Source of the DNA: Gluconobacter oxydans
GTDB taxonomy: Bacteria > Pseudomonadota > Alphaproteobacteria > Acetobacterales > Acetobacteraceae
Direction: 5' to 3'
Length of the DNA stretch: 63,391 bases
NCBI RefSeq assembly: GCF_006539685.1
Contig: NZ_BJNM01000016.1
Span: 1-63,391, forward strand
In this document: positions 1-63,391 of the stretch, piece by piece
Layout: each line of letters begins with the position of its first letter
How positions within the stretch are numbered: the first letter of the stretch is position 1
Translations under genes and position numbers: made by a program
The notes under the pieces: generated by a model
The model's input: the letters and a program-made list of their open reading frames with translations, nothing else
What the model was told of the DNA's origin: nothing
Databases searched by the model: none

Positions 1-338
1 AATCTGCAGGAATATTTTTAAAAAATACTTACAAGACATCTTGGTATTCTTTCGTGCGATCATAGTAAATATGGCGCGTTATTTTAAATATAGTGGACGA
101 ACACAGAAAGCCCAATGAACGTGCATGGTGCGTTTGTGGCGTTTCATGGAAAGATAAAGTCCTTAATGAAGAAAATTCCCAATCACATAATCTGGAATTT
201 TCTTCACTAAATAAAAAAGTATAATTCATTGTCGGGGATTTGCTCAGCCATTCCGCAACTTGCAGGATGGCTGACGCAGCTTTTCCGAAGACCGGTTTGG
301 TACGGATTCATAGGGCGCTTGACTGGATCAGGACCTGT
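1..338. other. AT-rich intergenic stretch, no convincing gene
   Basis: The first ~235 bases are markedly AT-rich compared with the GC-rich remainder. A 66-codon open frame lies on the minus strand (29-229), but it has no recognisable domain and its composition is that of random AT-rich sequence, so I do not call it a gene. The rest, up to the stop codon of the Hsp70-like gene, holds nothing I recognise. It could be a promoter region for a gene left of the window or a remnant of foreign DNA. Confidence 0.5.
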
Positions 339-1640
339 TCAGGCCTGATGGCGCTCGCGCTCGATCAGGGCCAGTCCTTCGGCGACCGAGACGAATTCCG
401 ATCCGCCGTCTACACGCTCCGCCCCGAAACGACGGTCGAAGAGATTGCGGACGGCGGGGACGAAGGATGTGCCACCGGTCAGGAAGACCCGGTCGATATC
501 GTCCGGTCCAAGCCCGGCCTGAACCATGGCGTCTTCGATGGCGTCATCCAGCCGCGCCAGATCAGGCGCGATCCAGCTTTCGAAATTCGCGCGGGTGATG
601 GTCTCTTCGATCTTCAGATCGCGATGAATGAAGCGCAGGACAGTGCTGTCCTGACGCGACAGGTCGCTTTTGGCCTGTCCGACCGCGCGATAGAGGTTCT
701 GGCCTTCCTGATCCTCGATCAGTCGCAGCAGGCTGCGCAGCTTTTCCGGCTCGGAGGATGTTTTGGCCACGTCGGCAATGTCGCGCAGGGTCTGCGGCGT
801 GCGCATCAGCGACAGGCGGTGCCAGCGGCCGAGGCTTGCGAACCATTCGGCAGGGACGGGCAGGGGCTGACCACCCATGACGCGATAGGTCGCATCCCGC
901 CCCAGAGCCGGGGCAACGGCATGGCTGATGATGCGGTAATCGAACTGGTCGCCGGCGATGCCAACACCCGAATGGCCCAGCGTTGTGACACGCTGGCTTC
1001 CATGCGGATCAAAACGCATGACCGAGAAATCGCTGGTACCGCCGCCGAAATCGCCGACCAGAACGGTGGCAGGCTTGTCGAGGCGCTGCATGAAGCGCCA
1101 GCCTGCACCCTCGGGTTCGAGGACGATATTGGGCTCGGGAAAGCCTGCTTCCAGAAAGCTCTCGCGCAGACGGGCGACACCGAGCGAATCATCGGCCAGT
1201 TCGCCCGCAAAGCGCACGGGACGGCCGATTGTGGCACTCACATCGCCCGGGTTCAGCCCGGCCTTGTCCATGAGCGACGTCAGAAAGCGCGCAATCAGGG
1301 CTTCAAGCGTCATGACGCTGCTGAAAACCCGCGTCTCACGGAAAGACCCCTGCGCGAGATAGGTCTTCATGGACATGATGAGGCGGCTCTCGGCCGGATC
1401 GTCCAGATAGGCCTCGATGGCATCCAGACCGATCGCGTCCTTCACGACGCGGCGTCGCCCGTCCTGATCCATCCAAAGGCAGAGCAGCGTGCGGCAGGTT
1501 TCGCTGGTCGCATGATCCGTGAAGACGAAGCGGGCAGGCTGCGTGTTGCCATTTTCATCGGCGATCACGACCACGCTGTTGGTGGTGCCGAAGTCAATTC
1601 CGACGCGGATTTTGGTCTGGTTGTGTCCGGGCGCCGTCAT
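339..1640 (-). CDS. yegD: Hsp70-family chaperone, YegD-like
   Basis: A 433-residue protein with the Hsp70/actin ATPase fold. The phosphate-1 motif GIDFGTTNS lies near residues 14-22, the phosphate-2 motif GDFGGGTSDF near 195, and the adenosine motif FLTGGTSFVPAV near 390. The roughly 200-residue substrate-binding region and lid of DnaK are missing, so it matches the short YegD type rather than a general folding chaperone. Such proteins bind ATP in the cytoplasm; their clients are poorly known. It is monocistronic, downstream of bioB on the same strand and separated from it by a terminator. Confidence 0.85.
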   Translation of the reverse strand: MTAPGHNQTKIRVGIDFGTTNSVVVIADENGNTQPARFVFTDHATSETCRTLLCLWMDQDGRRRVVKDAIGLDAIEAYLDDPAESRLIMSMKTYLAQGSFRETRVFSSVMTLEALIARFLTSLMDKAGLNPGDVSATIGRPVRFAGELADDSLGVARLRESFLEAGFPEPNIVLEPEGAGWRFMQRLDKPATVLVGDFGGGTSDFSVMRFDPHGSQRVTTLGHSGVGIAGDQFDYRIISHAVAPALGRDATYRVMGGQPLPVPAEWFASLGRWHRLSLMRTPQTLRDIADVAKTSSEPEKLRSLLRLIEDQEGQNLYRAVGQAKSDLSRQDSTVLRFIHRDLKIEETITRANFESWIAPDLARLDDAIEDAMVQAGLGPDDIDRVFLTGGTSFVPAVRNLFDRRFGAERVDGGSEFVSVAEGLALIERERHQA

Positions 1641-1710
1641 TGGTTCTGCTTTCTTCCGGTTTGGGCAAAGGGCGTGGGTTTAGGGAAGAAGCGGGCAAAG
1701 GCCAAGCATA

Positions 1711-1746
1711 AAAAAGGGGAAGCGCCCTTTCGAACGCTTCCCCTTT
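1711..1746 (-). terminator. Rho-independent terminator of bioB
   Basis: Arms AAAGGGGAAGCG (1713-1724) and CGCTTCCCCTTT (1735-1746) form a perfect 12-base-pair stem. On the minus strand it is followed by a run of six T. It lies 18 bases past the bioB stop codon. Confidence 0.85.
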
Positions 1747-1763
1747 CAGACGTGGACCAAGGA

Positions 1764-2804
1764 TCAGGAGACGGCCATCTCGCAGACGGCGTCTTCCGTC
1801 ACGGCCGGGCGCATCGTGCCCATCTCGGCTTCAGACTGCACCATGGGCGACATGCCGAGCGCGGAGAGGAGCTGCCGGTCACGGTGTTCGGCCGGGTTCG
1901 GCGTGGTCAGAAGCTTCTCGCCACAGAAGATCGAGTTCGCACCTGCCAGGAAGCACAGCGCATGGGCTTCGTCCGTCATGTTCTCACGGCCTGCGGCGAG
2001 GCGGACATGGCTTTCCGGCATCATGATGCGGGCCGTGGCGATGATGCGGACGAAGGTGATCGGATCGACCGCTTCGGCCTCACCCAGCGGGGTGCCTTCG
2101 ACGCGGACGAGCAGATTGATGGGTACGCTCTCGGGATGCTTGGGCAGGTTGGCCAGCGTCATGAGCAGGCCGGCGCGGTCGGACAGATCCTCGCCCATGC
2201 CCACGATTCCGCCACAGCAGACATTGATGCCCGCGTCGCGCACGTTCGAAAGCGTGTCGAGGCGCTGCTGATAGGTGCGGGTGGAAATGATAGAGCCGTA
2301 GAACTCTTCGGACGTGTCGAGGTTGTGGTTGTAGTAGTCCAGCCCCGCCTTCTTGAGACGCTCGGTCTGCTGCGCGTCGAGCATCCCGAGTGTCACGCAG
2401 GTTTCCAGCCCGAGGGATTTTACGCCCTCGATCATCTCGCAGACGGTGTCGAGGTCATGATCCTTCGGTGTGCGCCAGGCGGCTCCCATGCAGAATCGGC
2501 CCGCACCGGCCTTCTTGGCAGCCCGTGCTTCCTTGATGACGGACTCCACGGCCATCAGGCGCTCGGCCTTGACGCTTTTTTCGTGCAGCGCGCTCTGCGG
2601 ACAATAGGCGCAGTCTTCCGGGCAGCCACCCGTCTTGATCGAAAGAAGCGTGGAAATCTGCACTTTCGTGGGGTCAAAGTACCGGCGGTGCAGGGTTTGC
2701 GCGCGGTACATCAGCTCCGGAAAAGGCAGGCTGATAAGGGCTTCGACTTCGTCGCGGGTCCAGTCGTGGCGGACGTCTGGCTTGGTCGTGGTGGTGGCCG
2801 TCAC
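1764..2804 (-). CDS. bioB: Biotin synthase
   Basis: A radical S-adenosylmethionine enzyme that inserts sulfur into dethiobiotin in the last step of biotin synthesis. The cluster-binding motif [10 protein letters not shown] is at residues 61-70 (Cys61, Cys65, Cys68), and the length (346 aa) is normal for BioB. Other family motifs seen are [18 protein letters not shown] and GGIVGMGE. No other bio gene is in the window. It is transcribed divergently from a desaturase-like diiron protein, with a ~100-base shared promoter gap, and ends at a clear terminator. Confidence 0.96.
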
Positions 2805-2907
2805 GGATCAATCTCCAAGGGTTGCTGCATCACACCTACCCAAAATTGTCCCATCGTGTCATCTCATCGTCACTCTTGATGAGCCGGAAAACGGACGAGG
2901 TCGCAGA

Positions 2908-3729
2908 ATGAAACACTGGCATATCGATCAGATGGACTGGAACTCCTTTGATCCTTCCCGCGTCGATCCCGAGATCATCCCCCTCGTGAAGGCAGCTTCC
3001 GTGGTGGAAAAGAACGGTCTCGACTACGCCCAGTATCTCCGTCGCGTCTTCGTGGGCGATCCGGATTTCAGCAAGGCTGCCGAGAACTGGGCTGTCGAGG
3101 AAGTGCAGCATGGCGACGCGCTCGGCCGCTGGGCCATGCTGGCTGATCCGTCCTGGGATTATGAAAAGGCGTTCGACCGCTATCGCGCGTCGTACAAGAT
3201 CGATGCGGATGTGGACGCCTCTATCCGCGGCTCGCGTACGGGTGAGCTGATTGCGCGCTGTATGGTCGAGACCGGCACGTCGTCGTTCTACACGGCGCTG
3301 GCCGATGCGACGGACGAGCCGCTGCTCAAGGCTATCTGCAAGCAGATCGCGGCCGATGAATACCGGCATTTCAAGCTGTTCTACGATCACATGAGCCGCT
3401 ACCTGAAGCGCGAGAAGCTCGGTGTCTGGGCGCGGACGCGCATTGCGCTGGGCCGCGTGACGGAAAGCGAGGACGACGAACTGGCCTCCGCCTACCACAC
3501 CACCAATGAGCCGCCTGGCATGGCTTACGATCACCAGCGCTGCATCGCGGCCTACATGTCCAAGGCCATGGGGTTCTACAAGCCCAAGCATATCGACCGG
3601 GTGACGGCGATGATCTTCAAGACCATCGGTTTCACGCCCCATTCGCGCTGGCAGAAGCTGGCCGCGAATGTTGTCTATCGTCTGATGCAGTGGCGCCGGA
3701 AGGTCTTCCAGAAGGCCGTGGAAGCCTGA
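2908..3729 (+). CDS. Acyl-ACP-desaturase-like diiron protein
   Basis: A 273-residue, probably cytoplasmic helical-bundle protein of the ferritin-like superfamily. Two Glu-x-x-His iron-ligand motifs are visible: WAVEEVQHGDALGRW near residue 67 and IAADEYRHFKLFY near 152. Both closely resemble the motifs of plant-type soluble acyl-ACP desaturases (EENRHGD and IAADEKRHE), and the helix with ETGTSSFYTALA resembles the third helix of that family. A reaction on an ACP- or CoA-bound acyl chain is therefore likely, but the substrate is not evident. I start at ATG 2908, which has GAGG upstream, rather than at an upstream in-frame codon inside bioB. It is divergent from bioB. Confidence 0.7.
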   Translation: MKHWHIDQMDWNSFDPSRVDPEIIPLVKAASVVEKNGLDYAQYLRRVFVGDPDFSKAAENWAVEEVQHGDALGRWAMLADPSWDYEKAFDRYRASYKIDADVDASIRGSRTGELIARCMVETGTSSFYTALADATDEPLLKAICKQIAADEYRHFKLFYDHMSRYLKREKLGVWARTRIALGRVTESEDDELASAYHTTNEPPGMAYDHQRCIAAYMSKAMGFYKPKHIDRVTAMIFKTIGFTPHSRWQKLAANVVYRLMQWRRKVFQKAVEA

Positions 3730-3829
3730 GTCCGGAAACGAAACATTGGGATACTGAAAAAAGAAGACGAAACAGGGCGGTTGTGCCATGAAAGGCAGCA
3801 GTTTTCCCACCCTGCGTCCGGAGATCGAG

Positions 3830-4465
3830 ATGACCGTTTCCGCCCTTTTCTCCCGTCGTGCCGTCTATGGGGCCACCCTGGCGCTCTGTGCCGTCGGGCT
3901 GTATCAGTTTCCGGCCGCAAAAGCGGATCCGTATTCGCTTCCAATCGCCTCATCCGGGCCGGTCAAGACCGATATGCTCAGCCCCGCCACCCTGTCCGCC
4001 CAGCAGCTTGCCAAGCAGGTCGGCTACGCACAGTTCACGGCGCCTGACTGGCATGTCGGTCCGGTCCGGCACATGGTGATGTTCCGCTACACCAAGGACT
4101 CAACGACCGCCCAGCGTGCCGAAGTCTCGGGCCGTTTCCTGCATCTGGTGCAGGACAGCCGCCGTATGGACGGAAAGCAGGTCGTCGCCAGCATCGAAAC
4201 CGGCTTTCAGAGCAGCGGGGAAGGGGCGGATGCCGGCCTGCAGCAGGCGTTCCTCGTGACGTTCCGTTCGGAAGGCGACCGCAACTACTATGTCGGCAAA
4301 CCCATTGTAACGGATCCTGCATTCTTTGACCCGGCCCATGAGGCCTTCAAGGAATTTGCAGCCCCGTATCTCGAGAAGGTTGTCGTGTTCGACTACACGG
4401 TTGCGGCTGAAGTCACTCCGGGCGGGACGGGCGCAAAGGCGAAGAAAGCCAAGCATAACCGCTGA
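3830..4465 (+). CDS. Exported Dabb (stress-responsive alpha/beta barrel) protein
   Basis: A 211-residue protein with an N-terminal hydrophobic signal segment (residues ~10-30, ending PAAKA) followed by a Dabb-type ferredoxin-like fold. The family-typical HMVMFRYT strand begins the domain, and a closing strand VVVFDYTVAAE ends it. The C-terminus is lysine-rich. Dabb proteins are small dimers of varied or unknown function. ATG 3830 is preceded by GGAGA at good spacing; an in-frame ATG at 3788 would spoil the signal peptide but cannot be excluded. It lies 100 bases after the diiron protein on the same strand. Confidence 0.65.
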   Translation: MTVSALFSRRAVYGATLALCAVGLYQFPAAKADPYSLPIASSGPVKTDMLSPATLSAQQLAKQVGYAQFTAPDWHVGPVRHMVMFRYTKDSTTAQRAEVSGRFLHLVQDSRRMDGKQVVASIETGFQSSGEGADAGLQQAFLVTFRSEGDRNYYVGKPIVTDPAFFDPAHEAFKEFAAPYLEKVVVFDYTVAAEVTPGGTGAKAKKAKHNR

Positions 4466-4536
4466 TCGCGCGGTTTACGTTCCGTCCTTTTGACGAAATG
4501 ATATTTTATACCTCATTATAGGGGCACCACTCTGGA

Positions 4537-6633
4537 ATGAGGTTTAATGTGAAACGATTCCTTACGTCACGACATGCTCTGAAACATGGAGCCAGCCTGT
4601 TTGCCCTGGCAGCAGGACTGATGGTCTCTGGCGCGCAGGCTGCAGGATACAACGCGGGCTGGGGCTTTGACGAAGCCGGAATGAACCGTGCCGTTCAGCC
4701 GGGCGACAATTTCTTCGAGTATGCCAACGGCACCTATCTCAAGAACCTCAAGATCCCTGGCGACATGAGCAGCTACGGCCCGTTCCGTATCCTCTACGAA
4801 CTGTCCCTGTCGCGTCAGAAGACCATTCTTGACGAAGCCGCAAAGAAGTCCGTTGACCAGCCGACGGACGACATGGGCAAGATCGGCACCTATTACGCCA
4901 GCTTCCTGGACCAGAAGGCCGTGGATCGCCTGGGTGCCAAGCCGCTCGCTGCCGACCTTGAAACCATCCGCAACGTCAATGACGGCAAGGGTCTGGCCGC
5001 GGCATTCGGTTCCTCGCTCAAATCCATGGCTTTCACGACATTCCAGATCGGCGTGGAGCAGGACCAGAAGGACCCCGAGCACTACATGCTGATGCTCGAT
5101 CAGGGCATGAGCATCGGCGTCGGCGGCGGTCTCGGCCTGCCGGATACGAGCTACTACACAAACCCCAAGCTGGCGGACAAGAAGAAGGCCTATCAGGCTT
5201 ACATCGCCAAGATGCTGACGCTTGAGGGCTGGCCGGACGCCGAGAAGAACGCACAGGCTGTCGTCGATCTCGAGACGGCTCTGGCCAAGGTCGAGGTCCC
5301 GCGTGACCAGACCCGTGATCCGATCAAGACCTACAATCCGATGCCGGTTTCCGAGCTTCAGAAGCTTGCGCCGGACTTCGACTGGGCCACGTTCCTGATC
5401 AGTGCCGGTCTGCCGGCCGAAGGGCTGGAAAACCGCAAGATCGACGTGCGTGAGCCGGCCGGGATCAAGGCGATGGCGACGGTCCTGAAGGGCGCGGATA
5501 TCGGAACGCTGCGGGCCTGGCTCGCATTCCATCTCGGAGACAATGCGGCGGCCTATCTGTCCAGCACGTTCTATGATGCGTCGTTCGAGTTCAACAGCCA
5601 TACGCTCTCGGGTGTCGCGCAGCAGTCCCCGCGCTGGAAGCGTGCCGTACGCGTGACGAACGGTGCTCTGGGCTGGGCTCTGGGTCGCGAATATGTCGCA
5701 CGTTACTTCCCGCCTTCCGCACAGGCGCAGATCACGTCGCTGGTGCAGGAAGTGAAGGCGTCTTTCCACGAGCGCCTCGAGCACAACAGCTGGATGGACG
5801 AGCCGACCCGCAAGGCAGCCCTGAACAAGCTCGATCATTTCGCCATTCAGGTCGGCTATCCGAAGAAGTGGTGGGATTACAGCAAGCTCGAGATCCGCAA
5901 GGGCGACGTCTACGGCAATGCCGTGCGTGGCGCGGCGTTCAACTGGCAGCACGACCTGGATAAGCTCGACAAGCCCGTTGACCGTGACGAGTGGGGCATG
6001 ACGCCGCAGACGGTGAACGCCTACAACGATCCGACAATGAACGAGATCGTGTTCCCGGCTGCGATCCTTCAGCCGCCGTTCTTCGATCCGAAGGGTGATG
6101 TCGCCGTCAATTACGGTGCCATCGGCGGCGTGATCGGTCACGAAATGAGCCATGGTTTCGACGACCAGGGCCGTCATTACGACGAGCATGGCCGCCTGAG
6201 CGACTGGTGGACCAAGGCCTCCACGGATGCGTTCCAGAAGCTGGCCGACCGTCTGGGTGCGCAGTACGATGCACAGGAAGTCCTGCCGGGCGCGCATGTG
6301 AACGGCAAGATGACCATGGGCGAAAACATCGCGGATTCCGGCGGGCTGAACCTCGGTCTGCAGGCCTATCATGACTCGCTGCACGGCAAGCCCGCGCCGG
6401 TCGTGCATGGTCTGACCGGTGATCAGCGCGTCTTCCTCGGCTGGGCTCAGGTCTGGCGTGAGAAGGATCGTCCGGATGCGCTGCGTCAGCAGATGCTGTC
6501 GAACGAGCACGCCCCGGCCATCACCCGCGTCAACATCCCGGCTCACAACATCGATGCCTGGTATGACGCGTTCGACGTGAAGCCCGGCCAGAAGCTCTAT
6601 CTGGCACCGGATCAGCGCGTAAAGATCTGGTAA
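4537..6633 (+). CDS. Secreted M13-family zinc metallopeptidase (PepO/neprilysin type)
   Basis: A 698-residue exported endopeptidase. The N-terminal segment LFALAAGLMVSGAQA is a signal peptide. The zinc site is HEMSH at residues 535-539, the third ligand Glu596 lies in MGENIADSGG, and the M13 signature around NEIVFPAAILQPPFF is present, as is the C-terminal W. The length is the family norm (~670-700). Such enzymes cleave oligopeptides in the periplasm or outside the cell. The start is ambiguous: GTG 4549 has a good TGAGG ribosome site within the same frame. It is preceded by an AT-rich promoter-like stretch. Confidence 0.9.
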   Translation: MRFNVKRFLTSRHALKHGASLFALAAGLMVSGAQAAGYNAGWGFDEAGMNRAVQPGDNFFEYANGTYLKNLKIPGDMSSYGPFRILYELSLSRQKTILDEAAKKSVDQPTDDMGKIGTYYASFLDQKAVDRLGAKPLAADLETIRNVNDGKGLAAAFGSSLKSMAFTTFQIGVEQDQKDPEHYMLMLDQGMSIGVGGGLGLPDTSYYTNPKLADKKKAYQAYIAKMLTLEGWPDAEKNAQAVVDLETALAKVEVPRDQTRDPIKTYNPMPVSELQKLAPDFDWATFLISAGLPAEGLENRKIDVREPAGIKAMATVLKGADIGTLRAWLAFHLGDNAAAYLSSTFYDASFEFNSHTLSGVAQQSPRWKRAVRVTNGALGWALGREYVARYFPPSAQAQITSLVQEVKASFHERLEHNSWMDEPTRKAALNKLDHFAIQVGYPKKWWDYSKLEIRKGDVYGNAVRGAAFNWQHDLDKLDKPVDRDEWGMTPQTVNAYNDPTMNEIVFPAAILQPPFFDPKGDVAVNYGAIGGVIGHEMSHGFDDQGRHYDEHGRLSDWWTKASTDAFQKLADRLGAQYDAQEVLPGAHVNGKMTMGENIADSGGLNLGLQAYHDSLHGKPAPVVHGLTGDQRVFLGWAQVWREKDRPDALRQQMLSNEHAPAITRVNIPAHNIDAWYDAFDVKPGQKLYLAPDQRVKIW

Positions 6634-6708
6634 GGTCGTGACAAATCGGAACGTGGGGCCTAATCACGGTCTCACGTTTCACTTTTTCTACCTGACGGAC
6701 CCATTCTC

Positions 6709-7434
6709 ATGACGCAAATGACGATCGGCCATCTGTACACCTCGTTGCATGCGGGCTGTGCCAGCGCGGTCGCGCGCGTTCTTGAGGCTTACGAGGTCGA
6801 GATCGAATATGTCGATCTGGACCCCGATGATATCGAGGACGCTCTCGAAGGGGCGGAAGTCGATCTTCTCGTCTCCGCATGGTTTCCGCGGGACGAAAAG
6901 TTTGCCGGTCCGGGGCGTCGGGTTCTGGGCGATCTGTACCAGCCTGTCGTCAGTTTTGCGGCCCTGTCACCGCTGGGTGCCGTCGGGACGCTCACATCCG
7001 CGGATGTGGACCGCATCATCGTCAGCGATGACAGCCGTCAGGCGCTGGAAGATGCTCTCAAGCAGCTTCCGGCCCTCTCGGTGCTGCCGATCGAAAGCAT
7101 CGGGGAAGGGGCGCTGATCGAGCGTCTGGAAAAGGCGCGCGATGCCGGAGAGAAGCCGCTGGTCGTGGCGACGCAGCCTCATGCGGTCTTCCATACGGAT
7201 CTGCTGACCGTGATCGAGGATCCGGCCCACCTGCTGGGCGGAGAAATGTCGGCCCGGATGATCATGCGTGAAGATGTGGCCCGTCAGGCGGACAGCGATC
7301 TGCTCGACGAGCTTTCGGAAATGATGCTTGGCAACAGGGTCATGAGCGCCCTGGACTATGTCATTTCCGTTGAAGGGCAGGATCCGGAAGGGGCCGCCGA
7401 AGCCTGGCAGCGCGGCCGTCTGATCGGCCGCTGA
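6709..7434 (+). CDS. OpuAC-like glycine-betaine-binding-type protein lacking a signal peptide
   Basis: A 241-residue protein whose segments DLLVSAWFPRDE and ATQPHAVFHTDLLTVIEDP, plus the closing pattern GAAEAWQRG, match the substrate-binding component of quaternary-amine ABC transporters (OpuAC/ProX type). No signal peptide or lipobox is present: the frame begins MTQMTIGHLYTSLHAG directly at the first strand. No ABC ATPase or permease gene is adjacent. It could be a cytoplasmic ligand sensor, or an orphan whose partners lie elsewhere. It ends at a strong terminator. Confidence 0.6.
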   Translation: MTQMTIGHLYTSLHAGCASAVARVLEAYEVEIEYVDLDPDDIEDALEGAEVDLLVSAWFPRDEKFAGPGRRVLGDLYQPVVSFAALSPLGAVGTLTSADVDRIIVSDDSRQALEDALKQLPALSVLPIESIGEGALIERLEKARDAGEKPLVVATQPHAVFHTDLLTVIEDPAHLLGGEMSARMIMREDVARQADSDLLDELSEMMLGNRVMSALDYVISVEGQDPEGAAEAWQRGRLIGR

Positions 7435-7435
7435 C

Positions 7436-7470
7436 AAAAAAGGGGGCGCGGGAAACCGGCCCTCTTTTTT
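7436..7470. terminator. Bidirectional terminator between convergent genes
   Basis: A run of six A, a GC-rich arm pair around the loop GAAA, and a run of six T form a near-perfect stem directly after the OpuAC-like stop codon and before the dehydrogenase stop codon on the other strand. It can act in both directions. Confidence 0.85.
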
Positions 7471-7476
7471 ATGATC

Positions 7477-8256
7477 TCAGCGGAAAACGAGACCACCGTC
7501 GATCAGGACGGACTGACCCGTCATGTAATCGGCGTCACTGCTGGACAAATAGGCGACGAAGCCCGCCACATCGTCCGCCGTCTCCACGCGGCCAAGAGCG
7601 ATTCCTTCAACGTATTTCTTGTAGGTCGCGCCGATTTCCGTACCGGTGATTTCGGCCATGCGCTTGTCGATCGTGACCCACATGTCGGTTCCGACAATGC
7701 CGGGGCAGTAGGAATTGACGGTAATGCCCGAGGACGCGAGTTCCTTGGCGGCCGACTGCGTCAGGGCGCGGACGGCGAATTTGGTCGCGGAATAGGCGCC
7801 CAGAAGGGGATAGCCTTCATGGCCGGCGATCGAGCAGGCATTGATGATCTTGCCCTTGGTGCCCTTCTCCTTGAAGAGGGTCGCAGCCGCCTGCATGCCC
7901 CAGAGCACGCCCTGAACGTTGATGCTGAAGATCTTCTCGATTTCCGCAGGCTCGATGTCCAGGATCGGCTTGACCTGACAGATCCCCGCATTGTTGACCA
8001 TGATGTCCAGGCCGCCGAGCGTCTTTGCTGCATCGGCCAGCGTGCTGCGGAACTGGTCGCGGTTGCTGATATCGGCCGTCAGGGCCACAGCGCGCCGGCC
8101 GAGAGCTTCAACTTCCTTTGCGGTTTCGGCAAGCGTGTCCTGCTTGACGTCGAGCAGGATGACATCCGCGCCATCCTTGGCCAGACGAAGCGCAATGGCC
8201 TTGCCGATACCCTGGGCTGCACCCGTGACTGCGGCGATTTTTCCAGAAAGGGACAT
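7477..8256 (-). CDS. Short-chain dehydrogenase, acetoin/meso-2,3-butanediol dehydrogenase type
   Basis: A 259-residue classical SDR. The cofactor motif TGAAQGIG is at residues 11-18, NNAG at 88-91, and the catalytic Ser-Tyr-Lys set is seen in NACSIAGHEG and YSATK. The segment AVRALTQSAAKEL and the PGIVGTDMW substrate-loop motif resemble BudC-type acetoin/diacetyl reductases. It would reduce diacetyl/acetoin or a related polyol/ketose with NAD(H) in the cytoplasm. Exact substrate cannot be read from sequence, since SDRs of this group also act on sugars and polyols in acetic acid bacteria. Confidence 0.75.
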   Translation of the reverse strand: MSLSGKIAAVTGAAQGIGKAIALRLAKDGADVILLDVKQDTLAETAKEVEALGRRAVALTADISNRDQFRSTLADAAKTLGGLDIMVNNAGICQVKPILDIEPAEIEKIFSINVQGVLWGMQAAATLFKEKGTKGKIINACSIAGHEGYPLLGAYSATKFAVRALTQSAAKELASSGITVNSYCPGIVGTDMWVTIDKRMAEITGTEIGATYKKYVEGIALGRVETADDVAGFVAYLSSSDADYMTGQSVLIDGGLVFR

Positions 8257-8501
8257 TGAAAAAAGATCCTTCGATTGTCCGTCATCGGCATGTGACTGCC
8301 ATGACGGCGGGAACCATCAACCCTTTGCTTTCCGTATTCCACAAAAAATCGCCTGTTCGGCAGGCCTGACACAGGATTGTGTCAAAGGGGACGGGGCCTG
8401 TCCTGGGTAAGGATAATTTTCATAAACCTACTCTGGTCATCTGTTTCCGGGCCTGCGAGGATGCGTTAAATAAACGTTACGAAGAGCCTCGGCAGGACTT
8501 G

Positions 8502-9380
8502 ATGAACCACACGGACAGCATTAGTGCCGTTTTTGAGACCTTTGGTGGCATCAGCGATGAGGAATGGCTTCAGGTCCTGGTGTCGTCCGTCCATATTCCC
8601 GAAATCCAGGGCGTGACGATGCCTTCGTTTCCGCCGGATGATCTTCAGCGGGAAATCCATGGGCATCATGGGGAAATTTCCATCCATGAGGCGCATGTCT
8701 TCTTCCGGGAAATCAAGGCGTACTGCGCCTATGCCGGCCGGCCGGTCCGCCCCGAGACGACACTGCTGGATTTTGGCTGTGGCTGGGGACGCATCGCACG
8801 GCTGTTCATGAAGGATATCCGGCCGGCCAATCTGTACGGCGCGGAAACCACCGACCGTTTTCTTATGGCGGCGCGGCGGGCCAATCCCGCGCTCAACTTC
8901 CTGGGGAGCGGTCTGGTGCCGCCGATGCTCCTGACGCCCGAAAGCTTTGACCTGATCACGTCATGGTCCGTGTTTTCGCATCTGGACGAATTTCTGGCCG
9001 GGCACTGGGTGCGGGAGTTCCATCGCCTGCTCAAGCCGGGCGGCATGCTGGTCATGACGACGCAGAGCCGCAGGTTCATCGCTTTCTGTGCCGAGCAGAG
9101 ACTCAAGCGCGCGTCCGGGATCAGGCTTGAACACCCCTGGCATGAAGTCTGCGCGGACAGCTTCATCGACGAGACCCGTGCCAACGCAGAATTCGAAGCC
9201 GGGCGCTTCCTGCATGCGGCGTCCTCGAAACCACCACAGCCCCAGTCGCATTATGGCGAAGCGATCATTCCGCGCAATTACATCATCAAGGCCTGGGGTG
9301 GTCTGTTCCGTCTGATCGAATACATGGACAACCCCGTGCGGTTGCCACAGGTCCTGATCGTGATGCAGAAGATCGGATAG
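8502..9380 (+). CDS. SAM-dependent methyltransferase, class I
   Basis: A ~292-residue protein with a Rossmann methyltransferase core: motif I LLDFGCGWGRIARLF, the acidic loop YGAETT, and the post-motif strand FHRLLKPGGMLVMTTQS. The N-terminal ~75 residues carry no recognised domain. The C-terminal part could bind substrate, which is unknown. An in-frame GTG at 8379 would add 41 residues of low-complexity leader. I prefer ATG 8502 because it follows a purine-rich stretch and an AT-rich promoter-like gap. Confidence 0.7.
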   Translation: MNHTDSISAVFETFGGISDEEWLQVLVSSVHIPEIQGVTMPSFPPDDLQREIHGHHGEISIHEAHVFFREIKAYCAYAGRPVRPETTLLDFGCGWGRIARLFMKDIRPANLYGAETTDRFLMAARRANPALNFLGSGLVPPMLLTPESFDLITSWSVFSHLDEFLAGHWVREFHRLLKPGGMLVMTTQSRRFIAFCAEQRLKRASGIRLEHPWHEVCADSFIDETRANAEFEAGRFLHAASSKPPQPQSHYGEAIIPRNYIIKAWGGLFRLIEYMDNPVRLPQVLIVMQKIG

Positions 9381-9421
9381 TCATCATTTGTCATGAAGCG
9401 ACGGGACGTGAGGAGAGGGGT

Positions 9422-10168
9422 TTGAGAAAAGCCAGTATCGGTACGGTCCTGTTTGCAGCTCTTGTGCTCATGTCTTTCTCCGCTGCGCCTGCCCAGACAA
9501 CGGAGACCGTGACCGTCACCGGGCAGCACGCGATGCGTGTTGGCAGCTACAAGGGCATTCACTGGGTCTATGACCGGTTCGACCGTCTGCCCGAAAGCGC
9601 ACGGAAGGATCTGTCGCTGCATTTTCTGGGCGACATCCTGCCCGACCATGCCGTGCCGTCCGAGGCGCATGTCGTGCTTCATGCCAAAGGCGGCGATATT
9701 CCGCTCTTCGTAGGGCAGGACCGGGACATGCATTTCCCCCGTTCCGATGCGCTTCTGGCCGAAAATCCGCCCGTTCTGCTGACCCTGCCGCCCGACCGGA
9801 AAGTCCAGCTTGAACTGGCGATCGAGGTGGCTCCTCTGCCCACGCCCTCTTTCACGAAAGAGCAGGCCGGGGTCTGGATGGGGGAGATCAACGCCGCCAT
9901 CCGGGATTTCTTTGGCGTGATCCTCGCCTTTCTGGCCCCGGACGCCCATCGCCTGAAGGTCGATGTCGCCCCCGGCGCACGGTTCGAGGCTGTGGAGAAC
10001 GGGACGGCGCGGCTTCTGGTCGATAATCAGGGAGCCGTGTCCTACACCTTCATTCTCCGGCCGCAGGACTATCAGGACGGCACGGTATTTCGCTCGGACC
10101 GGCCGTTTTCCATGATCCGCGTGAAGGTGCCGACGAACGAGTTCTTTACGCTCAAACGGAAAAAATGA
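9422..10168 (+). CDS. Exported protein of unknown function
   Basis: A 248-residue protein with a clear signal peptide (hydrophobic residues ~7-22, cleavage near SAAPAQ). The mature part is soluble-looking, with an acidic central region, repeated beta-rich segments and a C-terminal ILRPQDYQDG strand. I do not recognise the family. It starts with TTG, chosen because an unusually strong ribosome site (GAGGAGAGGGG) ends two bases before it. It lies between the methyltransferase and the fab genes on the same strand, with short gaps of 41 and 72 bases. Confidence 0.6.
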   Translation: MRKASIGTVLFAALVLMSFSAAPAQTTETVTVTGQHAMRVGSYKGIHWVYDRFDRLPESARKDLSLHFLGDILPDHAVPSEAHVVLHAKGGDIPLFVGQDRDMHFPRSDALLAENPPVLLTLPPDRKVQLELAIEVAPLPTPSFTKEQAGVWMGEINAAIRDFFGVILAFLAPDAHRLKVDVAPGARFEAVENGTARLLVDNQGAVSYTFILRPQDYQDGTVFRSDRPFSMIRVKVPTNEFFTLKRKK

Positions 10169-10240
10169 CGCGGGATTTGACAGATGGCCCGCAAGGACGC
10201 ATCACGCGGAACCTTAAATTCACTGCCAGCAGGGGGATCC

Positions 10241-11185
10241 ATGTCGGTTCACGCGTTCGTCTTTCCGGGACAGGGGAGCCAGTCCGTCGGGATGGGTCAG
10301 GCCCTGAATGAGGCTTTTGCATCCTCCCGCGCCGTTTTTCAGGAAGTGGACGAGGCCCTCGGCGATCATCTGTCACGCCTGATGTTCTCCGGTGACGCAG
10401 ATGAACTGACGCGGACCGAAAACGCCCAGCCGGCGCTCTTCGCGGTCTCGCTGGCCGCCGTGCGCGCGCTGGAAAGCGAAGGTGGTTTCAAGCTGGCGGA
10501 CAAGGCCGCTTTGGTGGCCGGTCATTCGCTGGGTGAGTATTCCGCCCTGGCTGCTGCTAGTACGCTGGGTATCGCAGAAGGTGCCCGTCTGCTGCGTCTG
10601 CGCGGACAGGCCATGCAGCGCGCGGTTCCGGCCGGTGAGGGCGGTATGGCGGCTCTTCTGGGCGTTGATGCGGCACAGGCCCGTTCGATCTGCGATGAAG
10701 CCTCCCAGGGTGAGACGCTTGAGATCGCCAACGACAATGGGGGTGGCCAGATCGTGGTCTCCGGTGTGATGAGCGCCATTGACCGCGCCATCGTCGTCGC
10801 CAAGGAGCATGGCATCAAGCGCGCCGTGAAGCTTCCGGTCTCCGCACCGTTCCATTCGTCGCTGATGGCTCCTGCTGCGCGGGAAATGGAAGAGGCGCTG
10901 GCGACCGCAACCCTCAATCCTCCGTCCATTCCCGTCATCGCCAACGTCACGGCCGCCAAAGTCACTGACCCTGCCGTGATCCGCGATCTGCTGGTCAAGC
11001 AGGTGACGGGCACGGTACGCTGGCGCGAAAGTGTGCAGACGATGGTGGCCATGGGTGTGACGAACATGCACGAGCTTGGCGCAGGCAAGGTCCTGTGCGG
11101 TCTGGCGCGTCGCATTGCTCCGGAACTGGCGACCAGCAATGCCGGGACGCCCGCTGAAATCGAAGCCCTGCTCAAGGCCCTGTAA
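10241..11185 (+). CDS. fabD: Malonyl-CoA:ACP transacylase
   Basis: A 314-residue cytoplasmic enzyme that moves malonyl from CoA to acyl carrier protein to start fatty acid elongation. The N-terminal FPGQGSQ motif is at residues 8-14, the nucleophile Ser96 sits in GHSLGEY, and the downstream KLPVSAPFHSSLM segment holds the catalytic His region. The start at ATG 10241 is supported by the AGGGGG ribosome site and by the family N-terminus; an upstream in-frame codon at 10184 adds an unlikely 19-residue leader. It is 12 bases before fabG. Confidence 0.95.
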   Translation: MSVHAFVFPGQGSQSVGMGQALNEAFASSRAVFQEVDEALGDHLSRLMFSGDADELTRTENAQPALFAVSLAAVRALESEGGFKLADKAALVAGHSLGEYSALAAASTLGIAEGARLLRLRGQAMQRAVPAGEGGMAALLGVDAAQARSICDEASQGETLEIANDNGGGQIVVSGVMSAIDRAIVVAKEHGIKRAVKLPVSAPFHSSLMAPAAREMEEALATATLNPPSIPVIANVTAAKVTDPAVIRDLLVKQVTGTVRWRESVQTMVAMGVTNMHELGAGKVLCGLARRIAPELATSNAGTPAEIEALLKAL

Positions 11186-11197
11186 GGACAACCGATC

Positions 11198-11938
11198 ATG
11201 TTCTCTCTTTCCGGCAAGACTGCTCTCGTCACGGGTGCCTCCGGCGGCATTGGCGCTGCGATTGCCCGTCAGCTTCATGCGCAGGGTGCGACGGTCGTGC
11301 TCAGCGGTACGCGCGAAGCCGCTCTTCAGGAACTGGCTGACAGCCTGGGCGAGCGTGCCCATATCGCCGTCGCCAACCTGTCCGACCCGGCCGAGGCTGA
11401 TGGCCTCGTCGCCAAGGCTGAAGCCGTTGCGGGTGCGCCGCTGGACATTCTGGTCAACAATGCCGGCCTGACGCGTGATACGCTCGCCATCCGCATGAAG
11501 GACAGCGACTGGTCGCAGGTCATGACCGTGGATTTGGAAAGCCCGTTCCGTCTGGCCCGCGCTGCGCTCAAGGGCATGCTGCGTCGCCGTGCGGGGCGCA
11601 TCATTTCCATCGCCTCCGTGGTAGGAACGACGGGCAATGCCGGTCAGGCCAACTATGCCGCCGCCAAGGCCGGCATAGTGGGCATGAGCAAGTCGCTCGC
11701 GCAGGAAGCCGGTCCGCGAGGCGTGACGGTCAACGTTGTGGCCCCCGGTTTCATCGAAACGCCGATGACGGATGTGCTGCCGGAAACCGTGCGCGAGAAG
11801 CTGATTGGCTCCATTCCGCTCGGCCGGATGGGGAATACTGGTGACGTGGCGTCCGCAGTAGTATATCTGGCTTCCGATGAGGCGGCATGGGTCACGGGTA
11901 CGACCCTGCACGTCAATGGTGGCATGGCGATGGTCTGA
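11198..11938 (+). CDS. fabG: 3-oxoacyl-ACP reductase
   Basis: A 246-residue SDR with TGASGGIG at residues 12-19, NNAG, the catalytic Ser in SIASVVGTTG and YAAAKAG with the active Tyr and Lys, and the closing TLHVNGGMAM. These are the standard FabG signatures. It reduces 3-oxoacyl-ACP with NADPH in each elongation cycle. It sits between fabD and acpP in the canonical order. The 222-base gap to acpP suggests that acpP has its own promoter. Confidence 0.95.
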   Translation: MFSLSGKTALVTGASGGIGAAIARQLHAQGATVVLSGTREAALQELADSLGERAHIAVANLSDPAEADGLVAKAEAVAGAPLDILVNNAGLTRDTLAIRMKDSDWSQVMTVDLESPFRLARAALKGMLRRRAGRIISIASVVGTTGNAGQANYAAAKAGIVGMSKSLAQEAGPRGVTVNVVAPGFIETPMTDVLPETVREKLIGSIPLGRMGNTGDVASAVVYLASDEAAWVTGTTLHVNGGMAMV

Positions 11939-12160
11939 ATGCTTGGCCTTTTTGGTTAAAGCATGCTAATCGCGCGCTGCTTTGCCCGGCCTGCTTAAGG
12001 CTGATGTCCGGTTCTTCCGGCGGCAACGCCTCCCCTGCGAAGGGGGCGGTCCTGCGCTGGAGGAACCTCCGGGCTTCCGGACTGGCAGATGGCAGTACGA
12101 GTTTTGATGTAACGCACCGGACGGGCAAAAGGGTCCCGGACGGGCAGAAGGAACGAACAG

Positions 12161-12400
12161 ATGAGCGATATTGCTGACAAGGTAAAGAAGATCGTTGTCG
12201 AGCACCTCGGTGTGGACGAAAGCAAGGTAACGCCGGACGCGTCGTTCATCGACGACCTGGGCGCTGACAGCCTCGACACGGTCGAGCTGGTCATGGCTTT
12301 CGAAGAAGCCTTCTCCGTCGAGATCCCGGAAGATGCAGCCGAGAAGATCGCAACCGTCAAGGATGCCATCGACTACATCGAGAAGCAGAAGGCAGCCTGA
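12161..12400 (+). CDS. acpP: Acyl carrier protein of fatty acid synthesis
   Basis: A 79-residue acidic protein with the phosphopantetheine attachment Ser37 in the invariant context [16 protein letters not shown]. It carries growing acyl chains for FabD/FabG/FabF. It starts at ATG 12161 with the ribosome site AGAAGGAACG. It is distinct from the second, sphingolipid-associated carrier protein at 27299-27553. Confidence 0.97.
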
Positions 12401-12408
12401 CGCTGACT

Positions 12409-12488
12409 GGAGCCGGTTTTCCGGCTCCGGATTCCCGTCTCGTCATACGAGGCGGAAGACCAGCCGGGCCTTTTCCTGAGGCCCGGCT
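12409..12488 (+). promoter_or_regulatory. Two tandem hairpins in the acpP-fabF gap
   Basis: The first hairpin is GGAGCCGG-TTTT-CCGGCTCC (12409-12428). The second has perfect arms AGCCGGGCC (12462-12470) and GGCCCGGCT (12480-12488) around a 9-base loop. Neither is followed by a T tract on the plus strand, so they look like RNA processing or stability elements that uncouple acpP from fabF levels rather than simple terminators. This is an inference from structure alone. Confidence 0.5.
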
Positions 12489-12524
12489 GCAAGACCAGGA
12501 CATAACGTGAGACAAGAGGCATCG

Positions 12525-13811
12525 ATGAGCGGGACTGCAACTAACGGGCGGCGTGTCGTCGTAACCGGTATCGGTGTTGTCAGCCCACTGGCTGTGGGCG
12601 CGGAACTGACATGGAAGCGGCTGATCGAAGGACAGTCCGGCATTGGCCGGATCACGCATTTCGATCCCTCCGAACTTCCTGCCCAGGTCGCCGGACAGGT
12701 TCCGGACGGCCCGACGGCGGAAGGCGGTCTCACGTTGTCCGACTGGGTGCCAGTCAAGGACCAGAAGAAGATGGACCGTTTCATCCATCTGGGCCTTGCC
12801 GCAGCCATCCAGGCTGTCGAGGATTCGGGCTGGAAGCCTGAGGACGAGGACGGTCGCTGCGCCACGGGCGTGATGATCGGCTCGGGTATCGGCGGTCTCC
12901 AGACGATTTATGACGGCTCCCTGACGGTTTCGAGCGGCAAGGCCCGCCGTCTGTCGCCGTTCTTCATTCCCTCGGCCCTGATCAATCTGATTTCCGGTCA
13001 CCTCTCGATCCGCTACGGGTTCAAGGGACCGAACCATGCTGTCGTGACGGCCTGCGCGACCGGCGTTCATGCCATCGGTGATGCCTCGCGCCTCATCCAG
13101 TATGGCGATGCCGACGTGATGGTGGCTGGCGGTGCGGAAGCCGCGATCTGCTCGCTCGGTATTGCCGGCTTCTGCTCGGCCCGTGCGCTCTCCACCGGCT
13201 CCAACGATGATCCGACCAAGGCCTCGCGCCCGTGGGACAAGGACCGTGACGGCTTCATCATGGGGGAGGGTGCCGGTGTGGTCGTGCTTGAGGAACTCGA
13301 GCATGCCAAGCGTCGTGGTGCGAAGATCTATGGTGAGATCGGCGGCTACGGCATGTCCGGTGATGCGTATCACATCACGGCTCCTGCCGAAGGTCACAAC
13401 GGTGCATTCCGTGCCATGAAGGCCGCGCTGCGCAACAGCGGCGGCCTGACCACGGCCGACATCGACTATGTCAACGCCCACGGCACCTCCACCATGGCGG
13501 ATGATCTTGAGCTTGATGCGGTCGAGCGCTTCTTCGGCGATGACGCCAAGCGTCTGGCCATGTCCTCCACGAAGTCGGCCATTGGCCATCTTCTGGGTGC
13601 GGCCGGTGCGGTCGAGGCTATCTTCTGCCTTCAGGCCATCCGTGACGGCATCGTTCCGCCCACGCTGAACCTGGACAACCCGGCGCGTGAAAGCGTCATC
13701 GACCGCGTGGCGCATGTGGCCCAGGAGCGCAAGATCGACGTTGCCCTGTCCAACAGCTTCGGCTTTGGCGGCACGAATGCGAGCATCATCCTCAAGCGCT
13801 TCAAGGACTGA
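12525..13811 (+). CDS. fabF: 3-oxoacyl-ACP synthase II
   Basis: A 428-residue condensing enzyme that elongates acyl-ACP with malonyl-ACP. The catalytic Cys177 lies in TACATG. The two histidines are in VNAHGTST and SAIGHLLGAAG, and the C-terminal FGFGGTNAS loop is present. ATG 12525 is preceded by AGAGG at good spacing, so I prefer it to the in-frame GTG at 12507. The stop is 17 bases before mltG, indicating cotranscription. Confidence 0.96.
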   Translation: MSGTATNGRRVVVTGIGVVSPLAVGAELTWKRLIEGQSGIGRITHFDPSELPAQVAGQVPDGPTAEGGLTLSDWVPVKDQKKMDRFIHLGLAAAIQAVEDSGWKPEDEDGRCATGVMIGSGIGGLQTIYDGSLTVSSGKARRLSPFFIPSALINLISGHLSIRYGFKGPNHAVVTACATGVHAIGDASRLIQYGDADVMVAGGAEAAICSLGIAGFCSARALSTGSNDDPTKASRPWDKDRDGFIMGEGAGVVVLEELEHAKRRGAKIYGEIGGYGMSGDAYHITAPAEGHNGAFRAMKAALRNSGGLTTADIDYVNAHGTSTMADDLELDAVERFFGDDAKRLAMSSTKSAIGHLLGAAGAVEAIFCLQAIRDGIVPPTLNLDNPARESVIDRVAHVAQERKIDVALSNSFGFGGTNASIILKRFKD

Positions 13812-13828
13812 GGAAGGGTTCGTTTTCA

Positions 13829-14878
13829 ATGTCTGAAGGTCAGCCTGACGGCGAGGAACCGCGGAAGCTTGTTCTTCCGCCAAAGGCTGGCCGCAAGCTG
13901 GCGCTCTTCGGGGCGCCACTGCTCCTCGTCGCAGGACTGGCCGCAGGTTACGGGCACTACACCGATCCCGGACCGCTGCAGGACGAGAAGACTTTCGTCA
14001 TTCCGCATGGCAACAATGCCCGTGTGACAAAGGCGCTCCAGGACGACGGGATCCTTTCCTCGACCTGGGCATCCGGTACGTTTTTCCGGATTGCCGCGTT
14101 CCTGACGCATCGCGATGGCCAGATCCACGCTGCGGAACTGCAGTTTCCGGCCCGGGTTTCGGTCGCACATACCCTTGAAATCCTGCGTCACGGCAAGCCC
14201 GTTTCCCATCAGCTTACGGTACCCGAGGGGCTGACGGCCCTCAGGATTGCGGCCATTCTGAACAAGGCTCCTGCGCTGAGCGGTGAAGTGCCCACGCTTG
14301 CCGAGGGCAGTGTCTTTCCGCAGACCGTCTCTTATGTGTGGGGAACGTCACGTCAGGCTCTGGCCGAAAAACTGCAGAAAATGATGGCGGCCAGACTTGC
14401 CGCTGCCTGGGACGGCCGTAATGTCGAAGCGCTGGATGGGCTGATTCAGTCTCCACAGGAATTGCTGGTTCTCGCATCGCTGATCGAGCGTGAGACGGTC
14501 GTGCCGTCCGAGCGGCCGATGGTGGCGCGCGTGTTCCTGAACCGCCTGAAACTGGGTATGCGGCTTCAGACGGATCCGAGCGTGATCTACGGGCTCAGCA
14601 ATGGTGCAGGCACGCTGGACGCGCCGCTGACCCATGAAGATCTGCAGACCCCGGGGCCTTACAACACCTATCTTCAGACTGGACTGCCACCCGGTCCCAT
14701 CTGTTCGCCGGGACCGACCTCACTGGATGCCGCAGCGCATCCGGCTGACGGGAAGATGCTGTATTTTGTGGCGACGGGGACGGGCGGGCATAATTTCGCC
14801 GAGACGCTCGCCGATCAGGATAAAAACATCCGCGCCTATCACGCCCACCTGTCGGCGACACCCCAGAACCAGAACTGA
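13829..14878 (+). CDS. mltG: Endolytic murein transglycosylase
   Basis: A 349-residue inner-membrane protein with one N-terminal transmembrane segment (residues ~31-50), a LysM-like region, and the YceG/MltG catalytic domain. The active Glu220 sits in ASLIERETVVPSER, followed by ARVFLNRL, LQTDPSVIYG and the closing YNTYLQTGLPPGPI. It cuts nascent glycan strands in the periplasm and helps set strand length. The fabF-mltG pairing is common in alphaproteobacteria, and the stop is followed by a hairpin. Confidence 0.94.
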   Translation: MSEGQPDGEEPRKLVLPPKAGRKLALFGAPLLLVAGLAAGYGHYTDPGPLQDEKTFVIPHGNNARVTKALQDDGILSSTWASGTFFRIAAFLTHRDGQIHAAELQFPARVSVAHTLEILRHGKPVSHQLTVPEGLTALRIAAILNKAPALSGEVPTLAEGSVFPQTVSYVWGTSRQALAEKLQKMMAARLAAAWDGRNVEALDGLIQSPQELLVLASLIERETVVPSERPMVARVFLNRLKLGMRLQTDPSVIYGLSNGAGTLDAPLTHEDLQTPGPYNTYLQTGLPPGPICSPGPTSLDAAAHPADGKMLYFVATGTGGHNFAETLADQDKNIRAYHAHLSATPQNQN

Positions 14879-14881
14879 AGT

Positions 14882-14903
14882 CCCGTCCTCCGGAGAGGAC
14901 GGG
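14882..14903. terminator. Hairpin between convergent mltG and SYLF lipoprotein genes
   Basis: Perfect 9-base-pair stem CCCGTCCTC / GAGGACGGG around the loop CGGA. No T tract follows on either strand, so intrinsic termination would be weak. Its position between two convergent stops supports a transcript-end role. Confidence 0.5.
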
Positions 14904-14913
14904 CGTAATGGCC

Positions 14914-15798
14914 TCAGTGCTTCAGCGGGGCGAGGGTCTGGCTCTGTACGCTGGACGCCTGTGCCGAGTACGGGCGACTGGCGTCATAGCTCGCCGGATA
15001 GGGATTGTTGCCAACGACGTCCTGCGTGGCAGTCGTACGCGCGGCGGTGGCAGCCTGTGACACGCGGGACGTCGCGGTGGCTGCGCTGCTGGTGGGCAGT
15101 TTGGCCACGGACATCAGGGCGCGGCGCAGCGGATCGGCAGACGGGTTGTTGACGCGCATCGTCACAACGATGTCCTCGGGGCCGACGGTCTGGTTGTAAT
15201 AGGCCCGGTTGGCGCCACTATCGACGGTCAGCTTGGAACCACCCAGCGCTGCACCGGCATACAGGCCCTCGTTCTTCTGGGCGGCGTAGATGTCGGTATT
15301 GTGCGCGCCAGCCGTGCTGTCCTCCAGACCCGAGCCGATGCTGGCGAAGGAGGCGGAGGCGGAGGCATCAAACTTGAACTGGCTGTCCAGAATGGCCTGG
15401 ATGCCGCGCTGGGACATGATGAACAGGATCGTTTCCGTGCTCTGCACGCCAAGCTGAAGCCCCATCGAGGCCGTGCCCAGACGGTAGAATGCCGGGTCGG
15501 ACCATGATCCGCGGGCGTCACGGCTCAGAAGCACGCAGCGGCCGCCGGAGCCGCCGATCCCGAAGGACATGTTCAGCACGGACGGGCAGACCATGACGGC
15601 CTTGGCTTCGGCCAGCAGCTTCTGGGAGCGGGACTGCGCTGTTGTTCCCGTGAAGAGATCCTGAACCGCCAGCGTGGCACGATCGACAATGATCTGCTGC
15701 TGGCTGGCCGTGGTCTGGGGAGCATCGGAACAGGCTGACAGGGCGGCGCAGCCCGAAGCGACGAGCATGGTCTTACGCAGGAGACCGGACAGGGTCAT
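14914..15798 (-). CDS. SYLF-domain (Ysc84-type) lipoprotein
   Basis: A 294-residue lipoprotein: the signal peptide ends at the lipobox LSAC (Cys at residue 23). The body matches the Ysc84/SYLF lipid-binding family, with VMVCPSVLNMSFGIGGSGG, GLQLGVQSTETILFIM and SGLEDSTAGAHNTDIYA as typical segments. The C-terminus is a Ser/Thr/Ala-rich tail. The domain binds phosphoinositides in eukaryotes; in bacteria it is a periplasmic lipid-binding module of unclear role. The gene is monocistronic. Confidence 0.85.
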   Translation of the reverse strand: MTLSGLLRKTMLVASGCAALSACSDAPQTTASQQQIIVDRATLAVQDLFTGTTAQSRSQKLLAEAKAVMVCPSVLNMSFGIGGSGGRCVLLSRDARGSWSDPAFYRLGTASMGLQLGVQSTETILFIMSQRGIQAILDSQFKFDASASASFASIGSGLEDSTAGAHNTDIYAAQKNEGLYAGAALGGSKLTVDSGANRAYYNQTVGPEDIVVTMRVNNPSADPLRRALMSVAKLPTSSAATATSRVSQAATAARTTATQDVVGNNPYPASYDASRPYSAQASSVQSQTLAPLKH

Positions 15799-15887
15799 GG
15801 AGGATACCTTCTGCAGTCATCGTAGGAATATTTCCCCGCACTATGCGTCAAATGCGGCCAAATCACGAGTGCGGGGCGGAAGGGATG

Positions 15888-16676
15888 TCAGATTTCCACG
15901 TCAACGGCGGCTGACAGGGCCTTTGCAATGCCGGGCGCGGCGGCAAGAATGGTTGCCCCACCCGTCAGGCCGCCTGTCTGAAGGAAACGCGACACCGCGG
16001 CCCCGGCTTCCGAAAGGATGACCAGTGCGGCTGCCACATCCCAGAGCTGGATGACGATTTCCAGATATCCGTCGGAGCGCCCGCAGGCCACATCGGCCAA
16101 GGCCAGCGCGCCCGATCCGCCGGAGCGCGGCATTGCGCCGAGCGCCATGATGGCGGCGATCTTCTCGTTGAAGGTTTCGGTCGTCACGCGCGCGGACCAG
16201 CCCATTTCGATCATGGCTTCCTGCGTGTTCGTAATGGGGGATGCCTTGATCGGCTTGCCGTTCAGGAACGCGCCCTTGCCCTTCTGGGCCGTGAAGACTT
16301 CGCCAAGCGCCGGAGCATCGATCACGCCGGCAACAGGTTTGTCTCCGTCCAGCAGGCCGAGCGAGACGCACCAGCGGTCACGGCCGCGTGCATAATTGGA
16401 CGTCCCGTCGATCGGGTCCACGACCCAGCGGAAGCCGCCCTGACGCGTCGCACCATTTTCTTCGCCCTGAAAACCATCCTCGGGGAAAAGCTCCTGGATG
16501 CGGCGGCTGACAAAGGCTTCGACGGCGCCATCCGTCTCGGTCAGGTAGTCCTGCCGGCCCTTGAGTGTTCCGGTCGGGCCACCCGGAGCAGGGCGCAGGG
16601 AGAGAGCAAGCCGGGCTGCGTCCCGCACAACGGAACGGGCGGCTTCGAGGCGGACGGCAATCGGATCGAAGGTCAT
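15888..16676 (-). CDS. Inositol monophosphatase family phosphatase
   Basis: A 262-residue magnesium-dependent phosphatase. Metal ligands are seen in GEENG (residues 71-75) and DPIDGTSNYARG (87-98; Asp87, Asp90), and the second aspartate motif is in IQLWDVAAALVILSEAG. Family members hydrolyse inositol monophosphate, histidinol phosphate or nucleotide 3'(2'),5'-bisphosphates. The motifs do not decide which, so I give no symbol. It lies nine bases downstream of the MmcB-like gene and is probably cotranscribed with it. Confidence 0.85.
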   Translation of the reverse strand: MTFDPIAVRLEAARSVVRDAARLALSLRPAPGGPTGTLKGRQDYLTETDGAVEAFVSRRIQELFPEDGFQGEENGATRQGGFRWVVDPIDGTSNYARGRDRWCVSLGLLDGDKPVAGVIDAPALGEVFTAQKGKGAFLNGKPIKASPITNTQEAMIEMGWSARVTTETFNEKIAAIMALGAMPRSGGSGALALADVACGRSDGYLEIVIQLWDVAAALVILSEAGAAVSRFLQTGGLTGGATILAAAPGIAKALSAAVDVEI

Positions 16677-16685
16677 GAAACTGTC

Positions 16686-17225
16686 CTAGTCTGTGCGCCG
16701 TGCAGCGCGGAGGGATGCCGTAATGGCGGGGTCTTCAAGGCTCATGAGACGACTTGCGGCCGTTGTCGCAAACAGATGCAGCAGAGTGCGCCGCCGTGCG
16801 GGAGCGAGCTTGTGGAGCGTGGGTTCCCGAATGATCGTGCATTCTGCCAGAATACTGTCGCGCAGGGCAGCAGGGACGGCGCTGACGCTGACGACGATCA
16901 GGCCCACATCCGGCGGAATAAGGTCCAGCGGAAAGCCGTCATCCACCGCAAAAAACAGCCGGTCGGACCAGTCCCGGTATTCGGGCCATTTCTGATCGGT
17001 CTGGAAATCGCGCAGGCCGGACTTGATCTCGATGCAGGTCAGGGAATGATCGGGCAGGAGCGCCATGATGTCCGCGCGGCGTCCCGCGGCGGGAAGGGCG
17101 AATTCATTGATGGCGGCCCAGTTTATTGTCCGGCACAATCCGAGGACGGCGCGCCGGATGGCCAGCTGCGTTTCCGGCAGGCCACAGGATGTTGCAGCGG
17201 GATTTTCGGCAAGAACCGTACTCAT
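16686..17225 (-). CDS. mmcB: MmcB-family DNA repair protein
   Basis: A 179-residue protein with a PD-(D/E)xK nuclease-like core: RADIMALLPDH, then CIEIKSGLRDFQTDQKWPEY. This is the pattern of alphaproteobacterial MmcB, a LexA-regulated protein needed for tolerance of mitomycin C in Caulobacter. ATG 17225 is preceded by CAGGATGGAA. A longer frame reaches 17309 but would overlap the divergent neighbour's start. Cytoplasmic, exact reaction unknown. Confidence 0.75.
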   Translation of the reverse strand: MSTVLAENPAATSCGLPETQLAIRRAVLGLCRTINWAAINEFALPAAGRRADIMALLPDHSLTCIEIKSGLRDFQTDQKWPEYRDWSDRLFFAVDDGFPLDLIPPDVGLIVVSVSAVPAALRDSILAECTIIREPTLHKLAPARRRTLLHLFATTAASRLMSLEDPAITASLRAARRTD

Positions 17226-17307
17226 GGTTCCATCCTGCCCCGATCTGCGCTCTACGTCTGCCCCGGCAGGCTTTTTTTGAAGCTGTATTTTTACGGGAGA
17301 GTGCCTC

Positions 17308-18198
17308 ATGCCATTTTTGCGAACGGATCACTGGCGATGCGCCATCGTTCACGCGCCTCTGGCTGAGGTGGTCGAAGCGGCCAGTCTGAACGGCTTTCCC
17401 ATCACGACTCTGCCCGATATCGGGGATCATTGTTTTCTGGCCGATCCGTTCGGATTCTGGCGCGACGGAAAGCTGTATGTCTTTGCCGAGGCCTTCGATT
17501 ACCGCAACCCCACGGGAACGATCGAGGTCCTGATCTATGACGGAACGGGCCGTCTGCTGTCGCGTGAAACCGTTCTGCAGGAGTCTTGGCATCTGTCCTA
17601 CCCGTTCGTGTTCGCGCATGAGGGCGAGGTCTATATGCTGCCCGAGGCCAGTGCTTCGGGCCGTCTTTCGCTCTATCGGGCAAAATCGTTTCCGCGTGAG
17701 TGGGAGCGGGTCGAGGCATTCGATTTCCCCGAAGCCGCGATCGATGCAACGCCATTTCAGTATGCCGGTCGCTGGTGGATGTTCTGGACGCCCGCAGGGA
17801 GCAAGGACGAACGGCAGAGCCTTCTGAACATTTCCGTGGCCGACACCTTGATGGGGCCATGGAAAAACCTTGGGCTTTTCCTGAACGACCGGGCAGGGGC
17901 CCGTCCCGGGGGCACGCCGGTTCTTGTGGATGGAAAGATCTTCCTGCCTACCCAGGACTGCCGCGGAACCTATGGCCGCGGGATCCGGCTGCTGGAAATC
18001 GAAGGGCTGGAACGGGGGCTGCCGAAAGTCACACCGGGACTGTCCATTTCCATTCCGGCGTCTTTGCGGAAGCGTTATCCGGACGGGATGCACACCCTGT
18101 CCGCAGCCGGGCAGGTGACGCTGATTGACGTCAAGAAAATCGGGATTGGCCCCAGGCGGGATCTGCTCAATCTGAAGCGCCGGATTTTCGGCGCCTGA
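17308..18198 (+). CDS. GINT1-N-like / five-bladed propeller domain protein (sphingolipid cluster)
   Basis: A 296-residue protein without signal peptide. The repeated patterns CFLADPFGFWRDGKLYVF, SYPFVFAHEGEVYMLPE, IDATPFQYAGRWWMFWT and LVDGKIFLPTQDC are blades of a GH43-like five-bladed propeller. The same arrangement occurs in the N-terminal domain of plant glucosamine inositolphosphorylceramide transferase 1 and in bacterial sugar-modifying proteins. Here it stands alone, with no transferase domain fused. Its position beside a sphingolipid gene set suggests a role in head-group glycosylation, but this is inference. It converges with the minus-strand operon ending at 18220. Confidence 0.65.
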   Translation: MPFLRTDHWRCAIVHAPLAEVVEAASLNGFPITTLPDIGDHCFLADPFGFWRDGKLYVFAEAFDYRNPTGTIEVLIYDGTGRLLSRETVLQESWHLSYPFVFAHEGEVYMLPEASASGRLSLYRAKSFPREWERVEAFDFPEAAIDATPFQYAGRWWMFWTPAGSKDERQSLLNISVADTLMGPWKNLGLFLNDRAGARPGGTPVLVDGKIFLPTQDCRGTYGRGIRLLEIEGLERGLPKVTPGLSISIPASLRKRYPDGMHTLSAAGQVTLIDVKKIGIGPRRDLLNLKRRIFGA

Positions 18199-18205
18199 GA
18201 CGTGC

Positions 18206-18236
18206 GTATCCCCGGGCGCTCAGAAGCCCGGGATAC
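18206..18236. terminator. Hairpin between convergent genes
   Basis: Arms GTATCCCCGGGC and GCCCGGGATAC pair with a single bulged C around an 8-base loop. The hairpin contains the stop codon of the glycosyltransferase gene (18220-18222, minus strand). No T tract is present, so the terminator call is tentative. Confidence 0.5.
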
Positions 18237-19290
18237 GATCCAGCACGGCATTGCCATGCCTGACGAACGCTTCAGGCCCGAAGCGTTCCAGCACCCGTTT
18301 GCGGGACCGGGCGCCCATGGCCGCGAGATCGGCCGGTCTGCCGATCAGGTCCGCCAGAGCTGCCGCAAGGGCAGGGGCATTGTCGAACGGCACGATGCGT
18401 CCCGTCCCACCGTCGAGAATGCTCGACGCCAGTTCGCCCGCAGGGGTGGAAACGACCGGAAGGCCACAGGACATGGCTTCATGCCCCGCGACACACATGC
18501 CCTCCCAATGCGACGACTGGACGTAAAGATGCAGGGTCTTCAGGAAATCAAACGGCTTTGACTCGTAGCCCAGCAGGTCGATCGGCAGGTTGCCGGCTGT
18601 GATGCGATCCTGAAGTGCCGCGTGTTCGGGACCATCGCCTGCGATCTGAAGACGGAATGGCGGCAGGTCCGGATGGTCTTTCAGAAGAGCCACGGCCTCG
18701 CACAGGATGTCATACGCCTTGACCGGGTTCAGGCGTCCCAATGTCCCGACGCGCATAACTTCGCCTTCTTTCCACGGCGTGGCCACAGGAGCGTCCGGAT
18801 CCGCCCGGAAAATGGGCCAGGCAACGAAATTGTCGGTGAGGCCCAGTTCCTTCGCGGCAAAAGTGATGACGGACTGGGAGTCGGCGACCCAGAGCGTGGT
18901 GTAGGGGCGGCACAGCCTCAGCAGGAAGGCATTGACCTTCTTCAGCCGTCCACAATGCTGCCAGTGAACCGTCGGGGTCTTGTGACGCAGGGCAACCAGC
19001 TGCCCCAGAAGTGTGGCGCGGCTCAGCGACGTCCAGATCAGGTCCGGCTGAAACGCCTCCATCTCGTCCCGCAGCCAGCGATAGGCCGCGATATGGTCCC
19101 GCGTCGTGCCTTCCCGGACGCGCACGGGGATGCCGGCGGCTTCGATCAGCGGGATGGCGAGGCCGTCCTTACGTGCCAGGGCGAAGACGGTCACATCCCC
19201 GTCGCGGGCCTTCAGAACGGATACGATGTCCGGAATGGGAAGCTGTGCGCCCCCACATTCGAGGGAATTGATGATGTAGGCGATTTTCAT
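18220..19290 (-). CDS. GT-B glycosyltransferase, family 4 type
   Basis: A 356-residue cytoplasmic or membrane-associated glycosyltransferase. It starts with the typical MKIAYIINSLECGGAQ loop. The C-terminal nucleotide-sugar domain has VGTLGRLNPVKAYDIL, LQIAGDGPEHAAL, and the EGMCVAGHEAMSCGLPVV donor-binding segment (EX7E pattern). It would transfer a sugar to a lipid or glycan acceptor. It is the last gene of a six-gene minus-strand operon, its ATG overlapping the preceding stop by four bases (ATGA at 19287-19290), so I use this start rather than a longer upstream frame. Acceptor unknown; a sphingolipid head group is likely from context. Confidence 0.85.
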   Translation of the reverse strand: MKIAYIINSLECGGAQLPIPDIVSVLKARDGDVTVFALARKDGLAIPLIEAAGIPVRVREGTTRDHIAAYRWLRDEMEAFQPDLIWTSLSRATLLGQLVALRHKTPTVHWQHCGRLKKVNAFLLRLCRPYTTLWVADSQSVITFAAKELGLTDNFVAWPIFRADPDAPVATPWKEGEVMRVGTLGRLNPVKAYDILCEAVALLKDHPDLPPFRLQIAGDGPEHAALQDRITAGNLPIDLLGYESKPFDFLKTLHLYVQSSHWEGMCVAGHEAMSCGLPVVSTPAGELASSILDGGTGRIVPFDNAPALAAALADLIGRPADLAAMGARSRKRVLERFGPEAFVRHGNAVLDRIPGF

Positions 19291-20042
19291 GGTGTCGTCT
19301 GGGCCTGGATTTTTTCCGCCAGCGTCAGGTCCGAGGGCTTGTCCACGTCCACGGCTGCACGCCCGTCCGAGAGCGTCACCAGACGCACATTTGCACCCGT
19401 CAGCGTCCGGATGCGGCGATACAGGGCCGTAGAGTCGAGTGTACGGGTCACGGCCCGCAGCAGGGTGCCGATCCCAAGCGTCAGGGCCATCCGGAGCGGT
19501 CGTTTGCGGTTCTGCTGAAGGCGCTTCCACAGTTCGATGACATTCCGACCCTTCGGCGTATTGATCAGGAACAGGTTGCAGCCGGAAAAGCTCATGTCAG
19601 AGAGGTGGATATAGGTCCGTTTCGTGCCGGGCACGTCGCGCTCAACCGTCGCACGCAATGCCATGCCGGCCGCAAGATCGCAGCCCTGTGCCTTGGCGAG
19701 GAACTCCTGAATCCATTCCGGACGCAGAAGCGCATGATCGGCTGTCGTCACCAGACAGGGCGTGCCGATCCGGACAATGGCTTCAGCCACGCTCTCGCTT
19801 GGAGAAGGGGCGGAACGCAGGATCGTGGCGTCGCCTGCGAGATCCCTGATGCAGTCCGGGTTTTCGATGCTGATCGTGACGGGGCCAAGGCCGGGCGTGC
19901 GGGCAATCGTATCGAGCACGCGGGCCAGCATGGGCTGACCGCCGACGGGAAGGAGAGCCTTGTGGGAAACCTGACCGAGTTTCGCAAGCACATCGTTCTC
20001 GCCGTCCCGGGATCCGGCGAGAACCAGAACCGGAAGCGTCAT
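19287..20042 (-). CDS. MobA-like nucleotidyltransferase
   Basis: A 251-residue protein of the NTP-transferase 3 type. The N-terminal nucleotide-binding segment is VLAGSRDG followed by SHKALLPVGGQPML. The TTADHALLRPEW strand carries the metal-binding Asp, and AAVDVDKPSDL is the typical C-terminal motif. Family members activate sugars, polyols or alcohol phosphates as CMP or other nucleotide derivatives. It overlaps both neighbours by four bases, so it is translationally coupled in the sphingolipid operon. It may supply an activated head-group donor to the adjacent glycosyltransferase. Confidence 0.75.
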   Translation of the reverse strand: MTLPVLVLAGSRDGENDVLAKLGQVSHKALLPVGGQPMLARVLDTIARTPGLGPVTISIENPDCIRDLAGDATILRSAPSPSESVAEAIVRIGTPCLVTTADHALLRPEWIQEFLAKAQGCDLAAGMALRATVERDVPGTKRTYIHLSDMSFSGCNLFLINTPKGRNVIELWKRLQQNRKRPLRMALTLGIGTLLRAVTRTLDSTALYRRIRTLTGANVRLVTLSDGRAAVDVDKPSDLTLAEKIQAQTTP

Positions 20043-20854
20043 GCCGCGCGGTTACGGTCTGCTGCGGCGCGGGCGGATGCCGGACGTGCGCCATCGGGAC
20101 GGTCACGCGGGGGGGAACCCGTCAGGTCCATGACCCACGGATAACGATGGGCTTCCTCAATGTCGTAACCAAGGTTGAAGACATGCTTGCTGCGGGGCCG
20201 GTCGCGGGCCTCGCGGTAGAAACTGCGGAACAGACGGTCCGGCACGTAATTCGTGATGCCGTAATTGCCGTCTTCATCGTGGAAATGGTGCAGGACGTGA
20301 AGCTGCTTGATGTCCGCCACCCATTTCCAGCGCGGCTTGTAGGCCAGATGCTGGATGCAGTGGAAGAACTCGTAGATGCAGGTCATGACCAGCGCGGTCG
20401 AAAGCGCACAGAACGCACCGCTCCATCCTGCGATCAGCCCGCCGATCGGCATTGTGATGATCGCCATGGTCGGCACCGTGTTCAGCGGGGAGCCAAACAG
20501 CACGTCCAGCAGATGCGGGTCCTGATGATGATCGAAATGGATGCGCTTCCACAGGGAAGCGGTCCAGTGGTTGCGGTACAGCCACCGCCCGTGAAGGATA
20601 AAGCGGTGGATCGCATACCAGGCCAGCGGATAGACCACGATCACGACGGGAACGGGAATGAGCGTCGCCCAGAGCGCGGTCGAGAAATGCAGGGCGGCCC
20701 AGGCGGACACTGCGATCAGCGCGAAATAGAGCAGGATCGTCGGATAGGTCAGATAGGCGAACCACAGCTGCGGGAGGTTCATCTTTCCCAGATCGAAGCT
20801 GCGACCCGTCCTGATGGCGGACATGTTGCGCCAGGGCGCCTTGAAGTTGCTCAT
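20039..20854 (-). CDS. Fatty acid hydroxylase superfamily protein (FA2H-like, candidate ceramide 2-hydroxylase)
   Basis: A 271-residue membrane diiron enzyme. Hydrophobic segments lie near residues 36-56, 60-82 and 128-160. Histidine boxes are HRFILH (83-88), HFDHHQDPH (106-114), a HxxxH at 165-169 and HVLHHFH (186-192), the set used by sterol desaturase/FA2H/carotene hydroxylase proteins. FA2H hydroxylates the alpha carbon of N-acyl chains of ceramide. Ceramides with a 2'-hydroxy acyl chain have been described in acetic acid bacteria, which fits this gene's place beside LptFG-like and SPT genes. Four-base overlaps on both sides. Substrate is inferred. Confidence 0.75.
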   Translation of the reverse strand: MSNFKAPWRNMSAIRTGRSFDLGKMNLPQLWFAYLTYPTILLYFALIAVSAWAALHFSTALWATLIPVPVVIVVYPLAWYAIHRFILHGRWLYRNHWTASLWKRIHFDHHQDPHLLDVLFGSPLNTVPTMAIITMPIGGLIAGWSGAFCALSTALVMTCIYEFFHCIQHLAYKPRWKWVADIKQLHVLHHFHDEDGNYGITNYVPDRLFRSFYREARDRPRSKHVFNLGYDIEEAHRYPWVMDLTGSPPRDRPDGARPASARAAADRNRAA

Positions 20855-21960
20855 CGTTCCTCCATCCGCAAAAGCCAGGTCAGCCCGAGAAGGGTACCCA
20901 GGAGCGGTCCGACGCTGACGGCCAGCGGAGCTGGCAGCGTCCCCGCGTTTCCAAGTGCGGAAATCATTCCCTGCAGGATGACGAAACCCATTCCAGCGGC
21001 CAGAACATACACCGGCAGCGGATTTCGAAGTCCTGCACGGGGAGGGATATAGATCACCGGGAGCGTCAATAGAAGCATTACTGCAATTTCGACAGGTAAA
21101 ATCATCCCGCTGAAGAGGGCCATACGATATGTGGCCCGGGGTAGACTTGCGGGTGCGCCCTTGTGAAGAATGGCGCTGACCTGCGCCGGCGTGACGGTCG
21201 CTCCGTTCTGCGAGAGCGTCATGATAACCGAGGGTGTGGCCGGGATAACGAAGGTGCTGTCGCCCTTTGTAACATTCACGTACGACTTGTCATCGGACAG
21301 GGAAAGATCCTGCGCCCCATCGGGATGCCACTGCCCGTCACGGTATGTCAGGACGTTCGTGTGTTCGGTGCCGGTCAGCAGACCCGTATTGTCCCGGTGA
21401 TAGATCGTCACGTCCCGCAGGAACGTGCCGCCCTGGGCGATCTGTCCGATCCGGACCAGCGTGGGACCCGCGCGAAACCACAGGATATTGTCCTCGGGCT
21501 GCCCGTCCTGCCCCGCGAGCGGATCCGTGCGGTTCCACCACGTTGTGAGGGCGTTCTCGCAGGCTGGAACCAACCAGTACTGGGCGCAGGTTCCCCCGAT
21601 CCCCGCGATCAGCACCGCGGGCAGGAGAAGGCGGTACAGCGCGGGCGTTGAAAGCCCGGCCGCCCGCAGGGCCGAAATTTCGCTCGACAGGGTCATCTGC
21701 GTGAGCAGGAACAGCGCGCCCACCATGAAGGCAAGCGGCAGGATGTCGATGCTCAGGGCAGGCAGGTGCAGGAAGGCGAAGGTCAGGATGCCGCGAAAGC
21801 CGAGATGCCGGTTCAGGATCGGCGTCGTCTTTTCAAGAAGCGCCAGAATTTCCAGCAGCGAGACGAGGACGGCCCCGCACAGCAAAAAGCGTCCCAGAAG
21901 GGCACGGTTGAGCGCCTTGATGAGGACATGGCGCGGCATGGCAGGTGTGGAGTCGCTCAT
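20851..21960 (-). CDS. LptG-like permease (YjgQ family) in sphingolipid operon
   Basis: A 369-residue inner-membrane protein with the YjgP/YjgQ architecture: three N-terminal transmembrane helices (about 17-40, 55-80, 90-112), a periplasmic beta-jellyroll domain, and three C-terminal helices from about residue 270. The coupling-helix segment TLSSEISALRAAGLS is the clearest family mark. LptFG form the permease of the lipopolysaccharide exporter with the LptB ATPase. This copy is coupled by four-base overlaps to the hydroxylase and to the LptF-like gene, with no lptD, lptA, lptC or pepA nearby. A sphingolipid cargo is an inference. The start MSDS at 21960 is chosen by the GTGA/ATGA overlap pattern. 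Confidence 0.85.
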   Translation of the reverse strand: MSDSTPAMPRHVLIKALNRALLGRFLLCGAVLVSLLEILALLEKTTPILNRHLGFRGILTFAFLHLPALSIDILPLAFMVGALFLLTQMTLSSEISALRAAGLSTPALYRLLLPAVLIAGIGGTCAQYWLVPACENALTTWWNRTDPLAGQDGQPEDNILWFRAGPTLVRIGQIAQGGTFLRDVTIYHRDNTGLLTGTEHTNVLTYRDGQWHPDGAQDLSLSDDKSYVNVTKGDSTFVIPATPSVIMTLSQNGATVTPAQVSAILHKGAPASLPRATYRMALFSGMILPVEIAVMLLLTLPVIYIPPRAGLRNPLPVYVLAAGMGFVILQGMISALGNAGTLPAPLAVSVGPLLGTLLGLTWLLRMEER

Positions 21961-23111
21961 GCCGGCGCCCTTGTAAGCTTGCGCCGTCGCCACGACCCAC
22001 GGGAACGGCGTAGCAGGGCTGCCAGACAGCCGACGCAGAACAGCAGTTCCGGGACCCAGATCGCCAGCCAGATGGGAAGACGTCCGGTCGAGGCGAGGCT
22101 GTGGCCGAACATGAGCGTCTGGTCGAAGCCGATCAGGATCACGGCCACCGCAATCAGCCCCCAGACGGATTTTCTTCGCCGGGCGCTGATGGCCAGCGCG
22201 ACAGCAAGCGGCGGAATGAACGGAATGGCGATTGCGCGCGCCATACGGAAATCCATTTCGGCCCGGAGTGTGCGGTATTCGATGCCGGGCAGGCCATAAC
22301 GCAGGTCATGCGCCAGTTCGAACAGGGTCAGTTCACGCTCGTCGGCCCCGCGGGAGCGGAAGGAGGTTTCCTTGTTCGGCCGGTCGATAACGCGGACGAC
22401 ATGTTCGAAATGCGTCACAGTCGGTTTGTGGGGTTTGGTGGCCTGGAACGGATCATCCACGATTTCCCCGTTCCACAGGTCGAGGCGGGTGCTGCGGGTC
22501 TTTTCCGAAATGGTCAGCGCGCCGGTTCGGGCCGTGATGATGTGAGCCACGCCATTGGCATTCACTTCCCGGATGAAGACCCGTCTGAGGCGGGTGCCGG
22601 CATGGCTGACACTGTCGGCCGTCATGACGGCCTTGCTGGACGTGGAGGCGAACATTCCCGCCTGAAGATGTGGGGCCCAGCCGGTATGCTCGGCGAAATA
22701 GAAGCCCGCGCGATAGTCATAGCGGGCCACGGGCTGGATATAGCCGTACAGGAACACGCTGGTCGCCCCGAGAAGCAGCCCTACGATCATGAAAGGGCGA
22801 CTGATTCGCATCAGCGAGACCCGACCGGCCTGAAGCGCATCGATCTCGTTGTTGTCGCTCATGCCCCGGATGGTGAGGAACACCGCGATACACAGCGCCG
22901 CGGGCAGGGCGATACCGAAATAATGGGGCAGAAGGTCCGTGAGGAGCGCAATACAGGTCCCGAGCGAACTTCCCGCCGAAGCCAGATAGTCGAAGAGTGA
23001 CAGCAGGCGCTCCAGCAGCAGCGCGATCAGCATCGCCAGAAGCGCGATCGCAAAGGGCGGTGCCATCTGTGTCAGCAGATACCGGTCCAGAATATGGGCC
23101 CGCTGTTTCAC
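21957..23111 (-). CDS. LptF-like permease (YjgP family) in sphingolipid operon
   Basis: A ~384-residue six-helix inner-membrane protein, the partner of the adjacent LptG-like gene. Helices lie near residues 14-40, 53-80 and 97-118. A periplasmic jellyroll follows (with SSKAVMTADSVSHAG and ITARTGALTISE), then helices from about 290 to 370. The coupling segment MSDNNEIDALQAGRVSL matches LptF/G. GTG at 23111 gives the same four-base overlap with the upstream stop as the other operon junctions, so I prefer it to ATG 23138. The C-terminus is rich in Arg/Lys. It could be the cell's only LptF or a second, specialised one; the window cannot tell. Confidence 0.85.
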   Translation of the reverse strand: MKQRAHILDRYLLTQMAPPFAIALLAMLIALLLERLLSLFDYLASAGSSLGTCIALLTDLLPHYFGIALPAALCIAVFLTIRGMSDNNEIDALQAGRVSLMRISRPFMIVGLLLGATSVFLYGYIQPVARYDYRAGFYFAEHTGWAPHLQAGMFASTSSKAVMTADSVSHAGTRLRRVFIREVNANGVAHIITARTGALTISEKTRSTRLDLWNGEIVDDPFQATKPHKPTVTHFEHVVRVIDRPNKETSFRSRGADERELTLFELAHDLRYGLPGIEYRTLRAEMDFRMARAIAIPFIPPLAVALAISARRRKSVWGLIAVAVILIGFDQTLMFGHSLASTGRLPIWLAIWVPELLFCVGCLAALLRRSRGSWRRRKLTRAPA

Positions 23112-24049
23112 GCCTCTGTCCTTCCCGAGCGGTTCCATGACGCCCGTTCACTGACGGAGCCATCGAGCCGGTGACGTGCCAGAGTGATTGTCCAGCCCTT
23201 CCCATATGGGTGGATGCTCAGGCGATTCCAGCAGGCCTGACGGTGAGGGCGTTCATCCGTCAGCGAGGCGGACGCCACACCGAGCAGCGGAATGTCCGTG
23301 CCGGCAATATGGGTCAGCGTTGCGTCATGGGAGTGTCCGTGCAGCACGATTTCCGCTCCGGCCCGTCTGAAAACGGCGGCCACCTCGCGGTGATCGAGCA
23401 GGGACTTCCGCCAGGGCACGAGCCCGCGCCGGGGGGGATGATGGATCATCACGACCCGGCACAGTCCCTCACGACCGAGCTCTTGCAGCAGCGCCTCAAG
23501 TCGCTCACGCTGTCGGTGTCCGACGCGCCCGCAGGCCATGAACGGCGCAGTCGGAATGCCGGAATTGACGCCGACGATCGCAACCCCGTTCTGGATGCGG
23601 ACATACGGATACTGCCGGGCCGACCAGCGTTCCCACTGGTGCAGACCGGCCGAGTCCGGTTGGCGGACCATGCAGTCATGATTGCCGGGAATTACGAGTG
23701 CCTGAGCGGGCAGGGCATCGAGCCAGCGTGCGGCCGCAGCAAACTCGTCGGGCGTTCCGAAATTGGTCAGGTCCCCGCTGACGAGGATGGTGTCCACGTC
23801 CGAGCGCCCGATATCTTTCACCAGGGCAGCGCAGGTCTGTTCGAGATGGACGTACCGGCGGTGCTTCTTCCATGACAGAAGGCTCAGGGCGCGCTTGTTG
23901 AGCGCCTCACGCCAGTGGACCGGGGGCGGGGGCAGGTGCGGGTCCGAAATATGGGCCAGTGTGACAGTGGAGATGACAGCAGGCGCAGACGTGATGACAG
24001 GGGACGTTTGCCGCGACGAGATGGTATCTGCGGGCAGGTCAGGGGTCAT
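23108..24049 (-). CDS. Calcineurin-like metallophosphoesterase
   Basis: A 313-residue dimetal phosphoesterase with the whole ligand series: HISDPHL near residue 35, VSGDLTNFG near 92, IPGNHDCM near 120, MIHHPPR near 200 and LHGHSHD near 238. It resembles class III CpdA-like phosphodiesterases. There is no obvious transmembrane segment. It is the first gene of the minus-strand operon, so a role in removing a phosphate or splitting a phosphodiester in the lipid pathway is more likely than cAMP turnover. This is inferred from position. It faces the lipid kinase gene across a ~140-base divergent promoter gap. Confidence 0.8.
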   Translation of the reverse strand: MTPDLPADTISSRQTSPVITSAPAVISTVTLAHISDPHLPPPPVHWREALNKRALSLLSWKKHRRYVHLEQTCAALVKDIGRSDVDTILVSGDLTNFGTPDEFAAAARWLDALPAQALVIPGNHDCMVRQPDSAGLHQWERWSARQYPYVRIQNGVAIVGVNSGIPTAPFMACGRVGHRQRERLEALLQELGREGLCRVVMIHHPPRRGLVPWRKSLLDHREVAAVFRRAGAEIVLHGHSHDATLTHIAGTDIPLLGVASASLTDERPHRQACWNRLSIHPYGKGWTITLARHRLDGSVSERASWNRSGRTEA

Positions 24050-24188
24050 GATCAGAAAAGGGCCTTGTCAGTATCCACGTCAGAAGCCGGCATCCGGGCG
24101 CGCCGGGATGCCATGTTCTGGCAGTTCCATCATAGCCGTGCTAGACCCGCCCGCATAGCCGAACGCCATACGAAGATTGCCTCACCTA

Positions 24189-25136
24189 GTGCGCATTGCC
24201 TTGATCCATAATGCCCGTAGCCGGAAAAACCGCCGGAACGGTTCCAGTTTTGCTGTCGAGGCCCAGGCCCTTCTGGGGAAGGATTTCGTGCCTTCCGATA
24301 CTCGGGAGGGGACAACCGAACATGTCCGCCAGCTTTATGAGCGTGGGATCGACACCATTCTCATCGATGGCGGCGACGGGACGGTCAGCACGGCCCTGAC
24401 TGCCATCGCACGCGCTTATCCTGCTGACAGGCTTCCGGATATCGTGGTCCTGGCGTCCGGCAACACGAACCTCATTGCCGGGGACGTCGGCTTCGGTCTG
24501 CGCGGGATGGAGGCAATCCAGCGTCTGCGGCAGGGCGGCCTGCGCTCCAGTGTCCGGACGCCGATCCGCCTGTCCTGGCCCGGAACCGACCGGATGCCCG
24601 TGCTTGGCCTGTTCGGTGGCTGCGCGGGATATGCACGCGCCGTCCGGATTGCCCATTCGCCGACCGTTCTGCGTTTCGCGCCCCATGATCTTGCGGTCGG
24701 TATCACGCTGCTCTCGACATTCGTCAGCCTCATGTTCCGCAAAAGCCGCGAGGAATGGCTCCGTGGAGACCCGCTGCGGATCGAGACCGGCGGCCATGTC
24801 TATGACGGGCAGAGCTTCATGTTCCTGACGACAGGGCTTTCGCGCCTGTCCCGCGGGATCTGGCCCTTCTGGGATGCAGAGCCCAATGTCGAAGGACTGC
24901 GCTATCTGGACGTGAGCGCCTGGCCGGACAGTCTGCTCCGGGCGACGGCGGCCCTTCTGTGTGGACGCGCACCCCGCTGGCTGCGTCGTCACCCGGATTA
25001 TGTTAGCGGACGGACGGACGACATGACGCTGGTGACGGAAAGCGATTTCGTGCTCGATGGCGAGGTCTTCAGCGCAGCACCGGGCGGCGTGCTGCGTCTG
25101 GAGCGTGCGTCCCGCTTCCGGTTCCTGCATGCCTGA
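24189..25136 (+). CDS. DAGK-family lipid kinase (candidate ceramide kinase)
   Basis: A 315-residue kinase of the diacylglycerol/sphingosine kinase catalytic family. The nucleotide-binding loop GGDGT is at residues 61-65 and ASGNTN at 89-94, and the C-terminal beta-sandwich ends with ESDFVLDGEVF. Members phosphorylate diacylglycerol, sphingosine or ceramide. A Caulobacter member of this family (CpgB) has been reported as a bacterial ceramide kinase, and the sphingolipid neighbourhood here favours the same activity. The start is uncertain: GTG 24189 begins just before the first strand, and an in-frame TTG at 24177 is also possible. It overlaps the next gene by eight bases. Confidence 0.75.
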   Translation: MRIALIHNARSRKNRRNGSSFAVEAQALLGKDFVPSDTREGTTEHVRQLYERGIDTILIDGGDGTVSTALTAIARAYPADRLPDIVVLASGNTNLIAGDVGFGLRGMEAIQRLRQGGLRSSVRTPIRLSWPGTDRMPVLGLFGGCAGYARAVRIAHSPTVLRFAPHDLAVGITLLSTFVSLMFRKSREEWLRGDPLRIETGGHVYDGQSFMFLTTGLSRLSRGIWPFWDAEPNVEGLRYLDVSAWPDSLLRATAALLCGRAPRWLRRHPDYVSGRTDDMTLVTESDFVLDGEVFSAAPGGVLRLERASRFRFLHA

Positions 25137-26067
25137 CGCGCTCGAACAGCGCCTGATCGGCGAACTGACGACGCCGGTCGATCCGGGCGTCGTCGCCTTT
25201 GCCGATGCGCTGGCCCGTGCCTGTCCCGTCCTGCCGCTGGGCGTAGTGTTCTATGGCTCGCTTCTGCGTAAAGCTGATCCGGACGGTATTCTCGACTTCT
25301 ATATCATTACCGAAAATGCCGCGGGTTTTGGGGGTGGACTGGTGGCCCGGACCGGTAATCTCGTCCTGCCGCCCAATGTCCGTTATTCCGAATTCCGTCA
25401 TGACGGCCGGGTTCTGAGAGCAAAGATCGCAGTACTGTCACAGGCGCAGTTCGAAGCCCGAACGAGGCTCGGCGCGCTCGACACAACGATCTGGGCGCGG
25501 TTCTGTCAGCCCGTGCGGCTGGTCTGGGTGCGGGATCCGCAAAGCGCGGATGCCATCCTGTTGCTGATCGCAGGCTGTGTGACGACGGCGGCGTGCTGGA
25601 CGGCTCTTCTGGGCGATGTGTCCATGACGGCGCTGGAGTTCTGGCAGACCCTTTTCGCCCATACCTATGCGTCCGAACTGCGGGTCGAGAAGAAGGGACG
25701 GGGCAACAGCATTCTGGAAGGGCAGGAGGCGCGTTACGCTGCCCTGCTGACGCTGGGGTGGGCACGGGGACATCTTCAGTTCTCGGCTCATGGCGACAGG
25801 CTTGAACCCGTCATCCACGAGGAACTTCGCCGGAAAGCGACCCGTCGCTGGGCGCTGATCCAGACATCCGGACGTCCACGCAATGTGGCCAGGCTGCTGA
25901 AGGCCGCCTTCACGTTTGAAAACGGCGCGTCCTATCTGGCTTGGAAGATCCAGCGGCATACGGGTTTTGACATGCAGTTGTCGCCCTTCGAAAGCCGCCA
26001 TCCGCTTGTGATGCTGCCCCGGCTTCTGTGGCGCGCGCGGGGACTTCTGGGGCGTTCGAAGGCCTGA
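25129..26067 (+). CDS. Nucleotidyltransferase-fold protein, weakly Tam41-like
   Basis: A 312-residue protein. The segment GVVFYGSLLRKADPDG followed by ILDFYIITE looks like the GS...D-x-D metal site of a nucleotidyltransferase fold. The C-terminal RNVARLLKAAFTFENGASY helix resembles the end of Tam41-type CDP-diacylglycerol synthases. The similarity is weak and by eye. If right, it could activate a lipid phosphate such as ceramide 1-phosphate with CTP. It overlaps the lipid kinase stop by eight bases, so the two products probably act in sequence. It ends at a perfect terminator. Confidence 0.5.
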   Translation: MPDALEQRLIGELTTPVDPGVVAFADALARACPVLPLGVVFYGSLLRKADPDGILDFYIITENAAGFGGGLVARTGNLVLPPNVRYSEFRHDGRVLRAKIAVLSQAQFEARTRLGALDTTIWARFCQPVRLVWVRDPQSADAILLLIAGCVTTAACWTALLGDVSMTALEFWQTLFAHTYASELRVEKKGRGNSILEGQEARYAALLTLGWARGHLQFSAHGDRLEPVIHEELRRKATRRWALIQTSGRPRNVARLLKAAFTFENGASYLAWKIQRHTGFDMQLSPFESRHPLVMLPRLLWRARGLLGRSKA

Positions 26068-26070
26068 ATT

Positions 26071-26103
26071 AAAAAAGGGGGATCCGGTGGATCCCCCTTT
26101 TTT
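26071..26103. terminator. Perfect bidirectional terminator
   Basis: A perfect 15-base-pair stem: the left arm (26071-26085) is A6-G5-ATCC, the loop is GGT, and the right arm (26089-26103) is GGAT-C5-T6. It gives a T tract on both strands. It separates the plus-strand kinase/nucleotidyltransferase pair from the minus-strand serine palmitoyltransferase gene. Confidence 0.95.
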
Positions 26104-26108
26104 ATGGA

Positions 26109-27302
26109 TTACAGCCCGAAATGTCTGGCGACTTCGCCGAAGACGGCCACGGCGCGGTCAATTTCCTCGGGGGAATGGGCCGCCATGACCGAGCAGCGCA
26201 GCAGCGGCCGGTTGTCAGGCGTGGCCGGTGGGAGCGAGAGGTTCACATAAACCCCGTTTTCCAGCAGCGCGTTCCAGAAACCGACAGCCTGATCCACGGT
26301 CTCCAGCGTTACGGCGACCACCGGGGAGACGTGCTCGCCCGTTTTCAGGCCAACTTTCTGGAGCCCCGCATGCAGACGGGCTGCGTTTTCCTGAAGCTTC
26401 GTCCGCAGTTCCGGGCGGCCCTGCATGTCTTCAAGCGCTGCCATGGTGGCTGCGATGATTTCGGGGGGCAGGGACGCCGTGAACATATAGGGACGCGAGC
26501 ACAGACGCATCAGGTCCACGCCGTCATGGTTCGTGACGCAGTAGCCGCCCACGGTTCCGAGGGACTTGGAGAAGGTGCCGACCACGAAGTCGATCCCGTC
26601 CTCGCAGTCCTGCATTTCCGCAACGCCGCGGCCATGCGCACCCAGGACACCGAACGAATGGGCTTCGTCAGCCATCAGATACGCACCGTGGCGCGTCTTG
26701 ATGTCCACGAACTTGTCCAGCGGGGCGACATTGCCCGTCATGGAGTAGATGCCCTCGGCGATGATGAGCTTGGCGCCCGTGTGGTCCTTCAGGCGTGCCA
26801 GACGCTTTTCCAGATCGACCGGATCGTTGTGGCGGAAGCGGATGACCTGCGCGCCGGACAGCTTGGCGCCGTCATAGATGCTGGCATGGCTGTCCGCATC
26901 AAGCAGCAGGACGTCGTCCTTGTTCACCAGAGCCGAGATCGTGCCCAGATTGGCCTGATATCCGGTCGAGAACACCATGCAGTGCTTGCGGCGGAAGAAC
27001 TCGGCGAGCTTTGCCTCCAGCTTGCGGTGCAAACCGAAGGTGCCATTCGCAATGCGGGAACCCGTCGTGCCGACGCCCATCGTCTCGGCCGTTTCCACGG
27101 CTGCTTCGATGGCTTTCTTCGACTGGCTGAGACCAAGATAGTTGTTGGTCCCGAAGAGCAGCGTCTCGCGCCCTTCGATGATCCCGACGCTTGCGGAGAT
27201 CGGACGTTCGATCACGACCTCGAACGGGTTGCGCGGGGAGGCGGCCGTGAGGCCTTCATAGGCTTCGCGCAGCCCCTGGTGCTTGGCGAAAATATCCGTC
27301 AC
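26109..27302 (-). CDS. spt: Serine palmitoyltransferase
   Basis: A 397-residue pyridoxal-phosphate enzyme of the alpha-oxoamine synthase family. It condenses serine with a fatty acyl thioester to 3-oxosphinganine, the first step of sphingolipid synthesis. PLP-site residues are His139 in DADSHAS, Asp212 and His215 in ADEAHSFG, and Lys246 in GTFSKSLG. The spacing between them matches the soluble Sphingomonas enzyme. The C-terminal PPATPDNRPLLRCS motif with AAHS favours SPT over KBL, BioF or HemA. It starts at GTG 27302, overlapping the acyl carrier protein stop by four bases (GTGA). No transmembrane segment. Confidence 0.9.
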   Translation of the reverse strand: MTDIFAKHQGLREAYEGLTAASPRNPFEVVIERPISASVGIIEGRETLLFGTNNYLGLSQSKKAIEAAVETAETMGVGTTGSRIANGTFGLHRKLEAKLAEFFRRKHCMVFSTGYQANLGTISALVNKDDVLLLDADSHASIYDGAKLSGAQVIRFRHNDPVDLEKRLARLKDHTGAKLIIAEGIYSMTGNVAPLDKFVDIKTRHGAYLMADEAHSFGVLGAHGRGVAEMQDCEDGIDFVVGTFSKSLGTVGGYCVTNHDGVDLMRLCSRPYMFTASLPPEIIAATMAALEDMQGRPELRTKLQENAARLHAGLQKVGLKTGEHVSPVVAVTLETVDQAVGFWNALLENGVYVNLSLPPATPDNRPLLRCSVMAAHSPEEIDRAVAVFGEVARHFGL

Positions 27303-27553
27303 GCGTGGGCGACCTTGAGCGTGTGCAGGCAGCCGGCAAGGTCGTTGATGGTGCGGATATCGGCCAGCTTGTCGAGCGGGACGGAGACGTCGAGCTCGTC
27401 TTCGATTTCCATGACGAAGTTCATGACGGCCAGGCTGTCAAAGGCCAGGTCTTCGACAATCTTGCTGTTGCCATCGATGTCCCGGGGAACTTTCGGATTG
27501 GCAAGCAGTTTCTCAATGATCATTCCGGAAATACCGGCGACGCTGTCAGTCAT
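27299..27553 (-). CDS. Sphingolipid-dedicated acyl carrier protein
   Basis: An 84-residue carrier protein with the phosphopantetheine site Ser40 in EDLAFDSLAVMNF. It differs from AcpP (GADSLD) in the bases around the serine and in its helix II. The stop overlaps the spt start, so it is translationally coupled to SPT and likely donates or presents the acyl chain to it, as proposed for Caulobacter. The start ATG 27553 is chosen by length and by the N-terminal helix; a longer frame runs to 27622. Confidence 0.9.
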   Translation of the reverse strand: MTDSVAGISGMIIEKLLANPKVPRDIDGNSKIVEDLAFDSLAVMNFVMEIEDELDVSVPLDKLADIRTINDLAGCLHTLKVAHA

Positions 27554-27667
27554 GGACTTCAACTCTCGGTGTCTGTGCAATCTTGGGCAAGCCTTATGCT
27601 CCAAACCGGCCCCCTTCGCCACCCCTTTGCCTCTTCAGGCAGCAGGGCGGCGGAAGCCGGTCCGGGA

Positions 27668-29479
27668 TCAGGCGACCGAAGACGTGGTTTCGGGCTGCTG
27701 CTCGAACTGACCGGAGAGCAGCATGGTCTTGGCCTTCGCACGGGTCAGCTTGCCCGAGGAGGTCTGGGGAAGCGTGCGGGGCGGCACAAGGATGACGTCA
27801 ACATCCACGCCGTGCTGGCGGCGGAACAGACTCGTGACCTCGTCGCGGAGCTGGTTGCGGCTCTCATCCTCGGTCGCGCGGCACTGGACGAGTGCGACGA
27901 TCTTCTCGCCTTCGTCGCCATCCACGGAAAAGACGGCCACGTCACGCGAACGCAGGTTCGGGATCTCGCTTTCAGCGGACCATTCCAGATCCTGCGGCCA
28001 GATATTGCGGCCGTTGATGATGATCAGGTCCTTGGCGCGGCCGGTGACGACGATCTGGCCATTGAGGCGATAGCCAAGATCACCCGTGTTCAGCCAGCCA
28101 TCCGCATCGAGGACGGCCTCGGTCTCGTCGGGACGGCGGAAATAGCCGCACATGAGACTCGGTCCACGGACATAGACGGTGCCGACCTGCCGGTCCGCCA
28201 GATCATGTCCTGCAGCGTCGCGGACTTCGATCTGATGATCGGGAAGGGCCTCGCCGCACAGGACAAAGGTCCGCAGCGGATGGGACGGGTCGTTGGACGG
28301 CTCGGCAATGCCGTCCTTCTCAAGGCGGCGCAGATCGATCGTGTCGGTCTGGATGCCGGTGTTGAGCGGGGCGAAGCTGATGGCAAGCGTCGCCTCGGCC
28401 ATGCCGTAGCTCGCGACGAAGGACGTGGCCCGGAAGCCGTTCGAGGCGAAACGCTCCGCAAAGCCTTCGAGGATATGATGGCGGATCATGTCACCGCCAA
28501 TGCCGGCAATGCGCCAGCACGACAGGTCCAGATCGGCCTGACCGCTGCGGCGGGCGCAGAGCTCGTACCCGAAGGAGGGGCTGTAGGCGATTGTGCCGCG
28601 GTTGCGGGAAATCAGATCCAGCCAGACATGCGGACGACGCGCGAATTCGCGGGTGGGCAGCAGATCGACGGAAAGCTGGCAGGTCAGGGGCGTCAGGAAG
28701 AAGCCGACCAGCCCCATGTCATGATAGAGCGGCAGCCAGGAGACGCAGCGGTCATCGCGCGGGTCTTCGGCCGGATAGACGTGAAGACCGTCGCGGGCGA
28801 TGGCGCGGGCATTGGCCATGCCGGCTGCCTGCGTGACCGAAACACCCATCGGAAAACGTGTGCTGCCCGAGGAAAACTGGAGATAGGACAGGGCTGTCGG
28901 GGAGATTTCCGGCAGTTCGACACGGGCTTCGGCGTGACGGTACAGATCGGCCGGCGAGCCGCCGAAGACCAGGTCGAGACCATCGACGATATCCGCCGTC
29001 CAGCTTCCAATCACATCGGGCACCACAACGGCGCGGGCCGCAGCGCTCTGGATCATGCCGCGCAGCGTCGTCACATAGCCCTCGCGTCCGCCGAAGGCGA
29101 CCGGCAGGGGGAGTGGCGCCGGGACCAGGCCTGCATACTGGCAGCCGAAGAAGATCCGGGCGAAGTCGCCATCGCTTTCCGCCACGATCGCAACGCGATC
29201 GCCCGGGACCAGACCAAGACCCAGCAGGCGGCAGGCCATGGAACGGGCCTGTTCGCGCAGCAGACGGTATGGCAATGCCTCGAGAAGCTGCCCCCGGCCG
29301 GAATAGATGTTGAATCCGCTCTCACCCTGGGCCGCGTAATCAAGGGCGGCCGCAAAGCTGGGGAAATCTCCGTAGCGTCTTTCCAGGCCGGAGCGGCTTG
29401 GCGTCGGAACGGGATTGGCGGTTGGGTTCTGGTTGGCCTCGGTCAAACCTGGACTAGCTCCGTTTGGATTACCTGACAT
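27668..29479 (-). CDS. Fatty acyl-AMP / acyl-ACP ligase
   Basis: A 603-residue adenylate-forming enzyme. The A3-like loop is SSGSTRFPMG (residues 203-212), where the usual lysine of TSGSTGxPKG is replaced by Met. Other motifs are SYGMAEAT, GDLGYRLNGQIVVTGR, KDLIIINGRNIWPQDLE and the catalytic C-terminal lysine in LPQTSSGKLTRAK. The INGRNIWPQDLE wording is typical of fatty acyl-AMP ligases that pass the acyl group to a carrier protein. It probably loads the adjacent acyl carrier protein. It lies 114 bases upstream of that gene and touches its own upstream gene by a TGATG overlap. Confidence 0.85.
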   Translation of the reverse strand: MSGNPNGASPGLTEANQNPTANPVPTPSRSGLERRYGDFPSFAAALDYAAQGESGFNIYSGRGQLLEALPYRLLREQARSMACRLLGLGLVPGDRVAIVAESDGDFARIFFGCQYAGLVPAPLPLPVAFGGREGYVTTLRGMIQSAAARAVVVPDVIGSWTADIVDGLDLVFGGSPADLYRHAEARVELPEISPTALSYLQFSSGSTRFPMGVSVTQAAGMANARAIARDGLHVYPAEDPRDDRCVSWLPLYHDMGLVGFFLTPLTCQLSVDLLPTREFARRPHVWLDLISRNRGTIAYSPSFGYELCARRSGQADLDLSCWRIAGIGGDMIRHHILEGFAERFASNGFRATSFVASYGMAEATLAISFAPLNTGIQTDTIDLRRLEKDGIAEPSNDPSHPLRTFVLCGEALPDHQIEVRDAAGHDLADRQVGTVYVRGPSLMCGYFRRPDETEAVLDADGWLNTGDLGYRLNGQIVVTGRAKDLIIINGRNIWPQDLEWSAESEIPNLRSRDVAVFSVDGDEGEKIVALVQCRATEDESRNQLRDEVTSLFRRQHGVDVDVILVPPRTLPQTSSGKLTRAKAKTMLLSGQFEQQPETTSSVA

Positions 29480-30609
29480 CAGGCAGCCCTTTTCAGAAAA
29501 TCGACAATTGCATCCGCGGCAGCGGGAGCAGTGGGCTCATCGCCCAGTGTTTCGAATGTCTCTAATACATATTGGCGCTGCGCCTCAAGAAAACGAGGAT
29601 GCGTTTCGAAAGCATTCTCTATCTTGGAGCCCAGATCCGATACATTTTCCGTCACTGGCCCCAGCGTCCAGAACTGGTAGTCCGCATTTCCATGCCATTT
29701 GACATGGTGGGCGTTGAGAAAGAGACAAGGGCGCGGGCGGATCATGAACTCGGCGACCTGGCTGCTGACATCACCCAGATAGAGGTCTGCCCCCATCGTA
29801 TAGGTCATGTCGATGCTCCGGTGGCTGCCCGGGTCGATCAGCATGTGGGGCAGGTGCCCATACTGGCGCCTCAGGGCTTCCCCCTCTTCGCGGTGATTGT
29901 CGAAGAGACGGAAATGCGGTGCGAAAACAAGGTTGTAGCGATCCTGCGTGGCAAAGAACTGCAGGACCTGATGTCCCATTTCCGGCCAGGAGGACAGGCG
30001 GCGCAGGAAATGCGGATTATACAGGATCGTCGGCCGGTTGTTGTTGAAGAGTTTCGGCCGTTTCGCGTCCGTGCGCCGCACGAGATCAAACTTGGCGTAG
30101 GTGCCGCGATGATAGGCGCCGGGGCGGATGATACCCTTTTCCAGCATGCGCTGTTCCACCTTGCGTCCGGGAACCAGCAGGAAATCGAATTTTCCGAGAT
30201 GCCGGGCAAAACCGATCGCCCGGTCACCGGCGCCATGGCCCGTCCAGATCATTTTCGGACGCCGCACGCCCATGCGGCGGAGCTGCAGGGACGTCGCTTC
30301 CGGCACGATGATCGCATCGAAGGTCCGGAAATAATGCCGGGAGGCGAAAAGCCCGATCAGGCGGTCCACCACCCGAAGCCCGTGCAGTTCGATCCGGCGA
30401 CGGAGCTTGGGGGAGATCGGGAGCAGGTCGAACTGCACCCGGGCTTCCGGATAGAGCGTCGCCAGCGAGCGTGCCAGTTCGAGATGGCTCACGGTCAGGC
30501 ATGAGACATGGACTGCAACGTCCGGATGGCGCGCGGAGACTTCCAGCGCGATTGGCAGGACGTGCAGGGTCTGGTGACGCTGGCCGATAAGGGGGAAAGC
30601 CACCTTCAT
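29479..30609 (-). CDS. TagB/TagF-like (CDP-glycerol glycerophosphotransferase-type) transferase
   Basis: A 376-residue GT-B-fold protein starting MKVAFPLIGQRHQ. The second half, with TILYNPHFLRR, LVFAPHFRLF, DMTYTMGADLYLGDVSS and RPCLFLN, resembles CDP-glycerol:poly(glycerophosphate) glycerophosphotransferases. The key GDVSSQVAEF segment corresponds to the family's TDYSS motif. A transferase adding phosphoglycerol or a similar group to a lipid or oligosaccharide is likely. Its ATG overlaps the flippase stop by four bases and its stop overlaps the ligase start by one. Donor and acceptor unknown; Caulobacter's ceramide phosphoglycerate makes such a role plausible. Confidence 0.6.
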   Translation of the reverse strand: MKVAFPLIGQRHQTLHVLPIALEVSARHPDVAVHVSCLTVSHLELARSLATLYPEARVQFDLLPISPKLRRRIELHGLRVVDRLIGLFASRHYFRTFDAIIVPEATSLQLRRMGVRRPKMIWTGHGAGDRAIGFARHLGKFDFLLVPGRKVEQRMLEKGIIRPGAYHRGTYAKFDLVRRTDAKRPKLFNNNRPTILYNPHFLRRLSSWPEMGHQVLQFFATQDRYNLVFAPHFRLFDNHREEGEALRRQYGHLPHMLIDPGSHRSIDMTYTMGADLYLGDVSSQVAEFMIRPRPCLFLNAHHVKWHGNADYQFWTLGPVTENVSDLGSKIENAFETHPRFLEAQRQYVLETFETLGDEPTAPAAADAIVDFLKRAA

Positions 30610-31976
30610 GCCGCAAGCCCCTGCGGGCTGCGGACCGTGCGGATCACGAAGACAAGCTGGATCGTGATCAGAAGGGTGACGCCACATAATGTCGCTGGCC
30701 CGACGCCGCTCAGACCGTAATGGCGAACCATCATCACCAGGGCCGGAAGGAAGAAGGTACATTCCAGGATACGAGCTCCGATCGCGGCGCCGGAACGGTT
30801 CGTCGTGAACAGCAGCGGTTCCAGTGGCAGGCCCCAGACGGTGACCACTTCCGCGGCCAGCAGCCACAGCGTGACGGGAAGAGCCTCTGTCGCTCCCTTG
30901 TGGCCGATATAGAGCTGAAGGAGCGGGCGTCCGGCAAACAGCGTCAGCAGGAGCAGGGCCGTTCCGATTCCACCAGCCATCAGGGCGATCTGGCCCGTCA
31001 GGCGATACAGCCGGTTCATGGCCCTGTCGCGCCATAGCCGGGCCATTTCGGGATAGACCGTCGTCTGGATCAGGGTTGCGGGCTTGGCGATCCCGGCCGC
31101 GATCTGGCTTGCGATCCGGTAGTAGCCGGCGCTCGTCGGGCCGACGAAGGCGCCGACCACGAGGGTGCCGATATGGCCGAAGGCGAGGGCGAGCGTGGAA
31201 TTGAGGTTCGTGTTCAGCGCGAAACGCCAGATCCCGGGATAGGTGCGGAAAAACTGTCCGCTCAGGATCTCGGGCAGGATACCGCGCATTTCATGGAAGA
31301 GGCCGCGGATCAGGTCCCGGCGATACATCTCGCGGGCCGCCATGAAAAAGATCGTGCCCCAGGCTGCCACTTCCGCTGCGATCCAGACACTGGCAAGCGC
31401 CGTCACGGACGCCCAGCCCAGAGCCATCGAGGCCGTGCCGATCACGCGGACGATGGTGGCCACGGTGCCCTGTACGGCCAGCAGGTCGTACCGGTCGAAA
31501 ACCCGCAGCAGGCCCGTTGCGGTGGCGGATGCCATGAAAAGGATGGAGACGCAGTAGACCACGCCGATGACGTGGATCTCAGGCGGCCAGCCCAGAAGAT
31601 TCATGGCCAGAAGACTGATGAGGACGCCCCCGCCAAAACCCAGCAGACCCCCGACGCTGTCCAGCAGCAGACTGAAGGAGACGATTTTCTGGAAACCGCG
31701 ACGGTCACCCTGCGTTAGGGGGCGCAGGCCATAATGCAGAACGGTCTGCCAGGACTGGAAATCCACGATGTCGCCCATCGTCCGTGCGAAGGCATACATC
31801 ATCGCGACGAGCCCGAAGCTGTAGCTCCCCAGCAGATGGGTCGCCATCCAGATATGGATGAGGCTCAGCGGAGCATTGACTGCGCGCCCTCCCAGAAGGA
31901 CGCCCAGATTGCTCATGACGCGCTGGACACCGCCGGGTCTTGCAGCCTGAGAAGACGATGAGTCGTCTGACATCAA
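30606..31976 (-). CDS. Oligosaccharide/lipid flippase of the Wzx (MOP) superfamily
   Basis: A 456-residue polytopic membrane protein with about 12-14 predicted helices. Its N-terminal region (NLGVLLGGRAVNAPLSL) and the YRIASQIAAGIAKPATLIQT segment match polysaccharide flippases of the MOP exporter superfamily. It is the first gene of the operon flippase-transferase-ligase-acp-spt. It would flip a lipid-linked product across the inner membrane. Two ATG codons occur in a row at 31974-31976 and 31971-31973. The ~236-base gap upstream separates it from alr and must hold both promoters. Confidence 0.8.
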   Translation of the reverse strand: MMSDDSSSSQAARPGGVQRVMSNLGVLLGGRAVNAPLSLIHIWMATHLLGSYSFGLVAMMYAFARTMGDIVDFQSWQTVLHYGLRPLTQGDRRGFQKIVSFSLLLDSVGGLLGFGGGVLISLLAMNLLGWPPEIHVIGVVYCVSILFMASATATGLLRVFDRYDLLAVQGTVATIVRVIGTASMALGWASVTALASVWIAAEVAAWGTIFFMAAREMYRRDLIRGLFHEMRGILPEILSGQFFRTYPGIWRFALNTNLNSTLALAFGHIGTLVVGAFVGPTSAGYYRIASQIAAGIAKPATLIQTTVYPEMARLWRDRAMNRLYRLTGQIALMAGGIGTALLLLTLFAGRPLLQLYIGHKGATEALPVTLWLLAAEVVTVWGLPLEPLLFTTNRSGAAIGARILECTFFLPALVMMVRHYGLSGVGPATLCGVTLLITIQLVFVIRTVRSPQGLAA

Positions 31977-32212
31977 TTTATGGAAACTTTCGTGACAGTC
32001 TTGCCGTTAACTCCGATGGGCACCAGAAATAGGCGTTTCCCCGGAAATCTGAACTCACTTTTTGTGACCGAAGATTGCATTCGCATGCAGCGGATGGCGT
32101 CTTGTTGCGCAGAATTCCCGATGTGAAAAGTCCGGTGTGAAAAGAGGGGCATGACATTGCTTCATGGGACTGGAGTGCCATAAGAAAGCATTGCAGTCTT
32201 TTGGGCAGCCTC

Positions 32213-33316
32213 ATGCAAACAGTTTTCCAGGACGCAGCATCGGCACGGGCCGGAGCCTGGCTGGGTGTCAGCCTGCGGGCCATCGCAGAAAATTACAATC
32301 TCGTTGCCGCTCTTGGCGCCGGCGCGGAATGTGCGGTCGTCGTCAAGGCCGATGCCTATGGGCTGAGCGCGGATCGCGTGGCGCCCGTTCTGGCCGCACG
32401 CGGGGCGGGCACATTCTTCGTGGCGCATCTCGACGAGGGGATCGCCTTGCGGGCCATACTGCCCGAAGTCCGCATTTTTGTGCTGCATGGCTTCATGCCG
32501 GGCTGTGAAGGCAGCATGCAGGCCCATAACCTGTTTCCCGTTCTCAACGATCTCGAACAGGTTCGCAGCTGGCAGCGGCTTTGCAGGGAAAAGGGCTGTG
32601 CCTTTCCCGCAGCCCTCCAGTTCGACACCGGGATGTCCCGGTTTGGTCTGAGTGATCAGGACCTTGAGGACCGCTCGGTTTTCGAAGGGCTGAACCTGCA
32701 ACTGGTGATGAGCCATCTGGCCTGCGCGGATACGCCGGACAATCCCGCCAACGCGATTCAGCGGAAGCGTTTTGTTGAAATGGCCGCCGGCTTTCCGGGC
32801 GTGCCGCGGTCCCTGGCGGCCTCTTCGGGGATTTTTCTTGGCCCGGACTATCATTTTGAACTGATCCGTCCGGGTGCCGCCCTGTATGGGATCGCGCCTT
32901 TTGAGGGAAGTCGCGTCCTGAATCCGGTCGTCTCGCTCGATGCGCGGATCGTGCAGATCCGGACGGTGCAGGCCGGAGACCGCGTCGGATACGGGTTGGG
33001 GTGGACAGCCACGAAGCCCACACGGATCGCCACGCTGGGGCTTGGTTATGCGGACGGTTTCTTCCGTGCTCAGGCTGGGCACGGGGCTGTCTGGTATGGG
33101 CAGACCCGGCTTCCGGTCATTGGACGTGTCTCGATGGACAGTATTTCCGTTGATCTGACTGATGCGCCTGCCGGGCTGAAAGCGGGGGACGTGCTGTCAG
33201 TGCTGGGACCGGCGCAGGATGTGGATGCGCTGGCGCGCTCGGCAGGGACGATCGGCTACGAGGTCCTGACGGCGCTGGGAAGCCGTTTCCACCGTGTCTA
33301 TGTGTCGGATGACTGA
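32213..33316 (+). CDS. alr: Alanine racemase
   Basis: A 367-residue PLP enzyme that makes D-alanine for peptidoglycan. Lys45 lies in VVVKADAYG, and the second-domain motifs are LGYADGF and GRVSMDSISVD; the latter holds the region of the cysteine-tyrosine loop. ATG 32213 is preceded by a TTG in frame at 32201, but the family N-terminus fits ATG. It is divergent from the flippase gene. The stop lies six bases from the end of the converging TonB receptor gene. Confidence 0.93.
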   Translation: MQTVFQDAASARAGAWLGVSLRAIAENYNLVAALGAGAECAVVVKADAYGLSADRVAPVLAARGAGTFFVAHLDEGIALRAILPEVRIFVLHGFMPGCEGSMQAHNLFPVLNDLEQVRSWQRLCREKGCAFPAALQFDTGMSRFGLSDQDLEDRSVFEGLNLQLVMSHLACADTPDNPANAIQRKRFVEMAAGFPGVPRSLAASSGIFLGPDYHFELIRPGAALYGIAPFEGSRVLNPVVSLDARIVQIRTVQAGDRVGYGLGWTATKPTRIATLGLGYADGFFRAQAGHGAVWYGQTRLPVIGRVSMDSISVDLTDAPAGLKAGDVLSVLGPAQDVDALARSAGTIGYEVLTALGSRFHRVYVSDD

Positions 33317-33322
33317 GCCGGG

Positions 33323-35977
33323 TCAGACCGATTTGCGGATGGAAAACGAGATGGTCCGTCCGAGCGGGTCGAGAAAGGCCGGTTCATAGCCGGCGGGTGT
33401 GATGCCCGAGCCGTTGCGGGCGCGGATGCGGCTGTTGAACAGGTTGCTGACCGAGACCATGACCCGGAAATTCTTGGCCCAGTTCCGGTTCTGCCAGCGG
33501 GGGATTTCTCCCAGATCGGCGAAGGCCGTCATATCCACGGTCGCCAGATCGCTGAAGAACAGGCTGTTGGCGTGGGTGCTGGCGAGGGTGGAGGTTGCGG
33601 ACTGCCATTTGGTGACGAGACGGAAGCCTAGGCCGTTCTTGAACACGCCCCCCTGAAGCTCGACTTCATGGCGTGGCTGACCGCCGGTGCCGCCGATCGT
33701 CCCGCCATTGAGCAGATCGATTGGCGCCAGGCCCGACCGGAGCTGCACCGTGTCCTTGAGGCGCCAGACCTGCGTCAGAACGATGTAATACCGGCCTCCA
33801 GCACCATGTTTGCCGCCTTTTCCTTCGGGCTTCTTCCCCAGCGGTCTGGAAAACGAGAAAGTCGCATTCCATTCATTGCGCTTTTCCATGAGCGCATTGA
33901 CGGGGCGGATATCGACGACATCCAGAATCCCGTCCGAATTGCGCTGGTAACGGTCCGGAAAGGCTTCCTCGATGGCCGCCGTTGCGGTTGGCAGGCTCAT
34001 GACCGGGTTGTGGTTGCGGTCCCGGACATAATTTACATGCAGCCGCGCGCCTTCGAGAAAAGTCGGGGAAAGGATCGTGCCGATGCTGATCTCGTGCCGG
34101 TCCGCCGCGCGCAGGTTCCGGTTGCCGCCGGAGATGGTTGTCACCTGCACGGAGCGTCCCGTGACATAGTCATAGGTCGTGACGTTGGGGGTCTCGATCT
34201 GCGGCGCGACGAGACTGGTGGCGCTGGGGGCTTCTGTCCGGTCGGTCACGGAGAAGGGGAACTGGATCCAGGGGACAGGCTCCCAGGTCACGCCTCCGCC
34301 GATCGTCCCGAGTGTGCCGAAATGGGACACCTGACTGACGGCGCCGTTGACGTTTGCATCCAGCTTTCCCAGGAACGACAGGACATGCTTGCGCGCATTG
34401 GCAATGGGAATGTCGCCGTTGATCTGAAGGGTGCCGACATCGCGGCTGATATGGGTGCGCTGCAGCTTGCCCTGGCTGATGGAGGTCGCGTTCTGTTCGG
34501 TCAGGGTTCCGGTGGGGGCAATGCTGGTCGAGACATCACCGGCGGGCAGGGAGAACAGCGAGCCGGAGACCAGACCGCTGATCTTGCCGGTCGTGCCGGT
34601 GGTATGGCCCTGATTGACCAGCCGGCTGTTCAGCCAGCTTCGGTCCACTTCCGAAAACGGATCGAAGCCGACCAGTCCCTCCGTCAGCGCCGTCTGGGCG
34701 GCGCTCAGATCAAGCCCGGTCTGGCTGTTGGTCGCGGTGGTGGAGCGGTCGAAACTTCCGGTGCTGTTCCACTTCCAGTTCCCCACGTCGCCATTGAAAT
34801 TCACCCCGGCATGAACGGAATCCGTATGGGACCTCTGCTGAAGCGCGGAGACGTTGGTGTAGTCCCGGTACAGAAGCGTGTCCTGCGAGAACGGGGAGTA
34901 CAGGCTGCCGGACGGGAGGGTCAGGATGCCGCGGGCCGGTCCCTGAAGGCTTTCGGAATTGCTGTGGGTGTAGCTGGCGTTGAAGGAGGCCGAGACGTCC
35001 TTGAAGATCTGGTCCGCATAGACACCGTTCAGGTTCAGTTCATGCGTTCTGGGCTGAAGGCTGTAATCCGATGCGTCTGAACTGACATGCGGTGCATTGG
35101 CATACGTCGTGAAATCCTGAAGGGTCGGAATCTGCCCCGATGCGAGCGACGGTACGCCCGCAGACGTCACGCTCTGTCCGGCAAGCGCATCAAGCGCCGG
35201 ATCAAGGCTGCCGCCATCCGTGGATGTGACGTTGCCGGCATTGGAATAGAGACTGCTGGCGGAAGGGGGCGTGATGCCGCGGTCGCTGTCCAGAAGGCGC
35301 GCCTGTGCCTCATAGCGCGCGCTCAGATTGATTCGCCGCTCTCCAGAGAGCTTCGTGAAGCTGGCGCCCAGAACGCCATCATCGCCGCCGCCATCCGTGG
35401 ATGTGCTGCCATAGGCCCGCATCCGCACGGCCCGGAAATTCTTCACGGTGATGATGTTCACCACGCGCTCGTCGGCCGGATAGCCGTAGCGCAGGGCCTC
35501 TTCCTCGGTGAAGATCTCTACCCGCGCGATGGCCTCGAAGGGAAGGTCATTGACTTCCTGCATGCCCGAAATGCCCTTGCCGTTCAGCAGGACGACCGGT
35601 GTGTTGCCGGTCGCGCCACGTCCTGAACGGGTTTCCGGCGCAATGGCCGTTAGCAGATCCGCTGCGGTATCGACGCCATAAGAGCGGATTTCATCGGCCT
35701 GGATCTGCATGATCGGCTTGGCATCGCCCAGCACGGCGCTGGCGGGTTTATGGGCTTTGACCTCGATTTTCTCGCCGCCATTGATGGAGGTCGTGGACGT
35801 GGTCACGGTCGCGGCGCTGTTCTGGGTGGTGGACGGCGTGGTGGGGGTGTTCGCAGCGGTCTGCGCGAGGGCGGAAGGAGCGGAGAGGAGGCTGCCGAGG
35901 CCCCAGACAAGACCGAGAGCCGGACGCAGCCCCGGCCGTGCCGGTGCTGCTGGGGTTTTCAGGTCATGATCTGGCAT
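33323..35977 (-). CDS. TonB-dependent outer-membrane receptor
   Basis: An 884-residue outer-membrane protein with signal peptide (cleavage near SALAQ), then a low-complexity Thr/Ser/Ala linker. The plug domain has VLLNGKGISGMQEVNDLP and the VEIFTEEEALRYGYPADE region with VVNIITV. A long beta-barrel follows, ending in SIRKSV. The strand-rich barrel and plug are typical, but the ligand is not evident. It is not of the siderophore-specific subgroup seen at 52297. It converges with alr and is monocistronic. Confidence 0.85.
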   Translation of the reverse strand: MPDHDLKTPAAPARPGLRPALGLVWGLGSLLSAPSALAQTAANTPTTPSTTQNSAATVTTSTTSINGGEKIEVKAHKPASAVLGDAKPIMQIQADEIRSYGVDTAADLLTAIAPETRSGRGATGNTPVVLLNGKGISGMQEVNDLPFEAIARVEIFTEEEALRYGYPADERVVNIITVKNFRAVRMRAYGSTSTDGGGDDGVLGASFTKLSGERRINLSARYEAQARLLDSDRGITPPSASSLYSNAGNVTSTDGGSLDPALDALAGQSVTSAGVPSLASGQIPTLQDFTTYANAPHVSSDASDYSLQPRTHELNLNGVYADQIFKDVSASFNASYTHSNSESLQGPARGILTLPSGSLYSPFSQDTLLYRDYTNVSALQQRSHTDSVHAGVNFNGDVGNWKWNSTGSFDRSTTATNSQTGLDLSAAQTALTEGLVGFDPFSEVDRSWLNSRLVNQGHTTGTTGKISGLVSGSLFSLPAGDVSTSIAPTGTLTEQNATSISQGKLQRTHISRDVGTLQINGDIPIANARKHVLSFLGKLDANVNGAVSQVSHFGTLGTIGGGVTWEPVPWIQFPFSVTDRTEAPSATSLVAPQIETPNVTTYDYVTGRSVQVTTISGGNRNLRAADRHEISIGTILSPTFLEGARLHVNYVRDRNHNPVMSLPTATAAIEEAFPDRYQRNSDGILDVVDIRPVNALMEKRNEWNATFSFSRPLGKKPEGKGGKHGAGGRYYIVLTQVWRLKDTVQLRSGLAPIDLLNGGTIGGTGGQPRHEVELQGGVFKNGLGFRLVTKWQSATSTLASTHANSLFFSDLATVDMTAFADLGEIPRWQNRNWAKNFRVMVSVSNLFNSRIRARNGSGITPAGYEPAFLDPLGRTISFSIRKSV

Positions 35978-36131
35978 GCGCGCGTCTGCCGGCTCCTGTG
36001 TCTGGTGCGGGCCTGGAACGTCTGCATCCGATGCAGAATGTCACGAATCTGTAAGGATATCGTAACAGCGGAAGGCCATTTGGAGCCGTTTCTGGCGGAT
36101 TTATGTTACGGTGTCGAGCATAAAGGGCCGT

Positions 36132-36719
36132 TCAGCCCGGAACCATGTTCCGGCTGCGCATCATGTTCCGCCGCGTTTCCTCGTCGAGAATGGCGCGGAT
36201 CCGGCGCGTCAGTTCCGTGGCATCGGTATATTTGCGGCCATAGGTCAGATTGAACGTATGGTCGAAATCATCCGGATTGAGACCGGCATTATGCTGGCTG
36301 ATTGTTTCGATCTTGTCGAAGGCCTTGGCCAGCCGGGCTTCGGGAGAGGCCGCGTTTTCATATTCGTCCCACAACGCCAGAAACTCGGCCTGAAGCTCGT
36401 TCGGCAGCGGCGCCATGATCGTCAGCAGATCCTCGCGCTCCTGCGCGGATTTGTTGGCCGAGGCGTGCAGCGAGATCGCGGGCACATCACCGTGAATGGC
36501 TTCCCCGAGATCATGCAGGATGCAGATTTTCAGCAGCTTCAGAAGGTCGATGCCTTCAAGCTGGTCGGCGAAGGTCATGACCAGCAGGCAGAGCGCCCAG
36601 GTATGCTCCGCCGTGCTCTCGGTCTGGCCGCCATGGGTGTAGGTCCGCCTCAGGATGTCCTTGAGGCGCGACGCTTCCCGGAGAAAGTCGAGACGCTTTT
36701 CAAGATCGCCTTTTGTCAT
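36132..36719 (-). CDS. HD-domain hydrolase (YfbR/HDDC2-like 5'-nucleotidase type)
   Basis: A 195-residue cytoplasmic HD phosphohydrolase. Metal-binding residues are seen in ESTAEHTWAL, the HD pair in ILHDLGEAIHGDVPA, and the distant Asp in AKAFDKIETISQHN. This pattern matches the HDDC2/YfbR group that removes phosphate from deoxynucleoside monophosphates. It is followed on the minus strand by nothing for 150 bases (toward the TonB receptor). Confidence 0.85.
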   Translation of the reverse strand: MTKGDLEKRLDFLREASRLKDILRRTYTHGGQTESTAEHTWALCLLVMTFADQLEGIDLLKLLKICILHDLGEAIHGDVPAISLHASANKSAQEREDLLTIMAPLPNELQAEFLALWDEYENAASPEARLAKAFDKIETISQHNAGLNPDDFDHTFNLTYGRKYTDATELTRRIRAILDEETRRNMMRSRNMVPG

Positions 36720-36767
36720 GCTGGGGTCCTGTCTGTGGCGATGCGCATCGCGGCGGTAGCGAAAGCC

Positions 36768-36893
36768 TTATCCGACCAGCGCATGCAGGACTTCATATCC
36801 CACAAAGACCGCAGCGACCAGAAGCCCGAGCAACACAAGAAAACCGGGTCCCTCCTGAATGGACTTGAAGATTTTCACCATCAACTGAGCCAT
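36768..36893 (-). CDS. Small single-pass membrane protein (41 aa)
   Basis: A 41-codon frame (MAQLMVKIFKSIQEGPGF...). It has one hydrophobic helix at residues 18-38 (VLLGLLVAAVFVG) and a short polar N-terminus. The start is supported by a strong AGGAAAGAGG ribosome site six bases upstream. I do not recognise a family. It lies 48 bases upstream of the HD hydrolase start on the same strand, so the two may share a transcript. Confidence 0.6.
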   Translation of the reverse strand: MAQLMVKIFKSIQEGPGFLVLLGLLVAAVFVGYEVLHALVG

Positions 36894-37101
36894 GAAACCT
36901 CTTTCCTGAAAAGAAGTGCAGTCCGGGAGCGCCAGTCAACAGGACCTCTGTTCGCGAACGGTTATAGCATTTCCACGCATCCGTCTGCCGGAATATCTGC
37001 GCAAAATCGCGTTCTGTCATTGTCCGTTACGTTCCTGTCCTTGAGAATACCACATTTCATCGGGCATCCTCGGCACCGAAACATTGCTGATGGAGCATCT
37101 T

Positions 37102-37347
37102 ATGAAAAAGATTCTTGCTCTGGCTCTCGGAGCTGGCCTGACCCAGTCTCTGACCGCCTGTGACGGCCCTTACGATGACCGTCGCGGCGGCGGCCATCAC
37201 CATCATCGTGGCGACGACCGCGGTTACGGCCAGGGTGGCATGGGCGGCCAGGGTATGGGTGGTCAGGGCATGGGTGGCGGCCAGGGTATGGGCGGCATGA
37301 ATGGCGGCGGCATGGGCGGCGGTCAGGGGGGACAGGGCAGCTGGTAA
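37102..37347 (+). CDS. Small Gly/Met/Gln-rich lipoprotein
   Basis: An 81-residue lipoprotein: the signal segment MKKILALALGAGLTQ leads to the lipobox SLTAC. The mature part starts with a charged RRGGGHHHHRGDD stretch. The C-terminal half repeats GGQGMGG-type units, about five copies. Such Gly/His-rich tails can bind metals or interact with the cell wall, but no function is established. The ribosome site TGGAGC precedes ATG 37102. An in-frame TTG at 37084 gives a worse signal peptide. Confidence 0.7.
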   Translation: MKKILALALGAGLTQSLTACDGPYDDRRGGGHHHHRGDDRGYGQGGMGGQGMGGQGMGGGQGMGGMNGGGMGGGQGGQGSW

Positions 37348-37358
37348 CAGCGCCTACC

Positions 37359-37385
37359 GGGACGTGCCGGGCAAAGGCACGTCCC
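37359..37385 (+). terminator. Hairpin after the small lipoprotein gene
   Basis: Perfect 10-base-pair arms GGGACGTGCC and GGCACGTCCC around a 7-base loop, 12 bases after the lipoprotein stop. No T tract follows, so this may be a weak terminator or a 3' stability hairpin. Confidence 0.5.
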
Positions 37386-37486
37386 GCAACCTGAAGGCAC
37401 GGAACTGCCGGATTTGACCTTCCGGCCGGCCTGTCGCTGAATGCGGCACGCAAGCGTCTCCCCCGATCCGGAAAATCCGTGCCTCG

Positions 37487-38908
37487 ATGAACACCCAGCC
37501 TCACCATTCCAGCCCGGATTCCCCTCAGGACGGCGGCTGGTTTCCTATTTCCATCCGTCTTTCGGGCGCGCGGGTCCTGCTCGTGGGCGGCGGAGAAATC
37601 GCCGTCAACAAGGGACGGCTGCTGCTCGATCACGGAGCGCGGATCGACGTCCTGGCCGAAAAACTGCACCCGGCCGTGCAGGGCTGGGTCGAGAACGGCA
37701 GGGTGCGCCATGTGGGCGAACGCGCGGATGAGGCGGTGTTGCGCCGTCTGCTTCCGGGCTGCCGGCTGGTCTATGCCGCGACCGACAGCCGGGACACCAA
37801 CCGTCAGGTCGCGGCTCTCGCTGACGAACTGAATATCCCCGTCTGCGCCGTGGACGATCCCGGACCTTCCAGTTTCATCACGCCCGCTCAGGTGCGTCGG
37901 GGCATGGTGCGCGTGGCCGTCTCCACCGGAGGCGCGGCCCCCGTTCTGGCGCGCCGCCTGCGCGAACAGATCGAGACACTGCTGCCCGAAGGCACGGGGC
38001 GCCTGGCGACCTATATGCAGTCCCGCCGGGCGTTCGTCTCGGGGCGCTATCCCAATGTTCAGGACCGCAAACGCATCTGGGAGGATTTTCTGGATGGTCC
38101 CGGCGCGGAAGCCGCGCGCTCTGGTGATGAAAGCCGGGCGGATGCGCGACTGGAGGTGCTGCTGGACGGGGAGCGCAAGTCGGGAGAAGTCTGGCTGGTG
38201 GGGGCGGGTCCCGGTGATCCGGATCTGCTGACCCTCAAGGCGCTGCACCTGATGCAGAATGCGGATTCCGTACTCTATGACAATCTGGTCTCGCCAGCCC
38301 TGCTGGACATGGTGCGCCGGGACGCCGAACTCGTCTTCGTCGGCAAGCAGCGGGATCGTCATGCCCTGCCGCAGGACGAGATCAACCGCGAGATGGTCCG
38401 ACGTGCACAGGGCGGCGAGCGCGTCCTGCGTCTCAAGGGCGGGGACCCGTTCATTTTTGGGCGTGGCGGTGAGGAAATCGAAGCTCTGGTCGAAGCCGGT
38501 GTTGCGTTCCGGCTGGTGCCGGGCATTTCCGCGGCCAATGGCTGCGCAGCCTATTCCGGCATTCCGCTGACGCATCGGGACTGCGCGCAGGCCTGCCTGT
38601 TCGTGACCGGACATGCAAAGGCGGACGGCGTTCTGGATCTGCCCTGGGACGACATGGCCGATCGCCGCCAGACGGTAGTGATCTATATGGGCATCTCGAC
38701 CCTGCCGCAGCTTGCCGCCGGACTTCTGGGAAAAGGACTGCCGGCTGACTGGCCGGTGGCGATCGTGGAGCGGGGCACGCAGCCGCGACAGCGGGTTTTC
38801 ACCGGGACGCTGTCTACCATCGCGCAGCAGGCGGCCGAAGCGCAGGTGAAATCGCCCGCGCTGGTGATCGTCGGGCAGGTCGTCCGGCACCGGGTCGTTT
38901 CGCCCTGA
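37487..38908 (+). CDS. cysG: Siroheme synthase, multifunctional
   Basis: A 473-residue fusion. The N-terminal half (to ~200) is the precorrin-2 dehydrogenase/ferrochelatase with VLLVGGGEIAVNKGRLLL. The C-terminal half is uroporphyrinogen-III C-methyltransferase with VWLVGAGPGDPDLLTLKAL, GGDPFIFGRGGEE and GTQPRQRVFTGTL. It makes siroheme, cofactor of sulfite and nitrite reductases, in the cytoplasm. No cysteine-assimilation genes are adjacent in the window. Confidence 0.95.
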   Translation: MNTQPHHSSPDSPQDGGWFPISIRLSGARVLLVGGGEIAVNKGRLLLDHGARIDVLAEKLHPAVQGWVENGRVRHVGERADEAVLRRLLPGCRLVYAATDSRDTNRQVAALADELNIPVCAVDDPGPSSFITPAQVRRGMVRVAVSTGGAAPVLARRLREQIETLLPEGTGRLATYMQSRRAFVSGRYPNVQDRKRIWEDFLDGPGAEAARSGDESRADARLEVLLDGERKSGEVWLVGAGPGDPDLLTLKALHLMQNADSVLYDNLVSPALLDMVRRDAELVFVGKQRDRHALPQDEINREMVRRAQGGERVLRLKGGDPFIFGRGGEEIEALVEAGVAFRLVPGISAANGCAAYSGIPLTHRDCAQACLFVTGHAKADGVLDLPWDDMADRRQTVVIYMGISTLPQLAAGLLGKGLPADWPVAIVERGTQPRQRVFTGTLSTIAQQAAEAQVKSPALVIVGQVVRHRVVSP

Positions 38909-39060
38909 GGTGACGGGGTCTGCATGGCTGGAAGACATACTCTTTCAGCCATGCTTTGAATGCATATCGCTCCGTATGATCCTGCGGGTTGCTCACGGGC
39001 TCACCTGCCTGTGAAACTCCTGTTCTTTCAGTCACATCGCGTTTCACAGTCCGGGGCCCC

Positions 39061-40017
39061 ATGAGCACAGTTGCGTCCATTATCGTCTCGATCGCAGAGG
39101 AGATGCGCACGGCCTCCGAACGGGGCACGGTCGCCAATTACATTCCCCCGCTCGCACGGGTGGATCTGAACCGGTTCGGCATGGCCGTTGTGGGCATGGA
39201 CGGAGAGACGCATACGGTCGGAGATGCGGAAGTCCCGTTCTCGGTCCAGAGTGTGTCCAAGGTCTTCAGCCTGAGCATGGCGCTTAATGCGATGGGGGAC
39301 GAACTGTGGGGGCGGGTGCGTCAGGAGCCGTCGGGCAGCGCGTTCAATTCCATCGTCCAGCTTGAAAACGAACACGGCATTCCCCGCAATCCGTTCATCA
39401 ATGCGGGCGCCATCGTCATCGCTGACATTCTGGTCTCGCGTTATGGCCGCGAGAATGCCCAGACACGCCTGTTGGAGTTCCTGCGTCCGCTGGTGAGCGA
39501 TCCGTCCTCGATCGACATCGATACCGATGTCGCCCGGCAGGAACGTGAGACCGGTTTTCGCAACATGGCGCTGGCGAACTACATGCGGACCTTCGGGAAT
39601 ATCCGCAATGTGGTCGAGGACACGCTGGATTTCTATTTCCATCAGTGCGCGCTCACCATGAGCTGCCACCAGCTGGCGCAGGTCGGGACCTGTCTGATGA
39701 CGGGCGGCCGGAACCCGCTTACGGGCGAGCGCATCATGTCGGAGCGCAATGCCCAGACCATCCTCGCGCTGATGATGATGTGCGGCCATTATGACGGCTC
39801 CGGCGCCTTTGCCATCCGTGTCGGACTGCCGGGAAAATCCGGCGTTGGGGGCGGCATCCTCGCCATTGCGCCGGGCGTGGCATCCATTGCCGTCTGGTCT
39901 CCGGGCCTGAATGCTCAGGGCAACTCCCTGCTGGGGACCCGTGCGCTGGAACGGCTCGTGCAGCACACGGGATGGTCCGTCTTCAGGGCAAACCCGTGGG
40001 TCGCCAATCCGACCTGA
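39061..40017 (+). CDS. glsA: Glutaminase
   Basis: A 318-residue serine-dependent beta-lactamase-fold enzyme that hydrolyses glutamine to glutamate and ammonia. The SxxK motif is Ser64-x-x-Lys67 in VQSVSKVF. The family segments [14 protein letters not shown]-type [15 protein letters not shown], and [12 protein letters not shown] are all present. The start at MSTVAS (39061) is chosen by the family N-terminus; the frame extends to 38989 without support. It is monocistronic and convergent with mntH, three bases apart. Confidence 0.93.
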
Positions 40018-40020
40018 TCT

Positions 40021-41376
40021 TCAGCCTGCCAGCGTGTCGTAAAGCAGCTTGAAGTTCAGCAGCAGGATCAGCCCGGCAACACCCCAGGACAGGATGCGGA
40101 CAGGGGTGGAAATCACGAATTCGCCCATTTTCCGGCGGTCCGAGACGAACATGACCAGCGGTATGACGGCAAAGGGCAGTTGCAGCGACAGGATGACCTG
40201 ACTGGCCATCAGCAGATCGCCCACGCCCCGGTTGCCATAGATCAGCGTAACGATGGCCACGGGCACAATCGCCAGTCCGCGGGTCAGAAGGCGTCTGGCC
40301 CAGTGCGGGATGCGGAGGTGCAGGAAGCCCTCCATGATGATCTGCCCGGCCAGTGTGCCGGTAATCGTCGAATTCGTGCCTGCTGCCAGAAGGGCAAGCG
40401 CGAACAGCGTGGACGCCATGCCAAGCCCCAGGATCGGGGAAAGCAGCCTGTAGGCATCCTGGATTTCCGCTACGTCCTGATGGTCGGAAGTGTGGAACGC
40501 TGCGGCCGCTACGATCAGGATCGCCGCATTGATGAACAGCGCCAGCGTCAGGGCAATCGTGCTGTCCCAGGTTGTCCAGCGGATCGCATCCCGCCGCCCG
40601 GCTGGCGTACGCTCATAAGCGCGGGTCTGCACGATCGAGGAATGCAGATACAGGTTATGCGGCATGACCGTGGCGCCAATGATGCCGATGGCGACATAGA
40701 GCATCCCCGGCGTCGTCACGATCTTCGGATCAGGAAGGAGGCCGGCCAGAATGCTGTGTACGGGCGGGGCTGCGGCGATGAGCTGGATGCCGAAACACAG
40801 CGCGATAATGCCTAAAAGCGCGATGACGAAGGCTTCCAGATACCGGAAGCCCCGGTTCATCAGCAGCAGGACGATCAGTGCGTCCAGAATGGAGAGCAGC
40901 GCGCCGCCCAGAAGAGGCAAGCCGAACAGAAGCTGAAGCGCCACCGCCGTGCCGATCACTTCCGCCAGATCACAGGCGATGATGGCCAGTTCACACGCCA
41001 GCCACAGCACGATGTTCACAGCCGGTGAGAAATGATCCCGGCACGCCTGCGCCAGATCCCGTCCGGTCGCGATCCCGAGGCGTGCGGAAAGCGCCTGAAG
41101 CAGGATGGCCATCAGGTTCGACAGCATGATGACGCAGAGCAGGGTATAGCCGTAGCGCGACCCGCCCTGCAGGTCCGTGGCCCAGTTGCCCGGGTCCATA
41201 TAGCCGACCGACACCATGAAGCCCGGCCCTACAAAAGCCAGGAAGCGTCTGAACCAGGACGCATCCGCTCCCGGAACCCGGATGCTGGAAAAGGCATCGG
41301 GCAGGCTCGGGCGCATCTCCGGGGATGGTGTGTGGGGCGAGGGGGCGTCGGACATCAGGGGTGTATTCAATCCCAT
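40021..41376 (-). CDS. mntH: NRAMP-family divalent metal (manganese) transporter
   Basis: A 451-residue inner-membrane H+-coupled metal importer with 11 predicted helices. Metal-site motifs are DPGNWATD in helix 1 and MPHNLYLHS in helix 6. The soluble N-terminus (~45 residues) precedes helix 1. It is divergently transcribed from a MntR-type regulator, so manganese is the likely substrate. The start may be ATG 41376 or the internal ATG 41355. Confidence 0.93.
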
Positions 41377-41389
41377 CGGGAATGAATAT

Positions 41390-41406
41390 TCAACATGCTA
41401 TATTGA
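41390..41406. promoter_or_regulatory. Candidate MntR operator upstream of mntH
   Basis: A 17-base imperfect palindrome TCAACATGCTATATTGA (arms TCAA-N-AT / AT-N-TTGA) lies 14 bases upstream of the mntH ATG in the 148-base gap shared with mntR. Position and symmetry suit a DtxR/MntR-family operator. Not a textbook enterobacterial MntR box, so this is inferred. Confidence 0.45.
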
Positions 41407-41476
41407 TGAGCCTCATGAAAAACCGGGATATCGGGAAAACGTGATGGATCCTACTGGCATACATGTCGGGAATGTT

Positions 41477-41494
41477 TTATTCCGCCGTGAATAA
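41477..41494. promoter_or_regulatory. Second palindrome in the mntH-mntR gap
   Basis: Perfect arms TTATTC and GAATAA are separated by six bases (CGCCGT), and flanked on both sides by the direct repeat AATGTTTT (41471-41478 and 41493-41500). It is 30 bases upstream of the mntR start. It could be a second operator site for autoregulation. Confidence 0.4.
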
Positions 41495-41524
41495 TGTTTT
41501 CTGCATGGAGGCACAGGACGGCGC

Positions 41525-42016
41525 ATGGAACGGAAAAGACGTCTCAGGGATATCGCGCCCAAAGAGACGCTGCCTGACGTCGAAACCCATTCCGAAGGGT
41601 TCCGCGCCAACCGCGAGGCGCGACGCAATGTGCTGGTCGAGGACTATGTTGAGCTGATCTCGGATCTGCTGTCCGAAGGGCAGGAGGCCCGGCAGGTCGA
41701 TATCGCCGGACGTCTGGGCGTGTCACAGCCGACGGTTGCGAAGATGCTCGCCCGCCTTGCGACGGAAGGCTACGTGACGCAGAAGCCTTATCGGGGTGTT
41801 TTCCTTACGCCTGCCGGGCAGGACATGGCGGACAGGGCGCGGCACCGGCACCGGATCGTGGAAGCGTTCCTGCTGGCGCTGGGCGTGAGCGAGGAAAATG
41901 CCCGCGTCGATGCCGAAGGCGTGGAGCATTACGTCGGGAGCGAAACCCTGACCCTGTTCGAAAAGGCGCTTCGCGGAAATCTGAAACAGTTCATGCAGGC
42001 GCTGCCCGACGCCTGA
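41525..42016 (+). CDS. mntR: MntR-type manganese-responsive repressor (DtxR family)
   Basis: A 163-residue transcription regulator. The winged-helix DNA-binding part has [22 protein letters not shown]. The metal-binding/dimerisation segment has [26 protein letters not shown] with the expected His/Glu ligand spacing. No SH3-like third domain is present, as is usual for MntR. The N-terminal ~35 residues are an extension relative to the short E. coli form. It represses mntH when manganese is abundant. Divergent neighbour mntH strongly supports the call. Confidence 0.92.
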
Positions 42017-42025
42017 GAACGGGAA

Positions 42026-42844
42026 TCAGGTGCAGATTTCGAGCTTCACGTCCTCCTGCGCCAAGGCCTTGGCGATGGACGGCTTGAGATGGGAGTCCGT
42101 CAGAACCCGGTCGAATTCCGACAGGGATGCCAGACGGTGCAGGCCGCCTTTGCGGAACTTCGTGCTGTCCACCAGCAGGACGCATTGATCTGCGATGTCC
42201 ATCATGGCCCGCTTGACCTTCACCACGTCCTGATCGTTCTGGAACGCGGTTCCGTTGTGGATGATGGATGTGGAGAGGAACATCATGTTCGCCCGCAGCG
42301 ACTGCGCCGCCTGCTCGCAGACCAGACCGAAGAAGGCATTGCGCGGCGGGTTATAGTCGCCGCCAAGGCAGATCAGCTTCAGATTGGGATAGGGCGACAG
42401 TGCCTGGATCACGCCGACGGCATTCGTGATGATCGTCAGTGGTGCCAGGGCCGGGAGCAGGGGCAGCATCGCGGCAACGGTTGTGGAATCGTCCAAAACC
42501 AGAACCTGCTCGGGCTGGATCAGCGAGATGGCCCGCTGGATGATGGCGTCCTTGAGATCCGTCGCGCGCGAGCGGCGGAAATTGACGGTTTTCTGTGTTG
42601 TAACCTTGTTGCGCAGAACGATGCTGCCATGCAGCTTGTCGATCAGACCCTGCTGGACCAGCGCATGCGCATCGCGGTGGATCGTCATGCGGCTGACATC
42701 GAAACGCTCGGCCAGACCTTCGATCGTAGCACTGCCGGTTTCGAGAAGAACGTCGAGGATCTGTTTCTGGCGGGCCGAATTATCCCGTCGTTTTGAACTC
42801 TGCGGCAAGGCGGTGGGGATCACGGAGCCCGGACCATCAGTCAT
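42026..42844 (-). CDS. DeoR-family transcription regulator
   Basis: A 272-residue repressor. The N-terminal winged helix has QKQILDVLLETGSATIEGLAERFDVSR. The C-terminal sugar-phosphate-sensing domain has VLDDSTTVAAMLPLL, ICLGGDY and LVDSTKFRKGGLHRLASL. The effector is probably a phosphorylated sugar or polyol, since members of this family sense glycerol phosphate, fructose phosphate or ribose phosphate. It lies downstream of the mqo-D-lactate dehydrogenase pair on the same strand; a perfect inverted repeat just upstream of its start could be its own operator. Confidence 0.85.
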   Translation of the reverse strand: MTDGPGSVIPTALPQSSKRRDNSARQKQILDVLLETGSATIEGLAERFDVSRMTIHRDAHALVQQGLIDKLHGSIVLRNKVTTQKTVNFRRSRATDLKDAIIQRAISLIQPEQVLVLDDSTTVAAMLPLLPALAPLTIITNAVGVIQALSPYPNLKLICLGGDYNPPRNAFFGLVCEQAAQSLRANMMFLSTSIIHNGTAFQNDQDVVKVKRAMMDIADQCVLLVDSTKFRKGGLHRLASLSEFDRVLTDSHLKPSIAKALAQEDVKLEICT

Positions 42845-42878
42845 GTCTCAAATCGATTCCTGAGCGTGAAAGCAAACA

Positions 42879-42902
42879 GATGAATGTAAAATCACATTCA
42901 TC
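42879..42902. promoter_or_regulatory. Candidate DeoR-family operator
   Basis: Perfect 9-base arms GATGAATGT and ACATTCATC flank a 6-base spacer, 35 bases upstream of the DeoR-type gene start. The symmetry and place suit autoregulation. It lies between mqo and the regulator gene. Confidence 0.5.
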
Positions 42903-42962
42903 ATATCAGGCCGGAACAGGTCTGTAACGCCTCATGAACACAATCCGGCCCCAAAAAGGTGA

Positions 42963-44465
42963 TCATCCGGCCTCACTCGCAATGCCCAGGACCTGCGCCG
43001 TGTCCCGGCGAAGCGTTGCGCAGGCGGCTGCATCCTGCGTCAGATCCACGCCATAGGCGGGAAAAACCTGCCGCAGACGGGGCAGCCAGTCGCCCTCGAC
43101 AAGCCGCTCGGGGAAGCAGCCCTGCACGACCTGAAGCGCTACGGATGCTGCGATGGACGCACCGGGAGAGGCGCCCAGCACCGCGACGAGAGAGCGGTCG
43201 GCGTTTTTGACGAGTTCGGTGCCGAAGCGGAGTTTGCCATGCAGGCCGCTATCGGGACGGATGATCTGCACCCGCTGGCCGGCCACGACCTTGCTCCAGT
43301 CTTCTGGCCGTGCGGTCGGATAAAAGTCCAGAAGGGCCTGAAAACGCGCCTCGTTGGTCTGGATGACCTGCTTTACGAGATAGTCCAGCAGGCCGAGATT
43401 GTCTTTTCCGGCCGTCAGGGCAGGGATGATGTTTTTCGGCGTAAGGGAGCGGAAATAATCCGTCCACGATCCGCTCTTGAGAAACTTTGTCGAGAAACCG
43501 GCATAAGGCCCGAACAGCAGGCAGGATTTCCCGTCGATCACGCGGGTATCGAGATGCGGGACCGACATGGGCGGGGAGCCGACGGGAGCCTTGCCGTAAA
43601 CCTTGGCGTGATGCTGGCGTGTGATGGCCGGGTCGGTGCAGCGCAGCCAGAGTCCGCTGACCGGGAAGCCAGCGTAATGTGTCGCCTCGGGGATGCCGGA
43701 TTTCTGAAGAAGCGGCAGGGCATTGCCGCCTGCGCCAATGAACACGAAGCGCGTCAGGACTGTTATGGCGTGGCCGCTTTCGGTGTCCGTTGCCGTAACG
43801 CGCCAGCGGCCATCCTCGGTTCGGGTCAGATCCGTAACACGATGGTTGTAGTGGATGGAGACACTGCGGTCTGTCTTGAGCGATGCGGTCAGGGCGTGGG
43901 TCAGGGCACCGAAATTGACGTCCGTGCCTTCCCTGATGCGCGTGGCCGCGACGGGCTGTGTTGTATCGCGGCCTGCCATGGCGAGCGGAGCCCATTGCGC
44001 GATGACCGCCGGATCATCGGTATATTCCATGTCGGCAAAGCAGTGATGGGCGACCATGGCCTCATAGCGAGCCTTGAGGAACGCCACATTCTCCGCACCC
44101 CAGACCAGACTGATATGCGGGCAGGGCTGAACGAACGCGGCCGGATCGGCAATCCGGCCTTCACGCACCCAGTGGGCCCAGAGCTGCCGGGAGAGGTCGA
44201 ATTCCGTATTGACCGCCAGCGCCTTGGAGATATCGACGCTGCCATCCGCGCGCTGGGGTGTGTAGTTCAGTTCGCAGTTGCCTGCATGTCCGGTCCCGGC
44301 ATTGTTCCAGGCATAGGAGCTTTCCTGCCCGCAGTCGGAGAGGGTTTCGAACATCACCATCGAGAGCGACGGATCCAGCTCGCGCAGCAGGGCGGCAAGC
44401 GTGGAACTCATGATCCCGGCGCCGATCAGGACGATATCGGGGCAGAGGCTGGAGAGTGACGGCAT
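42963..44465 (-). CDS. mqo: Malate:quinone oxidoreductase
   Basis: A 500-residue peripheral membrane flavoenzyme that oxidises malate to oxaloacetate and feeds electrons to ubiquinone. The FAD-binding GAGIMSSTLAALL motif is at residues 14-26, followed by AWNNAGTGHAGNCELNYTP, the key Mqo signature, and FGPYAGFSTKFLKSGS. The start is ATG 44465. The length matches the family. It is 56 bases downstream of the D-lactate dehydrogenase gene. Confidence 0.95.
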   Translation of the reverse strand: MPSLSSLCPDIVLIGAGIMSSTLAALLRELDPSLSMVMFETLSDCGQESSYAWNNAGTGHAGNCELNYTPQRADGSVDISKALAVNTEFDLSRQLWAHWVREGRIADPAAFVQPCPHISLVWGAENVAFLKARYEAMVAHHCFADMEYTDDPAVIAQWAPLAMAGRDTTQPVAATRIREGTDVNFGALTHALTASLKTDRSVSIHYNHRVTDLTRTEDGRWRVTATDTESGHAITVLTRFVFIGAGGNALPLLQKSGIPEATHYAGFPVSGLWLRCTDPAITRQHHAKVYGKAPVGSPPMSVPHLDTRVIDGKSCLLFGPYAGFSTKFLKSGSWTDYFRSLTPKNIIPALTAGKDNLGLLDYLVKQVIQTNEARFQALLDFYPTARPEDWSKVVAGQRVQIIRPDSGLHGKLRFGTELVKNADRSLVAVLGASPGASIAASVALQVVQGCFPERLVEGDWLPRLRQVFPAYGVDLTQDAAACATLRRDTAQVLGIASEAG

Positions 44466-44521
44466 GATGCTGAAATCCGGCAGGGACTGGAAAGAAAGGC
44501 GGCTGAAAGATCCCCGAAAGC

Positions 44522-45955
44522 TCAGCCCGTGTAAACAGCACCGGGCGGAAGGAGCTTGCCGGGATTGAGGATATGGTGCGGATCCATCGTGTTCTTCAGG
44601 GCGCGCATCACGCTGAGGCTTCCAGGCCCATGCTCGGTTTCCAGAAACTCCAGCTTGCCCATGCCGACACCATGTTCCCCGCTGCACGACCCGTTCAGCG
44701 AAAGGGCGCGGGCTACGATCTTCCGGTCCAGATCGAGGGCCTGCTGATGCCCTTCGGGGGTGTCGTCCGTGATGATGAGCGTATGGAAATTGCCGTCCCC
44801 CACATGGCCCAGAAGGGGCGCGCGCAGGCCGGAGGCCTCGATATCGCGATGCACGCCCTCGATCAGTTCGCCCAGACGGGAAATCGGGACGATGCAGTCT
44901 GTGGAAATGACGCGCGCATCCGGAACGATGGCCTTGGCCGCCCAGTAGGCGTCATGCCGCGCTTTCCAGAGGCGGGTGCGGTCTTCGGGACTTTCGGCCC
45001 AGGCAAAGCCAAGCCCGTTATTGCCGGACGCAATGGCTTCGGTCGTCTCGACCTGCTCGCGTACCGCTGCGGGCGAGCCTGTGAACTCGAAAAACAGCGT
45101 GGTCAGCGGCTGATATTCGTTCAGGCCGGAATACTGGATGGAAGCTGCCATCTGCACGCTGTCCATCAGTTCCACGCGGGTGATGGGGATGCCGCACTGG
45201 ATGATTTCCATGGCAGTCTGGATGGCGTCATGCAGGCTTTCGAATTGGCAGATCGCGGCCGAAACACTGTCTGGACGCCCATGCAGACGGAGCTGGACTT
45301 CGGTGATGATCCCGAGCGTACCTTCCGAGCCGACGAACAGCGATGTCAGGTCATAGCCGGTGGACGATTTGCGGACGCGGCCACCTGTGCGGATGATTTC
45401 GCCGGTCGCGAGAACAACCGTCAGGCCCAGCACATTTTCTTTCATCGTGCCGTAGCGTACGGCGGCCGTGCCCGAGGCGCGGGTGGCGCACATACCGCCG
45501 ATCGTAGCTTCCCCACCCGGATCGACCGGAAAGAACAGGCCCGTATCGCGGATTTCAACATTCAGCGTCTGGCGCGTGATGCCGGCTTGGACCCGGCAAT
45601 CCAGATCCTCGGCGTTCAGGTCCACGATCCCCGTCATGCGTGACAGATCGAGGCTGATGGCCTGTTCGGGCGGCACGACATGACCTTCGACGGACGTGCC
45701 AGCGCCGAACGCCACGACCGGAACGCGCCATTCATGGCAGTGCCGCAGGACGGTTGCGACATCCTGAGTACTTTCAGCAAACACCACCGCCTCGGGCAGG
45801 TTGGAGGCATTCATGGCCTCGCCGTGGCTGTGCTCTTCGCGAACGGAGGGTGCCGTGCTGATCCGCTCACCCATGACGGGCTGGAGGGCTTTGAGAACGG
45901 CCTGAAGGCGGTCCGGAGCGGAGGCGGAAGAGGCGGTCATGACTGGTTCCGGCAT
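44522..45955 (-). CDS. dld: FAD-linked D-lactate dehydrogenase (quinone/cytochrome type)
   Basis: A 477-residue FAD-binding type 4 oxidase. The FAD-contacting PCMH segments are VVAFGAGTSVEG and DPGGEATIGGMCATRASG with RYGTMKENVLG. The C-terminal catalytic domain has LGHVGDGNFH and CSGEHGVGMGKLEFL. It is closest to D-lactate dehydrogenase/glycolate oxidase GlcD; without the GlcE/GlcF subunits nearby, D-lactate is the likely substrate. It probably passes electrons to quinone, as the neighbouring mqo does. Confidence 0.88.
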   Translation of the reverse strand: MPEPVMTASSASAPDRLQAVLKALQPVMGERISTAPSVREEHSHGEAMNASNLPEAVVFAESTQDVATVLRHCHEWRVPVVAFGAGTSVEGHVVPPEQAISLDLSRMTGIVDLNAEDLDCRVQAGITRQTLNVEIRDTGLFFPVDPGGEATIGGMCATRASGTAAVRYGTMKENVLGLTVVLATGEIIRTGGRVRKSSTGYDLTSLFVGSEGTLGIITEVQLRLHGRPDSVSAAICQFESLHDAIQTAMEIIQCGIPITRVELMDSVQMAASIQYSGLNEYQPLTTLFFEFTGSPAAVREQVETTEAIASGNNGLGFAWAESPEDRTRLWKARHDAYWAAKAIVPDARVISTDCIVPISRLGELIEGVHRDIEASGLRAPLLGHVGDGNFHTLIITDDTPEGHQQALDLDRKIVARALSLNGSCSGEHGVGMGKLEFLETEHGPGSLSVMRALKNTMDPHHILNPGKLLPPGAVYTG

Positions 45956-46083
45956 GAAGAAAGGATGCCCTTCATAAGCCGGATCGGAGCCCTGGGAAAT
46001 ATCTTCGGATCAATATGGGGGGATAAAATGGAATAATCTGTCGGCAAATGAATGCACGATGCAAGATCAGATATTATCCGTGA

Positions 46084-46530
46084 CTATCTCAGGAAAATAT
46101 TGCTCGCCCGGCTGACGAAGATATAGGTCCGGTAATCGTCCTTGTTGTTCACGATGATCCCCTGTTCCAGATCCGCGCCAACCTTCATGGCTGATCCGAT
46201 CACTAGGATCTTGCGGTTCAGGACCATCTTGCGGAAATCGCCGCCCAAACGGATATCGGCGTTATAGGCCACGGCGGACGTGATCTGCACGGCGACATTG
46301 GCCCGGTCCAGATAGGAATCTTCCGAATTGAGGAAGACCATCTTGTTGAAGACATTCACGCTTTTCACGGTCATGACGAACGTGCCGGGCACAACGGTCC
46401 GGTTCGTGGTCTCACGCAGGGTATCCGCCGGTGTCAGCCGCTTCTCGAGAACCAGGTCACCGGAACAGGCAGTCTGCGCGACCAGCAACGTGAACAGAAC
46501 AAGCGAAAAAAGGGCCTTGCGGACGGTCAT
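46084..46530 (-). CDS. Small lipoprotein of unknown function
   Basis: A 148-residue protein with a signal peptide ending in the lipobox QTAC (Cys at residue 22). The mature part is predicted mostly beta (VPGTFVMTVKSVNVFNK, VAVQITSAVAYNADIRLGG). I do not recognise its family. It is monocistronic between dld and purU, with ~100-base gaps. It may be an envelope protein. Confidence 0.65.
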   Translation of the reverse strand: MTVRKALFSLVLFTLLVAQTACSGDLVLEKRLTPADTLRETTNRTVVPGTFVMTVKSVNVFNKMVFLNSEDSYLDRANVAVQITSAVAYNADIRLGGDFRKMVLNRKILVIGSAMKVGADLEQGIIVNNKDDYRTYIFVSRASNIFLR

Positions 46531-46631
46531 CTGAATATTGCTGCCGGCTGTGAAGATGCCGGACCGAGCCTAGGAAAGAATATTCCGGATGTCGTGCGAA
46601 ATATTCATGTCGTGTTGACGAAAATCAGGGC

Positions 46632-47510
46632 TCACGGCGTGAAGACGACTGTTCTGTTGCCGTTGATGATGGTCCGGCGCTCAATGTGATACCGGACAGC
46701 ACGTGCCAGAACCCGGCGTTCGATATCGCGCCCTTTACGGATCAGGTCATCGGGCGTGTCAGCATGGGAAATGCGCTCCACGTCCTGTTCGATGATCGGG
46801 CCTTCATCAAGATCACGCGTGACGTAATGGGCCGTCGCGCCGATCAGCTTCACGCCGCGCGCAAAGGCCTGATGATAGGGCCGCGCGCCCTTGAAGCCGG
46901 GCAGAAAGGAGTGATGGATGTTGATGCAATGCCCCGACAGGCTGGCAGCCATCTCATTGGACAGGACCTGCATGTAGCGCGCGAGAATGACCAGTTCGGC
47001 CCCGGTCGCGGCAAACAGGTCCAGAATTTGTGCTTCCTGCGCGGGCTTCGTGTCTTTCGTGACAGGAAGGTAGTGGAACGGGATGCCGTAGAAATCCAGA
47101 TCCGCGAAGACCTCGCGCGGGTGATTCGACACGATCCCAACGGGCTCGATCGGGAGTTCCCCGATGCGCCAGCGATACAGCAGATCCACCAGGCAATGAT
47201 CGAAACGCGAGACCATCAGCAGGACCTTTGGCTTCACGCTCCGGTCATGCAGCGCCCAGTCCATGCTGAACGTCTCGCCCAGAACAGCCAACGCCTCGCG
47301 AAGCTGCTGCATGCTGGTCTGGCCATCCGTGATCTCGAAGACGATCCGCATGAAGAAGACCGTGCTGTCCCGGTCATCAAACTGCTGGGCTTCGGTGATG
47401 TTGGCGTTCAGTTCCGCAAGCCTGCCGCTGATTGCCGCCACAATGCCCGGGCGGTTGGGGCAGGAAAGCGTCAGGACATAGGTGGTCTGCGGAACTGATG
47501 GGGCCGTCAT
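46632..47510 (-). CDS. purU: Formyltetrahydrofolate deformylase
   Basis: A 292-residue enzyme: an N-terminal ACT domain (residues 10-85) and a C-terminal formyltransferase domain with [21 protein letters not shown] and [21 protein letters not shown]. It hydrolyses 10-formyl-tetrahydrofolate to formate and free tetrahydrofolate, linking one-carbon pools to purine and methionine synthesis. It lies 38 bases downstream of metH, consistent with shared one-carbon metabolism and a common transcript. Confidence 0.95.
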
Positions 47511-47548
47511 GGACTGTCTTTTCTCGTCTTTTTTAAAGCCTGCCGTCC

Positions 47549-50500
47549 TCAGACGGTGAAGTATTTTGCCCGTGGGTTCAGCATCACGAGTGCGGATGTC
47601 GACTGTTCGGGGTGAAGCTGATAGCCGTCCGAAAGCGACACGCCGATGCGTTCGGCATCCAGCATTTTCAGGATCGGTTCCTGATCCTCAAGCCGCGGGC
47701 AGGCGGGATAGCCGAAGGAATAGCGCGAGCCGCGATAGGACTGCGACAGCAGCTTCTCCATGTCGCGGTCGTCTTCGCCAGCAAAACCCAGCTCGGCACG
47801 GATGCGCTTGTGCGTGTATTCCGCCATGGCTTCCGCCATCTCGACCGACAGGCCGTGCAGGTACAGATAGTCCTGGTAGCGGTTTTCCTCGAACCACACC
47901 CGCGCCAGATCAGACGCCTTCTGCCCGACGGTCACGACCTGCAGTCCGACCACATCGCGGGTATCATCGCTGATGTCGCGGACGAAATCGGCGATGCACT
48001 CGCCGTCATCCTTGGGCTGGCGTGGCATGGTGAAACGTGCGGCTTCCGTCTTGCCGTCTTCTTCGAAGAGTACGAGATCGTTCCCGTCACCCGCGGCTTT
48101 CCAGTACCCATAGATCGCCTGCGGCCGGATGATGTCCTGCTCAGCACTCAGCGCCAGCATGCGCTTCAGCACGGGGCGGAGTTCGGTCTTGGCGTATTCC
48201 ATGAATTCGTCGAGGGAGCGGCCCTGTTTCCTAAAGCCCCACTGGAACTGGTACAGCGAGCGCTCATTGAGGAACGGCAGAACCGCATTCGGCGTCGCTT
48301 CGAGCACACGTCCACCCCAGAATGGCGGCGTAATGACCGGCTCGGAGCCTGAAATCCGCTCACGCCGGGCCTTGGCGGCTTCGCGATCCACAACGCCAAA
48401 GCCGCGCGTTTCCGCGATTTCCGGGGCACGCGCCGTCTTGCGGCTCGCTTGGCTGGCGCGGCGTGTCTGGATCGCCCCAAGATAGGAATCAAGTTCCTTG
48501 TTGGCGATCTTGTCCATCAGGCCCAGACCGTCGAACGCGTCACGCGCATAGGCCACGCGCCCCGGCTCACCAGCGCCATAGGAGCGGGCGCATTCTTCCT
48601 CGACGTAATTGCGCGTCAGGGCCGCGCCGCCGAGAATGACTGGTACGTCAAAGCCCTGACGGTGCATTTCCTCGAGGTTTTCGCGCATGATGACCGTGGA
48701 CTTCACCAGAAGCCCGGACATACCGAGCGCATCTGCCTTGTGCTCCTTCACGGCCGCGATCATGTCCGCGAGCGGCACTTTGATGCCCAGATTGATGACC
48801 TGGTAGCCGTTATTGGTCAGGATGATGTCCACGAGGTTCTTGCCGATGTCGTGCACGTCGCCCTTGACGGTGGCGAGCACCATCGTGCCGCGATGCTGGC
48901 CTTCCACGCGCTCCATGTGCGGCTCAAGCCAGGCCACGGCGGTTTTCATCGTCTCGGCGGACTGCAGCACGAACGGCAACTGCATCTTGCCCGAACCGAA
49001 CAGTTCGCCGACGACCTTCATGCCATCCAGCAGGACATTGTTAATGATGTCGAGCGGGGGCATTTCCGCCATCGCGTCTTCCAGATCCTGTTCGATGCCT
49101 TTGCGGTCACCGTCCACGATCCGGTCCTTCAGACGCTCCGCCGGGGTTTCCGCGCGGCGCTTCTTGACGGCATCGGCGGCCTTTCGCCCGGCAAACAGTT
49201 CCAGCAGCTTCTGGAGCGGATCGTAGTCTTCAGTGCGGCGGTCGAAGATCAGGTCTTCCGCGACCTTGACCTCTTCCGGGGCAATCAGATGCAGCGGACG
49301 GATCTTGGAGACATGCACGATCGCACCCGTCATGCCGGCCTTGACCGCATGATCCAGAAACACCGAATTCAGCACCGCACGCGCGGCCGGATTCAGGCCG
49401 AAGGAGATGTTCGACAGGCCGAGGATGATCTGGATGTCCGGAAACTTGTCGCGGATCAGCTTGATGCCCTCAAGCGTCCATTGCCCAAGCTTGCGGTCGT
49501 CTTCAACACCTGTGGCGATAGTGAAGGTCAGCGGATCGATCATCAGATCGGACTGCGGCAGTCCGTACTGGTTGCACGCGAAATCGACCAGACGTTCGGC
49601 AATGCGCAGCTTGTCCTGCGGCTCCTTCGCCATGCCGACTTCGTCGATCGTCAGCGCAATCATGGCCGCGCCGAACTTGCGGGCCAGCTTCATGCGGTCA
49701 TGGGCCTGCTGCTCACCATCCTCGAAGTTGATCGAGTTGATGATGGGCTTGCCGCCGTGCAGCTTGAGCGCGGCCTCAATGACCGGCGTTTCGGTGGAAT
49801 CGATCACCAGCGGCGCATTCACGGACGATGTAAAGCGCGTAACTACCTCGTTCATTTCGCGAACTTCATCACGCCCCACGAAGGCCGTGCAGATGTCGAG
49901 CGCGTTGGAGCCTTCAGCGGCCTGTTCACGTCCGATGGCGACGCAGCCATCCCAGTCATTGGCTTCCTGAAGCTCGCGCCATTTCTTGGAGCCGTTGGCG
50001 TTGCAGCGCTCGCCGATGGAGAAATAGCTGTTTTCCTGACGCAGCGGCGTCTGGGTGTAGAGGCTGGAGACCGAGGGCATCCAGATCGTGCTGCGCTTGA
50101 CCGGGGCAGGGCGCAGCTTCGTGCCGCCCAGACGGCGGAGCATCCCGTCCAGAGCCTGAATATGCGGCGTGGATGTGCCACAGCAGCCGCCGATCAGGTT
50201 CAGCCCGTCTTCCTTGACGAAGCGCTCCATCCAGACAGCCATTTCCTCGGGGCTGAGCGGATAGACGGTCTTGCCGTCCACAAGCTCGGGCAGACCGGCA
50301 TTGGGCTGCATGGAAATGAGGCCCGGCCAGTTTTCCGACAGCCAGCGGACATGCTCACCCATTTCCTGCGGGCCCGTGGCGCAGTTCAGTCCGAGAGACG
50401 GCACATCCAGCGCCTGAACGGTCGTGGCGGCAGCGGCGATATCGGGGCCGACCAGCAGCGTGCCGGTGGTTTCGACCGTGACCTGTACGAAGATCGGCGC

Positions 50501-51055
50501 ATCGGAGCCGAGTTCGATCCGCGCAATCTTGGCGGCATTCACGGCGGCCTTGATCTGGAGCGTGTCCTGACATGTCTCGATCAGGAACCCGTCTACACCG
50601 CCGTCAATCAGGCCGCGGCACTGTTCGACCAGACCGGCTTCCAGATCGTCATAGGCAATGTTGCCCAGCGTCGGCAGTTTCGTGCCCGGACCGATGGAGC
50701 CCATGACATAGCGGTGCCGCCCGTCGGCAAACGTCTCTGCGGCTTCACGGGCCAGCGTGGCTGCCGTGCGGTTGATTTCACGCGTGCGGTCCTGAAGCCC
50801 GAACTCCGCCAGCGTAACGATAGAGCCGCCAAACGTGTTCGTCTCGACCATGTCCGCACCGGCTTCGAAATAGCCGCGATGAATTTCACGGACGAGTTCC
50901 GGGCGCGAGAGGTTCAGGATTTCGGTGCAGTTTTCCTGCCCCCAGTAATCACGCTCGACTTCCAGATCCAGCATCTGCACGCGCGATCCCATGCCGCCGT
51001 CACACAGCAGGACCTGATCGGCGAGGGCGTCAAGCAGATGGGGACGTGAGGACAT
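47549..51055 (-). CDS. metH: Cobalamin-dependent methionine synthase
   Basis: A 1168-residue four-module enzyme that methylates homocysteine using methyltetrahydrofolate. The homocysteine domain has zinc ligands Cys225 (LGLNCATGP) and Cys291-Cys292 ([11 protein letters not shown]). The pterin-binding domain starts with [16 protein letters not shown]. The cobalamin domain has [17 protein letters not shown], holding the cobalt-ligand His. The activation domain has [17 protein letters not shown] and a [14 protein letters not shown] end. The start at MSSRPHLL (51055) fits the family; an extra 25-residue frame reaches 51130. Requires imported or synthesised B12. Confidence 0.97.
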
Positions 51056-51186
51056 GGGCAGAACGCTCTGTAGCTGTGGATGATTGGGAATGGATATGGA
51101 AGCCGCGATCGGGCTTGCGCCTCTATACACGGTCAGGGACAGGAGGGTGTAGCAAAACGGTTCCCCTCCGGCAAAGAGGCAACACC

Positions 51187-51594
51187 ATGAAAATGCTGCC
51201 CGCTCTGCGCAGGGCTGCTACAGAAGATCACATGACGTCTTCCGGTACCGCACTGATCCCGCTGACCCTTCTGTCCGATCCAACGGAATGGCCCAAAGAG
51301 CGCAGGCGCGACGCCCTGCTCATCGGTGATCCGGGGGCGGATGGCGGGTGGGGGGATGTGGCCGATATTCCGGCGGTCTCGCCTTTCATGAACCGGCATG
51401 CGGCGGGATGTCTGTGCTGTACACGTGACCCCGTGGCCATGGTTCTGGCGCAGGTGTTTCAGGATCGTGTGGTTGGCAGGCGCCCGTTTTTCCGCGAAGT
51501 CGCAGTTCTGACCGGGGCAGGGGATCTTGTGGCGGTCCGGCAACAGCTTGAAAATGACGTTCTGGTCCGCGCCCGTTACAGGCTTGCGCCCTGA
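51187..51594 (+). CDS. Unknown protein with a CLCC cysteine motif
   Basis: A 135-residue cytoplasmic protein. It carries AAGCLCCTRDPVAMVLAQ near residues 85-100, reminiscent of the CxCC motif of CobW/G3E-family GTPase metallochaperones, but no Walker A loop or second nucleotide motif is visible. It may be a truncated or divergent relative, or an unrelated protein. It starts at ATG 51187 with AGAGG five to ten bases upstream. It is divergent from metH and 55 bases before the TetR gene. Confidence 0.55.
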   Translation: MKMLPALRRAATEDHMTSSGTALIPLTLLSDPTEWPKERRRDALLIGDPGADGGWGDVADIPAVSPFMNRHAAGCLCCTRDPVAMVLAQVFQDRVVGRRPFFREVAVLTGAGDLVAVRQQLENDVLVRARYRLAP

Positions 51595-51649
51595 AGGGTT
51601 TTTCAGATCGGGTCTATGCTCCTGCGGGACTTCGGGATAACTGGACGGC

Positions 51650-52279
51650 ATGACGACTGACGCAGAACAGGACGGGCCGCTCCGGCAGCGCAAGAAGGAC
51701 CGCACCCACGCCGCGCTGGTGCGGGAGGCCATGCGCCTGTTCTCGACCTATGGTTACGAGGAAACATCGGTCGACGAGATCGCCGAAGCTGCGCAGATTT
51801 CGCGGCGGACGCTGTTTCGGTACTTCCCGGGCAAGGCGGACATCATCCTGGCCTGGACCGGCAGCGTGACCACGATCCTGACCGAAGCCATTCGTGACGT
51901 GCCGCTGGATGTGCCGCTACAGGATGCCGTCCTGGCCGGACTGGTGCCGGTCGTGGCGTGTTATTCGTCCGACAGGATGGACGCTTATGCCGTTGTCAGG
52001 CTCGTGGAAGGAACACCAGCCCTGAGGGATATGGCCCTGCGCCGATATTCCGAATGGGAAGAGACGCTGGCCAATGCCCTGATCGCCCGGCTGCCCGCGA
52101 CCGAAATGCCCTCTCTCGTGGCCCGTCTGCTGGCCCGGACGGCGATTGCGACGTTCCGGACTGCGCTGGACGAATGGATGAAAACCGAGGGTAAATCCGA
52201 TCTGGAAGCCATCCTGCGCTGGACCTTCACGCTCCAGCCCCTGCTGTGGCAGGACGACTTCCCCCTGAGTTCAGGCTGA
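51650..52279 (+). CDS. TetR-family transcription regulator
   Basis: A 209-residue repressor-type protein. The N-terminal helix-turn-helix has FSTYGYEETSVDEIAEAAQISRRTLFRYFPGKADI. This is the typical TetR signature. The C-terminal ligand pocket is helical and without recognised ligand residues. It lies convergent with, and downstream of, the siderophore receptor gene, so that receptor is a plausible target. Confidence 0.88.
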   Translation: MTTDAEQDGPLRQRKKDRTHAALVREAMRLFSTYGYEETSVDEIAEAAQISRRTLFRYFPGKADIILAWTGSVTTILTEAIRDVPLDVPLQDAVLAGLVPVVACYSSDRMDAYAVVRLVEGTPALRDMALRRYSEWEETLANALIARLPATEMPSLVARLLARTAIATFRTALDEWMKTEGKSDLEAILRWTFTLQPLLWQDDFPLSSG

Positions 52280-52296
52280 GTTCGGGCTGGACCTCC

Positions 52297-54504
52297 TCAG
52301 AGGTCCAGTTCGATGCTGAAGTGATAGGTGCGCGGCAGACCGGCGACAGCCGAGTTCGTGGCCGTGCTCACACCATTGATGCTCGACGGATAGACGGACG
52401 CCCAGTAGCTCTGGTTCGTCACGTTGTTCACGCCAAAACGGAACACCAGCGGCTGCCCGTAAGCATGGGTGGCGTAACGCGCGCCCAGATCCAGCGTGAC
52501 ATAGGACGGCGCGAAGGTCGTGTTGTACACGTTGGCGGCGCGACGGCCCATGTAATGGACGTTCGCATTGACGGCAGCGCCCTTGAGGAACGGCAGGCGG
52601 TAATCCAGCAGCGCGTTCGCCATCAGCGGCGGCACGCCCACGACCTGCTTGTTCGCCGTCAGCGATGATCCCGTACCGAGCATCTGCGCATCCAGCCAGG
52701 TCATGCCGCCGAGGAAGGTCAGATCGTCGGTGATGTTGCCGGAAGCCTGGAACTCGACACCGTAGTTCCGTTGCAGACCGTAATTGGCATAGACCTTGGT
52801 GACGGGGTCCGTGAAGCCGTACGGGCGGGCCATGCGGAAGCCGGCGATGTTCACCTGCATGCGCTTGGCGATCAGGATCTTGTAGCCGACTTCATATTCT
52901 TCCGAACGCAGCGGCGCCGTCACTTCATTGACGTTGACCGATCCGGCAGGTGCGATGGTACCGGCCTGCAGCGACTTGCCCCAGGTGAAATAGATGGTCT
53001 GGTTATCGGTCGGCTTGTACAGCAGGCTCGTCATCGGGCTGAACGCGGCCGAGCGGGTGTAGCTGGACGTCTTGGTGCCTGTCTTGGCGTAGTTGTTCGT
53101 GCTCAGCCAGCTCCAGGCGAGGGAGCCCATGATCGACCAGTGTTTCCCGAGGGAGATGGTATCGCCCGCGAGAAGCGACTGGTTCATCGTATCGGCGGAT
53201 TTGTAGCGGCCGGAATAGTAGGGCTGCGCGCTGGCGAAGCTCTTGGGATGGCCGATCGTGGCCTCCCCCAGCGTCAGGGTGCCGGTGGAGGAGGTGGGGT
53301 TGTAGTTCCCCATCACATAGCCGTTCGTGCCAAGTTCGATCTGGTGGCGCAGCGGGCCGGTGCGGAACTTGCCGTTCAGGTAGGCCATGTTGCTGCCGGC
53401 CACGAAGTCATTGGCTGTGAGGGCCGCGGAGATCGTCTGCTTGTACAGACCGGCGGAATTGAGAAGCTGGTTGGATGTGCTGAAGACGTTACGGGCCGCG
53501 TTCTGCCACAGACCACCGAGCTTGAGGCTCCAGTTGTCGTTGAAGTTATGGATGATCTTGGCCATGACCGTATCGGTTTCCATGTTATAGTCCGCCTGTG
53601 GCTGGCCATAACCCTTCTGGCTCAGATCCGGCGCCTGGGGCAGCTGGATCGCGGTGCTGTAGGCGAAACCTCCCGGAAAGCCGCGCTCGGCATAGGTGTA
53701 CTGGCTGGCATCGAGCTGGATAACGGTCTTGGGCGAGAGATGGATGTCGAAATCGCCGCTGACGAGATCACGCCGCAGATGCGAGCCCTCGACATAGCCT
53801 TCGCCGTTCTGGTTCAGCAGGTTCAGGCGATAGCCGAACCAGCCGTTCCGGCCCACGCGTCCGGAGACATCCGCGCTTTCCAGCGGGGCGCCGATGGAGT
53901 CCGTCCCCACGACCAGTCGCTCGGTCATGCGGTCCGTCGGGCGTTTGAGCGTGAAGTCGAACGTGCCAGCCGGATTCTGGGGCCCGTAAAGCGCGCCGGC
54001 CAGACCATTCAGAACCTGCATGCTGTCGAACTGCTCGGCGGCATAAGGTGTGGTGATGACCATGTTCAGCCCGTCCATGCGGGTGTTGGCAATCACGTCA
54101 CCTTCAAAACCGCGGGACTGCGGGCGGCTGGTGTTCGGATCGCCGCGCATTTCAAGCTGCACAGACGGGACATAGGCCACGAGATCGTTGATATTGCGCG
54201 CCTGCTGGTTCACCAGGACGTCATGTGGCACGACCATGATGGACATGGGCGTGTCGAGGACGGAGCGCGTTCCAAGTGGGCCGAGCGCCACGTCCTTGGT
54301 CCGGTAATCGGCAGCCGTACCGGTGCCGTTGCGGCTGTGAACCGTGATGTTCTCGGCCTTCGGGGCGGCAGGGGCGGCCTTGGCCGGAGCAGCGGGATGT
54401 GCTGCTTTCTGCTTGGAAGCCGGTTGTGTTTCCGCTGCAAATGCTGGCATACTGCTCAGTACAGATCCGGAGAAGAGACAAAGCAGCAGGCGTGCGGATT
54501 TCAT
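52297..54504 (-). CDS. TonB-dependent siderophore receptor
   Basis: A 735-residue outer-membrane protein with signal peptide (cleavage near PAFAAETQ). A proline/alanine/lysine-rich linker is followed by the plug with ITVHSRNGTGTAADYRTKD and NGLAGALYGPQNPAGTFDF. The barrel ends in the typical HFSIELDL with terminal hydrophobic residue. The plug and barrel wording matches the FhuA/FcuA siderophore-receptor subgroup, so ferric siderophore or xenosiderophore uptake is likely. Its promoter region holds a perfect 15-base palindrome. Confidence 0.88.
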   Translation of the reverse strand: MKSARLLLCLFSGSVLSSMPAFAAETQPASKQKAAHPAAPAKAAPAAPKAENITVHSRNGTGTAADYRTKDVALGPLGTRSVLDTPMSIMVVPHDVLVNQQARNINDLVAYVPSVQLEMRGDPNTSRPQSRGFEGDVIANTRMDGLNMVITTPYAAEQFDSMQVLNGLAGALYGPQNPAGTFDFTLKRPTDRMTERLVVGTDSIGAPLESADVSGRVGRNGWFGYRLNLLNQNGEGYVEGSHLRRDLVSGDFDIHLSPKTVIQLDASQYTYAERGFPGGFAYSTAIQLPQAPDLSQKGYGQPQADYNMETDTVMAKIIHNFNDNWSLKLGGLWQNAARNVFSTSNQLLNSAGLYKQTISAALTANDFVAGSNMAYLNGKFRTGPLRHQIELGTNGYVMGNYNPTSSTGTLTLGEATIGHPKSFASAQPYYSGRYKSADTMNQSLLAGDTISLGKHWSIMGSLAWSWLSTNNYAKTGTKTSSYTRSAAFSPMTSLLYKPTDNQTIYFTWGKSLQAGTIAPAGSVNVNEVTAPLRSEEYEVGYKILIAKRMQVNIAGFRMARPYGFTDPVTKVYANYGLQRNYGVEFQASGNITDDLTFLGGMTWLDAQMLGTGSSLTANKQVVGVPPLMANALLDYRLPFLKGAAVNANVHYMGRRAANVYNTTFAPSYVTLDLGARYATHAYGQPLVFRFGVNNVTNQSYWASVYPSSINGVSTATNSAVAGLPRTYHFSIELDL

Positions 54505-54560
54505 GGACGGTCGGTCCTGATCGATCTATATTGTAAAGCTGGACTTTCCTCTCTACTTTA

Positions 54561-54575
54561 TGACACCCGGTGTCA
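54561..54575. promoter_or_regulatory. Perfect palindrome TGACACC-C-GGTGTCA upstream of the siderophore receptor gene
   Basis: The 15-base palindrome lies 57 bases upstream of the receptor start. On the minus strand it overlaps a TTGACA that could serve as a -35 element, so a bound protein would block transcription. A second perfect repeat, GTTCGCT-TC-AGCGAAC (54585-54600), lies next to it. No Fur-type 19-base box is obvious. Confidence 0.5.
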
Positions 54576-54655
54576 AAATAATTCGTTCGCTTCAGCGAAC
54601 CATCTGGTCCGCTTTGTCCGTGGCTGTTTCCTGAAAGACACAGATGTGGCCGATT

Positions 54656-55210
54656 TTACCGATCCCCATCAATCCGGTCCACGATCTTCAGAACATCCTG
54701 CCAGTTATCCGCGCGCGGGCTCCAGGTTTCCAGGGCGTTATGAGGGGCCGTGAAAAGCACGCCCTGACCCTGAAACCGCCTGAAGTGGCGCAGGTTGTCA
54801 TCGATCATCACATCGGCGGCCAGAATGCTCTTGTCGCCGCAGAAAACGATGTTCAGCGGCGAGATGCAGGGAAAATGTTCCCGAAGCCAGGCGAATTTGG
54901 GCGCGCAGGACGCCGGATATTCCATGGCGGCCGTCGTGATGAAGACTTCGCAGGTCTCGCACAGGGCAGAAATGGCATCCTGTGCGCCGGGCATGACGGC
55001 GAGTGAAGCGAAGAAATCACCCTGGTGCAGCATGGCTTCCATGGCCGCATAGTCTTCAGGGGAGACAAGATCCCTGAAGCGGCGTCCGCGCAGTTCGGCG
55101 TCGGTCCACTCATAGCCGCAGGTTTTGCGGAACCACGTGCGTTGCGCAGAGAACGCATCGGCCAAGACTTCATCCATATCGACGGCCAGACGCAGGCGGA
55201 AGGGGGTCAT
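54656..55210 (-). CDS. 5'(3')-deoxyribonucleotidase-like HAD phosphatase
   Basis: A 184-residue HAD-superfamily phosphatase. The nucleophile motif is AVDMDEVLAD (Asp11, Asp13), the second motif FITTAAME, and the third region FCGDKSILAADVMIDDN with the acidic pair. These match the NT5C group that dephosphorylates nucleoside monophosphates. It is small and cytoplasmic. It stands alone, with a ~150-base gap to the TonB receptor and a ~290-base AT-rich gap upstream. Confidence 0.85.
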   Translation of the reverse strand: MTPFRLRLAVDMDEVLADAFSAQRTWFRKTCGYEWTDAELRGRRFRDLVSPEDYAAMEAMLHQGDFFASLAVMPGAQDAISALCETCEVFITTAAMEYPASCAPKFAWLREHFPCISPLNIVFCGDKSILAADVMIDDNLRHFRRFQGQGVLFTAPHNALETWSPRADNWQDVLKIVDRIDGDR

Positions 55211-55372
55211 GGGAAGCTCCGAAGCTGAAAGAGGAGCAAACTCTCGTCCTGATGGAGAGCCAAGGCAAGGGGGGGGTATCGTGACCGGTAAAAATATCTG
55301 AATACTTTAATGAAAGCGTTCCACTCCCTGATGAACAAGTATTTCAAATATGTCATTCCGAACAGAAAACTC

Positions 55373-55387
55373 TTTACTTAAAGTAAA
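55373..55387. promoter_or_regulatory. Perfect palindrome TTTACTT-A-AAGTAAA
   Basis: A 15-base AT-rich perfect palindrome in the 294-base gap between the HAD phosphatase and the KGG-repeat gene, ~118 bases upstream of the latter's start. It is a possible operator; the regulator is unknown. The rest of this gap is AT-rich and otherwise shows only the leader hairpin. Confidence 0.4.
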
Positions 55388-55443
55388 CTATTCTTGTTCT
55401 GTATTTCAGCAACTGTAAGCATGGGGTTCTGTTGTCGGATGGT

Positions 55444-55482
55444 CCGGTTCAGAACTTCTTTTTCCAGAAGAGGACGAACCGG
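55444..55482 (+). promoter_or_regulatory. Structured 5' leader hairpin of the KGG-repeat gene
   Basis: Outer arms CCGGTTC (55444-55450) and GAACCGG (55476-55482) enclose an inner stem CTTCT / AGAAG (55455-55459, 55466-55470). The ribosome site GAAGGA begins eight bases after the hairpin, so it could modulate translation. This is a structural inference. Confidence 0.4.
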
Positions 55483-55504
55483 CACCCGCAGAAGGAAAAC
55501 CATC

Positions 55505-55783
55505 ATGTTTCGTAAATATGAAGAGAATTTCCGTATCGTTTCCGCAGCTCAGGGCACCGGAAGCGGCAGCTCCGGCAATCCGGGCAATTTTTCGCAGGAT
55601 CGCGAAAGGGCCTCGGAAGCGGGCCGCAAGGGCGGCGAGCACAGTCATGGCGGTCACTCCACCAAGGAGACCTCCAAGTCGTCCTCTTCAGGGGGAGAGC
55701 ACTCTACCCGTGGTTTTGCCAAGGATCCGCAGAAAGCGTCCGAAGCCGGCCGCAAAGGTGGACAGGCTTCTCACAAGTCCTGA
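55505..55783 (+). CDS. KGG-repeat stress-induced protein
   Basis: A 92-residue hydrophilic, probably disordered protein with two copies of the general stress repeat: FSQDRERASEAGRKGGEHS and FAKDPQKASEAGRKGGQAS, joined by a Ser/His-rich linker. The same repeat occurs in Bacillus GsiB and Con-10 proteins, and in plant LEA proteins. Such proteins accumulate in stress or stationary phase. It is monocistronic and ends near a strong terminator. Confidence 0.85.
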   Translation: MFRKYEENFRIVSAAQGTGSGSSGNPGNFSQDRERASEAGRKGGEHSHGGHSTKETSKSSSSGGEHSTRGFAKDPQKASEAGRKGGQASHKS

Positions 55784-55831
55784 ACCGACCTGCGCGCAGA
55801 CAGGAGACAATTCTCTCTGCGCGACTGCTGC

Positions 55832-55865
55832 AAAACCTGCCGAGGGGCTACCCCCGGCAGGTTTT
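55832..55865. terminator. Bidirectional terminator
   Basis: The stem AAAACCTGCCG-(A)GGGG pairs with CCCC(C)GGCAGGTTTT around CTA, with A and T tracts on the flanks. It lies between the stops of the KGG gene (+) and the TolC-family gene (-). Confidence 0.9.
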
Positions 55866-55878
55866 GTGCATTGGAGCC

Positions 55879-57501
55879 TTACTCCCTGCTGAGCGATCCC
55901 GTCCCGAAAGCCAGTCCGGCCGCCGCAATCAGCGCGGCATAATAGGCATCAGAATGGCTGAGGGTCGCGTCCAGATAGCCGTTCTGGGCAATGCTGGTCT
56001 GGGTCAGGGAGCCCACGCCGCTGCGATAGGCGGCGGATGACGCCTCAAAACTGGTGCGCGCTGCCGTCTCCAGTCTGCCGGATGCGGCATACGCGCTCAG
56101 GCTGGTGCGGAGGGCATTTTCCGCCGCAACGATCTGCTTGACCGAACTGTCCACGGTCTGCCGCAGGGTCGCATCCGCGCTGTCCGACTGGTCCTGCGCC
56201 TGTTTCAGAAGGGCAGCCCGCGTGCCGCCGTCAAAGATCGGCACGGTAATGCCGCCGAGGATCAGGCTGCTGAACGCATTGCTGGACAGGTTGAGCGTCG
56301 GCGGCGCCTCGCTCCCCACGCCGGGAATGGAAGACAGCGCCAGACGTCCGGTCGTGTAGGCCACGTTGCCCGTCATGAAGATCTTGGGCAGGAACTCGCT
56401 TCGCGCCGCCTGAACCCTGCTTTTTGCGGCCTTGGCGCTGGCATAGGCGGCCAGAACGTCCGGCCTGCGCGAGACAGCCTGCTGTACGAACGCATCCGTC
56501 AGGCGCATGTCGTCCAGAGCGAGGGGGCGGCCGGAAATATCCAGCGTTTCCAGCTTCGTGGCGGGGGAAATGCCGATGGCGTTGAGCAGTTCCAGCCGGG
56601 TATTTTCCTCGTCGCCCTCAGCCTGGACGAGCCGCAGTTCCGTCTGGGCCGTCGCCTGCCGGGCCTGCGTGACATCCACAATCGTGCCCTGGCCCTGATG
56701 CAGCCGGGCTTCCGCGGCCGCTTCCACAAAGCGCGCATTATCCCGCGCCTGACGCAGGAGCCGCACACGGGCCGCCGCGGCGGCATGCGTGTAATAGGCC
56801 GTCGTCACGCCATAGATGATCTTCTGATGCGTGGCGGTGAACAGCACGTTGCTGGCGATCTGGGCCTGTTTCGTGGTCTCGATTACGGCTTCGCGCTTGC
56901 CGAAATCGAACAGCAGCCATTCCATGCCAAGCGTCTGAACTTCACCCGCGCCCGAATTGTTGTTGCGCACGCCGCCCAGCGCATTTTCCAGGCCACTCAG
57001 GCCGGAATTGACGATGCCTTCGGCCGCGCCCACATTGCTGATCGTGGGGTTCGCGCCGTCATTGCGACTGTGATTATAGCCGCCCACCACAGTTGCGGTC
57101 AGGCGGGGCAGATAGGCGCTGCGGGCATTGCCGATCGCCAGAGCAGAGTCTCGGGCAAGATTCCAGGCCCGGCGGGTTTCCGGATTGGCCGACTGCGCAA
57201 TATCGATCAGTTCCGCCAGCGAATAGGCATGCCCGTTCTGCACCGCAACTTCCGGAGCCGGGGGGCGCACGCGGATCTGCGTGTTCGACGGCAGGGTGTA
57301 TCCGGCCGGCAGGTTCAGGGCGTGCGGATCGTGTCTGCCGGGCAGGATTTCGCCATTGGCCGCGATATTGGGCTGCCACGGTCGGTCAGGGGCTGGCGGC
57401 GCGCTGTCCAGAGCCTGCGTGGCGCAGGCCGAAAGCAGAAGCGGAGCCGAATACAGTGTGACCCGGATCAGGAGCGGAAAAGGACGGGCAGGGCGGGTCA
57501 T
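55879..57501 (-). CDS. TolC-family outer-membrane efflux lipoprotein
   Basis: A 540-residue outer-membrane factor with a lipobox LLSAC near residue 26 and the paired alpha-helical/beta-strand OEP repeats (for example LLRQARDNARFVEAAAEARLHQGQG). It would form the exit channel for the adjacent HlyD/FUSC pair. Its ATG overlaps the FUSC stop by one base (TGATG). The operon order YtcA-HlyD-FUSC-TolC resembles aromatic-acid (Aae) exporters. Confidence 0.88.
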   Translation of the reverse strand: MTRPARPFPLLIRVTLYSAPLLLSACATQALDSAPPAPDRPWQPNIAANGEILPGRHDPHALNLPAGYTLPSNTQIRVRPPAPEVAVQNGHAYSLAELIDIAQSANPETRRAWNLARDSALAIGNARSAYLPRLTATVVGGYNHSRNDGANPTISNVGAAEGIVNSGLSGLENALGGVRNNNSGAGEVQTLGMEWLLFDFGKREAVIETTKQAQIASNVLFTATHQKIIYGVTTAYYTHAAAAARVRLLRQARDNARFVEAAAEARLHQGQGTIVDVTQARQATAQTELRLVQAEGDEENTRLELLNAIGISPATKLETLDISGRPLALDDMRLTDAFVQQAVSRRPDVLAAYASAKAAKSRVQAARSEFLPKIFMTGNVAYTTGRLALSSIPGVGSEAPPTLNLSSNAFSSLILGGITVPIFDGGTRAALLKQAQDQSDSADATLRQTVDSSVKQIVAAENALRTSLSAYAASGRLETAARTSFEASSAAYRSGVGSLTQTSIAQNGYLDATLSHSDAYYAALIAAAGLAFGTGSLSRE

Positions 57502-59330
57502 CAGGCAATCTGTTCCAGTCGGGCCATGCGGTCAGAAAAATCCGGTCGGCCCGGCGTGACGAGCAGTTCTTCCGAAAGTTCTGCCGCGTCATCGAGTGCC
57601 TTTTGTGTTGCTTCTAGGCGGGGCAGATCGGTGCGCATATGGGCGGGTTCTGACATGGCATATTCCAGTGTGCGTTCGCTTTCCAGAAGGGCGGACTGGG
57701 TGCGGGCGATGGCATCCGACCGGGCCTGCGGCGTTGAGGCATTCGCCTGACCCTTCAGGGAGTCCGCCAGCTTGCGCAATCCGTCTCCAATCCTGTCGAA
57801 CGCGCTGGCGGGCCAGAAACTCGTGAACATGGCGTAGGTGATGAAATTGCCGAGCATGATCCCCACGATCCGGTCCCGGGCGGTCGCCATGTCGGCCGTG
57901 GGGCCGTAGCCTTTCAGATCCGTCAGGTAAAAGGCCAGCCCGATCTGGAAACCGGCATAGGCAATGCGCTCATCGCCGGTTTTGACCCAGGCCGCGATCA
58001 GGGAAACCACGAAGACCAGCACCAGAAATCCGGTGATGTCATTCAGATGCGGCATGACGAAAACGATGGCGGCAATCCCGAGTGCTCCGCCCACGAGGGC
58101 ACCTGAAATGCGCAGGGTCAGCTTGGAGACCATTTCCCCCATCGTCGGAAGGGCGACGATGAAGCAGGTGATGATGCAGGTATGAATGCCCGGCCAGTTC
58201 AGGACCTTGAACGTCAGATAGCTCAGCATGACCGCGGCCGTGCCTTTGACGGCAAAGCGGACATGATCGGGATTGCTGAAGGCATCATCGGCCAGAAAAC
58301 CGGATTTCTTCTTCGGTGAGGGCGCTTTCGCATCATCCGCAGGGGGCGTGGCAAAATCCGGCAACAGATCCGCCAGAGCGCAGGCGGTGGAGGACGCTGC
58401 GCTGACAGCGGGCCGTCCGATGGCGGCCGGATAGTCCCCATCCGCGAAAATGGCGGTCATGTCTTCAAGGGTCTGGATCAGGCAGGCGGCGTCTGCCTGC
58501 GATAGTCCGCTTCGGTTGGCCTCGTCGGCCAGGGCGAGGACGGCCACGCTGCTGCTGGCGGCCTGTCTGAGGCACGCGAGATCGCGGGGGGACCAGATTT
58601 TTTCCAGCCCGGCCATTTTCGCTGATTTCATCATGTCGGTCGTGCCAGCGCGCAGCATGTCCGTGGCCTGTTCCCGGATGCGCGCATCCGGATCACGCAG
58701 GAGACGGCATGCCATGCGAAGACGCGCAGCAATGCTGTCGGTCAGGATCCGGCGCGGGGACGGGCAGATCAAAAGGCCAAGCACGACCATGACCGCGCCG
58801 GGAACCGCGAGAAACAGGTCCGTATAAAGCAGCGCGCGCGTCACGACTTCGCCGACCGGAACCTCATCGATCGCGATCAGCCCGTACACGGTAATCAGCC
58901 CGAGCATGTAAGCCACGGGTTTGAGCTTGCTGGCCGATCCCAGGAAGAAAAACATGAAGGACAGCAGGGCAATGACGATGACCAGCCCCATCGGGTGATC
59001 CAGCGTCAGGCGGATCAGGCCGTAAATGATCGTCAGAAGGATCAGGACCGCGACATTCACCCCGACACCGGCCAGGGCATTGGTGACGCGGTCCTTCTGC
59101 CACAGCGCCATCGTCACGAGGGCCGGGACGGCGAGTTCCGGAACCTGCCAGATTTCCCCGACCAGCACCGTCGTGGTGCATCCGGCTGCCATGCGAAGCG
59201 CGTAGCCCATGCGTCCCGGAGCGGGATTGCACACCAGACGCCAGATGCGCGAAGGACTTAGTCCGGGGCGCGTCAGGTCCGGACGTGGGTCCTCCAGTGA
59301 ACGGGCGGTTTCAGGGACAGGCAGCGCCAT
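57501..59330 (-). CDS. FUSC/AaeB-type inner-membrane efflux protein
   Basis: A 609-residue membrane protein made of two related halves, each with about five helices and a soluble linker; AVKGTAAVMLSYLTFKVLNWPGIHTC is shortened here to its hydrophobic core. The domain is the fusaric acid resistance (FUSC) type found in AaeB. It would export hydroxylated or aromatic acids with the HlyD and TolC partners. ATG 59330 overlaps the HlyD gene end by 20 bases; the longer frame upstream to 59516 is inside that gene and unlikely. Confidence 0.85.
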   Translation of the reverse strand: MALPVPETARSLEDPRPDLTRPGLSPSRIWRLVCNPAPGRMGYALRMAAGCTTTVLVGEIWQVPELAVPALVTMALWQKDRVTNALAGVGVNVAVLILLTIIYGLIRLTLDHPMGLVIVIALLSFMFFFLGSASKLKPVAYMLGLITVYGLIAIDEVPVGEVVTRALLYTDLFLAVPGAVMVVLGLLICPSPRRILTDSIAARLRMACRLLRDPDARIREQATDMLRAGTTDMMKSAKMAGLEKIWSPRDLACLRQAASSSVAVLALADEANRSGLSQADAACLIQTLEDMTAIFADGDYPAAIGRPAVSAASSTACALADLLPDFATPPADDAKAPSPKKKSGFLADDAFSNPDHVRFAVKGTAAVMLSYLTFKVLNWPGIHTCIITCFIVALPTMGEMVSKLTLRISGALVGGALGIAAIVFVMPHLNDITGFLVLVFVVSLIAAWVKTGDERIAYAGFQIGLAFYLTDLKGYGPTADMATARDRIVGIMLGNFITYAMFTSFWPASAFDRIGDGLRKLADSLKGQANASTPQARSDAIARTQSALLESERTLEYAMSEPAHMRTDLPRLEATQKALDDAAELSEELLVTPGRPDFSDRMARLEQIA

Positions 59331-60360
59331 GCCGGATCTCGACCGTCGCGGTGGCGCCAAGCCGCAGCAGAAGGGGATTCGCCTTTTCCAGCCGGATGCG
59401 GACCGGGAAGCGCTGGGCCACATGCACCCAGTCCATCTGCCGCGGCACGATCGGCAGGGAGCGCGCAATTCCAGCGGAATCCGCCGAGAGCACACCCCAT
59501 CCAATGCTCTCGACATGTCCCCGAAGCGGCGTGCGCCGGTCGATCATGGAATGGACCGTCACGCAGTCCCCGATCTGCACGGCGCCGAGATTGATCTCGC
59601 GGATATTGGCTGTGGCGTACCACTCATCATCTGCAATCAGCGTGAACAGGACCTGCGATGGCGCGAGAACTTCGCCCGGTTTTACCCGCAGGCTGGTGAC
59701 GTAACCGTCAACCGGAGCGATTACCGTGGTCTGCCGCAGTTCATAACGTGCATGATCAAGGGCCGCCTGACTGGCATCGCGCGCGGCAATCGAACTTTTC
59801 AGATCCCCGATCGCAGTGGTCGCCGCAGCGGACTGGTTGCGGGACTGGGCCAGCGAAACTTCGGCATCATGCAGGGCGACACGGGCCTGATCGTATTGTT
59901 GCCAGGGGATGTAGGATTTCCCCGCCAGAGGCTGAAGCCGCTGCACGGTACGCGCTGCAAGATCACGGTTGGTCTGGGCCCGGACGACCTGATCGTCGGC
60001 GGTGGCGGCATTGGACGTCTTGATGCTCAGCAGACGTGTCTGGTTTTCAACTTCCGCGCTGGCCAGATCCAGATTGGCCTGCGCCTGCCGGACGGTCAGT
60101 TCGTAGGGCTCGGGATCCAGCCGGTACAGCACGTCGCCTTTGTGAACATGCTGGTTGACCGAAACATCCAGTTCTTTGAGCCGCCCGCCCACGGTCGAGG
60201 CGACATGCACCATTTCCGCGTCGATGCTTCCGCTGTCGGAGGAGGGGTGGGTGCTGTCTTCGTGGGAGACGTGGACGCCGAACAGGACGGCCACCCCCAC
60301 GCAGACAACCGCGATGACAATGCCGATCGGCTTTTTGCCGGAGACTGAAATGCGCTGCAC
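59311..60360 (-). CDS. HlyD/EmrA-type periplasmic adaptor of the FUSC pump
   Basis: A 349-residue membrane-fusion protein. It has one N-terminal transmembrane helix (residues ~10-28), a biotinyl-lipoyl-like hairpin with long coiled-coil helices, and the barrel segment VIAPVDGYVTSLRVKPGEVL. GTG 60360 is the likely start, two bases after the YtcA stop; the upstream frame is a shadow of that gene. It would bridge the FUSC protein to the TolC-type channel. Confidence 0.85.
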   Translation of the reverse strand: MQRISVSGKKPIGIVIAVVCVGVAVLFGVHVSHEDSTHPSSDSGSIDAEMVHVASTVGGRLKELDVSVNQHVHKGDVLYRLDPEPYELTVRQAQANLDLASAEVENQTRLLSIKTSNAATADDQVVRAQTNRDLAARTVQRLQPLAGKSYIPWQQYDQARVALHDAEVSLAQSRNQSAAATTAIGDLKSSIAARDASQAALDHARYELRQTTVIAPVDGYVTSLRVKPGEVLAPSQVLFTLIADDEWYATANIREINLGAVQIGDCVTVHSMIDRRTPLRGHVESIGWGVLSADSAGIARSLPIVPRQMDWVHVAQRFPVRIRLEKANPLLLRLGATATVEIRHGAACP

Positions 60361-60362
60361 GA

Positions 60363-60638
60363 TCAGGGTCCGAATACCAGGGTCCACACGCCCAGTGCGG
60401 CGATGACACCCAGGGCGACATAGGTGAAAAGGCGGAAACTGAGCAGGGCATCGAGCCCCGTCAGCAGAAAGAGGACCCGCAGCCCGACGGCTGTGGCGAC
60501 ACCCACAAGCCCGCAGACCATCCAGTCCGGAAAATAGGCGCCCACAACGGGAAAGGACGGAGCACCACGAAGAGAACATCCCCCTGTCGCCAGAAGGGCG
60601 AGGCCGGAAAGGCAGGGGCGGAGGCGGGCAGGTCGCAT
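60363..60638 (-). CDS. YtcA-type small membrane lipoprotein
   Basis: A 91-residue protein with a signal peptide ending near the lipobox-like TGGC, then PVVGAYFPDWMVCG and two hydrophobic helices. GAYFPDW is the YtcA-family hallmark. YtcA proteins are regularly encoded upstream of HlyD/FUSC genes, as here, but their role is unknown. ATG 60638 is chosen by the family N-terminus; a longer open frame continues upstream and is unlikely. Confidence 0.75.
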   Translation of the reverse strand: MRPARLRPCLSGLALLATGGCSLRGAPSFPVVGAYFPDWMVCGLVGVATAVGLRVLFLLTGLDALLSFRLFTYVALGVIAALGVWTLVFGP

Positions 60639-60803
60639 GAGGGGAATGGAAACTTTCGCGCGGCCATAAAGGGACTCGGAGCCTATCACATCCTTTTCCG
60701 AAAGCCACAGTCTGGCGGGAGGAACGGGTAGTCGGAAAAGAAAACCGGAGCGTCGCGCGGAAGTTTCAGTAGACATGAACTGTGAAGACAATGGTGTGGA
60801 GCA

Positions 60804-61358
60804 ATGACGGACAGATTTTTCCCTGCAATGTTTCTTCTGGGTCTGCTGGCAAGTGGGCCGGCCTTCGCCGCCCGGCAGGATCTTGTCCTGTCGCCGGTCA
60901 ATACTCAGGCTCTTCTGCATGCGCGTTCGGCCCTGACGGATATTGACGGAAATTTCGGAGATGTGTCCGGAGCACTGACTTACGATCTGGACCGGCAGAG
61001 CTGTCACGTGGACATGACCATGAATGTCAGTTCCCTCAAGGTCGGCAGTGCCGTGCTGAAGCAGGTTATGCTCTCGGGTATCATGCTCGACAGCGACACC
61101 CATCCCGTCATGAGATATGTAGGGGACTGCCGGCCTCGGATCGTCAAGGGGCAGCTCCGGATGGAGCTTGCGGGAAAACTGACCATGCGCGGCCAGACGC
61201 ATCCGCTCGTTCTGACGGCGGAGCTTCAGTTCCAGGGCAATACCCTGATGCGCATCGTCAGCCATGGCAGCTTTGACCAGCGGCAATGGGGCATGAGCAC
61301 GCTTCTTCATTCGGTGGATCCCATGGTCCGTGTCGAGACCGTGATCCTCATGAAGTAA
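60804..61358 (+). CDS. Periplasmic YceI-family protein
   Basis: A 184-residue exported protein: a signal peptide (cleavage near AFAAR) and a lipocalin-like beta-barrel with the YceI pattern, DIDGNFGDVSGALTYDL, DVDMTM-type strands, and GKLTMRGQTHPLVL. YceI proteins bind polyisoprenoids such as ubiquinone in the periplasm. It is monocistronic, divergent from the efflux operon. Confidence 0.88.
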   Translation: MTDRFFPAMFLLGLLASGPAFAARQDLVLSPVNTQALLHARSALTDIDGNFGDVSGALTYDLDRQSCHVDMTMNVSSLKVGSAVLKQVMLSGIMLDSDTHPVMRYVGDCRPRIVKGQLRMELAGKLTMRGQTHPLVLTAELQFQGNTLMRIVSHGSFDQRQWGMSTLLHSVDPMVRVETVILMK

Positions 61359-61443
61359 TCTCTGTCATGCTTGAAGGGCCGCGGGCCATCCGATAAGCAG
61401 GCTCGGAAAAATCCCTGTTTCTCCAGCTTCTGGCCCTTTGGAC

Positions 61444-62388
61444 ATGACCTTGCGGACGCCCCTGATCCTTTCCTTCGGCAGCATCAACATCGATCTGACG
61501 GCCCGCAGCCAGCGGCTTCCACGCCCGGGTGAGACCGTTCATGCCGAGAGCTATGCGATCGGTCTGGGCGGCAAGGGCAGCAACCAGGCGGCCGCGGCCG
61601 CGCGACTGGCGCAGGCATTCGACGTGGATGTCGCACTGGCAGGGCGTGTGGGGTGCGATGCGTTCGGGGCTCAGGCCCGGGCCAGCCTTGCCGGGTTTGG
61701 GGTGGATCTGTCACCTCTACGGGATGATGCGGACAACCCGACCGGGATTGCCCTGATCGGGATCGATGCGGCGGCCGAAAACTGCATCACGGTCGCGGGT
61801 GGGGCGAACATGGCGGTGGACGAAACGGATATCATGGCTGCGGCCCCCTGGCTGGATCGGGCAAAAGTCCTGCTGCTGCAGCTTGAAATCCCCCAGTCTG
61901 CCGTTCTGGCTGCGGCGCGCCGGACCCGGAGCGCGGGTGGCCTCGTCGTGCTGGACCCGGCTCCCGCGCCGGAGCATGGGTTGCCTGAAGCGCTGTGGTC
62001 CGAGATCGACATTCTCACACCCAATGAAAGCGAAACCTTCAGCCTGACTGGCATCCGTCCTGCAACAGTGAAAGAGGCGTGCAGGGCAGCGGAAATCCTG
62101 CTGGCGAAAGGTGTCCGGGCGGTTCTGGTGAAGATGGGGGCGAAGGGCGTGTTCTGGCATGATGGGACCGGATCAGGCCATCTGCCGCCATTCCGGGTTG
62201 TTCCGATCGATACCGTGGCGGCCGGAGACTGCTTCAACGCCGGTCTGGCCGTGGCGCTGGCCTGTGGGGAAAGCCTGCCCGATGCGGCACGGATTGGGTC
62301 CGCCTGCGGGGCGCTCGCCACGACCCGTCATGGCGCTGCCGATGCTGCTCCGGGATGGAATGAGGTCGAAGCTCTGATCCGGGTTTGA
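61444..62388 (+). CDS. rbsK: Ribokinase-family sugar kinase
   Basis: A 314-residue PfkB-fold kinase. The N-terminal segment has SFGSINIDLTARSQRLPRPG and GLGGKGSNQAAAAARLA. The catalytic Asp lies in VDTVAAGDCFNAGLAVAL (D-x-x-AAGD). The full length matches ribokinase. It phosphorylates ribose or a related sugar; substrate within the family cannot be fixed by sequence alone. ATG 61444 is preferred to the TTG at 61438. Confidence 0.82.
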   Translation: MTLRTPLILSFGSINIDLTARSQRLPRPGETVHAESYAIGLGGKGSNQAAAAARLAQAFDVDVALAGRVGCDAFGAQARASLAGFGVDLSPLRDDADNPTGIALIGIDAAAENCITVAGGANMAVDETDIMAAAPWLDRAKVLLLQLEIPQSAVLAAARRTRSAGGLVVLDPAPAPEHGLPEALWSEIDILTPNESETFSLTGIRPATVKEACRAAEILLAKGVRAVLVKMGAKGVFWHDGTGSGHLPPFRVVPIDTVAAGDCFNAGLAVALACGESLPDAARIGSACGALATTRHGAADAAPGWNEVEALIRV

Positions 62389-62464
62389 AAAAACCCTGCT
62401 TGCGCCATCAGTTTTTTGGGTTCAGGGTCCCCGGCACAAAATTGCAGAATGGGCCTGTGGGAAA

Positions 62465-62647
62465 ATGACCAGAAAACGCATTATCTGGATGGTCCTGTCC
62501 GGCGCTCTCATGACGGCGTTTTTCCTTGTCGCCTGCATGACGACGACGATGGATGCCGCGGGGCATATTCATGCCAGTTATTTCTGGATGACCGGCTTCG
62601 TCATTTTCGCCATCGTGCATGTTTACTGTACCTGCATGTCCAAATGA
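62465..62647 (+). CDS. Small two-helix membrane protein (60 aa)
   Basis: A 60-residue protein with two hydrophobic segments (residues ~6-24 and 40-58) joined by a short polar loop. It has an internal VACMTTT and ends CTCMSK. No family recognised. The ribosome site before ATG 62465 is only GTGGGA, so the start is moderate. A perfect palindrome TGATCCGCGGATCA (62645-62658) includes its stop codon. Confidence 0.45.
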   Translation: MTRKRIIWMVLSGALMTAFFLVACMTTTMDAAGHIHASYFWMTGFVIFAIVHVYCTCMSK

Positions 62648-62683
62648 TCCGCGGATCACTTCCGTTTTGCGCCGGCATGAAAC

Positions 62684-62714
62684 AAAGGCAGGGTCCCGTG
62701 GGAGCCCTGCCTTT
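62684..62714. terminator. Bidirectional hairpin terminator
   Basis: Arms AAAGGCAGGG-TCCC and GGGA-(G)-CCCTGCCTTT pair almost perfectly around GT, with a short T run on the plus side. It lies between the small membrane protein (+) and the small exported protein genes (-). Confidence 0.75.
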
Positions 62715-62735
62715 CCGGTCTGGAACGGAGCGTGA

Positions 62736-62897
62736 TCAGTACGGTCCGGGGCCATATCCCGGAGCCACGGTACCTGGCGGGGGCGGCGGGGGAGCCACGG
62801 GAACGCCCGGCTGCACCACGCCACTGTTGGCCGTCACGACGCCGGCGATGAGGCCGGTCGCCAGGGCCGTCAGCAGGAACTGGTTGCCGTAGCGCAT
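62736..62897 (-). CDS. Small exported Pro/Gly-rich protein (53 aa)
   Basis: A 53-residue frame, MRYGNQFLLTALATGLIAG..., too short to be listed as a large ORF. A hydrophobic N-terminal signal segment is followed by a proline-rich VAPPPPPPG stretch and a YGPGPY tail. It lies six bases downstream of the Gly-rich gene, so the two form one operon. Family unknown. Confidence 0.55.
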   Translation of the reverse strand: MRYGNQFLLTALATGLIAGVVTANSGVVQPGVPVAPPPPPPGTVAPGYGPGPY

Positions 62898-62903
62898 CCA
62901 GTA

Positions 62904-63167
62904 TTAACCGCGCGGCGGAGCATAGAGGCCGCGATAGTTGCGCCAGTTGTTCACGGCCCAGCGGCTGCCACGGGGACCGTCATAGCGGTCGCCACGACCC
63001 CAGATGCGGTTCTGTCCGCCGCCATGACCGCCACCGCGGAAATCCCCGTGACCGCCGCCGGGGCCACCCGGACCACCAGGGCCGCCGCCACGCGGATCAG
63101 CAGAGGCGAGAGGAGCTGCGGCGAGGAAGCAGGCAGCCATCAGTCCTGCAAAAAGTCTTGCCTTCAT
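62904..63167 (-). CDS. Small exported Gly/Arg-rich protein, RcnB-like C-terminus
   Basis: An 87-residue protein with a signal peptide (cleavage near PLASADP). The mature part is rich in glycine, arginine and histidine. The end, NNWRNYRGLYAPPRG, recalls the C-terminal motif of RcnB-type proteins that modulate nickel/cobalt efflux, but the core is not conserved. No function can be assigned safely. Possible metal binding is suggested by the His/Gly content. Confidence 0.6.
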   Translation of the reverse strand: MKARLFAGLMAACFLAAAPLASADPRGGGPGGPGGPGGGHGDFRGGGHGGGQNRIWGRGDRYDGPRGSRWAVNNWRNYRGLYAPPRG

Positions 63168-63391
63168 AACGCACCTTCAAACCCAGTCATGACCTCCCGG
63201 CTGAAACGGCCGGGGGCATGCTCTGAACTGTCATAAAGCCCTTCAAGCGTGGCTGGAATATGGCTTTATGGACCGCGCGATGTAACGGCCCGGAAGAGCC
63301 CCGGTTTCTTTTGGTGTGATGGATAGGGCGGGGAGGGTCTTCAGCGGCTCTCCGTGTGATACAATGTGCGCTTATGTTCGTTTTCTCACAT
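63168..63391. other. Right-end non-coding stretch
   Basis: Upstream region of the minus-strand Gly/Arg-rich gene, presumably holding its promoter. No gene, repeat or structured element that I recognise. Confidence 0.4.

Follow-up and report, generated by a model that had tools for sequence, protein, structure and literature searches.

The window analyzed here, 63,391 nucleotides of Gluconobacter oxydans DNA (contig NZ_BJNM01000016.1), carries a block at 17308..31976 in which open reading frames and profile searches together identify 14 genes (Table 1). A first-pass annotation of the sequence had described a thirteen-gene sphingolipid synthesis, decoration and export locus. The block itself stands and every function named was recovered in place by family profile searches, but the count was one short, since not one but two genes (19287-20042 and 25129-26067) encode nucleotidyltransferase-type proteins. 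ATG start codons were chosen for gt4 (19290), tagFL (30609), flip (31973) and cpgC (25129). Two proteins were queried against PHROGs, without a match.

Table 1. Genes of the putative sphingolipid block, with positions in the window
Gene	Position	Strand	Predicted product	Evidence
gintL	17308..18198	+	single-domain GINT1_N protein; modelled all-beta propeller, glycosidase type	GINT1_N E 2.7e-36
gt4	18220..19290	-	family-4-type glycosyltransferase	Glycos_transf_1 E 1.1e-25 from ATG start (about 2e-25 otherwise)
ntp	19287..20042	-	MobA/CofC-like nucleotidyltransferase	NTP_transf_3 E 3.9e-12; CC_1153 counterpart by position
fah	20039..20854	-	fatty acid hydroxylase superfamily protein	PF04116 E 7e-18
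lptG2	20851..21993	-	second LptG-type permease	PF03739 (LptF_LptG) E 5.1e-67
lptF2	21957..23138	-	second LptF-type permease	PF03739 (LptF_LptG) E 3.6e-51
pde	23108..24049	-	calcineurin-like phosphoesterase	PF00149 E 7.8e-16; CC_1158 counterpart by position
cerK	24177..25136	+	lipid kinase	DAGK_cat E 8.6e-11; CpgB/CC_1160 ceramide kinase counterpart by position and family
cpgC	25129..26067	+	Tam41-fold nucleotidyltransferase (model)	CpgC/CC_1161 counterpart by position
spt	26109..27302	-	serine palmitoyltransferase	NF047599 615 bits (cut-off 500)
acpR	27299..27622	-	dedicated acyl carrier protein	PF00550 E 1.3e-10
aasR	27668..29479	-	acyl-ACP/acyl-AMP ligase	NF006624 917 bits (cut-off 600), E 4e-276
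tagFL	29479..30609	-	TagF-like (CDP-glycerol glycerophosphotransferase-like) protein	PF04464 E 0.0066, below cut-off
flip	30606..31973	-	Wzx/MOP-type flippase	PF01943 (Polysacc_synt) E 3.6e-10; CC_1166 counterpart by position

The survey of gene co-occurrence proposed along with that annotation finds the neighbourhood of spt conserved. Both cerK and cpgC are present in 24 of the 34 spt regions that were retrieved from relatives within the family, and among 64 named Acetobacteraceae loci, which were picked by cpgC, cerK occurs in all 64, fah in 63 and the trio spt, acpR and aasR in 59. Because this neighbourhood recurs among relatives, the grouping is not due to chance, and gene content and conservation support the proposed single conserved sphingolipid locus with a kinase, decoration and Lpt-like export. 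Only 32 of these loci, some of which are cut by contig ends, hold gintL, and 35 hold gt4. Five spt regions of the family (G100, G068, G086, G021 and G049), covered for at least 7 kb on each side, gave no match to cerK or cpgC; spt loci are therefore not all of the same kind.

The block shares aasR, acpR, spt, a ceramide-kinase-type kinase and CpgC with the CPG2 locus of Caulobacter crescentus (CC_1152-CC_1168), as well as CC_1153- and CC_1158-type proteins, a second LptF/LptG pair and a flippase, counterparts being assigned by family and position, independently of the Caulobacter sequences. As the kinase, CpgC, the CC_1153- and CC_1158-type proteins, LptF2/LptG2 and the flippase have been published beside spt (PMC11324152), the view in the initial description that the combination as a whole is undescribed is not supported. 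The Gluconobacter locus differs in having the PF04116 hydroxylase inside it and the TagF-like, GT4 and GINT1_N proteins added, whereas clear CpgA, CpgD and CerR were not found in the genome and CerS lies outside the locus. A second LptC is encoded in the Caulobacter locus by CC_1168. Within the genus, G. oxydans GOX2056-GOX2058 comprise the same three genes, spt, acpR and aasR (PMC9386255), and probably represent the same locus, as judged independently of the GOX sequences. Beyond these, the accessible part of that paper covers the distantly located GOX1849 and GOX2417, and does not describe decoration or export genes. A literature search combining Acetobacteraceae, serine palmitoyltransferase and sphingolipid found no paper.

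We consider it probable (about 0.78) that this block represents the counterpart, in acetic-acid bacteria, of a Caulobacter-type phosphosphingolipid locus, a figure that leaves aside any decoration by the TagF-like, GT4 and GINT1_N proteins. From the genes we infer the following order of reactions. AasR would load a fatty acid onto AcpR, SPT would condense the bound fatty acid with serine, and CerS, encoded elsewhere in the genome, would N-acylate the product. An enzyme other than a clear CerR orthologue would reduce the ketone, and the PF04116 protein (fah) probably hydroxylates the ceramide. CerK would then form ceramide-1-phosphate, which CpgC may convert to CDP-ceramide, the source of the phosphodiester head group. 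The flippase is predicted to turn the lipid over, and LptF2/LptG2 would draw it toward the outer membrane. Further phospho- or sugar groups may be contributed by the TagF-like, GT4 and GINT1_N proteins in those loci that have them, the step of which we are least sure.

For the ceramide backbone, a CerS ceramide synthase match lies outside the locus (C3:38238-39335, 39%, E 2.2e-69). The CerR query found no match in the same genome at E 1e-10 or better and weak matches in 7 of the 13 other core genomes searched; against the absence of a clear CerR, PMC9386255, as far as its accessible part goes, names GOX1849 as the Gluconobacter reductase homologue. The label 'FA2H-like' given earlier to the hydroxylase holds only at the level of the PF04116 superfamily, and a search of fah against PDB sequences gave no match up to E 1. 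Besides lptF2/lptG2, the genome has an additional LptF/LptG pair on contig C2. Loss of LptF2/LptG2 in two other genomes (G029 and G116) was considered and rejected, since each genome has two pairs, the second one elsewhere.

CpgC is modelled as a Tam41-fold enzyme, although having a fold in common is no proof of function. The window member has no Pfam match, and the Tam41 model is absent from the Pfam matches of 48 CpgC members up to E 1. A 29-sequence CpgC profile gave one weak match among PDB sequences, to another nucleotidyltransferase (E 0.021); the relation to Tam41 is therefore invisible from sequence alone. Compared with the CDP-DAG synthase Tam41, CpgC would share the modelled fold and no sequence-level match, and its substrate is presumably ceramide-1-phosphate. 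Papers of 2025 and 2026 call the way in which CpgC makes the ceramide head group unidentified; the Tam41 fold offers CDP-ceramide as a directly testable answer. Counting against our reading, no CDP-ceramide-using transferase was seen within the locus.

The genome gave no match to CpgA, a CDP-alcohol transferase, at E 0.001 with a single query, from G388, which weakly and partially matched 2 of 13 other core genomes; in G102 its match reached 51%. Nor was CpgD, a phosphoglycerate cytidylyltransferase, matched at E 1e-6; its query, the CpgD-type gene of G304 assigned by position and family, hit 4 of 13 other core genomes weakly, at E 2e-8 to 4e-7, and reached 52% in G102. Because clear CpgA and CpgD were not found, the known route probably does not supply the CPG2 head group here. 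Having CerK and CpgC but seemingly neither CpgA nor CpgD, the family offers a natural experiment in which the initial head-group reaction is uncoupled from the one leading to CPG2. Two observations run against our reading: the CpgD query gives a full-length, though weak, match in G042 (29%, E 2.3e-8), and ntp is retained in genomes that yielded no clear CpgA or CpgD, despite its counterpart CC_1153 being required in Caulobacter for CPG2 and not for CPG (PMC11324152). The ntp gene neighbours cerS in other families, and its product matches one solved protein, 2dpw (E 4e-20), to which no function is assigned.

It is improbable that the block produces CPG and CPG2, the lipids published for Caulobacter, by means of diverged enzymes, with CpgA replaced by the TagF-like protein and CpgD by ntp. 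An analogy with phosphoglycerol transfer from CDP-glycerol by TagF has been drawn for CPG2 (PMC12275187), and NTP_transf_3 is the family matched by ntp as well as by the CpgD-type query. However, 8 of the 16 other named loci carry CpgD alongside ntp, the two adjoining among labelled genes in 7; they are therefore not stand-ins there, and the reading of ntp as CpgD was rejected. Likewise, the TagF-like protein and CpgA, both CDP-alcohol-type transferases, are found together in L234, L240, L241, G388 and G293, and a reading of the former as CpgA was rejected: the CpgA counterpart is a CDP-OH_P_transf protein, encoded in other families between pde and cerK, the position of CC_1159. Bombella and Saccharibacter keep ntp, and no TagF-like gene was found in their loci, which also counts against our reading. 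The likeness of tagFL to the teichoic acid enzymes TagF and TagB is weak, the window member scoring 15.9 bits with PF04464, whose cut-off is 22.1; among 22 homologues, 13 reach E 0.1 or better, the strongest of them 3e-6. Its two phmmer matches (E 0.1 and 0.37) are unrelated proteins. For TagD-type CDP-glycerol supply, TIGR01518 exceeds its cut-off in 0 of 13 genomes, the single match in each falling below.

A more serious competitor, which we hold possible though not favoured, retains the phosphosphingolipid core (ntp to aasR, plus the flippase) and departs from our reading on three genes, assigning gintL, gt4 and perhaps the TagF-like gene to an adjoining glycan or teichoic-acid-like module whose target would be another lipid or polymer. 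In 8 of 13 fetched regions, an off-locus gintL has a gene like gt4, the flippase or the TagF-like gene within two genes. In G001 and G056 it has a TagF-like gene on both sides, in G071 on one, and no spt match at E 1e-100 was obtained in G056. Between mmcB and ntp, Komagataeibacter and Novacetimonas have no gene; Gluconacetobacter azotocaptans carries a flippase gene and two TagF-like genes there. Against separate pathways, gt4 and ntp overlap by four bases, 14 of 15 close TagF-like homologues (>50% identity) in family genomes sit near spt and aasR, and further TagF-like genes occur in cpgC-bearing loci of Rhizobiaceae and Nevskiaceae. The placement of the 15 close homologues is less biased evidence than the TagF-like tree, whose clustering is biased because its loci were mostly chosen for proximity to cpgC or spt.

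A GINT1-like domain had been noted in gintL, and the profile match bears this out for the N-terminal domain. Together with a nearby Inositol_P family gene (15888-16676), it could suggest a glycosyltransferase acting on inositol-phosphoceramide, as in plants, for which that gene would provide the inositol. This is very unlikely: unlike plant GINT1, whose catalytic domain we take to be GT64, the 296 residues of gintL contain no transferase domain up to E 0.1, and in the model residues 22-282, nearly the whole chain, match glycosidase and phosphorylase propellers. We assume that these families are five-bladed and that the top phosphorylase matches belong to GH130, a name used in one match. The best-scoring assignment of the phosphatase gene is to a HisN-type histidinol-phosphatase, at 146 bits against a cut-off of 275, and no literature was found joining inositolphosphorylceramide transferase with exopolysaccharide and glycosyltransferase.

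Extending the phosphosphingolipid reading, one may speculate, with considerable doubt, that acetic-acid bacteria make a teichoic-acid-like sphingolipid, in which a (hydroxy)ceramide would receive a new head group via CDP-ceramide formed by the Tam41-fold enzyme, be extended by the TagF-like phospho-transferase and glycosyltransferase, be trimmed or modified by the glycosidase-type propeller, and reach the outer leaflet through its own Lpt-type pair, with genus-specific decoration. Knowing the lipids of these bacteria is of practical use, since a skin-hydration study gave its participants food with ceramide-bearing acetic-acid bacteria, according to the accessible part of PMC11722302.

GINT1_N itself is found in 26 of 36 spt genomes and 11 of 84 others in the family (Fisher p 4e-10, kinship ignored). 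The test, which assumes that both samplings drew the same 120 genomes, as their labels suggest, is given little weight. Ten of the 11 genomes without spt have frames of at least 430 residues in at least one match, which may be other, longer proteins.

Fourteen genes make up the sphingolipid locus. From left to right these are gintL (single-domain GINT1_N), on the plus strand; gt4 (family-4-type glycosyltransferase), ntp (MobA/CofC-like nucleotidyltransferase), fah (PF04116 hydroxylase superfamily), lptG2, lptF2 and pde (calcineurin-like phosphoesterase), on the minus strand; cerK (lipid kinase) and cpgC (Tam41-fold nucleotidyltransferase), on the plus strand; and spt (serine palmitoyltransferase), acpR (carrier), aasR (ligase), tagFL (TagF-like) and flip (flippase), on the minus strand. 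Because same-strand neighbours overlap by a few bases or are separated by short gaps, the predicted layout is two operons on the minus strand, a gene pair on the plus strand and gintL by itself. The genome measures 2.7 Mb in 107 contigs. Among the best 80 of the 536 relatives listed, all 11 named loci nearest in cpgC belong to Gluconobacter, including G. aidae (96%).

Positions of features (window coordinates unless a locus is named) and content of the variable slot, which runs from mmcB, or the next gene outward, to ntp
Feature	Position	Content
Region upstream of the locus	12161-14878	acyl carrier protein gene, fabF, mltG
Inositol-phosphatase-family gene	15888-16676	
Sphingolipid locus	17308-31976	gintL to flip
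Gene for 884-residue protein	33323-35977	
Slot, Gluconobacter		gintL and gt4
Slot, Bombella and Saccharibacter		gintL only
Slot, Asaia		gt4 only
Slot, Komagataeibacter and Novacetimonas		empty (47-114 bases)
Slot, Gluconacetobacter azotocaptans	L216 1658-3954	flippase-like and two TagF-like genes, replacing gintL and gt4

The first-pass annotation regarded this combination as undescribed, which holds only for the added genes. A published counterpart, Caulobacter CC_1168-CC_1152, encodes ceramide synthesis, the CPG and CPG2 head groups and a presumed transport system with second LptC, LptF and LptG copies and a flippase (PMC11324152). For acetic-acid bacteria, the portions of the literature searched held no description beyond spt, acpR, aasR and two distant genes.

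CpgC matches were obtained in 34 of 289 genomes of the class, and 18 of the 20 regions fetched around them lie outside Acetobacteraceae. Fifteen of these 18 carry spt, and the recurring order, with variations, is ntp, cerS, fah, lptG2, lptF2, pde, CpgA, cerK, cpgC, spt, acpR, cerR, aasR. Within Acetobacteraceae, spt was detected at E 1e-100 in 36 of 120 genomes. Both cerK and cpgC are present in 24 of 34 fetched spt regions and are located away from the fetched region in G054 and G066; two of the remaining regions are on short contigs. They were not found in five regions with enough flanking sequence in either direction (G100, G068, G086, G021, G049) or in that of G063, which ends at a contig end; some spt loci are therefore of a different kind.

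Counterparts of CpgA (CDP-alcohol transferase), CerS (ceramide synthase) and CerR (reductase) from genome G388 and a CpgD-type gene (phosphoglycerate cytidylyltransferase) from G304, chosen for their position and their domains (CDP-OH_P_transf, GNAT, Epimerase, NTP_transferase), served as queries against 16 or 18 genomes. Fourteen of these genomes belong to core acetic-acid bacteria, and one of the fourteen is the genome that contains the window. That genome gave no match to CpgA or CpgD, nor to CerR at E 1e-10. Among the searched genomes, full CpgA matches occur only in G388 itself and G102, those of G118 and G029 being weak and partial. CpgD matches strongly only in G304 itself, G293, G388 and G102, and weakly in G070, G061, G025 and G042, in the last over its full length at 29%. 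CerR matches strongly in G388, the source of the query, and in G102; its weak matches in seven core genomes may represent another epimerase. For the CerR role in Gluconobacter, GOX1849 is named in PMC9386255. CerS matched in all 16 genomes searched, in the window's own on a different contig, in agreement with the distant GOX2417 of Gluconobacter in the same paper. The best 80 of the 536 relatives listed comprise 64 Acetobacteraceae loci, many ending at contig ends, and 16 others. CpgA, CpgD, CerR and CerS are each absent from all 64, including the 25 of at least 20.5 kb; in the others they number 15, 8, 8 and 14 of 16, respectively.

From gene content and folds, which are what was observed, we infer every step of the pathway. 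AasR, AcpR and SPT, whose roles were demonstrated in Caulobacter (PMC9386255), would produce the long-chain base, to be N-acylated by CerS. The ceramide would be phosphorylated by CerK, which corresponds to CpgB, a ceramide kinase whose activity has been assayed (PMC10331486), and converted by CpgC to CDP-ceramide. A further enzyme, none being found for that step, would make the phosphodiester. TagF-like, GT4 and gintL products may add decoration in some genera, and export would involve the flippase and LptF2/G2.

Gene content varies among the 64 Acetobacteraceae loci of these best 80: fah occurs in 63, the TagF-like gene in 40, gt4 in 35, gintL in 32 and the flippase in 16, counts depressed by contig ends. 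In the 16 other named loci fah is absent; it occurs in 14 of the 18 CpgC regions outside Acetobacteraceae (one an edge piece) and is thus not confined to this family. TagF-like matches were found in 21 of 120 Acetobacteraceae genomes, the best exceeding 50% identity in 15. Fourteen of these 15 genes adjoin aasR, a few kilobases from spt (exception G079). Of 16 further matches (15 at ≤43% identity and one short piece at 49%), only those of G001 and G060 lie near spt. The window's protein shares 51-54% identity with proteins of cpgC-bearing Rhizobiaceae and Nevskiaceae loci, whereas identity to the paralogue in its own genome is 38%. This pattern links the TagF-like transferase with sphingolipid loci in more than one class.

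Unlike the TagF-like gene, gintL often lies outside the sphingolipid locus with glycan-type genes close by, as in 8 of 13 such regions. On contigs C13 of G001 and C41 of G056, a GINT1_N gene is flanked by two TagF-like genes; G056 has no spt match at E 1e-100, and this arrangement hints at a separate polymer pathway.

Of the 34 relatives fetched, 16 also have mltG close to the locus, so the sphingolipid locus often lies beside a fatty acid synthesis region. An inositol-phosphatase-family gene is close by in 16 of the 34 too; for the gene in the window, the top NCBIfam match of its product, histidinol-phosphatase, falls under the cut-off. The 884-residue protein, whose sole match is a weak TonB plug (E 0.0014, under the cut-off), is perhaps an outer membrane receptor.
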